Source: Argopecten irradians
Lineage: Eukaryota; Mollusca; Bivalvia; Pectinida; Pectinidae
Assembly: GCF_041381155.1 (NCBI RefSeq)
Contig: NC_091138.1
Coordinates: 37,937,604-38,001,603 of the forward strand
Length of the DNA stretch: 64,000 nt
Reading direction: 5' to 3'
Shown piece after piece: positions 1 through 64,000 of this stretch (its first letter is position 1; each line of letters starts with the position of its first letter). The notes beneath the pieces were generated by a model. That model saw only the letters and a list, made by a program, of their open reading frames with translations. It was not told the origin of the DNA and made no database searches. The translations under genes were made by a program, and so were the position numbers.

Positions 1-3000
1 ACCTGAAGAACAAGAAGACTTGGTGTCATCCAAAGACTCCATGGAATGAAACAGGAATTAGTAAATTAGATGGTAAGGAGAATCAAGATTTGTATTTGAC
101 TCCATTATTATGGTAAAATATGCAGTTGTACTTAACATATCTAATATATTGAAATATTTTGTCATAAATCATATGGACAATACTTTACACACAAGCACTG
201 TCTACCACAGGACTGTATTGCTATGGGGCCCAAATTGATCATAGGAGAAGCAAATTAAATGAAGCCTGCTAGCACTTCATGTTTAATTTGCTGCTGTCCA
301 GTTGGCATTCATGCTCCCATAATTGCCAACGGAATGCAGTCCAATGATTATATTTACATTTGATAAAAAAATTATGATAAAATCTCATGAGATTTTGCAT
401 CTATAATGAATAAACAATTCATTTGGACATGAATAAACAATTCATTTGGACATCCATTTCCTGTGATCATATTGATAATGACGTCAAAATAAGCAGTTGG
501 CAGTTCATACACTGGTGAACGCCTGCTTTGTCTGGTAAGGTTACATAGTTGGGTTGCAATAAAAGTGTAAATATAGATGTATATGATTTAATATTACAGA
601 AGAGAAGACGAATAATAAAGACAAATCAGATATCACGGTAGAAACAGAAAATGAACAGGTCAAAGGTCAGGAGGAAAATAAAGAAAATGGGGAGGTAGAG
701 GAGGAGGAAGAGGAGGAAGCAGATGAGGAGTCTGTAGAGGTCAGTACAGGGGATGATCCTTTATACGTTGTGGTGATGTTGTATGGTATAGTACCTAACT
801 TTTTATACTATTTTTGGTGTTGTTACAGAGTTCTCTCCCCTTACTTTTTGATGATGGTGTATAAGTACAGAATATATGTATAATCTAGGGTAACAAGGCT
901 TGTCAGCAACATTCACAGCTAGGTCAGGATAATTCATATAGAAGATAAAATGCTAGGGTCGAAGGTAACGATTTATAGAGTTCTCTTCTCTTGGGAGAAT
1001 GCACATCCTTGATATTCCAGGAGTTCCGATCTCTATACCCTAGCTGGACTATAGTAAAATTGAAGGCAGATCAGGGGAACAAATTTGAACCAATCACAGG
1101 CCTGCAAAAAGTTTCTTTGAAGATTACAGAGATAGTGACACACAACTTCAAAGCCACATAGTCAACCACAGTGTACTGTTGGCTCTTTTGATGTACATCA
1201 AAGGACCTGATGTGTTCTGTTGCCTCAAATTTTACTATGAGATAGTCCAGGGGTGTAGAGATTGTAAGTGATCGGAACCCCTAGAGTATCGAGAATGGAG
1301 AATATATTGATGGGTTTTATCATTTAATTGTTTGCATGCAAAAATTACAATGTTTTCTCTGAATAGTTTTAACTTAACAGCTCTTTTAAACAAATGATGC
1401 AATGATCCATATATGTTCTCAAGAGTAAGACTCAATCACTTAAAGAAATAATGCACTAGCATTATCAGGTTATAAGGATAATTTGATTTTATCTTGAGGC
1501 TAACAGCAACACAGTAACTTCTACATGAGGAATTTATTTTATTGATGGAATACTTTAAGTGTTTATAGTGATTAAGTCTTCAAAAATAGTAAAATTTCTA
1601 TCATATCTGGCACATTATTGACAACTTGCAAAGTTGCAGCACAAAATGCAAATGAAAATAGCTAATATAGATGGTTTTATTAATTGAAATTTGAAATTAA
1701 ATTGAATTTTAACAGTGAATATTTATCAACAGTTCTATCATTGATGTAATTTGTATTTTGTACGTTTCTATTGATATTGTTATGTCTTTTACTATCATCC
1801 TCAAGTCCTAATTAAGGGTCTTCATAAGCACCAAAAAATACACTACCTAATTGGTTAATTGATATATTTAGATATCATACAATGAAATAATGAAGTGAGA
1901 AGGGAGATTGTATTTTAATCAGACTTTTTTGATGTAGTAATTAAAATTTGAAGCTTAAAGATGCTCCACCGCTGACAATGGTATTTTTTCACTATCAAAA
2001 ACAGGAGCAGACAACTTAGTATTTTTCTTCAGTTACAAAAGTTACTTGCTTTACACCATTACCATTGTTGAAAAGTTTGAGCTTCTAATTTTACTTCAAG
2101 TTTTGAATATCAAAAATAATTAATTGCATCCTGAAAAAATTTCGTTGCACTATATCCTATATGGTATGATGTACTGATTGCGCATGCACCAAAGGCAAAA
2201 TAAATTATTTTGTATTATATTTTGTGTTAACTAGACATATATATACACGATTAAACACCAATTATTATTCACATTATGAATATCATTTATGCTCTGTCGG
2301 CGGTGGAGCATCTTTAACTTATCGTGTTAAAGCTGTGTTTTTTGAAAACTAATCCTTTTTTTTTATCATTTTTATTTTTAATAACTATTTTTATTAAAAT
2401 TTGGTTTGTGTGTGTTTGTGGTGGTTTGGTGACCCTAATATAATCAGACATTAGATTGCTTGACTGACCAGCTAACTGACCAATTGACCAATGCCAGTGG
2501 AGAAGGGGTATACATTCTAGATTTAAACTAACTTTATTAACTCTGACATACTGCATCACTACCTGGAGAACCGATGGAGAAATTAATGATGCTGCTTGAG
2601 GGAATAAAGACATTATAATATAATAGAGTATGTAGGAGCATAACGGAGAACTTGATACAGAAACCAAATAAAATAAATCAGTTTTACATGAAAGAAGAAT
2701 GGGACAAAGCTTCATACATGTAAATACTTCGTATGTGGGGAGAAATATATGATACTCCTATAAATTCTTAGACTGGAAGACGATTCCACTTTGAAAATAA
2801 GTCTAGAAGAGAACATTGGCTTATGATTTGTAAGCTAGTTGAACATGATATTTTCATCCAAAGGGTTTTGGGAAGAACACATCACATTTTGAAGAGAGTA
2901 ATTACATTTCTGAAAGTAGGAACCAATACAGGGGTTCAAGATCCCAAAACGACAATTGTAAAGTACACTTTACCGTCGTGTAGTCCCACCTTGCGGTGAT

Positions 3001-6000
3001 TATGATCTCACGAAACTCTCGTCAAATTGTACTTTACCCTCTTTGTTTTGGGATATAAAAACCCCCTTATTGTTCAACAAATTTTAGAAGCATGGTCGTG
3101 TATGTCCTAAACTTTAGATCTGAACATATTATTTTAACCAAAACAGAGCGACTTTTGAGCTACTTGATAGATAGATACCCTGGCATTGGTATTTGGAAGG
3201 TATGGATTTTGTGTCAACACTCTGTTTGTGTTAGTTGTTTTTGCACTATGGCAGTTGTTGCCCATACAGGCTCCCACGTTAACGACACTTGGTGATGGGG
3301 GTCACAACCTTAACCTCAAGGTCAGGGCACAGACTATTGACCTTGGGTCACTTCGACCTGAGCGCTCCAAGGTAGGTGTGTCTAATGTTAACTTATTGCA
3401 TGCTTTCTTATTGTGTTTTCTAATCATTGTTTTGACTCTAATGGTATTTATGTAGTTTGTCTGTAAATATTGAGAAAAAGAAAAGAAAAACAAAGTATGT
3501 ATGAATTTTATGAAAGTCTGGGTAAAATTGTCTAGATGTCTATAGACAATGGTCCTAAATGGGCCTGAATTGCCCACCTGCTAATTGAGGTGCATAATAT
3601 AGACACAAAATACTTGGAAGTCCATTTAATTTGAAGGTCAAGGTTATCATTTGAACAAATCTGGTAGTCATTTGTCCAGACATGTTATTGGTACAATATC
3701 AATATCTCTAAGCCTTTTTTGTTTTTAAGTGAATTAAAGAGAAAAGTTGACAGACTGATACCATCAAAAATGATGAATTTGAATAAATTAATAAAAGGTT
3801 TTAATTACTGTTGAAATTAATTATATTTTTCAGCTAAATAATGTTTTTATGCCCAAGCATGAATTGGAGGCACTACAGTGTTACCTATATCTGTCCTGTC
3901 TCATCTCATTCTATTTCATATGGAGACAATAGCAGTTACAAAAATAAATTACTAAAGATTGTGATTGATCAATGAATTAAAAAAAAATTACATTTCAGCT
4001 GATGCCTCAAAAGGGACATTCATTTTTGTTATACTTTGGAGCTAATTTATGTGTTTATACCCATTTACAGACATTCCTTGGCTCCAAGGTAGCCCGACAG
4101 TTACAGAGTATGAAGACATGTCGTATGGACAGAAGGAACAGGCTAGCAGAGGATGTGGATTTTACCATAACACAGAGATATGGTAAACTGTGCTCCCCCT
4201 TCCAGGCCCTCCAAACAAAAGTAAGTCATGGTAATCTGTGCTCCTCCTTCCAGTCCCTCCAACCAAAGGTAAGTCATGGTAAACTGTGCTCCCCCTTCCA
4301 GGCCCTCCAAACAAAAGTAAGTCATGGTAATCTGTGCTCCTCCTTCCAGTCCCTCCAAACAAAGGTAAGTCATGGTAAACTGTGCTCCTCCTTCCAGGCC
4401 CTCCAAACAAAGGTAAGTCATGGTAAACTGTGCTCCCCCTTCCAGTCCCTCCAACCCAAAGGTAAGTCATGGTAAACTGTGCTCCTCCTTCCAGTCCCTC
4501 CAAACAAAGGTAAGTCATGATAAACTGTGCTCCTCCTTCCAGGCCCTCCAAACAAAGGTAAGTCATGGTAAACTGTGCTCCCCCTTCCAGGCCCTCCAAA
4601 CAAAGGTAAGTCATGGTAAACTGTGCTCTCCCTTCCAGTCCCTCCAAACAAAGGTAAGTCATGATAAACTGTGCTCCCCCTTCCAGTCCCTCCAAACAAA
4701 GGTAAGTCATGATAAACTGTGCTCCTCCTTCCAGTCCCTCCAACCAAAGGTAAGTCATAATAAACTGTGCTCCCCCTTCCAGTCCCTCCAAACAAAGGTA
4801 AGTCATAATAAACTGTGCTCCCCCTTCCAGTCCCTCCAACCAAAGGTAAGTCATGGTAAACTGTGCTCCCCCTTCCAGTCCCTCCAAACAAAGGTAAGTC
4901 ATGATAAACTGTGCTCTCCCTTCCAGTCCCTCCAAACAAAGGTAAGTCATGATAAACTGTGCTCTCCCTTCCAGTCCCTCCAAACAAAGGTAAGTCATAA
5001 TAAACTGTGCTCTCCCTTCCAGTCCCTCCAACCAAAGGTAAGGTAAGTCATGGTAAACTGTGCTCTCCCTTCCAGTCCCTCCAAACAAAGGTAAGTCATG
5101 GTAAACTGTGCTCCCCCTTCCAGTCCCTCCAAACAAAGGTAAGTCATGGTAAACTGTGCTCTCCCTTCCAGTCCCTCCAAACAAAGGTAAGTCATGATAA
5201 ACTGTGCTCCCCCTTCCAGTCCCTCCAAACAAAGGTAAGTCATGGTAAACTGTGCTCCTCCTTCCAGTCCCTCCAACCAAAGGTAAGTCATGATAAACTG
5301 TGCTCCTCCTTCCAGTCCCTCCAAACAAAGGTAAGTCATGATAAACTGTGCTCCCCCTTCCAGTCCCTCCAAACAAAGGTAAGTCATGATAAACTGTGCT
5401 CCTCCTTCCAGTCCCTCCAAACAAAGGTAAGTCATGATAAACTGTGCTCCCCCTTCCAGTCCCTCCAAACAAAGGTAAGTCATGATAAACTGTGCTCCCC
5501 CTTCCAGTCCCTCCAAACAAAGGTAAGTCATGATAAACTGTGCTCCCCCTTCCAGTCCCTTCAAACAAAGGTAAGTCATGATAAACTGTGCTCCCCCTTC
5601 CAGTCCCTCCAAACAAAGGTAAGTCATGATAAACTGTGCTCCCCCTTCCAGTCCCTCCAAACAAAGGTAAGTTATGGTAAACTGTGCTCCTACTTCCAGG
5701 CCCTCCAAACAAAGGTAACTCATGATAAACTGTGCTTTCCTTTCAGTCCCTCCAAACAAAGGTAAGTTATGGTAAACTGTGCTCCCCCTTTCAGTCCCTC
5801 CAAACAAAGGTAAGTCATGATAAACTGTGCTCTCCCTTTCAGGCCCTCCAAACAAAGGTAAGTCATGATAAACTGTGCCCCTCCTTCCAGTCCCTCCAAA
5901 CAAAAATAAGTCATGATAAACTGTGCTCCTTCTTCCAGTCCCTCCAAACAAAGATAAGTCATGATAAACTGTGCTCCCCCTTCCAGTCCCTCCAACCAAA

Positions 6001-9000
6001 GGTAAGTCATGGTAAACTGTGCTCCCCCTTCCAGTCCCTCCAAACAAAGGTAAGTCATGTTAAACTGTGCTCTCCCTCCCAGGCTCTCTAAACAAAGGTA
6101 AGTCATGATAAACTGTGCTCCCCCTTCCAGTCCCTCAAAACAAAGGTAAGTTATGGTAAACTGTGCCCCCCTCCCAGGCTCTCTAAACAAAAGTAAGTCA
6201 TGGTAAACTGTCCCCCCTCCCAGGCCCTCCAAACAAAAGTAAGTCATGGTAAACTGTCCCCCCTCCCAGGCCCTCCAAACAAAAGTAAGTCATGGTAAAC
6301 TGTCCCCCCTCCCAGGCCCTCCAAACAAAAGTAAGTTATGGTAAACTGTGCCCCCCCTCCCAGGCTCTCTAAACAAAGGTAAGTCATGATAATCTGTGCT
6401 CCCCCTTTCAGGCCCTCCAAACAAAAGTAAGTCATGGTAAACTGTCCCCCCTCCCAGGCCCTCCAAACAAAAGTAAGTCATGGTAAACTGTGCCCCCCTC
6501 CCAGGCCCTCCAAACAAAAGTAAGTCATGGTAAACTGTGCCCCCCCTTCCAGGCCCTCCAAACAAAGGTAAGTCATGATAAACTGTGCCCCCCCCCTCCA
6601 AACAAAGTAGTCATGAAACTGTCCCCCTCCAGGCCTCAAACAAAGGTCATGGTAAACTGTGCCCCCCTCCCAGGCTCCTAAACAAAGGTAAGTTATGGTA
6701 AACTGTCCCCCCTCCAGGCCTCAAACAAAGGTAAGTTATGGTAAACTGTGCCCCCTCCCAGGCTCTCTAAACAAAGGTAAGTTATGGTAAACTGTGCCCC
6801 CTCCCAGGCTCTCTAAACAAATAATGGTAACTGTGCCCTCCAGCCTCAAACAAGTAAGTATGGTAAACTGTGCCCCCCTCCCAGGCTCTCTAAACAAAGG
6901 TAAGTTATGGTAAACTGTGCCCCCTCCCAGGCTCTCTAAACAAAGGTAAGTTATGGTAAACTGTGCCCCCTCCCAGGCTCTCTAAACAAAGGTAAGTTAT
7001 GGTAAACTGTGCCCCCCTCCCAGGCCCTCCAAACAAAGGTAAGTTATGGTAAACTGTGCCCCCTCCCAGGCTCTCTAAACAAAGGTAATAGGCCATGGGC
7101 TAGGAGGGTCCCACATGCACCCCCCCCCAAACCTCCGAACCAATATTTTTCTGAACCCTTATGACCCACTGATCACAAATCAAAATGTTAACATTGCATA
7201 AGTTGGGATGAACTTCCGGTTATGACGTCATCAAGATGGCCGCCATCTCGAATTTGACTAAAAATTGAAAAAAAATAGTCATAACATTGACATTTTTCAA
7301 CCGAAGTAGACAAATGAGGTATCAAAATGACCACAATAGAACAACAAATACATATCAGGACCAAAAAATCCAATATATGTAGTGATTTCTACGCAGGAAA
7401 TGAAAAAATCTGATTTTAACCTCAAAAATGGAGATTTTTCAGCAATTTTTTTTCATATTTAGCTTGACGCAGCAAAAATGTTTCCCAACAGCAAACTATT
7501 ATTTCTAATAAGTTTTTTGACCACTTATCAATCAGTTTAAGCAACAAAAACAACAAAAACCAATGTTAACATCGTATAAATTCCGGTTATGACGTCATCA
7601 AAATGGCCACCATCTCGAATTTCACTGAAAAATGCAAAATAGTTATAACACTGATATTTTTCAACTGAAGTAGACAAATGAGGTATCAAAATGACCACAA
7701 TAGAACAACAAATACATATCAGGGCCAAATAATCAATATATGTAGTGATTTGTACGCAAGAAATGAAAAAAATAAGATTTTAAGCTCAAAAATGGTGATT
7801 TTTCAGCAAATTTTTCATACTTGGCTTGACGCAGCAAAAATGTTTCCCAACAACAAATTATTACTCGTAATCAGTTATTTAAACTCCTATCAATCAGTAA
7901 AAACAACAACAACAACAACAAAAATATACAGGAATGCAAAAAAAATTATTGTTATACCCTCAATTGTGTAGATTAGCAGCGCCTCAAAAATAATTATTAT
8001 AGCACAACGCCTAATGATAGCGTAACAAATGTAACCTAAGCTAAGCTTGTGTTTCCGTTAATATCATTAACAGTTTCCAAAACGTTTGTGTCTTTGAAAA
8101 TGAGCAGATTCATTGTTTATTTTCTATGCATAGCATAAGCAAAATGTAGGATGGTTACTACAGTGTCACATATGTCTTTCACTGGTTCTCAATGATAACC
8201 ATTATCATTGCGCGTGCTTTCTCGCCTCACTGCACTATCCACTGAAGAGACTCGGCATATCTGGTAGCTGGCACATGCAGTCCGAATCAGAGTAATCGAG
8301 ATATCGGTATCCAATTCGTTGAAAGTCAGAGCGTCGTCTTCGATGTCGATGAGCTGATGTGACACTACATTGCCAGTGTTGTTCTAGCCTGTCTTCTTTT
8401 ATGACCCATCCATGGCAAGAGTTCATATCAGGAACAACAGGTTCAGAGATGTGGGATCTCTTTCAGATTCTAACATATCGTACATATATGCTGTTTCAGA
8501 CTTCTCCGGCATGATGGGAATTACACCAGATCCACATTCATTAGTTCTCCTTAGCGCATAGCTCCATAATTCGTATGAAGTACTATTCATCAATCGTGTG
8601 GACCCTCGTGCAACCATAAATGGCACAGGTGATATCGAGGTCATTAATGAGGCCATAAATGTTAAATGCTTTTCATTGGTCTGACTTTTCCCACTCCCTT
8701 GAAGGTGCTGGTTGTGTCACATCTGGTGTATGCGTAAAGAGAACATTGAAGACTCTCAAGTAAAAAGTTCTCTACAGTGCTTTCCAGACTTGGCAAAGAT
8801 TGAAACTTCACTGCAGACCTCATCTATGACCTCAAAGAATCCACCTGTGCCACCTATGGTTACTGAGGTTCACAAGAATGAGGAATTGTGCTTCATACGA
8901 ATTAAGGAGAACCAACCCAACCCTCCGCAGAATGTGGATCTGGTGTCTTTTCCATAATGCCGGGGAAGTCTGGAACATCATATACGATATGTGAATCTAG

Positions 9001-12000
9001 GTGAAACTAGGTAGGAAAGAGGAAGAGCTCCAACATCCCGGAATCCGATGTTTCTGATGTTATATCATGGACGGTTGACAAGTTAGAACCACGATGGTAA
9101 CCCGATAATGTAATGTCACATCGGGTCATCGAGGTCGAAGACGACACTCTGGGGAGAAAGCACGCACAACGAAAATGATTATCATTAAGAACTAGTGAAA
9201 GAAATATGTGACACTGTAGTAACCATCTTATATTTCCTAACGTTATACACAGGAAGTAAATAATAGATGTGTTCATTCTAAAAGACACAACATGTTTCGA
9301 AAAGTGTCATGGTATTTGCAGAATTTTAATTTGATACCCTATAGCTATTAGTTGGCGTTTTGCTGTAATAATTCAGTTTGAGAGGCTACTAGTCTACAAT
9401 AATTCGAACATGAAAATGAATTATTTTGAAGTCCTACTTAGATATTCAGCCAACTTTAAATTCAAATTTGTTAAGATATAAATCGTCAATAGCCAATGTT
9501 ATATTCAGGAAATTCCGAGACACCAGGAAACTGTAGTGTCAGTGGTTTGGAAAAAAATAACAATCATATGCCGCATCCGGTGATGTTTTGTAAACCAAAT
9601 GATGGTATAACAACAATTCTCTTTTGCATTTCTATATATTTTTGTTGTTGTTGTTGTTGTTTTAACTGATTGATAAGAGGTCAAATAACTGCTTACGAAT
9701 AATAATTTGTTGTTGGGAAACAATATTGCTGCGTCAAGCCAAATATGAAAAAAAATTGCTGAAAAATTACCATTTTTGAGCTTAAAATCGTATTTTTTCA
9801 TTTCCTGCGTTCAAATCACTACATATATTGGATTATTTGGTCCTGACATGTATTTGTTGTTCTATTGTGGTCATTTTGATACCTCATTTGTCTACTTCAG
9901 TCGAAAAATGTCAATGTTCTGACTATTTTTCATTTTTCAGTGAATTTCGATATGGTAGCCATTTTGATGACGTCATAACCGGAATTTTTACGATGTTAAC
10001 ATTGGTTTTTGTTGTTTTCGTTGCTTAAACTGCTTAAACTGATAGATAAGTGGTCAAAAACTTATTAGAAATGATTTTTTTCTGTTGAGAAACATTTTTG
10101 CTGCGTCAAGCCAAATATGAAAAATTTGCTAAAAAATCTTCATTTTTGAGCTTAAATTCAGATTTTTTCATTTCCTGCGTAGAAATCACTATATATATTG
10201 GTTTTTTTGGTCCTGATATGTATTTGTTGTTCTATTGTGGTCATTTTGATACCTCATTTGTCTACTTCGGTTGAAAAATGTCAATGTTATGACTATTTTT
10301 CAATTTTTAGTCAAATTCGAGATGGCGGCCATCTTGATGACGTCATAACCGGAAGTTCATCCCAACTTATGCAATGTTAACATTTTGATTTGTGATCAGT
10401 GGGTCATAAGGGTTCAGAAAAATATTGGTTCGGAGGTTTTGGGGGGGGGGGGTGCATGTGGGACCCTCCTAGCCCATGGCCTATAAGTTATGGTAAACTG
10501 TGCCCCCTCCCAGGCTCTCTAAACAAAGGTAAGTCATGGTAAACTGTGCCCCTCCCAGGTCTCTAAACAGGTGTCATGGTAATCTGTGCCCCCTCCCAGG
10601 CTCTCTAAACAAAGGTAAGTTATGGTAAACTGTGCCCCCTCCCAGGCTCTCTAAACAAAGTAAGTCATGGTAATCTGTGCCCCCTCCCAGGCTCTCTAAA
10701 CAAAAAGGTAAGTCATGGTAAACTGTGCCCCCCTCCCAGGCTCTCTAAACAAAGGTAAGTCATGGTAACTGTGCCCCCTCCAGGCTCTCTAAACAAAGGT
10801 AAGTATGGTAACTGTGCCCCTCCCAGGCTCTAAACAAAGGTAAGTTATGGTAATCTGTGCCCCCTCCCAGGCTCTCTAAACAAAGTAAGTCATGGTAACT
10901 GTGCCCCCTCCACTAAACAAAGGTAAGTTATGGTAAACTGTGCCCCCCTCCCAGGCTCTCTAAACAAAGGTAAGTCATGGTAATCTGTGCCCCCCTCCCA
11001 GGCTCTCTAAACAAAGGTAAGTCATGGTAAACTGTGCCCCCTCCCAGGCTCTCTAAACAAAGGTAAGTCATGGTAAACTGTGCCCCCCTCCCAGGCTCTC
11101 TAAACAAAGGTAAGTTATGGTAAACTGTGCCCCCCTCCCAGGCTCTCTAAACAAAGGTAAGTCATGGTAATCTGTGCCCCCCTCCCAGGCTCTCTAAACA
11201 AAGGTATAAGCTCTCAAACAAAGTAAGTCATGGTAAATGGTAAACTGTGCCCCCCTCCCAGGCTCTCTAAACAAAGGTAAGTCATGGTAATCTGTGCCCC
11301 CCTCCCAGGCTCTCTAAACAAAGGTAAGTCATGATAAACTGTGCCCCCCTCCCAGGCTCTCTAAACAAAGGTAAGTCATGATAAACTGTGCCCCTTCCCT
11401 GGTTCTCTAAACAAAGGTAAGTCATGGTAATCTGTGCCCCCCTCCCAGGCTCTCTAAACAAAGGTAATTTATGGTAAACTGTGCCCCCCTCCCAGGCTCT
11501 CTAAACAAAGGTAAGTCATGGTAATCTGTGCCCCCCTCCCAGGCTCTCTAAACAAAGGTAAGTTATGGTAAACTGTGCCCCCCTCCCAGGCTCTCTAAAC
11601 AAAGGTAAGTCATGGTAACTGTGCCCCCCTCCCAGGCTCTCTAAACAAAGGTAAGTCATGATAACTGTGCCCCCTCCCTCCTAAACAAAGTAAGTTATGG
11701 TAACTGTGCCCCCTCCCAGGCTCTCTAAACAAAGGTAAGTCATGGTAAACTGTGCCCCCTCCCAGGCTCTCTAAACAAAGGTAAGTCATGGTATAATCTG
11801 TGCCCCCCTCCCAGGCTCTCTAAACAAAGGTAAGACTTGACAAATCTTTCAAGATTTTCCTGATAAAGCTTAAAGTAAATTTCCATTTAAGTGATGACAT
11901 GACATAATGCTCTCCCTCTTCCAGACCCCCAAGTTCACAGCAAGGAATGACAATTTGAATTTTCCTCCCCTTTTCCCTGAGAGACTGTTGCCTGTTTGAC

Positions 12001-12593
12001 TTTTTGTTCACAGTGAATATTGCAGACCTTATATAAAAGTCCATATTAGCATTTTACTGTTATGATGTTTATCCTCTCTATCTGATGCAAACAAGTAGCT
12101 ATATTTGATTTGTTAAAGCTGGTATATATAATGTAACAGGGCCAGAGTAATGTGCCGCCAGCTGGGCTTGAACCCACGACCTCTGACTTACTGGTCCACC
12201 ACTCAACCACTTGAGCTAAAGGGAAATTCACTCTAGCATGAATAGACTGTATAATTTTATCAATATATTAAGTGTTCATTAGTTCATATGTATTGAACAT
12301 ATTATTATCTGTATAAATGTTTTTGATGTCTGTAGGATGTCGTGGATGTAAAGCTACCCAGTATGCCTCTAAGTCAGAGGATGATCAACAAGGGATATAC
12401 ATCGGACAACATGACGGAGGAAATGCTTCGTAACATGGACTTTTCCTATGGGAACCCGGACTCGCCTCCCAGTGGTGACCAGGAGAAAAAGACGACCAGT
12501 GTTCCCAAATCAGACAAGATGTCTACACCAGCCAGTCGGAGAGGGCAGTCAAGGCAAATCTCAGCCATCAAAAAACACAATACTGTGGCATAG
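1..12593 (+). CDS. Unrecognised gene, 3' part (five exons, 5' end outside window)
   Basis: I do not recognise this protein. Exons chosen by open frame and splice sites are 1-72, 600-739, 3255-3371, 4071-4220 and 12336-12593; the stop codon is TAG at 12591. Phases agree (exon 1 ends in phase 1, the others in phase 0), giving about 244 visible residues. Visible parts are a Lys-rich start, a very acidic run in exon 2 (GEVEEEEEEEADEESVE), a basic exon 4 (KTCRMDRRNRLAEDVDF) and a Ser/Pro/Lys-rich polar tail. No membrane segment or known catalytic motif is seen, so it is probably soluble and partly disordered. Exon 4 ends with the codons for ALQTK, exactly the core of the adjacent minisatellite, and is followed by GTAAGT. 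The last intron, about 8.1 kb, holds that array and a foldback element. Exon 2 uses a GTCAGT donor. The exon 3 acceptor could instead lie at 3269. Confidence 0.6.
73..599 (+). other. Intron 1 of the unrecognised gene
   Basis: The donor is GGTAAGGA at 73 and the acceptor ATATTACAG ends at 599. The stretch is AT-rich. A short direct duplication around a 'gaataaacaattcatttgga' phrase lies near 405-450. Nothing else is recognised. Confidence 0.5.
740..2940 (+). other. Intron 2, first part; no recognised content
   Basis: AT-rich intronic sequence after the GTCAGT donor at 740. Several short open frames occur on both strands, but none has splice context, composition or family resemblance to suggest a real exon. 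Confidence 0.45.
2941..3054. mobile_element. Possible small MITE-like inverted-repeat element
   Basis: The segment opens with ATCCCAAAAC and closes with its reverse complement GTTTTGGGAT. A second matching block, GTAAAGTACA on the left and TGTACTTTAC on the right, lies just inside, separated by diverged bases. The total of 114 bp is typical of a miniature inverted-repeat element. I could not find a convincing target-site duplication, so this may be only a chance or decayed hairpin. Confidence 0.3.
3372..4070 (+). other. Intron 3 of the unrecognised gene
   Basis: Bounded by the donor GTAGGT at 3372 and the acceptor CCATTTACAG ending at 4070. AT-rich, with no repeat or coding signal recognised. 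Confidence 0.5.
4179..7088 (+). repeat. Splice-site-bearing 48-bp minisatellite, left block (about 60 units)
   Basis: Each unit begins with a donor consensus (AAAG|GTAAGT), continues through CATGGTAAACTGTG, then a pyrimidine tract ending CTTCCAG (acceptor consensus), then a 15-nt core TCCCTCCAAACAAAG that runs into the next donor. In most of 4179-6080 the unit is 48 bp, a multiple of three, so it is open in several frames on both strands. Read in the phase of exon 4, the core encodes SLQTK, ALQTK or SLQPK. From about 6070 the unit shifts to a variant with CCCCTCCCAG and GGCTCTCTAAACAAAG, and lengths vary (46-48). Units at 6590-6870 are ragged, with many one-base losses. The array starts inside exon 4, whose own last 15 bases are the first core. 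Confidence 0.93.
7089..10483. mobile_element. 3.4-kb foldback transposable element, target duplication TAA
   Basis: The element opens TAGGCCATGGGCTAGGAGGG and closes with the reverse complement. Near-identical inverted arms run inward for about 1 kb, and inverted similarity continues, more diverged, to a centre near 8735-8790. Flanks are TAA at 7086-7088 and 10484-10486. Because the host array supplies the uninserted sequence (AAAGGTAAGTTATGG), the 3-bp duplication is well supported. Each arm carries two direct subrepeats of about 375 bp (from about 7180 and 7555), each with TTATGACGTCATCAA and a GATGGCC motif. TWA duplications are a known hallmark of PIF/Harbinger elements, but no transposase is seen, so it is non-autonomous and superfamily assignment is inference. 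Confidence 0.88.
8235..9290. other. Central part of the foldback element: diverged inverted duplicate with gene-like frames
   Basis: The centre is more GC-rich than the arms and has short open frames on the minus strand (8656 to 8423 and 8426 to 8235). A diverged partner of the first of these lies inverted at about 8810-8957. The two copies share phrases such as ATGACCTC, CCACCTGTGCC and CAGAATGTGGATCTGGTGTC on opposite strands. I recognise no domain. It could be a captured host-gene fragment that was duplicated and inverted, or the remains of an element-encoded gene; frames are short and broken. Confidence 0.4.
10484..11834 (+). repeat. Splice-site-bearing minisatellite, right block (about 28 units)
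   Basis: Continuation of the array after the foldback insertion. Units here are almost all of the second type: GTAAGT(C/T)ATGGTAA, a C-rich tract ending CTCCCAG, then GGCTCTCTAAACAAAG. Most are 46-48 bp, with several damaged units (for example near 10545-10570, 10790-10920 and 11205-11235). In exon-4 phase the core now reads GCT CTC TAA, that is Ala-Leu-stop, because the CAA of the left block has become TAA. The last unit ends with a donor (AAAGGTAAGACTT) at about 11829. Confidence 0.92.
11835..12335 (+). other. End of the last intron, with acceptor
   Basis: Unique AT-rich intron sequence, interrupted by a tRNA-derived SINE (annotated separately). It ends in TTTTTGATGTCTGTAG, the acceptor of the final exon. 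Confidence 0.5.
12120..12235 (-). mobile_element. tRNA-derived SINE fragment
   Basis: On the minus strand there is a good RNA polymerase III A box (TAGCTCAAGTGGTTGA, positions 12218-12203), and 27 bases beyond it a perfect B-box-like GGGTTCAAGCCC (12175-12164). The tRNA-like part resembles the head of a SINE and no clean cloverleaf is evident, so it is not called as a tRNA gene. It lies antisense within the last intron of the unrecognised gene. Confidence 0.65.
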
Positions 12594-14362
12594 ACAAAAA
12601 ACAATATTTTGGCATAGGCGCCTACTTTGTCACAAGATGCTAGGCTGTAATTTCCAGTCTCCGTCAGTGAAACCTTACAGAGATAAAAGTGGAGAGTAAC
12701 TGATCAGTGTGTGCATACTGTTGGATGTGATGGGCTTGAATTGTGGTACAGACAATATGGTGGCAAAGTCAAATGGTGTGTGGTTTTGAATGTCATCAAC
12801 GACAAATGGTGTCTGATGTCCTCAAAGGCAGATGCATTCTAAAGTTTACGGCTTGCAGAACTGACTCATACACAGGAGAAATATTTATTATAAATGTTAT
12901 ATTTGTTAATGGGGAGAAGTGTTCAGAAGACAAAACTTCAATCTGGTAGTATAAGTCTATGATTTGCACCTTCTTATATGCATTTTGGATTAAATTCAAT
13001 TACATTTAAAGGGAGACAACCAAAATATTTTGTTCAGAAATACAAGTTACCCGTTAATATTATTTTAAGGGGAGACAATCTCAATATGATATATCTGCAG
13101 GAAAGTCTGTCCTGGAGGATTTACTTACTTGAAATTGAGATTCATAGTCCGTCCAGAGGGGGCAAATCTGTGGTCCATATAAGTCTGATCCATTTACATT
13201 AAACTCCATCAAATTTTTAAATCCCAGTAATCAGTTTGATCAATATACAAGTTATGTTGGATACAAGTATTGCCCCTCATCTACAATTGTCTTTCACATT
13301 CCATATCTAGCTATTGTAATTAAGAAATATTTTGCAAATTCAATATTTCATTAATATAGATATACTGTTCATGTAATACTTTAGTTATCAATTATTGCAT
13401 ATTTAAAGTTAACTATTGTTAGCTGATTTTTACACATGTGATTTATATAACCATGTATACTGTATACAGCTGTAGCTGTGTATCATTGTGTGTAAATGTG
13501 AACTTTGTGAAGTTTGAGGCTTTTTATAGTATATATTTATTGCTCTGTTATACCTGCTACTTGTTGGTGATGATAGAGAAATATTTCATTGTTATTTATA
13601 TCATTTTATAGCTCTTTGTTATAAATTTATTGGTACTAGAAAGCTTATTGTTCATACCAATTTCAGATGGCTCAATCAAATTGTTTTCTAAGATTGAATA
13701 AGTTTCATGATCAGTATATGATATATGTTTTAAACTGTTGTTCTGAAGATACCATGAAATAATTGTAATTTTCATTCACCAGCTTTCATCAGTATGTACA
13801 TTGTACATGTATGTGAATGCACATAAGTTCCCCACCAAATTGCTAGTTTTGAAATCCATATAGGTCAAGTCATTGATTTTAAATGTGAGCCAACTATTGG
13901 CTGAATCCATTGCAGCAGAATTACAGAGCAATGGCCAAGTTAGCAACAATCTGCAACGCAGTTGTAATTTATAACTATAACCATTTTGACTTTTTCATGT
14001 CCTGTATCAGGTTAAAACCTTTACTTTTTTTTTCGACATTTTCTAATCAGTATTGCTACTAGTCGTTTTATGCATATAACATGTATTTTCTCTGTTGCTG
14101 ATTGAGTGCACATGTACATGGTACACAAGTATGAACAATAATGGCCATCGAGGCCATTTTCCTGTGGGTATATAGGGATCGTTTATTACACAGGATTGAA
14201 ATGTCTCTGTCACATTGCCACCTTTTTATATAACTGTAGTAACTGCGATTTTAATTATGGTATAAGAGTACTAAAGGAAACTGTGATAAATATTTTATTG
14301 TTATTTTGCTTCAAAGAGGGATCGTCCTCACTCGTATACTAATAAACAAACGATGAAAATTC
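12594..14362 (+). other. Probable 3' UTR of the unrecognised gene
   Basis: AT-rich sequence after the stop codon with no further coding signal. A canonical AATAAA lies at 14341-14346 and is the best poly(A) signal; weaker ATTAAA hexamers occur near 12986 and 13198, so shorter ends are possible. Confidence 0.45.
14341..14346 (+). terminator. Candidate poly(A) signal AATAAA
   Basis: Canonical hexamer about 1.75 kb after the stop codon of the upstream plus-strand gene. No experimental end is available. Confidence 0.4.
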
Positions 14363-15171
14363 CTCCTGGTTATCATTGATTTTTATAAATCTAATATAAA
14401 ACAAAATTATATTAACAGTGTCACAAGATTATTTATCCCAAAAACAACAAACAAGATCAAAAGTAACATCATTTTTGGCTCCAGCAATTTCATCTTGTCA
14501 CAGAAATCTCATCTCATCACAGCCGACTTTTATACATTTGAAGTTTTGTATTTAGTTATGTTTTAGAATACCTTAAACAAATTATTGGAGCTTGTGTTGC
14601 CTGCAGATGGATGTGACTTCAAACCTATGATGGTAATATTGTCATTGGTGACGTCCCCACAGGTCATTTCTTACTTTGGATTGCTTTTCATGTCTCAAGG
14701 TCGAAAGTCAAGGTTACTTTAAAATGCCATGCAATGATTTAACCAAAGTTCCATTGGACAGATCCTTAAATTTCTACCAAAAGAGTTTGGATGAGATTGC
14801 CTTTTCGAAGGTCAAGGTCACTGTAACTAGAAATACATAAATTTCTTACCCTGCAACAATAATAAGTTGAAGGTGACATACATAATTATACATATGCATG
14901 CGTCCACTTTTATGGAATTTATGGTGGTTTTATTTTGCTGAACATCCTATCAGCTGAACCATTCACATTAAAACACTGTAATCAGAGACCTAATAAACTT
15001 CAGTTGTTAATAGGATGTTAATTAAGCCTACCTGGTTAAGAATCAGGATGATTAAGAATCAACCAAACGGTCACCAATTGAAAATGTCAGATTCTTGGAT
15101 ACATGGTGAGGGGATATGCATTCTGTTTCCAAAAGTAAAAAAAAGAAGAAAAAAAATGTTTATTCTATTTT
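14363..15171. other. Intergenic; degraded interspersed repeat with AGGTCAAGGTCA-type phrases
   Basis: No gene seen. Around 14690-14830 the phrases CTCAAGGTCGAAAGTCAAGG and CGAAGGTCAAGGTCACTGTAA look like a decayed interspersed repeat. A purine-rich A/AAG tract precedes the next element. Confidence 0.35.
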
Positions 15172-16830
15172 TAGCCCACCATCATCAGATGGTGGGCTAT
15201 TCAAATCGCCTTTTCCGTGGTCCGTCCGTCCGTCCGTCCGTCCGTCCGTCCTTCCGTCCTTCCGTCCGTTAACAATTCTTGTTACCGCTATTTCTCAGAA
15301 AGTACTGAAGGAATCTTTCTCAAATTTTACATGTAGGTTCCCCTAGGGGTCTAGTTTTGCATATTGCATTTTGGGACCAATCGATCAACAAAATGGCCGC
15401 CAGGCAGCCATCTTGGATTTTGATAGTTAAAGTTTGTTACCGCTATTTCTCAGAAAGTACAGAAGGGATCTCTCTCAAATTTTACATGTAGGTTTCCCTA
15501 GGGATCTAGTTGTGCATATTGCATTTTGGGACCAATCGGTCAACAAGATGGCCGACAGGACGCCATCTTGGATTTTGACAATTGAAGTTTGTTACCACTA
15601 TTTCTCAAAAAGTACTGAAGGGATCTGTCTCAAATTTCATGTGCATGGTCCCTTAGGTCCCTGTTTATGCATATTGCATTTTGGTACCGATCGGTTAACA
15701 AGATGGCCGACAGGAAGCCATCTTGGATTTTGACAATGAAGTTTGTTACAGCTATTTCTCAGAAAGTACTGAAGGGATTTCTCTCAAATTTTACATGTAG
15801 GTTCCCCTAGGAGTCTTGTTGTGCATATTGCATTTTGGGACCAATCAGTCAACAAGATGGCCGACAGGACGCCATCTTGGATTTTGACAATTGAAGTTTG
15901 TTACCACTATTTCTCAGAAAGTACTGAAGGGATCTGTCTCAAATTTCAAGTGCATGGTCCCCTAGGTCCCTGGTTATGTATGTTGCATTTTGGTACCGAT
16001 CGGTTAACAAGATGGCCAACAGGAAGCCATCTTGGATTTTGACAATGAAGTTTGTTACAGCTATTTCTCAGAAAGTACTGAAGGGATCTGTCTCAAATTG
16101 CATGTACAGGTTCCCCTTGGCGTACAGTTGTGCATATCACATTTTCGGACTGATCGATGAACAAGATGGCTGACAGGCCGCCATCTTGGATTTTGATAGT
16201 TGAAGCTTATTACCACTATTTCTCAGAAAGTACTGAAGGGATCGCTCTCAAATTTTACATGTAGGTTCCCCTAGGAGTCTTGTTGTGCATATTGCATTTT
16301 GGGACCGATCAGTGAACAAGATGGCCGACAGGACTCCATGTTGGATTTTGACAATTGAAGTTTGTTACTGCTATTTCTCATAAAGTACTGAAGGGATCGG
16401 TCTCAAATTGCATTTGCAGGTTCCCCTAGAGGTCTAGTTGTGCATATTGTATTTTGGGACCGATTGATGAACAAGATGGCTGATAGGCCGCCATCTTGGA
16501 TTTTGATAGTTGAAACTTGTTACCACTTTTGCTCAGAAAGTACTGAAGTGATCTGTCTCAAATTTTATATGTAAGTTCCCCTAGGACCTTATTTGTGCCT
16601 ATTGCATTTTCAGCTGATCAGTCAAAAAGATGGCCGACAGGTAGCAATCTTGGAATTTGATAATAAAGTTTGTTTCTCAGAAAGTACTTGAAGGATCCTC
16701 CTCAAATTTCATATGTAGTAATATGTACAGCTGTACGAAAAGTTTGAATAGCAGAGAAAAGATCCCTCTTTTGTTTGTCAGACATAGATCATTCTTTGGT
16801 GGGCGCCAAGATCCCTCTGGGATCTCTTGT
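15172..16830. mobile_element. Pearl/HINE-like non-autonomous element with tandem core
   Basis: The left edge is a 12-bp hairpin (TAGCCCACCATC, loop ATCA, GATGGTGGGCTA; 15172-15199). A (TCCG)n microsatellite follows at 15219-15269. About nine units of 153-156 bp then run from 15280 to about 16690, each with CTATTTCTCAGAAAGTACTG, TTGCATTTTGGGACC and AAGATGGCCGACAGG...GCCATCTTGG. The right edge reads GGGATCTCTTGT near 16830. Microsatellite plus ~160-bp tandem core matches what is known of bivalve 'pearl' elements, later placed with Helentron-derived HINEs; the terminal hairpin fits that. No coding capacity is seen. Confidence 0.72.
15219..15269. repeat. (TCCG)n microsatellite
   Basis: About eight clean TCCG repeats followed by interrupted TTCCG copies, inside the pearl-like element. 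Confidence 0.9.
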
Positions 16831-16987
16831 ATTTTTTTTTTCTTTTATTTTCACCTATTGGTCAATGTCTTTTAATCAATGATCCAAATAAACTCTGAAT
16901 ACTATTGGTTTCTTGATGAAAATTTATGCTATCACAATAGAGACTCAAATATCAATTCAACTCCCAGTCTATGGTATACATATAAAT

Positions 16988-18090
16988 ACAAGAGGCCCAT
17001 GGGCCTTAACGGTCACCTGAGTTCGTTTAAAATGAAACAAAGACATATAAACACTTATATACTGGCCCTTAAAGTTGGTCAGTGATATTATAGATTTAAC
17101 TTTTTAATTTATGAAGAGTATTTGCTTCCATCCAACCTGTGAACTCGGAAGATTTTTCTAAATTTTAAGTTATTCTGACCCTGTTTGGCCCCACCCCTCT
17201 GATCCCCCAGGTCAGCGAGGACTGATATGCATGCTAAAATACTATATCTTAGGCTAATAATTCTAATCAAGTTTGACTTATTTCCTATGAAAATGAGCAA
17301 ATAATGTTCATGTGTTTTTCATATATAAACTAAAGTAAACTTGACCCCCTCCCCCAGGGGAAACGCAAGACCCCAGGGTCATATAATTCACAATTTTCAT
17401 AAAACACCTAAAGACCTTTCAATCTACAAAGAGTATTTGATTCTACCATTTCCAGAATTTAAGAAGAAGATTTTTGAAGTTTTAGCCTATTTGCCCCTTT
17501 TGGCCCTGCCCCTCTGTCCCCAGTGGGTCAGCGAAGACTAATATGGATATGATTTTAAAATGCTTGCGAGACCCAAGGGTCATATAATTCACAATTTTTG
17601 TAAAGGACTTAAGGACTTTCCATCTATGAACAGTATATGATTCTACCATTTCCAGAATTTCAAAAGATTTTTGAAGTTTTAGCCTATTTGACCCCGCCCC
17701 TAAGGCCCCCTTGGGGTCAGTCATGGAAAATTTGTTAATAGGATTCAATTGCCATTTGATACTAATAATTCTGACAATATTTGATTCATTATTTCATATT
17801 ACAAATGACCAAATAATGCTCAAAATGTGTTTTCCCTATATAAACTATAGTAAACTTAACCCCCTCCCCAAGGGGAAATGAGACCCCAAGGTCATATAAT
17901 TCACAATTTTTATAAAGCGCCTTGAGTTTTCTATCTATGAAGAGTATTTGTTTCCATCACATCTGTGAGTGGAGAAGAAGATTTTTGAAGATTTAAAAGT
18001 CGAAAATGAAAATTGTTTACGGACATACAACGCACGTCGGAAGACGACGGACAAAAGGCGATTAGAATTGGTCACTTAAGACTTGACCTA
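16988..18090. mobile_element. Second interspersed element with irregular tandem core
   Basis: It opens ACAAGAGGCCCATGGGCC (containing the palindrome GGCCCATGGGCC) followed by TTAACGGTCACCTGAG, and ends near GACGACGGACAAAAGGCGATTAGAATTGGTCACTT-type sequence. Inside, blocks containing CCCCCTCCCC, AGGGTCATATAATTCACAA, TCTACCATTTCCAGAATTT and TTTTTGAAGTTTTAGCCTAT recur at roughly 200-310-bp spacing (about 17377, 17575, 17889). It looks like another non-autonomous element of the type scattered in bivalve genomes, here decayed. No coding content. Confidence 0.55.
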
Positions 18091-19979
18091 AGAAGTAAGA
18101 CAACAAAAGACAAAAATGCTAGATTGAATCGGAAATAATTTATTAGCAGAGATTATTACACAAGCTTGTAGTACAGGTGTTTGCAGCTTAAATCATTACA
18201 GTTTGTAATTTACCATAAAACATGATCAGTTTCCACTGTTGCCACAGATAGGAATCAACAGTGATTTTTTGTTCTTACAGAATCAGGGTATCAACTTAAA
18301 GAAAAAGTTGGAAATGGTAAAATTATTATAGAATTATGAAGTGCATGATTTATAACAAACCAAGGTGACATTATATCTAATACTAAAGGGAGATAATGAT
18401 AACAAACCAAAGATAATGGGGCCACATGATACCTAACAAAGGGGGATAACTTTAACAAAATATGTAAAGTGACAAGATATATAGGGTACCTAACATTAAA
18501 GGGGGATACTTTCAACAAACTCGGTGAGTAACCTATGATAAAGGGAGATAATGACTGAAGACCATGGTGACAAAGTTAAAAGGGAAAGCAGTCGTGCTTG
18601 AATGAGGATTTAACAGATGAAGCATGCAATATGTTAAATCATCTTGAATTACAAAATATCAACAAAAACAATTAATAAATTTTAGGGACGGATTCAAGGA
18701 TGTATAAGTTGGGAAGGGGGGATAATTAAGGGAGTGTTGTAAAATATAATACTTCAGTGCATATACAAATGAATACGATACAGTTTGATAAAAGCAATAC
18801 AATTTGTTACAATTATTAACATCTAGAAATCAACAATCATGTGAATTTATTTCACCCACCATAATTAATATTAATGCTCCCTCTGGTGTACACGACAACC
18901 ACTCAAAGTTTATTCTTTCTCGACAATGTACTGTTGAGGAATAACAAATATCTCCCAGGCACATAGAACATGTATCAGTACCCCACAGTATAGTGTCAGT
19001 AGTAACAACAGTTCACATGAGACAGACGTTAAGAGTTAACAAATTCAGGGCCTTCTATGGGAGTTAATTCATTAGGATGCAGATCAACAGTAATATTCTT
19101 ATCAGATTTGACTTTGTGTACAAATTGAAACCAAATTTAGGCACTTTTTTTTAAAGTACACTAGGGCCAGTATTGGTCCCCAGAGCTGGAATTAGCCCAT
19201 ATATAACTCATCCCTCTTGAACAACACAAATTCTAGTAAAGCACCTTCAGTTTGAGCCATATAATTATATATCACATCCTTTGAGAGCAGTCTTCACACT
19301 TGGCAGACAGCTTTCAGGCACAGTCCTATACATTAGAATAAAGTGATTGTAAAAACTATTTCCTATTTTCTTAACATTTTTCATATTTAAATTGATTTTA
19401 AGGTTATTTTGTGATATTATAAGCAATGTGAAACACTGGATACAGGTCTCATTTTTCAAAAAAGACATGGACTGTATGACTGTTGGACAAAGGATCCCAT
19501 GACCTTCGAACAAAGATCTGACCTCAAAGGATGTAAATTTCCTACAAAAAACAACATGGATACATATTGCTAAAACAATAACTAGTTTCTATCAATATCA
19601 ACAAGTTATAGATTGTAAAATATGTGCAAAAGTTACACAAGAAAAAATATCACAGAACAGCTATTTCATAAAAATACAAATTACTCTAAACATTTCAAAC
19701 GATTAAAACAAGACTATGTGTGGAATGCCTTAGTTAAATCACAAACTTGATCTAAAATATTTATTTCTAGTACAATAAGAACTAACATTTTATGGAGGAA
19801 ATTAACATTTCTTTATTTTTTCCTATAAAAGATTAAAATTTCAAATAATTTTTTTCCACTTAGAATTTATTTATTGCTGTAAGTCAGAGTAACAAGACAT
19901 CTCTCATCACTTTTTCAGTGTACACGCTTACTTATCTTAGGGCCATTCAACAGATACAATAACAACATAAATGTTCTGT
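18091..19979. other. Non-coding stretch 3' of the QRICH2-like gene
   Basis: AT-rich. At 18340-18560 a degenerate repeat of about 60 bp built on AAAGGGAGATAA and AACAAACCAA recurs about four times. Otherwise nothing is recognised. Part may be 3' UTR of the minus-strand gene, whose end I cannot place. Confidence 0.35.
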
Positions 19980-20715
19980 CTATGGACACTAGGATGTTAG
20001 ATGTCTCATGACAATTGGACACTAGTGTGTCTCATGACAAATGGATGCTTGTGTGTCTCATGACAATTGAACACTAGTGTGTCTCATGACAATTGGATGC
20101 TTGTGTGTCTCATGACAATTGGACACTAGTGTGTCTCATGACAAATGGATGCTTGTGTGTCTCATGACAATTGAACACTAGTGTGTCTCATTACAATTGG
20201 ATGCTTGTGTGTCTCATGACAATTGAACACTAGTGTGTCTTATGACAATTGGATGCTTGTGTGTCTCATGAAAAATTAAACACTAGTGTGTCTCATAACA
20301 ATTGGACATTAGTGTGTCACATGACAATTGAACACTAATGTGTCTCATGACAATTAGACACTAGTGTGGACACTAGTGTATCTCATGACAATTAGACACT
20401 AGTGTATCCCATGACAATTAGACACTAGTGTATCCCATGACAATTGGACATTAGTTATCCCATGACAATTGGACACTAGTTATCTCATGACAATTGGACA
20501 CTAGTGTATCTCATGACAATTGGACACTAGTGTATCTCATGACAATTGGACACAAGTATAAAAACTGGACACAGTGTGTATCATGATAACTAGACTCTAA
20601 TTCCAGGGTGTCACATTACCACTGGACACTAGTGTGACTCACGAAAGCTGGACATGTCAAGTGCGTCTCACAAAAACTGCACACTAGTGTGCCACATGAC
20701 AAATGGACACTAAAG
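19980..20715. repeat. 26-bp minisatellite with a 52-bp dimeric pattern
   Basis: About 27 units of GTGTCTCATGACAATTGGAC plus ACTAGT. In the left half, units ending GGACACTAGT alternate with units ending GGATGCTTGT, giving a 52-bp higher-order period; the right half is mostly one type and increasingly diverged. It lies 3' of the stop codon of the QRICH2-like gene. Confidence 0.92.
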
Positions 20716-21390
20716 ATTTCAATATCAGGACATTAAAATAAGTTTTATCACCATGACTGGACGGTATCAATCGGTCACTGGACAACACACCCAGGACCTG
20801 AAGTAACACAGATCTGCTTTATTTATAACAATTAGTGACTGGCATGTGTCAATACTGTTCTAGGGTGAGAGGGGTAATATAACAAAGCACAGAAGTCAAC
20901 AGGTAACATGATAATAGCATATATAGACATTGCACATACAGAAAATGGGTGCATTCACTCTTATATAAAATATGTAATCACAATACACCTTAATAAAAAC
21001 AAATTATAATAAACAGGCTACAAAGTAAGAGAGCTCCTAAATCACTTTTACAGATACCAATAATAATAGAAAGTAATATATCCAAAATATAAAGGCTTTC
21101 GGAAAAAAGAGCTTGCTTCATAAAAAGAATTTTTCGTTGATGATTTTTCCTCACTGGCAAGAAACGAAAAGACCAGATTTGTAACATAATAATGCCGGTG
21201 TAAAAAAGTCTAAAATCTAGGTTTTCTATACAGCGTGGGTAAAAATTTCAAAATAATGAACTTTAAAAGTCCTGGAGGTATTTAGTTAGAAAGTTTGGAA
21301 TAAGTTCATGACCACACGATGATACAAAAAAATAAATAGTTGCAACATCTACATAATGTCCTATATGTAAGCGATATATTGCATCAACGT
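20716..21390 (-). other. Probable 3' UTR of the QRICH2-like gene
   Basis: AT-rich, non-coding sequence directly downstream (minus strand) of the stop codon at 21393-21391. A minus-strand AATAAA (TTTATT at about 20818) could serve as a poly(A) signal. Confidence 0.35.
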
Positions 21391-24300
21391 TTAGTTGTTG
21401 TTGCCTGTGGTGGGCACCTCTATATGTTGTTCACCCTCAACGTGACGCGGGGATTCCTCCGGGACAGGCGTGGTGTGGGATGACTCCGGTGGAGCTGGTG
21501 ACCCTTGTTTGGACGGTCCTCCACGTGCAGACACTGGTCTATTTGATACACGTCCTGATGTGGGACGTGGAGACTGGAGATGTCTAGCGGATGTTGGGCG
21601 GGCGACACGGGTTGGAGATACTGTCTGTGTTACAGTACGCTGACCACCAGTCTGGTTAATTGGGGGCGGAGTCTGATGCATCTGGGGATGTAGTGTGTAT
21701 GGGTCCTGTAACAGAAAGAGAACTTTAGTTACAAGAAATAAATTATATGGGTGTGAATCTTTAGTTAAAAAATTTTGGGCTTGAAATCCATAATATCATT
21801 TCACATTGAATAATTTTCAGGATTTATCTCCATTGATTTGTAAGAGATCACTTGCCATGTAACATATCTTGGTTCTTGTTAAAAATATATGTGCTTCAAA
21901 GATAAAAAAGATAGTGAATAGTTCTGTATGAGAGGTTGTCTGGATTATCTCCCTTTATCTGTTAGCCATAACTTGCTCAGGACATTTTTACTTTCTCAGA
22001 CATATTTTTGGTCAATCTGTATGAGATATTTTTCTGGATTATCTCCCTTGACTTGTACTTTGACACTTACTGGACGCCCCTGCTGTTGTGTGAATTTGGC
22101 CTCCAGCTTCTCCATGCGTCCCTTGTAGATGTGACCATCTGCTCCCTGGACATTTACCTCCTCCCTACAACACAGACACAGTAAAACCACTACATCTCAA
22201 ACAGAGATAAAAAGATGAAATAGCCCATAATGGTAAAGGTTTGATATTACCATTGATTACATCAGTATAACCACTACATCTCAGAGATAAAAAGATGAAA
22301 TAGCCGATAATGATAAAGGTTTAATATTACCATTGATTACATTAGCTATAATCATCTTCTTAACAGTATATGTATATCTTTTCAAAAATTGATTCCTATG
22401 TTGAACAGGTTAAAGCATTGAGGACAGGTGCACAAAAATTACATACTTGTACAATGGGTAGACAGCCTCTTCTTCCTCTCGGAACAAATGGCTGAAATAT
22501 AAAAAAAGAATGTCAAATAAATAGTAATTACATCATATTTTATCAAATATAAATTATCAATAATGGAATCCAACCATCCATATCAAAGGCAATGGTGTTG
22601 CTATTCAGATGATCACACTTTTCCAAATTCACTGCTAAAAATTAAAACACATGGCTTGTGTAAACCATTAAATATCAAGACAAGGCCATTGAGAAATCTT
22701 AAATAAGTTTGTTCAATGGTTGGGAGTAACCAGAGTAAATGCTTGACTTGTCAGTGTGCAGAACATAGACCAGTCAACACTTACAAGAGGGCTGATATAC
22801 CTCTGTCCACCAAATTCACAAATGTTTGATCATTTTTCATACATACTTAATTAAAGATTTTGCGAAACTTTTCAATAATGCCACCCGCCATTATCCAGGA
22901 AATGTGCATCAATGTGGTAACACAACATAAAATGACATAACACTATTTCATACAGTATTATCGAACATGAAAGTGTTTCCCTCAATCTCAAGTTACATTG
23001 ATTAATCTATTCTCTAACAACCACGATATCGTTCTGGGAAGCATGTGATAATTATGTGTCTGTGATACATTAGATTTGAGGAGGGTTTGAGGAGGAAGAG
23101 GATCTGGACTTCTCTCTTCCTGAGGAGAGGAACAAGTTTGACTTACCTGAGATGGGAGAGACGGGTAATACGTTTGTGTGGGAAGGTTGTTGTATGGTTG
23201 CCTCCACAAGCCCTCTGGGTGGCGTAGTAGTCTGCTATCTCTGGGTTAGCGAAGCTGTAAATGTACAGTTAACAATTACAACCGTAATCAACACTAAAGA
23301 CAACAGATATCACAAACTTGTTAGTCAAAGTTAATAGATCTAAATTATAGCAGAACATACAGTTTCATTTCAGGAAGATTATATAAAGATATCAAGTTAA
23401 TTCAACAATTACTGTTATTAATAGGATAAGAAAACATCAGATCAGTTATAACCCAATATCCACAGGATTTTAGATTTTTGTTAATGAAGCATTAAAATGA
23501 TATTCCTCCTGGCCATGTGCTTTAGATGAACCAGTTTTCACGATGACAACAGTTATCAGAATACCCATACCACTGGTTACATACATACAATAGTAAAGTG
23601 CTGAAAATACAACTTGTGTCAGGTATACCATGCACATGCATTGGTGTAACGAGATATATCATGAACAGGTGTGACAGGTGAATGTGCGACACATGCAATA
23701 GACAGGAATATATGGTACAGGTGAGGATTAGATGAGATCAACTTTATTGATGACAAACTGATGCATGATTTAAAGACAATGAAAGATAGATTTTATTTTC
23801 TATTTTGTGTGTATTTTGGGAGGCAATGTCTCACTAATACATGGGAAGAAGAATGTAATAACTGACATATCAGTTCATGTTATCCCATGTGAGTGGCCTT
23901 GACCTTTATACAATGACCTAACTGCATGGTCTCTATCTGATCTGACTTGTTTCTGAATGTTAGCTGCATGTGACCCTGTCATTGTGACCTGATTGGTTTT
24001 GACCTTGTCATTGTGACCTGATTGTATTGACCTTGTCATTGTGACCTGATTGTATTGACCTTGTCATTGTGACCTAATTGTTTTGACCTTGTCATTGTGA
24101 CCTGATTTGTTTTGACCTTGTCATTATGACTATTGTGACCTCATTTGTTTTGATGACCTTGTCATTGTGACCTAATTGTTTTGACCTTGTGACCTGATTG
24201 TGACCTGTTGATTGGTTTTGACCTTGTTATTATGACCTGATTGGTTTTGACCTTGTCATTGTGACCTGATTGGTTTTGACCTTGTCATTGTGACCTGATT

Positions 24301-24760
24301 GGTTTTGACCTTGTCATTGTGACCTGAATGGTTACTATAGTTACTATTATATGAACCTGTGTGACCTTGACACAGTGACCAAATTTGTACTGTGACATTA
24401 TCTTTATAGGTGACCTACTGTTTAAATGAGAATTAACATACCAGGTACATAAATGTATAGTGCTGGTGTTTATATTGAACACACAGTGATTATAAATAGC
24501 ATTAAACAATTGAAGCAAGTGACTTTGCTTGACCTTGACCTTTGACATATCATTATTGTATTTGTGTTGTATATAATATGTTGCCACTCTGCTGAAGTTT
24601 AACTCCCATGCAAACTTACGCCTCACGCTGTTTCTTGAAAGTATCAATATCTTGGCCAAAATGAACGAAAAAGGCTCGCAAGTCTGATTTACGAATTCTC
24701 ACAAGCTCCTTTTCAGCAAGAGCTCTTTCAAAGTTGATGTTGTTTTTACCAAGAGGACCG
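21391..24760 (-). CDS. C-terminal exons of the QRICH2-like gene
   Basis: Five exons (24760-24620, 23254-23147, 22491-22447, 22164-22071, 21705-21391) encode the most conserved end of the protein. In order they give GPLGKNNINFERALAEKE and a basic/aromatic stretch, FANPEIADYYATQRACGGNH, TRLSHLFREEEEAVYPLYKE, GADGHIYKGRMEKLEAKF, and a tail rich in Ser, Pro, Thr and Arg ending PTTGNNN. Donors are GTAAGT or GTATGT. The His/Cys-containing CGGNHT segment is a family signature. These exons give the strongest support for the family call. Confidence 0.88.
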
Positions 24761-27700
24761 CTTCAAAGGTGGTGAAAGAAAGAAATGAAAAGAAAGAAGA
24801 GGTGAAAGGATAAAGAAAGTGAGTCAACAGAGTATATTGGTTACGCTGCGTGACAATTCAGCACCCTTGGAATAATCAACTTAACTAAGGTCATAAATGT
24901 CCTGTACAAGTTACTGCATATCTGATTCTTCAACAGATACAGTGAATTCCAACCATCACCAACTTATCTAAGAGAAAGAAATCCACTGTATCGACTGAAA
25001 ATATTATTTTCTTATATCAATAACCTCAAATATCTTCGTCACAGCGAAGAACATTTTTCTTGGATAAAAGGTTTTTTTTCCAGTTGAAATGATTTTACCA
25101 TGGATAGTCAGATATGCAATGCTAGTTTCTGATAGCTGAGTTGCTCTTTGATTAAGTTATTAAGTAGGGTATTACAGATTGATACTGCTTGTACCTGTGT
25201 GTGGCTTCTGTAGCTAAGTAATAAACTCGACCTACAGGACTGTGTACATACAGAGCAACTCAGCTGTCAGCGACACTAATAACTCATGCAAATATCAAAC
25301 CAAATCATGAAAGGCTGCTATTGATTTTGTGACCTGTACTAAATCATAGCTGGAAACATTGACACCAAGGGTCAACGAAAGAAAGCATACATTTCTAGAC
25401 AGGGAGTTCTAATAAACTTAAAAGTAAACGAACAATTTTATCATAAAAAATGAACATGTGGATATGCATAGCACAAAATAAACTGGTGGAGGTATCTTTT
25501 AAAGTAAGAAATAGACAGATGGATGTACATTTTAAAGTACAAAATAGATAGGTGGATGTACATTTTATTGTAAGAAATGGACAGTTGGTTGGACATTTAT
25601 GATACAAAATGGTCAGGTGGACATACATTTTTAAGATAGAAATGAACCAGTGGATAAACATTTTTATGATACAAAATAGAAAAGTAAACATACATTTTAT
25701 GGTATGAAAAAGACAGGTGGACATACATTTCATATGCAAAACAGACAGGTAGATGTACATTTCATGGTATGAAACAGACAAGTAGTCAGACATTTAAATA
25801 TGAAATAGACTGGTAGTCATGCATTTATTAACTTTGTACAAAATGGACAAGTGGGGTAGATGTACATTTGTACATACAGAATAGAAAGAAAATTATAGAA
25901 ATGTATGCAATAGACATGAGGACCTGTATTTCATTTTATAGAATGATCAAATAGAAACGGCAACATTAATTTTATTTATGAATATTATTCAAACATAACT
26001 CTTTTAAAAAGTGACACAGAGAATAAAAAAGTGACACCTTTAATTGATAAATAGAATATTTGAATTTCAAAGTTGGCCAGACATTCACCAAACAAAGAGT
26101 GCCATTAGTGAATGGAATTAGTTTCAGTTTTTGTTTGCTGTGTACATAGCTAGGAGTTGTACAAGGTAGACGGCCAACAGTCCTTACAATGATCTCCACC
26201 AGTGTAAGTGATTTCTCCACCAAACCAGGCTAATGATTTAGGACGCTTAGAAAGCCAATCTAGACTCTGCTAACAAGTTGTCGCCATGTCAATATTGACA
26301 ACAAATATGATTTACACTCATATCAAAGGACCTGAGGAATGTTCCGACCAAACATTATGGCTCTGTAGCAATATTTAGGGAACAATTCATCATAACACAT
26401 CGCGATATTGACCCAGGGTCGAGTAAATGTCTCGAAATTGTCCTCAGAAAGTAAGGGTCGACAGCTGTATGTAGGAGATGATTGAAGAGTTGTTAGGAGA
26501 GGTAGGGATGTTTGTTGATAAAAGGGATATGTACCGGGTATTTGTGTTAAGGGGTGATTTAAAGAGACTAAGAGATCCGATATGATAGTATAGAGTGATA
26601 TACAAAGAAACAGAAAGTGGCTTTTAGTGGCCAGGGACACTATCACATGATTCAATAGGGAAAGTGATGGCAAAGTTTGCATGAACTTTTTAGCGAAGGG
26701 ATTAGGTAATGTAATACATATATACCCAAATAGGTGCTTGTAGCACTGCATTTTGCAAAAACTGAACATTACTGAGCTCTAGTGTGGCACGACAGCGAGG
26801 TCCCGCTGTGGGACATCACAATCAAAGAAGGTGTCTGTGGGGTGTTACACTCCAAAAACGGGCTGTGCGGCATGGAACACCAAACAGGGGGTTATGGGAG
26901 GGGATCATAGGTTAGACATTCAAGGGAGCTGACTTTGGGTTGTCACACTCCAAAAAAGGGCTGTGCAACATGGTACTCCAACAAGGGGGTTTATGAGAGG
27001 GGTGATGTACTCCAACAAGGGGGTTTATGAGAGGGGTGATGTACTCCAGGGTGTGGGGTAATACACAGAGTAAAAGTATGTTAGTTGTTATAGAGATATA
27101 GAGTAGTTAGTATGATATACATGGGGAGTACAGGAGTTCATTCCAAGCTAGAACGTCTAGTACAATTACCGAGCACTGGGCTTGTCTATGCCGGCATACA
27201 TTCTGTTTATAAATAACAATAGTGTAAATATAGCCAGACATCGACGTATAGGTGGACAACAACGTACAGCGAGGAAAGAAAGCAACACAATAAACAATAA
27301 ACAACATCGTTAAATTAAAAGAAATCAAAATTCTAACACAGCAAAATATTACAAAGCGCTATTACAATAGATATATAATATATTAACATTTCAGTTGACC
27401 GATGAAATTAATATGAATTCCTAATTTTTATATTCTGAGCATTGGATCATTAACAAGTCAACGTAATCTATTACAAAACAAACACTATCTATAAGAGAGT
27501 CATTTCTATTTATAATTCATACTACATACATCATTTTTCTGACGTGACCTGAAGAGTTCCTCATACAAAGTAAAGACGTTCTCTCACAAAACGACATTAA
27601 GGTTTATGTTTATACAGATTAGCAGGAACAAGATGTCGATACACAGATCAGTATATATACTTAAAGGTAGGGAGAGAAGCTGCTTTGGTTACTATGGGAG

Positions 27701-30700
27701 AAAACAAGGAAGATCTTTACCCAGAATTCTACAGGATACAAATATATTCCTTCTTGGTTGAAAGCAAATGGAAAGAATCTTAGGTTATTGTTAATTATTT
27801 TCTATTATACAGAGTATAAGTCTTACCTCTTGGCATGCTGACGGATCTGGTCCAGCTCAAACGTTGTGTAGGGTCGTGGGGACCGCGTGGGGGCCAGACC
27901 ATTGTGTGTTGGTAGAGAAGGCACAGGCCTAAAACAAGTATTACATTTTATTTCAAAAAATGTTTTTTGTAGATCAAGCATTCATCACTATAGTATAAAG
28001 TAATTATAAGTTATTTTATCCAAAATCAGATTAATCTACATACATCAATGTTTTTTTGTTTTTTTTTTTTCAAAATGAGGTTACAAACAAAGAGAATCAA
28101 GAATATGGAGAATGCTTGTTGCCAGCAGACATGACCATAGTTCTAAATGTCTAGATAAAAAGGGGAGGGGACTTTTTGCCGAGTCAGGACTTATTACAAG
28201 TAGAATACGGTACCTTCCACCACATCCTTTCCAAACCTTTTTGCTCTTTGCTCATGCTGTCTTTTACTATATTATAACTCTCCTCATGAATTTTTTAATT
28301 TAATGTGAATCAATTTTTTTTCACTGACTCCATATATTTTACAAAACTGAATTAAAATATAGATAAGATCATTATACAGTATCCTCTCTTCACAGTGTGG
28401 AGTTGTTTTTTTTATTCTGAACGTTAGGTAATAAACTTCCTATATTGTTCCATTATTTCCCCTGTGTTTCCAAATTATACCATAAATCTGTTTTTCTCTA
28501 TAAATTATTTCTGTCAATTATCTATGTTTTATCTACATAGCCTATGCATTATGTAATGCGTCAGTTCTGATTGGACAGAAGCTACGAATGGTTAGCTTAC
28601 CCAGTAGGCATCAGATCCACAGGTCTGTCACATGATATGCAGTGGAATTTCTGAATCAATTGCCTGTTGAAAAGAAATATAGTGAATCAAAGGTCTAAAT
28701 CAACTGTTTGTTAAAATAAATAGTCATATATTCATCAAAGTCTCGAGAGCTGCACACTCCAAATGTGGTGAGGATCGGGGGCCGCTGATCAAGGCCAATC
28801 ACTATACCACCATGGTATTATTGCAATTTAATTCTCAGGACAAGTGATTCATTGCCGGACAAGTCAAAAGAATAAATGACATTTAAATAACATAACAGAA
28901 TTAAATGGTATTCAATAAAATTCTTCATGCTTGAAAGAGCTCGAATTAGATTTCATTTTTTAAGGTAAGATTATACAGATAAGATCCTAAAGCATTCACA
29001 AGGATTTACAAAGGCTGTATAGTACTACAGTATATAAATCAGATAAAGTCAATAACATAAATATGGAAATAAACGGCCAAAGTTTGAGCTCCCTATATTA
29101 TTTCTACCAACTCCTTTTTTCTTTATAATGATTTGCATGAAATTTATTGCCTATGTTACATTAAATATACCAATCTTGACTAGTTTGGTAAGGGCCTTTA
29201 GATAAAGATAATTATATATGGTACCCTAAAAAGTGCTACAGAAATATTGTAAAAGAATTCATAACGGAGGGAGTGTTCAAATTGGAATTTGTGGAAGAAC
29301 AGATAGGATAAAGCAACAGTGGGAGCAAGCACTGATGGGGCCTGAGGGCAATTCAGAGGACAATTGGGGACTAGAAAGTATGGGGACATTTGGGGCAAAA
29401 AACTAGTGGGGTCAGGCGACATTTGGGGCAAGAAGAGATGGGACCAGGGGACATTTAGAGGCATAAGAACTAATAAGATCAAGGGAAGCTGGAAGGCAAA
29501 AATAAACTAGATTAATTAGATAAGGTCACAAGTGTCAGAATTAGTGAAATGTGAGGAAATAAGGCTCTTTAGTTATATTGATGAAATCTGAAAGTCTACG
29601 ATACTCACTTCCTAATACCAGCAGCATCATCCTCGCCCCACTCTGTCGACACCTGTGTACGTTTGAGCTTGTCGTTGAGGGCCTTCAATCGACTCTCCAG
29701 CCATTCCTTCAGTGGGTCTAACTCCAGACGGTCAAGTTTACCATCGATGTCCTCATTCAGTTTACAACAGGTAGTGTTAAAGTTGTCTTCCTATAAATAC
29801 AACACCTACTGGTCAGTGGTCAAATAGTCAAGCACAATTATATCGTAACAGACATTTCTAAATGGTCAAACACAATTATATCTGGACAAACATTAGTTTT
29901 CAAATCAGTTTACAATCAACATCCATCATAGCATTAAGGGTATCTAATGCCTGCTGATAACCTTTAACTGATAAGGGGCGAATAACTCTGGCTAATGAAA
30001 GCTATTAACTTTGGTCCGGAGATAAGCCGGACATTTACACCACACAGGTAAACCTGTAACTGGTGCTGTTTCACCTGTACATGATCTGTTGATATTTCCT
30101 GGAGTACTTACGTATCCGGAGAGTTTCTCCAGGATTTCCTTGATCATCTTATTGATATCATTAGTTGTGGAGTCAAACAGGCTGTGGTTGACTTTGTTGT
30201 CAAGGGAACGCTTGTCTGCTTTCTGTAACCAAAACAGGTATCAATAGTCAATATATATTCAATACAAATACAATACTCAACTGATTTGTAAGAACGTCTT
30301 TGCTGAATATGAAACGAAGCCTCAAACAAAGATTAAAATATTGAAACAAAGGCTTGAATGAAGATTTGGTTAATTGAAACGAATAGTCTAATGAACAAAT
30401 ATATTTGAAAGGAAGGCTGAAAAGAAGAAGAGATTATAAAAAGAAAGCTTGAATTGATAAAAGGTTATTGAAATCAAGTCTTCAATGAAGAAGTTGTTGA
30501 AACAAGAGAGTAGATTATTGAAATAAGGATGAAATAAAGAATAAATCATTAAAATAAAGTCTGGATACTGAGTACTCACCACATCAACTTCCATCTGTAC
30601 ATACTCCTTGTCGGCCTTGATATCATTGAGTCTGTCACAGTAAGCCAGCAGATCCTGGTAATTATTGGATAAACATCTAATTAGAAAATTACTACAATTA

Positions 30701-33700
30701 TATTTGAGTGTAAATTATTATCAAAAATGAGGTGTAGCTATACAAGAAAACAGAATTTAAATTAAAAATCTCTGGATTGTTTTGGTTGCTGGTTAATTAG
30801 GCCTTACATCCTAATTAAATCCAGTGTCATTTAAGGACAGCCTCTCCTGTATGCAGCTAGTTGCATTCGTCAATATCTGTATGTTTTGGGAGGCTGCAGT
30901 ATGTTCGTGTAATGTCTCTTTGCAATAGTGGAAACTCTTTCCAATTTTATAGTGCTATCACACTGAAGCATACTATCAAACAAATCCAACAGCACAGCCC
31001 AAAAATATCTGGAAGTTAAACACTTGTGAAAGAACTTATTTCCAATACATGTATACATGTATATAATATACGTTTTATTTCAATCTTCACAATTCTAAAT
31101 TTTCGCTCACTAATTCAGAATGTCATACAAGGTCAAAAAGGTCACCCCTTATGGTCCTATAAGACACATGAACTCAAACACAAATATAGATCATATATAT
31201 ATATATATATATAATTATGGGATAGAGAATCGAATCAGAACATCTGTAATGATAATAGGGATTTTCTTGCACCGTTTATGTATTTTGTTTACTGATATTA
31301 TAACTTGTATCCATCCATTACAATGTTAACGCTTATTGATGCTTGTATTGGTCGCTAAGTAAACACCAATCTTAGATACAGCAGTGATCTGTCAATACCT
31401 TGTTTATACACTTGATTTATTGTTTATTTATCCAAGACAAATTCCCAAAGTTTCTCTGATACCAATTATAACAGAGATTTCCATTGTGTGATTACGGCCG
31501 AGGTTTACAGGTACATTCACTCCGGAACAGAACCAACTATGTCAACTGCCACAAAAAAATGTAGAAAAGTAACCCTGTCATATTGTGACGCACAGGTCTG
31601 TCGACCCTTAATTAGATTTAAAAGCGTTTACTCATTTTGTATGCTCTCTTTGAACTCTAGTCTTACATAGTTTCTATAATATCGATCCAGCTATGCAAAT
31701 GTTATGGCTGATTTATTCTGTAAGCCTTTAAATGGCCCATTCAGTGTGTATTGGGTGTTCTATACCGCACTCACACCTTTCCTATATATATAGCCTAGTA
31801 TTTGCGTCTATTCTGCGCCTTTTTTCCCCTAGTTAGCCAGCCGGAGATTTTTTTGTGTTTATCAATGACTATATCGGCTACTCACAAATAGTTTGTTTAT
31901 AACAATGATCTCTGTTGGCTATTCTCAGGCCTGCTGTATACTTGTAAAACACTATTATATAAACTATTCTGATATCAAACTATCCCACGCTGATATTCTA
32001 AAATTACGTCACAACATTTTGGTCTTATCCATAAATACCACAGTTGCTAATTAATTCAAATTGATACATTTAAATAAAGCTAGATGATCAACCATTCTGA
32101 TAGATTAAAAAGAAATTTCAATGACAGCACAGTTAAAAGTTTTGATGATTCAATTTTATTGTTGTTAAAATGTTGACAGTGAAATCAGCTTTATTACTCA
32201 TATTTTAAGTTTTATTTTTTTTTTTATCCCGAATAGATGGATTAAAGTTTTGCAAATTGTCACTGAATTGATAATTTCTTTTGAAGGACCAACAGATCCG
32301 CTTGCTTGACATTACGATTTTCGGTTTTCATTGCCTATGAAAACAGTTTAGACATAATCATAGGTTTACCTACCTGGATCTGTTTGTTACGACTGGTATT
32401 TTCCTCTATCATATCCTGGGTTGTGTTATGTAACTTCTCAAAGTCGGCCTGCAGCTGTAAAATGGCCGCCTGGGCTCGACTCAGGGCATCACTGTCCTGT
32501 AGACATCATAAGGTTAACATATATACAGAGTTCAAATTCTGTGTATCTCCTTCATAATAGGTTTTATAGCCAACTTTAATTAATTAGGTTAATGACGTAT
32601 TACAATGAGATAATACCAATTAGGAAATTTTCAGAGGCGATTTTATCTTTTTTATTAATTTAATTACAAAGTGTGAATAAAACATCATTATAGTAATTTC
32701 AAGATCTGGTAAAAAATGTGTAAATATTATTTTATTGAAAGTTTTCATTTTAATTCATTTGATTACCTGAAAAATTTTCAAAAAATTGAAACATATTTGA
32801 ATTTTCTAAACATGCTATTAATCACTGCCATATTAGTCAATTGTTAATTAGTTTTTAAGTACATTTTTACCGTCACTGTGGCTAACCATGAGAGTTTAAA
32901 CATATATACTACAGGGGGTGATAAGAATAAAAGGTTCAAGCATGCATACTGGTCGTACTATAAGCAGGAACATAATCATCACCGATATAACTTTACACAT
33001 TCTTTAACGAGGAAATTATAGCAATCATCATGGTTGAAATGAAATTAACATTGAAAATAACAGAAATGCATATAAACATGGTGAGTGCATCCAATCCTAC
33101 GTAACGTTCCCTGTCAAACCCTCACAGAGGGTTCCTTGTTTTAGTCGGGGACAAATCGTACTCAAATTTTTAACAGGGTATTAATATCGATACGATCGAC
33201 AGCACACAAACACAACAGACTATTTCATACCTGTACCAGAGTGGAACTGAATAATTTGTTTGTAAAATTTGTTGGCAGTGAGATTTTAATACAGACGTGG
33301 TACTGTAACAGGCCCTGACTCATTGGTAAGGGTTGGGCTGGGGTGAGTCAGGGGTCTAAACTATTACCTTTACTTTTACATTAAGTTATGTTAGTACCTA
33401 TATAATGTTAAGGATTGATGGTTCTACCAGACAAACTGATCAATATTAATATCAAGTATGACATTTAAATGTACAAATATCTTTATGTTTGTGAAACTCC
33501 TACATCAGGTTTATGTGATATCTCATTGAATATCTGAGGAATCATAACACACAATGATATTGAAATTAAGGTGAAGGTACAGCAAGGCACAAGGAGACAC
33601 ACCCAAACTTGAATATACACTACACTGATGGTGGCTCTAAATGATTTACAACAAACTTATCATAATACATGTAAATCACAGATGGTGCTGGGGACTCCAC

Positions 33701-36700
33701 TATACATAGAACATGTTTTATATATACAGGTGACTGTGTATATACATGCAATCTATCTAACAGTGAAAACATTTATAAAGGAAAATGTAACCAAGAGAAA
33801 ATGACCAAAGGCCCGTGAAATGATCATAAGAAGGTGAAATGAGCATCGAAACAAAAGATAAAAGGGAGTGGTTTATTCATTGGGGAGGTGAAATAATACC
33901 TAGTTAAAAACCAAAGATAAAAGGAAGTGATTTTGTCTGTTGGAGAAAAGTTGAAAGAAAAAAAGAAATGGGAGTGTACAATGTGAGGGTAATCTTGACT
34001 TTTGAAACAAAAGAGTGTATGGGGAATGGTGGTACAACTACTGAAAAAACAGGAGACAAACATGCTGTCTGAATCTGATACCTGGTCGACTTCAGACTTG
34101 GGACTCTTAGCCCCAGGACAGTTTTTATCTCCCTGGGTAAGTTGAGAGTCGTCCCAATGTACCCGGACAGATTCAAGAGAGTCTCTCGACCTCTGGGTAA
34201 GCTGAGAGTCAACTCTCTGTCTTTGTGAAGTGCGAGGAGAGTCTGCAAGTCCTTGGGAGCTAGAAGTCCCATTTTTAAGGACATTAGCCCCTATAGGGGA
34301 GGTTATGTCAGAATAAGGTGGAGTAGCCCCTCCCCTAACAGACGACCCTCCCGTCGCCGAGTCACCAGACATGGAATCCCTTGTATTCATTACATTACCA
34401 TCAGGGGAAATGTTGTGCTCTAGACTTTCCATCTTCAAACCCAAGGAGGCAATGTAAAATAGTTATAACACTGTTAGTAAAAGTTCAAAACCAAAAAATG
34501 AAATTTTAACTCATGCTGAAATTGAAAACAGAAACATTATGAAATGAGGAAGAGAGAAAGAAGAAATGAAAACTGACCAAATCATTCATTCCTGCAACCT
34601 TTGACCTCAGCAGAGCAAACTCAATTCCACGTGCCATTCTCTTGAGGTCATGATCTAGGGTGAAGATTTTATCCCGGACGTCCTGTAGTTGGTCGTTAAG
34701 TACGACGGCCAGTGTGCGAATCTTGCTGTTCGCTTTGGCCAGCTCCTCTGATGATATGTCTATCTCTTTCTTCATCTCCTCTGCCTGACTCTCAGCATCA
34801 GCTGAAGCCTTGGTGAAAATGTCCATAATCTCTTGTTCAAACTTCATATTCACCACATTCTCAGCACTTGATGCTTTTTTATTTTTCGGTGGAATTTCTT
34901 TCTCTTTTTTTACTTCGGGTTTGACTTCAGGTTTAGCTTCGGGCTTGGGTTGTGGTTTTTCTGAGGAAGTAGATTTTTGTGGAGTGGGAGGTTTTGGAGG
35001 GATATCATTTTCACTGGACGTTATTTCTAGGTCTGCGAACGGATCCTGTCTCTGTTCCATACCAGTCAGCCAGGACCTTAGTTCAGACACATCACTTTGA
35101 TAGGCACTGTCATCCATCATCATGTCCTGGAAGACCTTGAGGCGATCCTCCATCACCGTGACTTTGTTGGACAGAGCATCAATAGCGATCGCCATCAGCT
35201 CCTGTTTGTTGAGCTCCTCCAGCATCTCAGTGCTGTCGGACTCGGTTGTTTCCCCTCCACTACTACTCTCCTCTGATTCAGATATCGGACCAGCCCTACC
35301 AGAACTTTGCTTACCTTTCTTGTATTTGGACTTAAGAAGAGCAAGACTATCAGAGTCAGAGCTACCGAACTAGATAGATAGGAGAAAGAGAGGAGAGAAA
35401 GAAGGCAAGTGCAGATTAGTGTGCAGTAGTAGTATACATTAAACATGATATTTATAATGAGGTCCTGTCCCGGTAACTAAGGAGTTAGAACAAGATCAAG
35501 ACAATAGAATCATTATCACCAATCTAAGATAGCTGTTATTCAAGTTAAAGGTAATATAACAATTAATACGAGCAAAGTTTTAAGGATTGGGAAAAAAATG
35601 GCAATTTCTATATGAATTTCACCAGAATCTATAAATACATGCCTTAAAGAGTTTTAAGACCCCATTTGTTGCGAGACATATCAAAAGAAGAAAATTCAAA
35701 AGCGTTTGTATACTAAATGAATGCAGCTAACTCTAGCTAGTTATCTAAATAAAAGGAAGCTTATAGATTTGTACTGTTTCCCCAATATATTTGAATTTTT
35801 TTGTCTTAGAACCTGAAACTGTTTCCTTGGGTTATTATCTTGCTTCCAAAGAACATTTATAATAACATGAATGTCACTCCCTCTTGGTAAGTTGTTTGTA
35901 TGTTTGAATCAATAACTTGTATGACAACCTTTAGTTTACCTGGACAGGACACGGTTACATAACATACATGATACACATGATACAATCCCTGTAGGTGCAT
36001 GAAGGTGCATTCACTCAAGACTTATAAATAAAATATCAATTAACACTACAGTTAATATAGCATGCAGGCTTTCAATAAATAGTACTGTTGATTAAATATT
36101 CATCGGTGCATAACATTCATTACACTTCTATCAAAAACTAATGAAGAGGTACAAATGATTATAATGAGAAAGATTAACATGTAGATGATGTTTGACAGGA
36201 CATTATTAGATGGTGCAATGAAAAATGCTATTTTTTTTACCAAACAATCTCATTTTGTTATTCACATCTAGCTAAATACACATGATTAATTATACAATTG
36301 TTATTCAATCTGAAGCAATAAGCAATACATGGATATGAGTATACTGTTATATTGGGTCTTTATGTTATATTGGGTCTTTGTTATATTGGGTATTTATATT
36401 TTGTTATATGGTATATATAGGGTATCAATGTTAGAAGATCTAAGCTACACACATGTTTGAAAGCCTACCTTATCTCTGGCCTGTTGTAAAGCTTCCAAAT
36501 CTGCCTTCAGCTTATTTAGCTGTTCCAATAAGTCTGAGGAAAGATCTACAACAAAATTACACCAGTAATGATGTCACTTATAATTAATCTGAAGAAAGAT
36601 CTACAACAAAAAGACACCAGCTATGATGTCATTTATAATTAATTATCATTAAAATGATCAAGCTGCTCCTTTAATTAAATCAGTAATAATGTCACTTCAA

Positions 36701-39700
36701 ATTAAATAATTATCATATCAATATGCACAAAATCAGCATAAACTTTAAGAATCTGTGGTATATATTGTTTGTTATCTGTACTCACTGAGGTTTTCAAGAT
36801 CAGTCTTGTCCATTTTGTTCTTTATTTCTTCCTAAAAATGGGAAAACAACAATAAATATATATGTGTATAAACAAATGTACCTCATTATCATATATCATT
36901 TCCCACAAATTAACATACCTATATTGTTTTCTATTGACTTTATTTATGTGTTTCATTCTTTTTCTTCTTTTTTAATTTGGTAAAACAATTAATTCTTAAG
37001 GGTAGGTCAATTGTATGTGAAGGAAAAGAAACATGGATCTATAAAAGATCAGACAAGTTATCATTCAGCATTCTTAAAGAAATTGTTGACTACAAATAAA
37101 TATTTCCTTGCTGCATTTTTAGTATGACCTTTAAGACCTCATACGATACAGGTAAGATCAGCTAGGATCTACTACTTTTACAAGTACCTATAAACTTATC
37201 TGTAAAGTGTTTGGACTTGAGGTATAATTGTGATAGGCCCGTCTATGTAAATACTACCCCCGATATGTCATTGTCAGGGAGGTCTAGGAGACATACCAGT
37301 AAGTGAATCTCTCCCACAGATCTCAATAGAAGACTGGCCCACACACTATCCCACGCATCATATTACCTAATACTTGTTCTATTGATATGGTTTCACCTTA
37401 CCTCTAAGACTTCCACTCTCTTCTCCAAGGCATTATGGGATTCGCTGAGCTTTCCAAGGTGTTCCAAAACTTCCAGCAGTTGTTCTGATGGTCCGGTGCT
37501 GGAAGAACTCATGCGAGTGCTGGGACGTGAGGAAGTGGGACGGGACACCTGGGGACGTGAAAGGGACAATATAAATTTTCACCACCAAGAAATGGGACAC
37601 GGAATAGAAGTTTACCATTCCGTAATCATAATATCTGGATAGTTTAAACTTCAAAATAATTAAATAAATTCTGTCTAAATAATGATAAAAGACAGACTTA
37701 TGTACTTATTCATACATCAATTCAAGACACAAAATATCTATATATTAATGTGCAAATTTAACCTAAAGTGATATTCGTACGTCCAACTACATATAGGCTG
37801 GAGATTTTAGCCATCAGCTGTGAATTTGCTGTAATTTGGTCCAACTGACCAGCATGTCCTTGCAGGTGATATACAAGTACTGTACAAGCTTGCAGTACTA
37901 ATCATCTATATATCTATACATTTCTCATTATCATAATTATAATGAACTGCTTCAAGAAAGATGTGTTTTTTGTAGAACATGAAAGAATTGTGCTGATCGA
38001 AGTAGGGTAACATGCCAGAGAAGAGTACCAATGCCATACATATACAAAGATGGTTCACATCTATTTAATCATGCTATAACTCCTTCTGTTTATTCCTTGT
38101 TTTGTAATTAAAAAGAAATATTTCCCCATGCCTATATGTAGATGTGTATTGTAAAGTCTTCCATAGATAAGATGAAGATCATTTTGATGTGTTTTGGAAT
38201 CTGGTATGAAAAGAAAGGTCATGATCTTGATGACAAACTCAGAAAATGCTTATAACTACAAACTAATTGTAAGCCTACAATGGTGAAGATTAGTTAGCTT
38301 TATTTTGAGAATTTCTTTATCAGTATTCTGTATTTGCATATTACAGAGTTATCTGCACTTACGTGTAGGTACTAAATTGTTTGTGACCTCATGTATTTGC
38401 GAGCGTAAAGTCATACTTTTCGGAGAAAATGACATGAATTGAGCTCACAAAATAATGATGCAACAATCGATACCTACCGGCAAGTCGGAATATTATGAGA
38501 GTTTTCAGGTACTTTCTGATATATCTGCTGGATACCTCATTTGTATTGATATGTACAATGTAGCAGACATATTTGCGTAAAGGTCAATCAATGCAATTCA
38601 ACATCTAATCTGAATTATTCTCTACATCTTAAGTTAGGAAAGAAAAGACATCAGAATCAAAAGATTAATTAAAAATCGTAATTAAGAACACCAATCATTT
38701 CATATCTGACACAGCATCATCATCTTCTCTACTTGTTATGTAAACACAATTAAAACTATGGCTAATTATGAGTTGTCAAGAAGATATTGAATGTTTTTAT
38801 CTTTTAATGCAAAGTACAATATAATCAAAAGACTTTTTATTTGGCATAATTGAAGAGATTTGGGGTGATTTACAACAAAGTGCTTAAGTTTACAATAACT
38901 GTCTCATGTACAATATCTGTGCAACCACATTTAACTTATTCAACTTAGTGTGTGATGAAAATATCTGGAATATTTTTGAGATATCATCACAAAAATTTGA
39001 AATTCATACAATCATTACCAAAAAAGTGCTATTAACCATTAAAACGAGAAAATAATTTGAAACACACAAAAAATCAACTACCTGTGCTTTTGATAAAACT
39101 ATTTTCCTGACCTTTTCCAAACAGTGCCAATAAAATGTGATAAAAATGTAAAGGATTTTTCCTTTCAAAGATGAATGATAAAAAAAAACTAGAACGTGCA
39201 TTTGGGGAAAAAATATCAAGAATGCCATAATTCTGATTGATGAAACTATTAATATTACTATATTTCATTTATATATTTAATGAATTTATAGTTTCAAGAC
39301 AGATTCAGAAGAGGAGTGCTAGTATTTTGAACTCTTGATTATGACTTACAGCATAAAGTAAATCTTACTTGGTTCTAGTCTAAAGATACGCCAGTAAGTC
39401 TGTGTGGTTGACTTTAATTACTGATTTATTGATTACAATGCATAATTACTGATTCATTCTGTACAACAGTTAATTAATTGGCATGCCTCGTCAAGTGCAC
39501 ATCAATTGAAAGTTAAACATGCATGCATACAAACCTTTTTTCGTTTCTAGAAAAAAAAAGTCACAAAATTCTTTAGCAAGGTGAAATCAATACTATACAG
39601 AATCTTGATATATGATTAGCTTGATTTGAGAAAGTGCCTCTGAAGGATTTCTTTACTCGATTCAGTGAAGGCAGAATGAATACCGCTACCTCCTCCAGGA

Positions 39701-42700
39701 AATCAATAAATTTTTAAGCTTTTTCAAATTTGCACATTTCAAGTTTCAGTTAGTTACAAGATCTTAAACTTAGATATTTTGAGAAATCATTCATTGGGAG
39801 TATAGATTAATTGATTTTAATTATTAAATTTGTAAATAGAAAATATTTAACTAGCTGATCATTTGTATAAGAAACTAGTTAGCTTTATAGATTTAAACAT
39901 TTGTATTTATTCAGCATTGAAATTGTAGACAATTTGTATGTATATATGCAAGTAGATTAGTGTTATAGCTGAGAATAAGCTTGTAAACTAAATGTTTCAC
40001 CATTTGTTCAGTTTGCAGTTTAAAAGGACCTCATAACCGAGTCCATTAAGCTAAAACTGATGGACCAGTACTATGTAATCTGTTGAGTAGATCCTGCAGT
40101 CTTTATTTGTACTAACTATTAATATACAAATATTGTGGCTATAATATACCTAATATAGATCTACAAGTCCTTCTTATCAAGGCAGTATTAAACATGGCCA
40201 GCCTTATAATACACAGGTGTGGGAGTGTTGTACCCACCTGTATGTGATGTTGGTCACTACATTGTGACCTTACCATCATTCAGTTATACATGAAAAATAA
40301 ATTCTGTGTCCACTATAATAGCTGTTTCAATTTCCCGTTACATTTAAAATCAAATATATTCATGAGATTTTAACTAGAAGAGTCACTTCAACCTTATGTT
40401 GCTATTAATGCGCTATTTATTCATGAGATTTTTACCTATATGTGATAAACTCTTAGATCTATTACGATAAAGCATTCAAAGCAATTATGTACCTAGCATT
40501 GCATGACACGTCCACCTAGCTCCACCTAGCGGTCAAGCTGGACACTGTCACAAACTGCTATAACATGTACAGGTCAATATATTACTGATACACAGACACA
40601 TTAAGTCCAAGGTTAATCAGTGACACAGCTATAGGCTTCACCTTTTCTAATTCCCTTCCATTTTAGTTAACCTATGAATAAATCGCAAGTGTTTTTATTC
40701 AGTACATTAGAACTGTTAATGTTGTTTGCTATGAATATTAATGTCCATTACTGACACACGATTTCTGCGGTCAATTTCTATGATCTATCAAATTATTCAG
40801 GCTACACTTAATAGTAAAAGAATTTGGTGTCTAGAATACCTTCACTTTATTAACATTCCAATCAATAGAGATCTAGGTGTAAAAATTTGCATATGCCGAA
40901 CACGATATTGAAAATAGCCAATATAAGGCTCATTAGACCCGAGACACCATCCCAAGACTCGGCAAAGGACACAATGCTTTGATAGCACTTGTCCGTGCTA
41001 ATGGAACCAGCTTCATTAACATCTCTCTGATCAGCGATGTTTTATGTGATCCTGGACATGGTGGCAATTTAAAGCCTTATGAGGAGCAAGTGATATAAGA
41101 ATAATCTGGCCTGCCTAACGTTATACCTAGTGATATCTGATGCTGAGATGGGTCAAGGTGACCTACCTAAGTTGACAAAATCAAAGTTACAGGGAAGCTT
41201 TGCAAAGTCATACAGAGGTACATACATTGACAGGAAGTTGTAAATCCAACCAATGACTGTCCTAGGTTAATTGTACGGGGGCCACTATAACTTATAACTA
41301 TTTTGCACCATGAATATGATGTTATGTATTTTATAACAGGAAATTTTATCTATAAAAAATATCTAATATAAATCGTGACAGGAAATTCTCCCATAAGCCC
41401 ATGGCAGACATTCTTTCCTGTATTGATTAAGCTGCTTTTATGTTAACTAAAAATCTCTACTTGAATGTCTATTCTCTAAGTGTTACTTGACATAACATTA
41501 TGATGTAACTACGACATATGACTAGAGGGCACTTCAAGGAAAAACATTCATAAATCATACATCAAACTGTAAACTAATTGAATTTTAATTGAGAGTAGGA
41601 AAGGTCTCGAAGGTTTCGATCTTAAATACCCCCTTTGGATGATAGCGTGTTCCTCGTAAATGTTCGGCCTGAGGCCCCTTAGGTAGGTGGAAATTCCAAT
41701 ACTGCAGTAGTTTGTCTACCATAACTACGTAGATCTACTATCACAAACAAACTATTGGTAAACATTTATTAAAGATTTATTGACTGGGTTTATATGGGAT
41801 CAGTCATTAGTTTCCAGAGTGCAGACAATACATGTAGAGGGTCATGTGACTTACTGGTTCTGTCTGGCTAGACATCTCTATGACAACACGTTCTGGAGGC
41901 TGGAGATTTTCCCAGTCACGCTTGACGCCATTCAAAGCATCTTCGAGTCCAGGCCATGTGACAAACAGCGAAATCTCCTCAGCCGTGGGAAGGGTGCCAA
42001 ATTTATCATTCAGGTCTTTCTGTAAGATCATTAAAAGGAAACAATTAACATCTGAATAACGACCGTTATTTGTAACGGAAACCAGCATGGCAGTTTGATG
42101 GTGATTGCCTTGTCTTGTGAAAGGTATACCATGGAGAATTGCATTATTAACGAACATGATATCTATTGATGGTCTATAAACAATAGTTGGTATCTAGCCC
42201 TATAGCACCACAACAATGGTATATAGATATAAATTTTGTATATAGATCTATTTCAATCCATCAATCATTTAATACTGCTCTGACTTTGACAAATATTTGA
42301 AATTAATTTGACAAGACTATTAGGAAAAGCTGTATGCAGTGTTAGAAATTCATCAGCTGCTGAAATAAAAAACAAAAGAAAGACTTCAGATCGATAGGTT
42401 ACTGTACCATGGCAGAATAGTTATAATATTCATTGGCAATTATTTGTTCTAAATGTTTTTCATTTCAAATTTCACCTTGAAATGTTTGTGATTTATTTTT
42501 GAACTCTTTGAAAAACAACAAGTAAAATTTTTGTTGATTATGCAGAGTCATCTTGTGACTTTCTTGTGCAAATTTTCAAAAAAAATGAAGGTATATAAAT
42601 TATGCTAAACTCATAGCAACAACAATGAAATAATATGTTTTTCCAAAACAAATTAACTTTAACCCCATTTTCACATCCGTAGATAAAGAACAATGAAGAA

Positions 42701-45700
42701 TTCTTGAACATTTTCTCTATGCAAATACATGAACATTAACACTCCATTGACTGTTAAAGTGGCTGCTGTTCTAAATGTCAAACCATATTCATATTGCAAC
42801 CAAAGTTGGATATTGTTAAATCAATTTCATGAAAGGTCTGGATAGCCCTTTTGTTCAACTTAATGTCTTTATAGGGTCCCTTCATCATTCTAAGGGTTTT
42901 TCAAGGTCAACTCCCTTTTTACTGTAGGTCCTTTTTAAGACCCTGTTAAATGATCTTTTGTATTACCATTCGTTGTCTTGTCAATAGATATAGATGACTG
43001 CTGACAAAAATCTTCCTATAATATGTTTTTTAGTTGATCAAGACAAATGACAAGCAATGTTGCGACGATATTTTTGATTGGTAATATGTTTCCTTTATCA
43101 CAATAATTCATGTTTGGTGAACAATATGATATTCCGTAAGGTGTTCCATTGGACATGTTGGTCTTTGTTTTCAGGTTTCAACCTGGATTTGACCTCTAAA
43201 CAAATTAATATATAAATAAGCGTGATTCAGTTTGAAAACTATTCATGAATTAAGAGGGCTTAATTATTACTTATACATTTATATATGATAAAGAGTGAAT
43301 AGATTGAGTTTGTCTAGATCTGTTAAAGGGATCAGCAGATAGCTATACCAGTACTTACAATAACGAATATTAGAGGCACAAAATGAGTATACGAAGCATT
43401 CAAAACCACATATAAAGGTGTCATACTTGTAATTGTGGATATGAATTCTCAAGTGTATCGTAGACTATTTTCTAAAATTGATCGGTACAGACACGTATTA
43501 TATACAAAGTGACCTGTATACATTGTGTGGTATATAGACAGACACAAAATCAATCAAGTATAATCATTTATTTAACGGTATGCTAATGGAGCATTTCACA
43601 CTGTATAAAATTGATACACAGGTGTGGACTGAAGTCTTCAGTGATGGTATAACTTTGTGTTGTTACTAAGAACAACCTCTTACAGATCAGAGTCTACCGT
43701 GCCACAAAACTCAAGCATTTAACATGTAACGACAATAGTTAATCATACTTTAATCATAGGTTACCTTGGAATTATGTTTAGGCGCTTCGCTTGGAATCTA
43801 AAACATGTTAGGTTTCACCAACTAATATCAAATTAAGTGCATATATTCAGGACGTAGTGTATTTACATGAAATGTTCATGAAAGGTAATCTCTATTTTGG
43901 TTTGGAACTTTCAAATTACGTTGGTGTACATGTGGTTATGACAAGTCTATGAGAAAGTGGTGCTAACACTAATAGTAATGTATAGTTTTCACTCAGGACA
44001 AGTTTTTAGGGAATTCAGTACACAAATAAATGACAATGAAAATACACATTCTGTATGTTACAGGCGCTTTAAATATTATCTGTTTATAATTATCATTGTG
44101 GAAACTGTTCTAAATAATTTTTCGGTGAACTCTATATATGTCTAATGTAAAGTTACTAGTATTATTTCCAAATGAAACAATATATACGTTAAAACAATCT
44201 CAACTATTCAAGTTATTGTATAATAATGATATAAACTGTTTTGCAATCTGTACTTACAACATTATTTTCCAAATCATTCAGTCTTGAAAGGATATCCTTT
44301 AAGTTCAACTGAAATAAAAGAAATGCTTCATGAATCAGTATGATCTTGAAAAATTGATCCACAAAATATTGAGAAAATAATGAATCTTGAAAGCAAGATC
44401 ATGCCAATATATAAACTACTAGAATTTAAATTTCTGATTTTTAGTTAAATTCGCAAAAAATCAGCCCGACATAATTAATCACTATATAGTATAAGGGTTT
44501 GCTTTTACGATGTCCCTAATTCCTTTTTAAGCATAGAATTAAATCAAAAGGACCTTACTTATTTCTGAAACTCCGTTCCAATTACATGAGGGGACCCCAT
44601 TTTATCTCAGGATATGAACCCATTTATGGCAAACCCTGTGGTACGATAAATTTTATAAGCGGACTGGGTCATCAAAAATTCATTTGAGAATACTCAGTAA
44701 CTGATGATCTTTTTTAACTCCTCTGATAGAGAATAACCAATGAGGTATAACCATAAACTTTGTCAGGTACTGCTTTTGTGATATAGTATAAAGTTATGAT
44801 GCATTGTAGAAGTAAAACTTACCCCATCAAGTTGATTCTTCATATCCTCATTTGCTTTCTTTAATTCATCCATACGTTTCATTAAATCATCAAAAAGGGA
44901 CATCAACTGAAAGAGCGAAAAGTGACAATCACTATACAGGAAAATTAAAGATATTTTTAATGAACAATTATGATTCTGTACTCGAAATCATTCTTAATAA
45001 GAAAGTTAACCTATAAAAAAATGACATTAAAAACTTTCTTGTACTGAAAAGCCTATCAGCAGGGTATGTAAATCCCCACCTCTTACTAGCTTTTGTAACA
45101 GATGATGATTCCTGAAGGATGCATGAGTCTGGTGCTTGGGTTGACTTTAAAACACGAAGTGTGAAAGTAAAATGAAAGTCTCAAAACCCATATGGCTGAT
45201 CGGAAAAGAATGCAGGTTATATTTTAAGATTAAAACTGAGATTGAACTCAATGGAAAGATGATTTTTATTATAGGATGAATCATTTAAAAGACAGAGGAT
45301 AGAGAAATGAGCAGACGTCACTGGTAACTGACCACCTCCTAACATGGGCTGATCTATCAGAAATTACTTTTTAGATTATTGGAAGATTTAAAGATTTCTG
45401 TAGGAAGGGTCAAGACATAGTTCACATCACCAACATGTTAATTAGAATCTTTGCAATCAAAACAGACAAGGTTAAGGGGACCAATGCTTATATAGAGAAG
45501 ATCCAAATAAAGATCCAAAGGAGAGGGGAGCAAATTCATCGAGAACAACTTAAAGAATAATGTAAGTTAAACAATGGCCCATGCAAGCTAGCCTTTATTT
45601 ATATTTATTTGCAAGTAGAAAGGTTACTGTGGGAATTAAGATATTAACAAGACTAAAGGTCAACACACATGACTTAGTACCAATAAGGACTCCAAACACC

Positions 45701-48700
45701 CTCAATCAATAAAGTCATCAGTGACCATCACAATGTACAACAGTAGCAGCTTTGGTGAAAAGTCAACAAGGACATTGATATCTTTTAGGAGACCTAAAGT
45801 TACCACAAATACTTGGCTTCAAAGAAGTATAAGAAATATAGCTCCCAATATCACTATTGGTAGGAGCTTGAGTACAAGAGAGTGATGTCATTGAGTCATG
45901 TGATTATTATAAGAGAGAATTTAAGTATATTAAAGCCATTGCCTCCATATGAAATAAAAATTGGACAGGACAATGAGGACATGACGAGGTAAGACGTTCA
46001 TACATCTCCAACACTATATACCCCTATTTCAAGGGGTCCAGGGTATATTTTGAAAATTGGTAAAGTATTTTTTTAGTTGCATGCAATTGCAGTTGAACTT
46101 GACTAAGAAAACTGAACGAGATAATTGCTGGTAAATCATCCATAATTATTAAGAGACAACAGAGAGTTTTGTGAATGACAAAATTGTGGCAAAGAATAAC
46201 AACAAAATTACATTGGTTCGGCAGTAAGTCAAGATGTTTGACAAGAATGAGGTCTTATCATTTTGTAACATTGTAAATGTTTTTTAAACTTGCTATGTCA
46301 GAGGTGTTACGAACTAGTCGAGGCGAACATTTTCCCATTTATCAAATGCACACTGAAGAGCTAGTGGATTATCCTCCAATATTTAAGAGATTATATTTTA
46401 GTCTAGGTAAACCTTTCTTCCCAGGTGGGAAGCAGTTAGTTGGTGAGATACGAAACTGACAGTGCTGCTAGCTTTAGAAATGTTGTTGTATCTATGTAAA
46501 CAATACCGCTATGCGTAACACCCTATTTTACTGTCTGAGAGCTTCCTAAGCCTGTCTCGGCCTGATCTACTCAAGGTGATGACATGAAATTTTAATCTTC
46601 TTACCTCGATCACTATCAGTTAGAAAATAGATACGCTGTATCACTTTAGAGGGTTTTCCTCTATCAATTATACTGGTGTCTGATTTAATGGTTCATACAA
46701 ATTTTATCATTATGTTCCTACAAGAAAAGCATTGTTATCCTTTTCTATACATTAGAAGTGTCATTCAAACATTACACTTGATTGAAAGTTAAATAATGAT
46801 TCAAGGTGAATGACTGAATACATGAAACCTGATTTGTATTACATATTTCAAGTTGCAAGATCTTCATGCACAATAATACAAGAAGCACTTTCTGTAGGAT
46901 CTTTTAAAGGGAGCCAAGTCCAAAAAACAAATTTTCCAAGTTTTCGTGAGTCTTATCAAAAAGATAAACGCATAGAAAGGAATCTGAAATTTCTGACCAT
47001 GCAGTCCCACAGGAATAAAACAATAAGTGCAGGACATTGTTTTTGTTTTACACCCTCTTAAAAGACAGCTGGGTCCTTTCAGGGGACTGTAATTATAATT
47101 AGGTTTATTAATTAAACAAAAGCCAAAGTTTCTTCGAGCCCAGAGAAAAGCCAGCAACCTACGGTGAGTATTTGGCACCTATTCCCTGAGGAATTCAAAC
47201 TCCTAGCCTAGAGGTAGAGTGCTATAGTTAATACTCTAAGCAGTAAGAATACCTTCATTTACTCATAATAGATCTCTGTCACAGCGGCTCTATCAAGGAC
47301 ATGTCTAACCAAATATCAAAAACCATGGTACAATCTTAGTTCTGTCTGTGTGATTTGATAGTAGATGTGTAAGTTGTAACCCTGGTGATCAATACTAGCC
47401 GCAATTTACGACTCGGATAGAGAGAACTTTTCTTTTAGTGTTTCTGGGTTTTGAAAAGGGCACTTTGACCGCGATAAATAACCATCAGATGGCACAAAGT
47501 TATATCGACGACTTCTAATACAAGGGAAAATCTTTAAAACTGTCTTGTTTTTATGTAATCTGGTTCAACTAAATCATTAATGATTAAACTCTCTTAGTTC
47601 CTAAGTAATACAGGACATCTATTTAATTTTCTGAGTGAACAAAAGATTTTGGAAATAGTTATCTGCCGATTATAATGATCATGACTATAATTGATTCACA
47701 AGAAAGATCTAAATTTCATTTATTAATTAAAAGATGGAAAATGCAAAATGTATTCCTTTATTTCAATCCAATTACCTTTATTTTAATATATATCTTTATG
47801 AAATTTAAAAATACGCGGCGCCATGCTAATCGGGGCTGTGGGAAACACTACTTTAGCTTGATCGGTTCAGCATCAGGCTTATTACTAGTCAATAGTAACC
47901 CAGAGATCCGGAGTTCGAATCCTGGCAGAGGCAGTGATTATGTTTATATGAAATCATATACTCTGTTACATATGTATTTCTACTGGTCCACCTTGAATAT
48001 ATTGATTATCCAATGAAAACTAGTACTGTGTTCCTTTTCCAATTTTGTCCACCTGTCCCCTGACAGTTAACCTCTACAGTAAACCCTTGTACCAGCTATA
48101 TGTAATAGGTGACCTTCTTACAATTTCTTACAGACAGTATTATACCCCCGGTAATCCTTACTAATCCGGCTTTACCATGTTAGACTGGAGAAGTCATGCA
48201 TGAAATAGCTGTTATACACCTGCGATTCTCTCCTATCTAGGCCTGTACGTACCATGATATTATCTAATTCTATAGTTAAAATTTATATATCTACATACAA
48301 CTATCCCACTTGATCAGATCAGATATGTAATTTTGACTGACACTGGTTTTCTACAGAAAACTATCAGACCGATCGTTCTCGATCGATAGTGACGGATGTC
48401 GCGTTGACACATTGGTTTCCAGAGTATAAATGTGTGAATGTGCTGTAGGGTACATTTAAATCCTACATAGCACTAACAACATGCATGTTCGATTAATTGA
48501 TATTAAAAGCATTAAGACACATTCCTCATATCATTCAAGTTAGAGGAGTGAAACGTGTGTAAATAGAGGTGTCAGAAGATACCATTACACCAGTTAATCA
48601 TTGAAATTCATTCTGTAATTATAATTTATTTCAACAGAAGAAATGGAACAAAATAAATCATATTATATCACATTCCTGATACAGAAGTTATGATGTAATA

Positions 48701-51700
48701 AATAAAGTACAATATTCATGTAAAGGAGTTCAATTAAAACCATTGCCTTTTCCTATGGTTCAAATTAAAAGTTATGAATCACAAGTGTGAAGCTCAACTG
48801 ATAATACTAAAGAAAAGATAACTCTACACAACTGTATATGGGAAGGGGCTGTTGACTTGTGGTCCAGTGGTTAAAATGTCTATGACCACAGGTCGTTCAC
48901 CTCTAGGGTATGAGTTTGAATTGTGTGGGCCTTTTGTCAAGTAATGAACATAGGACAGCGGTTTTTCTCTGGGTACTCAGACTTTCCTCCACCTTCGAAA
49001 CCTTGCACATCCTTAAATTATCCTGGCTGTTAATAGGACGTTCAACAAATCAAACATTCTGGCTAGTATTTACAACTAATTACCATGATCGTCTAGCGAT
49101 TTCGCAAGTATCAATAGTTATTATTTTTGAGTTCTTACATGGTAGCAATTGCAATGAAGTACATTAAACTATCAAATGAGTTACTTCCTTAACTAGGAAC
49201 CACACTGGCACATAGATAGCTAAGCTTTATAATAGTTTCAAGAACCCTCAGGCAGCTGCAACATTTATTGGAGTTCTATGCAAACATTGCAGGTTAACAG
49301 TATAAGACCAACCACAAGATCCATATTTGAGGTCAACAGCGAAAAGCCAAAGGGAAGGAGAAGAAATGTACAATGTGGATATCTCTTGCATAAATGAATG
49401 AAACTCTGACAGCAACAGTGTAACCTGAAAAGGTGGAACAATACCTTATGAAAGCTTCATGTCAAAAAAAGAATAAACACAACAAAAAGAACCACGAAAT
49501 CCATTGGCATTAATTCACATGTTTTCCACACTTTCCTAGGCATCTCCATGGAGACTTTCTGATTCATCATCGGTGTGGTGTGACTTTCTAACATCCTAGC
49601 TATTAGCAGCTATTCAAATAAGACCATTTGATGATGCGTTTCTGTATATAATGTGTTGCATTTGTGTTTTTTTTGGAAGACTGCGGTATCTTCACATTAT
49701 ATCTACTCGTAATGGTAGTGCTCATTTTACTGAAGCAATCCTGTCAAAGACATTAAACAACACACCTTATCAGGACATATTATTCTAACAACAGGCAAAG
49801 CAATCGTACAACTCTTTTTATGCCAAACATTTTAAGCAGGAGAAGAAACTACCACTTTAATTGACTATGGTGTGTCTTGGCCAGGTGAAAGAACCCAGAG
49901 ACTTCGTCACAGTATTGAACCCTCAACTCACAGCCAAAAGTGAGGCAGTTAAAAATACAATAAAACTACAAAAATAAAAATTTGTACAACATTCATATCG
50001 TCTGCCGATTAAGGTGTGTATGATAAGTATATAATTTAAAATTGAAATAAAAAGTGGGCCTGTAAACACACGAGTCCCGATAACTTTACGGACGAGCTCC
50101 AAGGAGTCCGTTTTTCGTTGCATATATGACTACGCAGCGGCTTGGAATATTGTAGGTTGTTGGGCTTGGCGATTCTATACATGTTATGCATTGACGTAAT
50201 TTATGTGTCATAGCTCTGCAATGTTTTTGCAACACATTGTTTGGCGTTGTTTGATAAAGTTTGTGTCCGACTGTACTTTCGATTAGAAATGAAACTTGAA
50301 GCGATAACAATATCATGAATTGTCTTTACTGTCTTCTTTCTGTGTCCACACAAGGCTTTCTGTCTCCTTTCGTAACAATCAGTATTGGACACAAAGACCT
50401 GTTTTGCCGGCCATTGATCAATAAAATAACCTGTATTTACCCCACACTTTCAGAACATCGTACCTTCGTCATGTCTTGTCCACTACATTCGTTCAGCCAT
50501 GTCGAAGCGTTTTGCTTCCTGTTGATGTATTGGCTTCAGTACTCGTCCCTTTTTTCACATGAATCCAGAGTCCAAAACTGCCATTGTTCTCTGTTTGTTT
50601 TGACTTTTTAAAAGCCAAAACAAGTCAGGGGGATTTGCCCGGCCTTTTTTTGCCGCCATATTGCTACTGATACATGAGGTAGGGGGTCATCAAGACGCTT
50701 TTACAGCAGGCAGTGATTATGCTTTTAAGCGCTTTTTTCTTACACAGATTAGATATGTGTAACTATTAAAAGAACCGAACATTATAAAATAAATCCGGAA
50801 ATAATAAGGAATTTTTTTACTCGCCGTTTTGGCGATACATTGTTAATTTTAAACTCGCCTTTGGGAATCATTTACTCGCATATGCGAGTAAATTTCTCTC
50901 AACTTTGAGGCCTGGGGTCAATGGAAATAGCCATTTAGGAAAAAGATCCAGAAGTGGTTAATAGTTGTATGTCTAGATGGTAATGCAATGAAGGGAACAG
51001 GTACAATCCAAGTGCAGCAAACACTGCGAGTTTTCAAATACATATAAAGCATCAGTCAAAATAATAATTCAATCTGAGTTTGTTTTGAATTAATTAAACA
51101 ATAGAAAACAATATTTAAATTTGATAACAACCAGATCGAGGGAACACTAATGGAGGCCTAAAACCTACAAATTGTACTCAACACCTGTAACAACAATGGG
51201 CTGGTCACTGCAGACCCTCTATTTCTAATTCCACATTATCTCCCCCTAGTTTGAAACTTGGGTCTAGAAATGAATGGGCATGTCATACAGACAAATATTA
51301 TCATGTCAAATTTTAGTAATTATTTTGTAGGGGTGGTGAGTCTAGGTAGGCAACTGAAATCCACTTTAGTGACATGAATTTAAATTACCACAAAGCTCCA
51401 TATCTAAAACTGAATGCACTTTTAATATTGTTTATTCAATTTCTGTATCAGTTGATAATTGATCTTAATGGCTATGTATTCATTTGTTGGCTAGAGAAAT
51501 TATGTTTGAAATCCTAAAAGTATGTGTTATTGTGCCCTTACAGTCTGGTATAGATATAATCTTGTTGTTATACACACACCCTTTAGAAAGGCATGCTGTT
51601 TAATGGTAACCACCCACATAACATTCAGTAGACAGGGTTACTTACATACCAAAACAGCTATACAACTAGTACTTATAAACCGCCCAACAAAAATGTATTG

Positions 51701-52978
51701 ATAAACCCTACAACACTTCCATTGATTCAACTCTCAGCTCTATTATAACAAGCGATTCTCAGCCTCAACCAACCTGTATAGGGATAACAATTTGCTTCCT
51801 TCTACGAAATAAATAATTGAAAATTAAGGCCAAAGGAAAATTGTTTTCTGCAATAAAATGCTATTTTATACTGTCCATTACAATGAATGTAAATACTAGA
51901 AAATGCGATGTAAGCCAGCTGGTACAGATGTGAATTTTGATTATATCAAGGATTTTGAAACTGACTTTTGGGAATGGGACCTGTGGCTTTGAATTTGGGA
52001 TTCTTTGGGAATGGAGCCTGAGGCTTTGAACTTTGACCTAGATTAGGTGGGTACAGTTTTTACATCTGTACAGGGAAAATATAGATAATTAATTCATTTT
52101 ATATATTAACTTATATAAATAAGACAGATGAAAATACATACATCTTATTTCAAATAAAAATGTGCCAGTCTCAGAATACATGATAAATGTAACACCTTCG
52201 TCTTTTTTTTTTTAATTAACACATGTACATGGCCTTAACTTATTGCTGTCCGTTAACTTAACATCACCCAGGTGTGCTATAATGCTGTGCTTAATTTTGT
52301 TCAAAAACTTTTGAGATTGCATTTCCATTGTTTTGATTATATATAGTTTACCATAATCCTATTTTCCCTCTTAAAGATTACAATCTTAAGTCTTAATTGA
52401 AGTTAATATGTGTACTGGTTTAACACATATGACACAGAAGTGTTTGAAAACCATGTACTTTTAATTTAAAATTGACCCTAAAATAAATAGCATTTAGGCC
52501 TATACATGTTTTTTCAGCTATTTAGTTTTTCAAAATTTCTTTTTTATAATGACATATTTGTCATTCTTACCTTATCAACACCATCTGTATTTGCATCAAC
52601 TTTCTTTTTTAGCTGCATATATTGCCACATTTCTGAGATAGGTCGGTCAGACCTGTCAATTAATTCGCTATTAGTGGGAATTGCATTCAACTGTTCCATC
52701 TGCATGCTCAATTTTGCAACTTTCAGCTCGAGCTGGTGGTAAGGAGTACCGCCAGTTTTGCCGCTTTCACTTGCGCCATCCTCAGAATATGTGGAAATGC
52801 CACTATCCAAATCACTAAGACTTGATTTTTCTCGACGTGACAATAAATCTAATTCATTTAATTTCCGCTGTTGAATCGGTGATTTTTAGTTTCTTTCAAC
52901 ATTCGCATGAAGCAATGAATGAAGAACGTTGAAGTTGACAGCCCCTATTTCTGGTGTACCCAGGGCTAGATCAACCAT
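21391..52978 (-). CDS. QRICH2/C16orf96-like coiled-coil protein (DUF4795 type), 21 exons, in-frame stop in exon 1
   Basis: Exons, 5' to 3' on the minus strand: 52978-52571, 44906-44823, 44308-44258, 43797-43765, 42019-41855, 37548-37402, 36831-36786, 36533-36469, 35369-34578, 34432-34082, 32496-32374, 30654-30580, 30222-30112, 29790-29609, 28663-28601, 27928-27827, 24760-24620, 23254-23147, 22491-22447, 22164-22071, 21705-21391. The sum is 1167 codons with all phases compatible. The N-terminus has LGTPEIGAVNFNVLHSLLHA; a Ser/Thr-, Lys/Pro- and Glu-rich middle follows (KPxxKP near residues 410-430), then coiled-coil segments and a conserved core: FHCISCDRPV (about 884-893), RPYTTFELDQIRQHAK, DYYATQRACGGNHT and RLSHLFREEEE. 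The tail is Ser/Pro-rich. QRICH2-type proteins act in vertebrate sperm flagella; that role here is inference. Codon 31 is TAA. Confidence 0.85.
22182..22346. repeat. Tandem duplication of about 82 bp in an intron
   Basis: Two adjacent copies, each with ACCACTACATCTCA, GATAAAAAGATGAAATAGCC and ATATTACCATTGATTACAT, differing at a few positions. Confidence 0.85.
23945..24390. repeat. Minisatellite of about 28 bp built on TGACCTTGTCATTGTGACCT
   Basis: About 13-14 units of TTGACCTTGTCATTGTGACC plus TGATTGGTT, with losses and variants near 24120-24220, in an intron of the QRICH2-like gene. Each unit has two TGACCT hexamers, the reverse complement of the AGGTCA nuclear-receptor half-site. Confidence 0.88.
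25440..25870. repeat. Degenerate tandem repeat, about 32-38 bp units
   Basis: Recurring phrases such as AAATAGACAGGTGGATGTACATTTTA with variable ends, about ten to twelve diverged copies. Period and identity are poor. Confidence 0.7.
26806..27056. repeat. G-rich tandem repeat
   Basis: Copies of GTACTCCAACAAGGGGGTTT plus ATGAGAGGGGTGAT (34 bp), preceded by older, longer variants with GGGCTGTGCGGCATGG. The plus strand is rich in G runs. Confidence 0.7.
27827..30654 (-). CDS. Conserved core exons of the QRICH2-like gene (DUF4795-type region)
   Basis: Five exons: 30654-30580 (DLLAYCDRLNDIKADKEYVQ), 30222-30112 (KADKRSLDNKVNHSLFDSTT), 29790-29609 (KLDRLELDPLKEWLESRL, ending DDAAGIR), 28663-28601 (FHCISCDRPVDLMPTG) and 27928-27827 (RSPRPYTTFELDQIRQHA). 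The order 'KADK..DNKVN', 'KLDRLELxP', 'CxSCDRP', 'RPYTxxELxQIRQH' is what I know of QRICH2/C16orf96 proteins. The CISC pair could be a metal or redox site, but no other ligands are obvious. Helical, charged stretches before it suggest a coiled coil. Confidence 0.88.
29330..29466. repeat. Short G-rich degenerate repeat (GGGGACATTTGGGG)
   Basis: About four units of around 36 bp with GGGGxCATTTGGGGCAA and ACTAGTGGGG phrases in an intron of the minus-strand gene. Confidence 0.6.
30310..30560. repeat. Degenerate tandem repeat (ATTGAAACAAAGGCTTGAAT type)
   Basis: Roughly eight diverged copies of a ~30-bp purine-rich unit in an intron; the plus strand is A/G-rich. Confidence 0.6.
30655..32373 (-). 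other. Intron of the QRICH2-like gene
   Basis: No exon recognised. An (AT)n tract lies at 31193-31213. Confidence 0.5.
31193..31213. repeat. (AT)n microsatellite
   Basis: About ten uninterrupted AT units. Confidence 0.9.
32497..34081 (-). other. Intron of the QRICH2-like gene
   Basis: AT-rich, no exon or repeat family recognised. The open frame entering from the upstream exon runs past the donor and is intron read-through. Confidence 0.45.
34082..34432 (-). CDS. Candidate in-frame (possibly cassette) exon of the QRICH2-like gene
   Basis: A 351-nt (117-codon) exon bounded by acceptor GGGTTTGAAG and donor GTATCA, in phase 0 on both sides. Including or skipping it therefore leaves the frame intact. 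It encodes a Ser/Gly/Asp-rich, low-complexity segment (MESLEHNISPDGN...KSEVDQ) with an internal duplication of DSQLTQ. The open frame and coding-like composition support it. The weak donor and lack of known homology suggest an alternative or lineage-specific exon. Confidence 0.55.
34578..35369 (-). CDS. Largest exon of the QRICH2-like gene (264 codons)
   Basis: Acceptor CTATCTATCTAG and donor GTCAGT, phase 0 both sides. It begins with a Ser/Asp/Glu-rich stretch (GSSDSDSLALLKSKYKKGKQ), then a helical segment (LNKQELMAIAIDALSNKV), a Lys/Pro/Glu linker (PKPEAKPEVKPEVKKEKE) and a long heptad-like helix (EEMKKEIDISSEELAKANSK ... LDHDLKRMARGIEFALLRSK). This fits a coiled-coil structural protein. 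Confidence 0.85.
35370..36468 (-). other. Intron of the QRICH2-like gene
   Basis: No exon recognised. Near 36345-36400 TTATATTGGGTCTTT is repeated three times. Confidence 0.5.
36534..36642. repeat. 54-55-bp tandem duplication covering a 3' splice site
   Basis: Two copies sharing GAAAGATCTACAACAAAA, ACACCAG and ATGATGTCA; the first abuts exon 36533-36469 and includes its acceptor on the minus strand (TTTCCTCAG). The second copy has TTTCTTCAG, a decoy acceptor 54 nt upstream. A third, decayed partial copy lies near 36680-36710. Confidence 0.8.
37549..41854 (-). other. Long intron of the QRICH2-like gene; nothing recognised
   Basis: About 4.3 kb of AT-rich sequence between exons 42019-41855 and 37548-37402. 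Short open frames lack splice context. No repeat family identified. Confidence 0.45.
42020..44822 (-). other. Introns around exons 44308-44258 and 43797-43765
   Basis: AT-rich. Apart from the two short exons included in the gene model, nothing is recognised. Confidence 0.45.
43765..43797 (-). CDS. Candidate 33-nt microexon of the QRICH2-like gene
   Basis: Eleven codons (IPSEAPKHNSK) between acceptor GTTTTAG and donor GTAACC, phase 0 both sides. Splice sites are acceptable but the donor is not strong. It is included because frame and polar composition fit; being phase-neutral, it may be alternative or false. Confidence 0.45.
47095..47255 (-). mobile_element. tRNA-derived SINE-like copy
   Basis: On the minus strand a B-box-like GGAGTTTGAATTCC (47203-47190) is followed downstream by TTTTCTCTGGGCTCGAAGAAAC, similar to the conserved phrase of the SINE at 48846 (TTTTTCTCTGGGTACTCAGA). 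The A box is weak. Confidence 0.5.
47845..47935 (+). mobile_element. tRNA-like SINE head or tRNA pseudogene
   Basis: A-box-like TAGCTTGATCGGTTCAG (47854-47870) and B box GAGTTCGAATCC (47911-47922). The acceptor ends pair poorly and the anticodon arm is unclear, so it is not called as a tRNA gene. Confidence 0.55.
48846..49060 (+). mobile_element. tRNA-derived SINE with conserved central domain
   Basis: A-box-like GTGGTCCAGTGGTTAAA (48859-48875), B box GAGTTTGAATTG (48912-48923), then TTTTTCTCTGGGTACTCAGACTTTCCTCC and a tail with CTGTTAATAGGACGTTCAAC. The order tRNA head, conserved body and tail resembles broadly distributed metazoan SINEs with a shared central domain. Confidence 0.6.
50871..50892. 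other. Perfect 22-bp palindrome
   Basis: TTTACTCGCATATGCGAGTA plus AA reads the same on both strands; other CTCGCC phrases lie within 60 bp. Function unknown. Confidence 0.6.
52571..52978 (-). CDS. First coding exon of the QRICH2-like gene, interrupted by TAA
   Basis: The frame opens with ATG at 52978-52976 and encodes MVDLALGTPEIGAVNFNVLH then SLLHANVERN. A TAA at 52888-52886 follows, and the same frame resumes with KSPIQQRKLNELDLLSRREK and continues to the donor GTAAGA. The beginning fits the usual N-terminus of this family, and the part after the stop is coding-like and needed by the next exons, so both halves belong to one exon. No shift of frame is involved. An error, an allele-specific null, or an unusual readthrough are all possible. 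No in-frame ATG follows the stop until well into the exon. Confidence 0.75.
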
Positions 52979-53167
52979 CTGGGTAACAACACTTTTGTCG
53001 GCATCTTGACTGCTTCTGTTACCGACTAGAGGCAATTGAAAAATATGAAAAAGTGATTTAACACTCTAAACAGCAGTTAAATGTCCCGGATCACATCGTT
53101 TCCGATACTGTCCACACCATGATCCCTCGTTCACTGTTTACAGCAGAAATGAGATTATTGCGCCCTA

Positions 53168-53175
53168 ACTTCCGG
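53168..53175. promoter_or_regulatory. ETS-type site (ACTTCCGG / CCGGAAGT)
   Basis: Perfect match to the core bound by ETS-family factors, a common element of bidirectional animal promoters, about 190 bp upstream of the minus-strand start. Confidence 0.35.
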
Positions 53176-53868
53176 TTAAAAGAATAGGTACATACGATTA
53201 TGTCTTAGTGAAAGGTGCGTAGCTTCGGCCTCATGCATTATTTGAGAAAAAAATGTTAAACGTTTTTTTGTTTATTAAAATGAGATACAAATGTCGAATA
53301 AAATCAATGAAATAAAAATAAATTAACTCAGTTTTCATTTTTTTTTCAGTAGACAAAAAATATTCCTACTGTGTCTACTAATAAGTGCGCAAAAGCTATG
53401 ATTCAATCATTATGGTTACTAATAATAGGGATATGCTATCAAATAAGATTTTTGGAAGTGCAATCGTTGGCTATAACATAATAAAAATGCATCTGTATTA
53501 ATTGAATGTCGCGGTTTATTTATTAGTAGAGTAGATTCAATCAGATTTTAGTGTTAGGCTATATTTCCATATAGTCTAATAAACAATGTATTCAAGTTAA
53601 TCCTTAAGTATTTTACTTTTACAGTAAGTATAGTCAAATGAAAGCAAATATAGGGGTCTTATCACTTAGATAGCTCTTGATAAAAGAACTATGAATATAT
53701 TTTGAACTATTACCTTAGTTTTTCGCGCCATTGATACGGAACTTACAGAATAGGACTTTTAAAGAAAAACTCATTTTTCAATTTTCAAATATTATTTTGT
53801 TTTTCTTATATCTTTTTGCATAACATTTATTATGAGTTGTTATCAACGCTTGTAAAGTATTTGCGGAC

Positions 53869-53881
53869 AGGTCAAAGTTCA
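53869..53881 (+). promoter_or_regulatory. DR1 nuclear-receptor-type site
   Basis: AGGTCA A AGTTCA, a direct repeat with one-base spacing as bound by HNF4 or RXR heterodimers, 27 bp before the ATG of the first dehydrogenase gene. It is not conserved upstream of the second copy. Confidence 0.4.
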
Positions 53882-53907
53882 CAGGTTATCTACAAGTCTA
53901 TGTAGTG

Positions 53908-56900
53908 ATGGAGCGTTGGACCGGACGAGTAGCCCTCATCACGGGCGCTTCAGTAGGAATAGGATCTGCCTTGGCCAGGAGACTCGTCCAACATGGGATG
54001 AAAGTTATTGGTTGTGCAAGAAATGTTCAGCAAATCCAGGTAAATCAGGATCGAGACGCTTAAACATGCAAAAGTGCTGGCAAATCAAATGCTGACGTGC
54101 TTTCACGGATTCTCTTAAAACAAATGATATTGTTGACACAAAGGACATCCTCTATTTAATATATAGATAGAATGTATTCTCGTCGTGGTAGAGGTTGTAT
54201 TATAATTATTAAAAGATATTTTCAGAACTCCGCACACCTTATTAATCTAAGGGAAGTAACTCGTACAAAATAAAATACTGAGGATTTGGTCGTGTAAATC
54301 ATGTTCGGTGTTAAAAAATAATCCGTGTGTACTGTTTTATCAAAACAATTATATTGCCCAAAATTAGATTAGCGGAACTACATTTGATAAGTTATGCTTT
54401 CAGTATTCCCCGTAGTCTACTGAGGAAGACGTCAGCTATTGATAGGACATTGTTTCTTATTTTATTTTATTTTACGATTTTTGATTCCACATCTTCGATA
54501 AGATTATGATCAGTAATTAGTGACATCTCTTCACTTCTCGTCACTCGGGACTTATTACCCCTTCGCTTCGCTCGGGTGTAATAAATCCCTTATTACTCGA
54601 AAGCCATGTAATAACTACATATATCGTATACTCCCAGGCGTTAGCAGATGAGTTGAAGAATGAGAAAGGCAGCCTGACGGCCATCAAGTGTGACCTTACC
54701 AAGGAGGAGGATATACTGGACATGTTCGCCAAGGTCAAGGCCGAGTTTGGTGGCGTCGATGTCTGTGTCAACAACGCTGGTCTTGCACACAACGCGCCAA
54801 TCCTGTCGGGCGAAACACAACAATGGCGGGAGATGTTAGATGTAAGTTCAAATTGCAGCTCAAGGACTTTTCTTGGAACATATAGTTTAATTTGTGGATT
54901 CTAATAAAGGGGAAATGGATGCCGTTCAGTGTTATGTTCGGTTAAAAAATTCAGTTGAACATTCCGTTGTAATATCAACGATTTGATGAAAAGGAGTTTT
55001 GCTTCGTTCTAAACTACATGCACAATATATATGTTGTGACACAATATCAATTAACAACTAATATAACATGATGTAGTTTCTTCAAACCAGGTGAATGTCC
55101 TTGGCTTGTCGATCTGCTCCAGAGAGGCTGTCAAACAGATGAGAGAGAAAGTAGACGATGGTCATCTAATTCTCATAAACAGGCACGTATAATCTACCAC
55201 AAAGTCACAATGGCAATTACCTATTCTTTCTATAGTTTAGAAATTTAACAATTTCTACACATTGCCATAATTATACAGTTTTGTTAGCATTTCCTTGTTG
55301 TCCTAAATTGGTACAGTCTGGTCTTATCGAATCATAATTTTTAACATAGTTAATGTATTTAGTCACGTGACATCAGATCACTCTTTTTCATTATATATTG
55401 GTACATATGTAAACTACTTAGAGCTCAAGCAAATCGTTTTAGCTGCAAAATGATTTATGCAAGCTCAATGTATAAGTTTGCTTCCCAAACCATGGCCAAT
55501 GTAGTATTTTGGCAGACAATGACCATGGCTCTCGCCACAATCTGATTAAAATACATATCTTTATAACCACTCCGTTCAATAGATGATCTGACTACATAAT
55601 ATAAGGGGTCATGTTCCAGATGACCTTTATACCAACTGTACTTCAGATCATATGCATTTTCTACACATTGCTACATCTTGCTACATCAATTGAAAACGCT
55701 ATTTCGTCCCAATATACATATACATTTAGCTTTGTTGTGCTATTTGGGCGAGATGACTAGTACAAGATAATAATTCTGGCAGCTTTTTAAAACGGTTTCC
55801 GAAATTCGCCCCCTTACAAGATTCTGGCGGCAGCAATTTAAATGACTATTTCCAAAGGTCATCAGAACGTGACCCTAATGGGATGTTGTCAGATCCTCTT
55901 ATCAATGGTAGTGAGCATAAGGATATGTATTTTAATCATATTGTGTCACTCATCACCGTCTACCGGTAATCCAACATAGCAGGACTTTTCAGTTTCACAG
56001 GCCTACCTTTGGTTTTCTGATGCATTTTTCTATGTGAAGACATATGTGGAAATTTTCGGTGCAGGTGATGCATAATTGTCCAAAACAACAGGACATGGCG
56101 ATAATAAACATTCTTACTGTTGAAGGATTATTTTATTGATTTTTATCTCCCTTGCGTTTTTGTAGTATGTCTGGTCATCGCGTCCTCAACAGCAGTCCTG
56201 GTCATTTCTACACCGCCACCAAATTCATGGTGACGGCCTTGACCGAATGTCTGCGACAGGAGCTAAATGAGGTGAAGTCTCACATCAGGGTTACGGTAAG
56301 ATGAAACAGTGTTCTAAATGACACCTTTTCAGAATTGTTCAAGGGAATGAATACTTTTTCAGTACCAGGTTTTCGTTTGACGATTTTACCATCCCTCTAT
56401 AATCCTGCGTGTTATCATTTAGAATCTATTTGAATTCCCTCAAGGTCCTTCAAAGTCTCCATAGAAAAGTATAACACAAGTTAAAGACAGCTCCTTAACT
56501 ATGTTTTCCCTTTAACATCTGTAACGGAGAAAGGTAAAGTTCAGAATTCCTTACAGTTAGTAATTGTTGACGAAACTGTGACCAAAAAGTAGTGACGAGA
56601 TCTGTTTAATTTAATTGCACATATATAATATTTGAACGAAGAGAAAAAGTATCGACATAATAACTATTGCATTAAACTATAGAGTTTTTTGACAATAGAA
56701 GTTATTAATTATCATTCACAGGGAATTAGTCCAGGGGTTGTACAAACAGAGTTCCAACAAAGGATGTTCAAGGACAAGAGCAAAGCAGACGCCATTTGTT
56801 CTGCATTCAAGGTACGTGGCCACATAATAGTCACTGTCAATCGTGACGGTACCCTATTGTCTTACGATTTATAAAACATTCGATTATGATCATATAATGA

Positions 56901-57604
56901 TAGTTTGCATTATGTAAAATCTCCCGTTATGCCACCGTAGGGCGTAAGAATTCTACCTGCTGTCTCTTTTGTAAGATCGCGTAAAAGGCGACTAAATTTA
57001 GGATCTTATCTTTCTTCTTCCAAAAGTGACCGGGAGTGATGTGTTTCTTGGTGTCATCGGAAGCATTCTCCGGTGATATAAGCGTATTCTTTTAAACATG
57101 ATATTTTTGCAACAACACAAAGTTTAAACATTATATCATGGTTTGATGTGGTCAGTTTCCCCGATTGATGTTATTTAATATGATTTTTGAAAGCACGAAA
57201 ATAAGCAATTTTACCTGGTTTTTCGAAAATCAGTGTATTCCAGCCGCTAACACAGAAATAATTTTTTTCACTCATTTTTTTGACTGTTTTAGACTCTGGA
57301 AGCTGACAATGTCGTGGACGCCATCATTTATGTTATAGGAACTCCAGGTCACGTTCAGGTATACAACATGCTTTACACAATAATTTGTTTTGTTCTGTAA
57401 TTTTATTGCAAACATAATTAATTATGTCATTTAGTTATCACTCTTTGCCATAATGAAGAGAGGTGTGGATACGGACATTACCTGAATTACACGTTAATTT
57501 GTTTCACAAGCTGGTGCTATGTTCTATGAAAAGGATTACAGAATATATCTTACTATTTACAGGTACACGACATTCTGCTTCGTCCTACGGAGCAGACCAC
57601 ATGA
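53908..57604 (+). CDS. DHRS11-like: Short-chain dehydrogenase/reductase, DHRS11-like, copy A (complete, 7 exons)
   Basis: Exons 53908-54039, 54638-54841, 55091-55182, 56166-56295, 56722-56811, 57293-57358 and 57563-57604 sum to 252 codons (251 residues), close to the ~260 of vertebrate DHRS11. The Rossmann cofactor motif TGASVGIG is at residues 12-19, the NNAG structural motif at 89-92, and the catalytic Ser145, Tyr158 and Lys162 (SMSGHRV ... HFYTATKF) have the classical spacing; ISPGVVQTEF and a C-terminal RPTEQTT follow. The protein should be a cytosolic NADP(H)-dependent carbonyl/keto-steroid reductase by family; the substrate here is unknown. Exon 3 ends AACAG followed by GCACGT, a GC donor, and the split Ser codon (AG|T) confirms it. 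It is divergent from the QRICH2-like gene and tandem with copy B. Confidence 0.93.
54040..54637 (+). other. Intron 1 of DHRS11-like copy A
   Basis: Around 54545-54610 short inverted phrases (TTATTACCCC and GGGTGTAATAA) could form a hairpin. Nothing else noted. Confidence 0.5.
55183..56165 (+). other. GC-AG intron 3 of DHRS11-like copy A
   Basis: The donor is CAG|GCACGT, not GT; the acceptor is TTTTTGTAG. Part of the intron (CATAATTATACAGTTTT, GTCTGGTC, ATCATAATTTTTA) still resembles intron 3 of copy B. No other feature seen. Confidence 0.75.
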
Positions 57605-57782
57605 AGGATTCTATCTCAGCCTTCGTATATGTATTGTATTTCTCCAGTCCTTATATTCGTAAAACGGAACTCTGGAAATCACTGTTCAATTTCAAAGCTA
57701 GTTTTCCCATTAAAAACTACCAGTGAGATGACGTTTTAGGGGATGATACATAACTTCAATTTCATTTTGTCATAATTTCGGG

Positions 57783-57788
57783 AATAAA
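57783..57788 (+). terminator. Poly(A) signal AATAAA of DHRS11-like copy A
   Basis: Canonical hexamer 179 bp after the stop codon. Confidence 0.65.
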
Positions 57789-57804
57789 CTTTTTTTGGCA
57801 GTTA

Positions 57805-60800
57805 ATCTTGTCCGTGTGGTGATTTTACTGTGGCAATCTCTTACGTAAAGTTGTCACGTAAAATAGCACAGTAGTACACACAATGTTATCGAAATACTTG
57901 TGTAAAGGTTTTATTTTGTACACGAAGGGATGAACTCAGATATACTATTCATTACCTACGATGAAATGGGGTATATGGTATTAGTTACCAAAGTCCGTCC
58001 TGTTATAGGACACCAGTCGATTTCTTGCTGAATTTTTCTATCTGTATTACGAATAAGGTGTCAAATACACACACGATGGCGATAATTGGTCACCTTCCAG
58101 TAGAGGTCTAGGTTAGATTTGGTCTCAAAAAGACTTTGAGAAAGTCAATGGTGTCATCTTCAGAAAAAGTAAAGTAGACCGGGTACGTATACATGTATTT
58201 GTTTTACGTTCTGGCCATACTGTCCGGTAGCAACGATTGGATGCTTTGTGATTACTCTTTTCTATTTATTTTTTATATAATTTGTATCATAATAAATCTA
58301 GATCGATCAAGAAAAAGGGGAAATATCTCCAAAATAAATATTCACATGATTAGACGATACGTTAAACGTTACAGTCATTCGTCCGTGACCCTAGAATACT
58401 AGTTTAATGTCATACATGTATTGCGGGTGTACAATATTTACATATTGTGGTGATAGGATGTAATTGAAGTTATGTGAATACATATGTATATACATTATAT
58501 GATAATGGGACATCTGTTACCACTCAACTTCGATACGTATCCACCCCTCGACTTTCTCACAGTAAAACCGTTTGAGGCTTTTCAAGAGAAAAAAACAAAT
58601 GACCAAAAACAGGACCGTGGAGGGTTCTTTGATGTACATCAAAAGAATCGAATAACGGTACCCTGGTATTCCTGTCTTCAAATAAAATCTCTACAGGTCT
58701 ATGATTGGTCAGTTTGTTTCTCCTATTTTCTCTGTTATGAGACATTATATCTTGATTTCATGGATTATCTCGACTGTGTCACTACGGAGTTCATAGATGA
58801 ACAGCTAAAATTTCAACAAGAATAAGAACATCAAAACGTCTATTAAGCAAAGACACAAGTAATTCCTGGCGAGCTATAGAAAGATAAGGAATCTCGAAGT
58901 GGGATGTTTGTAAGGTTGCCCTCACCACTTATAAATATTTATTGGTCTCCTAATTGTTTCTTTATATCTTTCTCTGCTCTGTGAAAGAGTCAAGAGTTTA
59001 TCGTATTAAAAGCACTGGCGACCAAGACATCAAACACAGGCCAATACGATGTACTGCACTGTTACTTGGTCTTGTTTTGGCTCATGATTAATCTAATCAC
59101 AATTAATTACATGAAAAGCATTATCCATAACTCATGGACCCCAGAAAAGCTACTGTCGTTAGTGAGACCCGTCTGTAGAAGATTCAGAAGCTATGTTTAG
59201 ATTTGCTATTTTGGATGCCTTTTAAGATTTTTTTTTATAGAACTCGCGAAATTCCAATATTTTGTTTCAAAATGATTTTTCACCTTTTTGCACTAACAAT
59301 TTGGGTAAACCACCCATATGATATTTAGAAACTTCATATCACACTCTTTCCAGATTTTATATGAATAAAAATATGTTTTTGCGTTTATGAAGTTACCATA
59401 GTAACCGGAAATTGGGACTTTCACAAAAATGTTTCTTACATTTATAGCTCTTAAGCCTATGAAAGTGATTTAAGTGTTCATTTAATAACTTACTAATCAA
59501 GTATAACATTGAATAAGAGATAAAATTTTATTGAATGTCACATTTTCAATTTAGTTTTGGTTATTACCATTGTTACCAAAAATATTTATAACTGATGATT
59601 TTTTTAACTGTTTTGATTTAGCGTTGTATTTGTCCTGCTTTAGCTGTAGCAAAACTGTTTTATATTAATTTTGGTTACCTTTCAACTTACATATTGACTT
59701 AAAGACAAGAGGGTCAAAGTTTATGACAAAATGATTTTTGGCACTAAAATGTTACCATGGCTACTGAAAGCGGGCCTATAATTTTTTTAGCTTCTAGAAA
59801 CATTTATGTGGGCCTCCAGTCGATTGAAATATTGAAAGATATTTTTATTATGTTGTACAACGATTTGTTTGACTCATTACTGATAGCAACATTAAAATAT
59901 TTTATATTTATGAACTAGTCTTATTATTTTAGATGAGTTTAGGGATGTCAATATTCTATATAAATCCTCCCCTATATCGTCATAGTATGCAGTAATCCGA
60001 TAGCAAATGTGTTTCGAAAATCAAGATGTTCAGATGAATAAGTTTACATATGCCATTGGATCTGATCGTCAAAGTACTCTTGTGAACCTACATCAAATTA
60101 TTTGAATTCGTACGTTATTGACGAGGGCTGTTAGCGCCTTTATGGTTGTAATCACAGGGACTTGTAACGTAGGTTGTGAGAAAGTCTGTTGTGTATTCAT
60201 GTGTACTAGGCCTAAGGTTATATACTATATATAGTATATAGGCCTAGTACACATGTACACATGTCCCTGTGCATGTGACTACAGGTTTGCTATCTAGAGC
60301 ATGTAACGTGTACAGACAGAAAAACTAAATGATTTCCCACAGACGACAATGTTGCCACTGTCCAGGTTAAATGAAGTTTTCAAGCCTGGTCACCCATCCC
60401 AAATTTTGAAGAGTGTCATCTCACACACATGTCAATATTTTTTAGATGCACCATCTTGCTAAACTTTGAGACGGGGGTGCGATTGACAATTGACCAAAAT
60501 TTTCATAATTAAATTCCAATCTTAATTACCAACCAATCCCCTGTCAGAAACAGACTTGAAGGCATTTTGAGATTTCTTTACATATTTATATCTACATGTA
60601 TTTCCCAACCCACACATTAAACATTTGAAACTGATGCACCCTGCATGCCCAATCCGCAGGTTCCGAAACATTAACCTCTCTATGACAAAGCGGATTTCCA
60701 GAAATCTATTTTTGGCTTCATTCTGTGGTCCCTGTAGAACGAATAATCATACCCTGCCTTCACTCCGTTCCATCTGTCAGAAATCTTCCGTCCGTCGTTC

Positions 60801-61094
60801 AGAGCTACGTCATCGCAGCTATAGTCCCTGTAGCATAACTGTAATTTAGATCTGAAGTATTCATTTATATGTACAACGTACAAATTGCGAATGTTCGGGT
60901 TCAATAAAGTATTAATAGCACCACAAGTAATGTAACCATATCGCATTGTTTCGTGACCAATCGCACCATACCGTATTGTTTCTTACCGCACTATAATTTA
61001 AGTTCGGATTAATACGGTTGTAAGAGGAACTAACACGCTCCAGTACGTTCCAATACGTTCGAAAGGTCTAGGGTGTCTACACGCCTTTGTAGTG
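57805..61094. other. Intergenic spacer between the two DHRS11-like genes
   Basis: About 3.3 kb, AT-rich. A 113-codon open frame at 58484-58825 has no splice context or recognisable family and is not called. A strong inverted repeat lies at 60198-60255. No transposon identified. Confidence 0.5.
60198..60255. other. 58-bp inverted repeat (cruciform-forming)
   Basis: Arms CATGTGTACTAGGCC and GGCCTAGTACACATG (15 bp, perfect) flank a TATACTATATATAGTATA core that is itself palindromic; a five-base AAGGT-type bulge sits on the left. Confidence 0.7.
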
Positions 61095-63988
61095 ATGGAG
61101 CGTTGGGTGGGACGAGTAGCCCTCATCACGGGCGCTTCAGTAGGAATAGGAGCTGCCTTGGCCAGGAGACTCGTAAAACATGGGATGAAAGTTGTTGGTT
61201 GTGCAAGAAATGTTCAGCAAATCCAGGTAAATTGGTCCTCATACACACGGGTGTAATACTGTATGCATGGTTGATCCCATTATATCCTAAGATATTTTTC
61301 ATATATGGATGCGACGGAGAGGAATATTCTACCCGAAGGTCACAATATGTATAACCCAAGGTTTGCCGAGGGTATCAAAATGTTGTAAAACATTTGTGAT
61401 CCCAATGGTAGAATCCCCTATCATTTTTTCCGTATATGAAACAGTATTTTCCTCGTACCTCGAGGTTTTTGTTTTATTAAATAAGTTCGAGAAAAGGGTA
61501 ACTATGCGACCAGTCAATATTACACCCGTAGTTACGATAAAGATACACTCGTGCATGTCGCATGAGGTTGTTTTGCACGACTTCCCATGCAATACAAGTT
61601 TTTGGCATCACTGGGTCTACAGAATTACGTTAAACATTATTTTAAGAAACTAGGCAGGCGTTTTGATTTGATTGTAGATAGATCTACGACATTTCATATG
61701 AACTTTTCATTATTTTTTGTCCAACATACCTTCGGTATCGCAGAAGTATCAAATAACAGCTTATTTTATATACAGATTTATATAACCACATAGCTAGATT
61801 CAAAAGCAGTGTCAACGTCTTTTACAAACCTTACAATAGGAAAAAGTACAATGTTCGATCTGCATGACCGCATGTACAACGAGTTCTGTATACATCTGGA
61901 ACAAACAAATGTCGACCTTATCAGATGTCTTGTCAAAGGTACATAATTACAAAACACGAAAACCATGCATTTACCCAAATCACAATTCAATTAATTATTT
62001 TTCATATCAATTAAAAAGTTTTGTGAGTCTCTGGACTCGTGCAAGTCTACACCGATAGACATAGGAAAGTATTCCGTCATTAGTATACAACTAATTAAAA
62101 TAAAAAGTGCAAATATTACAATTTGTCATACATTTATTTAGAAACAATAATCTTATCAGTGTAATCCAGATGAAACATTAAACATTAAAATAGATTTAGA
62201 AATTATTTCAAAAATCGTCCGCAAGACTGTGTGACACGGTAGTATTCCGCTTCGATTCAAAAATGGAGAGTCACCGTAACGTGATGAGACCGGCATTGTT
62301 CTAGTGGTTTATGTACCCTTTAACCTTGATACAAGTTAATCAACTGATTTAAGGTAAATCAATATTCATTGACTTTCATATAGCTTTTCTTATCGTCGTT
62401 TTGTCTTCATCAGAGACGTTCTTAGTTTTGACACACGTCACACAGGTACATGGCGTATTTTATATTCTTCTTTGGTACCGCAATGTTGCTCGACTCGAAT
62501 GATAAACATGGGTCAGTAAAACGATAAAAGGACAGAAATTGATCCGATAGACGCAATCAAATCATTACTAAATCTTTATATGTGTATAATTTGCCTAATG
62601 ATTAGGCCTACAACCCCCTACACAAAAATGTAAGCTTAACGATATCCTTCTTTGCTCACGAAGTGAACAAAACTAATGCTAAAACTGGAAAATAAGAGTT
62701 CATGAAATGTTCTTTAAAATTTAAATGGTAGAAATTTGTAATATTTGCACTTTTTTAAAACACCACTGTTTAGATTTAAGCCTACAGTAGGCCTACAGTA
62801 CGCCTTCTTAGGAAAAAGTAGGTCCAGAATATTTTCTAGAAGACCGGTGTTAAAAGATACCCAAATCATGAGCAAATGAAACATTATTTTTTAAGTAGTT
62901 TCATTGAGTCCAACTTCAGTAAGAATCGAACTATTACTTCTATGAATGACATTCAATTAATGCCTCTTGAAAAGATATGTAAGGATTTTTTATCAAAGTA
63001 CTATATATCTTATGTATTTCTAAATTCAGGCGTTAGCGGATGAGTTGAAGAATGAGAAAGGCAGCCTGACGGCCATCAAGTGTGACCTTACCAAGGAGGA
63101 GGAGATACTGGACATGTTCTCCAAGGTCAAGGCCGAGTTTGGTGGCGTTGATATCTGTGTCAACAATGCTGGTCTTGCACACGAATCGCTAATCCTGTCG
63201 GGCGAAACACAACAATGGCGGGAAATGTTAGATGTAAGATCATATTTTAGTTCAAAAGCATTTTCCGTTGGGAGATTTCATCAGTTAAACTTCGAACAAT
63301 CATATCTAAAGGTTTTGTAAAGAAGAGAATGGTAGAAGTGGTTGTTTTTCTTTAAACCAGGTTAATGTCCTGGGCTTGTCGATCTGCTCCAGAGAGGCTG
63401 TCAAACAGATGAGAGAGAAAGGAGTAGATGATGGTCATCTTATTCTACTAAACAGGCACGTATGATATAGTACCACTACATCTTACAATACCTTTAGGTA
63501 TCAGGTATAGGCGTCCAATGGCCAATTTAACCTATTTAACTCAATTTAATCATTAATACAGATTCATTAACTTTTAACATACTTTACAAATTGTCATAAT
63601 TATACAGTTTTTTTAACTCTGTTGTCTCAGCTTGCGTTGGCACGGTCTGGTCGAACCATAATTTTTACACATTTCATTACATGACTTCAAAACACTCTTT
63701 ATCATATTCTACTGATAAAATACTTAGTATACAAGTAAATTCTTTTAGCTGCAAAAAACATTTATGCATGCATACTGGATAAATGATTTCGGCTGGTCAA
63801 ACCAAGACTTGATGAAGAATTACTTTTATTGACTCGTCCTTCTCTCCGTATCTTACAGTATGTCTGGTCATCGAATCACCAACTACAGTCCTGGCCATTT
63901 CTACAAGGCCACCAAATTCATGGTGACGGCCTTGACCGAATGTTTACGACAGGAACTGAGTGAGATAAAATCACATATCCGGGTTACG
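61095..63988 (+). CDS. DHRS11-like: Short-chain dehydrogenase/reductase, DHRS11-like, copy B (exons 1-4; continues past the window)
   Basis: Exons 61095-61226, 63030-63233, 63361-63455 and 63859-63988 match copy A in boundaries and phase. The protein carries TGASVGIG (12-19), NNAG (89-92), catalytic SMSGHRI...HFYKATKF (Ser146, Tyr159, Lys163) and ends here at IRVT before a GTAGGT donor. Exon 3 is 3 nt longer than in copy A (one extra Gly, KGVDDG), and intron 3 has the same GC donor (AACAG|GCACGT). Exons are close in sequence but introns 1 and 2 have diverged; the first intron is 1.8 kb against 0.6 kb. Residues after the NNAG motif (AHESLIL against AHNAPIL) and before the catalytic Tyr (NYSPG against NSSPG) differ, so substrate preference may differ. 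Exons 5-7 lie outside. Confidence 0.9.
61227..63029 (+). other. Intron 1 of DHRS11-like copy B
   Basis: 1.8 kb of AT-rich sequence unlike intron 1 of copy A. Several open frames (for example 61309-61653) lack any coding hallmark. Confidence 0.5.
63456..63858 (+). other. GC-AG intron 3 of DHRS11-like copy B
   Basis: The donor is CAG|GCACGT and the acceptor CTTACAG, with the same split Ser codon as in copy A. Partly alignable with intron 3 of copy A. Confidence 0.75.
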
Positions 63989-64000
63989 GTAGGTTTTAGA

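Follow-up and report, generated by a model that had tools for sequence, protein, structure and literature searches.

Array structure and host gene

Whether a minisatellite whose units each carry a splice donor, a pyrimidine tract ending in CAG and a 15-nt core is a row of small exons, or an intron that has grown out of one exon end, is the question raised by a tandem array of 46–48-bp units in Argopecten irradians. Sequence analysis of the window (the whole 64,000-nt stretch of DNA analysed) placed the array at 4179-7088 and 10484-11834; the originally predicted span of 4179..11834 was correct in its ends, and includes a 3,395-bp insertion at 7089-10483. The features of the locus are listed below.

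600..739, + strand: exon 2, predicted from frame and donor/acceptor positions
3270..3371, + strand: exon 3, predicted from frame and donor/acceptor positions
4071..4220, + strand: exon 4 of a putative WD-repeat (WDR64-like) gene, ending in ...TQRYGKLCSPFQALQTK, phase 0; placed by collinear tblastn of homolog P0001 and alignment
4179..4226, + strand: unit 1, made up of the final 42 nt of exon 4 and 6 nt of intron, with the donor AAA|GTAAGT at 4221
4227..7088, + strand: proximal array, made up of units 2-62; 48 bp is the length of 37 of units 1-41, and 46-48 bp that of most later ones
7089..10483, strand not assigned: inverted-repeat (foldback-like) insertion of 3,395 bp, splitting the array and excluded from the unit count
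10484..11834, + strand: distal array of about 30 units, the majority 46-47 bp in length; the core GCTCTCTAAACAAAG with its in-frame TAA predominates
11835..12335, + strand: rest of the intron 3' of the array, 501 bp
12336..12593, + strand: exon 5, the last exon, DVVDVKLPSMPLSQRMINKGYTS...KKHNTVA-stop; aligns with both homologs

Wraparound alignment yielded 92 segments no shorter than 30 bp, in agreement with the roughly 90 units that had been predicted, and most units do carry the two signals named at the outset (GTAAGT in 78 of 92, CAG in 86, both together in 75). The core TCCCTCCAAACAAAG, in contrast, had been assigned to most units and was found exactly in only 23 of the 92, while 34 cores contain an in-frame TAA. 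The word AAAGGTAAGT, which supplies AG|GT at 66 places in array units, has 66 copies inside the array and none on the rest of the window's + strand, so that the array is not a product of chance. A length of 48 bp was observed in 42 of the 92 units (37 of them in the first 41), with length differences concentrated mostly in a C run. Since unit 6 has 49 bp, the reading frame of exon 4 ends at a stop at 4473; this stop and the 34 units with in-frame stops speak against the idea that a retained array would stay open. A search of the assembly with the unit returned 65 listed matches (a lower bound), all on contig C5 inside exon 4 and the array, and dispersed unit copies in the genome were therefore rejected. 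No RNA family reached its gathering score at the locus. The insertion sits in a donor of the array, has perfect inverted ends of 41 bp with TAA on either side, and has a longest stop-to-stop frame of 101 codons; a mobile-element-like insertion would have entered the array after its expansion.

Coding ancestry of the unit

To place the array in its gene, homolog P0001 was run by tblastn over the window and sequence L009, and the exons flanking the array were found to be collinear with it. P0001 contains a WD40 domain above the cut-off, and in a PDB search WD repeat domain 64 (9fqr_No) ranked fifth by E-value with P0001, over residues 33-198 in one stretch, and ninth with a three-sequence profile; PDB and Pfam searches with the conserved tail alone gave no match. 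Searches for a protein or transcript of this species, each limited to a protein-length range, found none for the gene.

The peptide YGKLCSPFQAL, encoded by the exon part of the unit, is invariant in all three sequences (the gene here and homologs P0001 and P0002), and both homologs carry it at the unit-encoded place and then continue without extra units. As judged from this sequence comparison, the homologous proteins show the unit to join roughly the final 42 nt of a coding exon to the opening 6 nt of its intron. The array begins inside exon 4, with unit 1 holding the last 42 nt of the exon, and its ancestral unit was an exon–intron junction, both as predicted. Unit 1 still forms the end of the exon, and every later unit lies 3' of a phase-0 donor; the length of the homologs would be obtained only with exon 4 ending at 4220.

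Because the exon part of the unit is conserved coding sequence, the pyrimidine tract and CAG "acceptor" derive from codons for C-S-P-F-Q, and the 15-nt stretch called an "exon core" follows them. The idea first proposed, an acceptor and a microexon in every unit, was rejected as the origin of the array on these grounds. In 40 gapless 48-bp units the exon-derived part showed 5 synonymous and 14 non-synonymous variants (23% synonymous expected without selection); these unconstrained changes, together with the stop at 4473, also exclude a coding repeat. Special conservation of splice columns was tested and was non-significant, for the donor columns (p 0.26) as well as for donor plus CAG (p 0.10).

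A probable donor-type mirage minisatellite

The array is likely to be a donor-type "mirage" minisatellite, which we consider the best explanation as a whole. A segment of about 48 bp, reaching from the 3' part of exon 4 across the 5' splice site that follows, would have been multiplied in tandem to about 90 copies, with units turning over by ordinary minisatellite slippage or unequal exchange. The spliceosome would join the most upstream donor (4220|4221) to 12336 and remove the remainder as a single intron of 8.1 kb, leaving array growth largely without effect on the protein. On the exon structure predicted here, the array is most likely intron, spliced from 4220 to 12336.

Mirage minisatellites are characterised by units that span an authentic exon–intron boundary, undisturbed regular splicing, length instability (between haplotypes or in the soma) and concerted evolution. 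At this locus the tandem units span such a boundary with an exon part conserved in two homologs, and concerted evolution with local homogenisation is evident, as adjacent units are more similar than far ones (a mean difference of 3.1 at lag 1 and of 7.5 at lag 40 among 82 near-full units). A neutral expansion, as initially suggested among other options, is still allowed.

This kind of repeat is already known but little studied. In the open-access literature, minisatellites named "mirage" were found only in single lancelet genes, namely Adh3, troponin C, the globins BflGb6 and BflGb9, and PGBD5 (PMC3087553, PMC3902484); the same accounts report units of 10-72 bp with concerted evolution within the cluster for Adh3, and splicing undisturbed by the repeats. 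BflGb6 is described there with haplotypes of 6 and 3 units, whereas about 90 units are present here, and unlike the lancelet cases this array lies on the donor side only, in another genome (846 Mb), and is known from one assembly. In intron 7 of human F7, which has 37-bp repeats, the first of a series of closely similar repeats is described as holding the authentic 5' splice site, with cryptic sites that can be used lying downstream, and only the most upstream site is said to be used (PMC6627357). The present array resembles F7 as portrayed there in having its authentic donor (4221) in unit 1 with 82 further GTAAG 3' of it, and differs in its 48-bp unit, its copy number and a first donor weaker than most copies. 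Duplications that cross an intron–exon boundary are described as supplying splice signals (PMC4974935); the boundary-crossing copies here likewise supply such signals, but lengthen an existing intron, with no new intron shown.

Donor arrays elsewhere in the genome

At least three further donor arrays are present in the genome, starting at exons of mitofusin, guanylate cyclase and UreF genes. Of 18 donor arrays, 7 had a unit length divisible by 3 (6 expected; the count leaves out L059, which has no clear period), and frame neutrality as a general property of donor arrays was rejected on this basis. A genome-wide excess of donors over the neutral level is at most a possibility, as counts of control words vary widely (886 to 3,417 matches); in 113,763 bases, too short a sample for the purpose and one that still includes arrays, AGGTAAGT occurred 7 times versus 3 for TGAATGGA, and CAGGTAAGT once, as did its reverse. 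It is conceivable but unlikely that 5' splice sites are recurrent minisatellite seeds in this genome (either mutation is biased at donors, or spare ones are advantageous), that donor arrays lengthen and occasionally create introns, and that the weak first donor here allows splicing from donors 2-5 to yield a series of proteins with none to four additional 16-residue copies. An intermediate role in intron birth has been suggested for minisatellites at exon boundaries, and a genome with such arrays in several unrelated genes would allow this idea to be tested at scale.

Donor choice and other readings

The calculated U1 duplex of the unit 1 donor (AAA|GTAAGT) reached −5.6 kcal/mol, compared with −10.6 for unit 2 and an array average of −9.8. 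As the authentic donor pairs with U1 less well than the average array donor, it could be bypassed, and the locus constitutes a natural test of donor choice, in which the rules of most upstream and of strongest donor point to different sites and can be separated. Oriented scanning has been described in mammals and not in this animal, which counts against the most-upstream-donor reading. Partial use of the donors of units 2-5 would add one to four 16-residue copies (VSHG[NK]LCS[PS]FQ[AS]LQ[TP]K) to the tail, and use from unit 6 onward would give frameshifted, probably degraded mRNA. Such an isoform ladder, which we regard as quite improbable, is consistent with open, in-frame joins to exon 5 from donors 4220, 4268, 4316, 4364 and 4412, with the better U1 pairing of units 2, 4 and 5 (−10.6) than of units 1 and 3 (−5.6), and with the stochastic splicing at repeated AGGT sites described for human UBC (PMC10809524). 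Both homologs, however, lack the extra copies, coding changes in the array are unconstrained, and a multiple of 3 is found in just the 7 of 18 arrays mentioned above. The open joins are confined to units 1-5, so the original expectation that any donor–acceptor pair would keep the frame is not supported, given the 49 bp of unit 6 and 48 bp in only 42 of 92 units. The array shares with the UBC-type dual-specific splice-site arrays of PMC10809524 an AG|GT in most units and, in most of its proximal part, a length that is a multiple of 3; unlike what is described there, its units are no coding repeat, and the frame breaks after unit 5. The stop at 4473, the TAA in 34 of 92 cores and the unit lengths show that the array is not coding and frame-neutral throughout.

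That 15-nt SLQTK exons, bounded by internal acceptors and donors, are added or dropped by splicing is highly improbable. The pyrimidine-rich run before array CAGs (mean 0.74 Y, n = 88), a value that 4% of the window's 833 other CAGs attain, speaks for such exons but is explained by coding ancestry, and an in-frame stop interrupts 34 of the 92 cores; YTNAY lies 15-50 nt upstream of 3 of 88 array CAGs versus 55% of other CAGs, a weak test with a match at 1 of 4 real acceptors. Equally hard to credit is a splice-site sponge, in which the array would titrate U1, or attract it so that the transcript is protected or delayed: the 83 GTAAG donors within one intron would suggest it, yet the donor columns are without significant constraint beyond the array average. 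Least credible is an assembly artefact in array length or frame breaks. In favour of an artefact, unit lengths differ mostly in the C run, where long-read errors are common; against it, and for a real array of less certain exact frame, stand an insertion flanked by TAA on both sides, a single locus among the assembly matches listed, and 56 distinct unit types among the 82 near-full units.

Structure of the array and its host gene

The array at the end of exon 4 is probably a donor-type mirage minisatellite, i.e., a tandem repeat spanning the exon–intron boundary at the 5' splice site, that is spliced out as an intron. A homologous protein of 416 residues (P0001) aligned collinearly with exons of the window and of the 3 kb preceding it (30 kb searched); this protein carries a WD40 domain above cut-off. 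In a PDB search with P0001, WD repeat domain 64 (9fqr_No) ranked fifth by E-value (7.6e-13) and matched residues 33–198 in a single stretch, whereas the four matches ranking above it were repetitive WRAP-T chains, of which the three seen in detail matched repeat by repeat. The gene was therefore labelled WDR64-like, which is a label based on similarity and not proof of orthology. A second homolog (P0002) was retrieved by a search with the tail of P0001. The array was delimited in two parts with Tandem Repeats Finder and wraparound alignment.

Features of the gene and the array (window positions)
4071–4220: exon 4, donor phase 0
4179–7088: array, first part
7089–10483: element between the array parts, 3,395 bp, 41-bp perfect inverted ends, TAA on both sides
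10484–11834: array, second part
12336–12593: exon 5, acceptor phase 0

The tandem structure described in the original prediction is real: the array divides into 92 segments, each 30 bp or longer (42 of them 48 bp long), with GTAAGT in 78, CAG in 86, and both in 75. AAAGGTAAGT was present in 66 copies inside the array and in 0 copies elsewhere on the + strand of the window. The 3,395-bp element has no stop-free frame longer than 101 codons and sits within a donor of the array. Because its flanks, when joined, restore a normal unit junction (one 22-mer from this junction is found 14 times in the window), the element was inserted into a pre-existing array. Its TAA flanks would fit a PIF/Harbinger-like element.

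Identity of the repeat unit

When the predicted tail was aligned with P0001 and P0002, all three sequences shared an unchanged YGKLCSPFQAL (apart from one extra G in P0001); four residues further along lies V[VM]D[VI]K[LI]P, which is encoded by exon 5. As YGKLCSPFQAL is encoded by the exon part of unit 1, each unit combines the 3' end of exon 4 with the first bases of the intron. An origin from an exon–intron junction had been proposed correctly, the exon part being conserved in both homologs. The pyrimidine tract and CAG of each unit had also been read as an acceptor preceding a 15-nt exon-like core; judging by the alignment, they are instead of coding ancestry, namely codons for C-S-P-F-Q, and the core is the next five codons. 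Because CAG is a codon, the donor is in phase 0, and the unit measures 48 bp, the core (15), the remainder (33), and their sum (48) are all divisible by three.

The name "mirages" was given in lancelet Adh3 to tandem repeats across exon–intron boundaries, which are also described for lancelet globin, troponin C, and PGBD5 genes, with unstable array length and regular splicing said to be undisturbed; an intron-gain model from mirages is set out in the same reports (PMC3087553, PMC3902484). Stochastic use of AGGT sites within tandem repeats is reported for human UBC (PMC10809524), a new intron after boundary duplication for potato (PMC4974935), and a possible origin of human introns from repeat expansions at such boundaries in PMC2812944. 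By its sequence structure, the window array is a mirage as so defined and is likened to those of lancelets.

Reading frame, selection, and donor choice

The frame continuing from exon 4 ends at a stop at 4473, downstream of the 49-bp unit 6. Joining to exon 5 leaves the frame open and in phase for 5 of the 83 GTAAG donors of the array (4220, 4268, 4316, 4364, and 4412), and an in-frame TAA is found in 34 of 92 units overall and in most distal units. In the exon-derived part of the 40 gapless 48-bp units, distinct variants were synonymous in 5 and non-synonymous in 14 cases (23% synonymous expected without selection). Non-majority units per column averaged 1.5 for the donor, 0.3 for CAG, and 8.2 for other columns (median 2), and the lower variability of splice columns was not significant (Mann–Whitney; donor, p = 0.26; donor and CAG combined, p = 0.10). 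On these findings, the array has the appearance of a mostly intronic, unconstrained sequence.

Donor strength was calculated as duplex energy against the U1 5' end and amounted to −5.6 kcal/mol for units 1 and 3, −10.6 for units 2, 4, 5, and 6, and −9.8 as the array mean, and to −8.5, −7.7, and −11.1 for the donors of exons 1–3. At −5.6 kcal/mol, the authentic exon 4 donor ranks last among the four gene donors examined and is weaker than most array copies. If strength governs donor choice, isoforms with added 16-residue copies would be expected; if the upstream rule for 5' splice site use described for human F7 repeats (PMC6627357) applies, donor 4220 would remain the one used.

Donor arrays elsewhere in the genome

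Three donor words were counted genome-wide where copies lay 28–59 bp apart, the counts being raw relative to single-copy donor frequency: AGGTAAGT yielded 4,777+3,963 (reversed word, 394+492), AGGTGAGT 2,434+2,450 (598+538), and CAGGTAAGT 1,954+1,429 (43+58). The control TAGAGTGA, with the composition of AGGTAAGT, yielded 844+1,483 (reversed word, 1,330+2,087), and the UreF donor array itself was among the matches of this control. On these raw counts, the 8-mer excess was 1.4-fold to 10-fold depending on the control, and only the 9-mer, compared with the single reversed word counted for it, reached a large excess (33-fold). Control words vary widely, and a few long arrays have a strong influence on the counts.

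Among the matches listed, at least 20 places had spaced donor words, all on one contig (C1). 5' flanks were available for 18 of 20; what looked like an inverted copy and a place of low complexity were set aside. By eye, a plausible exon was open in frame to the first donor in 11 of these 18; a twelfth candidate (L015) has a stop four codons ahead of the donor, and no convincing exon was seen at L012, L048, L056, L057, L058, and L059. Pfam was run on the 12 candidate exons, three of which scored above the curated cut-off, each match reaching the last residue supplied.

Candidate exons above the Pfam cut-off
L061: Fzo_mitofusin, 4.7e-9
L060: Guanylate_cyc, 2.7e-7
L051: UreF, 5.3e-5 (24.0 bits, cut-off 23.3)

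Other tandem arrays of the genome (L046–L061) thus have units that each contain a consensus 5' splice site, and three of these arrays begin at mitofusin, guanylate cyclase, and UreF exon ends. Laminin_G (L047, 0.0035) and Oscp1 (L055, 0.025, confined to the first 17 residues) remained under the cut-off, L050 matched at chance level only (0.25), and L046, L049, L052, L053, L054, and L015 had no Pfam match. All 8 PDB matches listed for L049 were SLC2A glucose transporters (E 0.1 to 0.88); L046, L051, L052, L053, and L055 had no PDB match. Among the better supported arrays, the units reproduce the exon end over 26/26 nt in L047, 27/32 in L051, 43/44 in L055, and 40/45 in the window array; in L060 and L061, the first 32 nt agree in full. 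Shorter matches (7/9 in L048 and L052, 8/8 in L049, 10/12 in L054, 13/17 in L046 and L053) could be chance; L056 had none. Since unit length was a multiple of three in only 7 of 18 arrays (window array included; 6 expected), frame neutrality is no general requirement. The array merits follow-up for its size, for the weakness of its first donor, and because arrays of this type recur in the genome.

At L012 (G000:C1:1099220-1100135), a 48-bp array with no exon seen alongside, units contain CTAAT and TATTAG|GTAAGT and look like a set of branch point, acceptor, and donor.

Other features of the window

Four more minisatellites were located; in none of them do all units have a GTAAG donor, whichever strand is read:
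15279–16674: minisatellite
20002–20557: minisatellite
23971–24333: minisatellite
25468–25780: minisatellite

The region 12130–12230 looks tRNA-like by eye and is a possible SINE remnant; it had no Rfam match at the gathering score. At 33824–35369 (−), two open frames, one of 212 and one of 287 residues, are probably exons of another gene.
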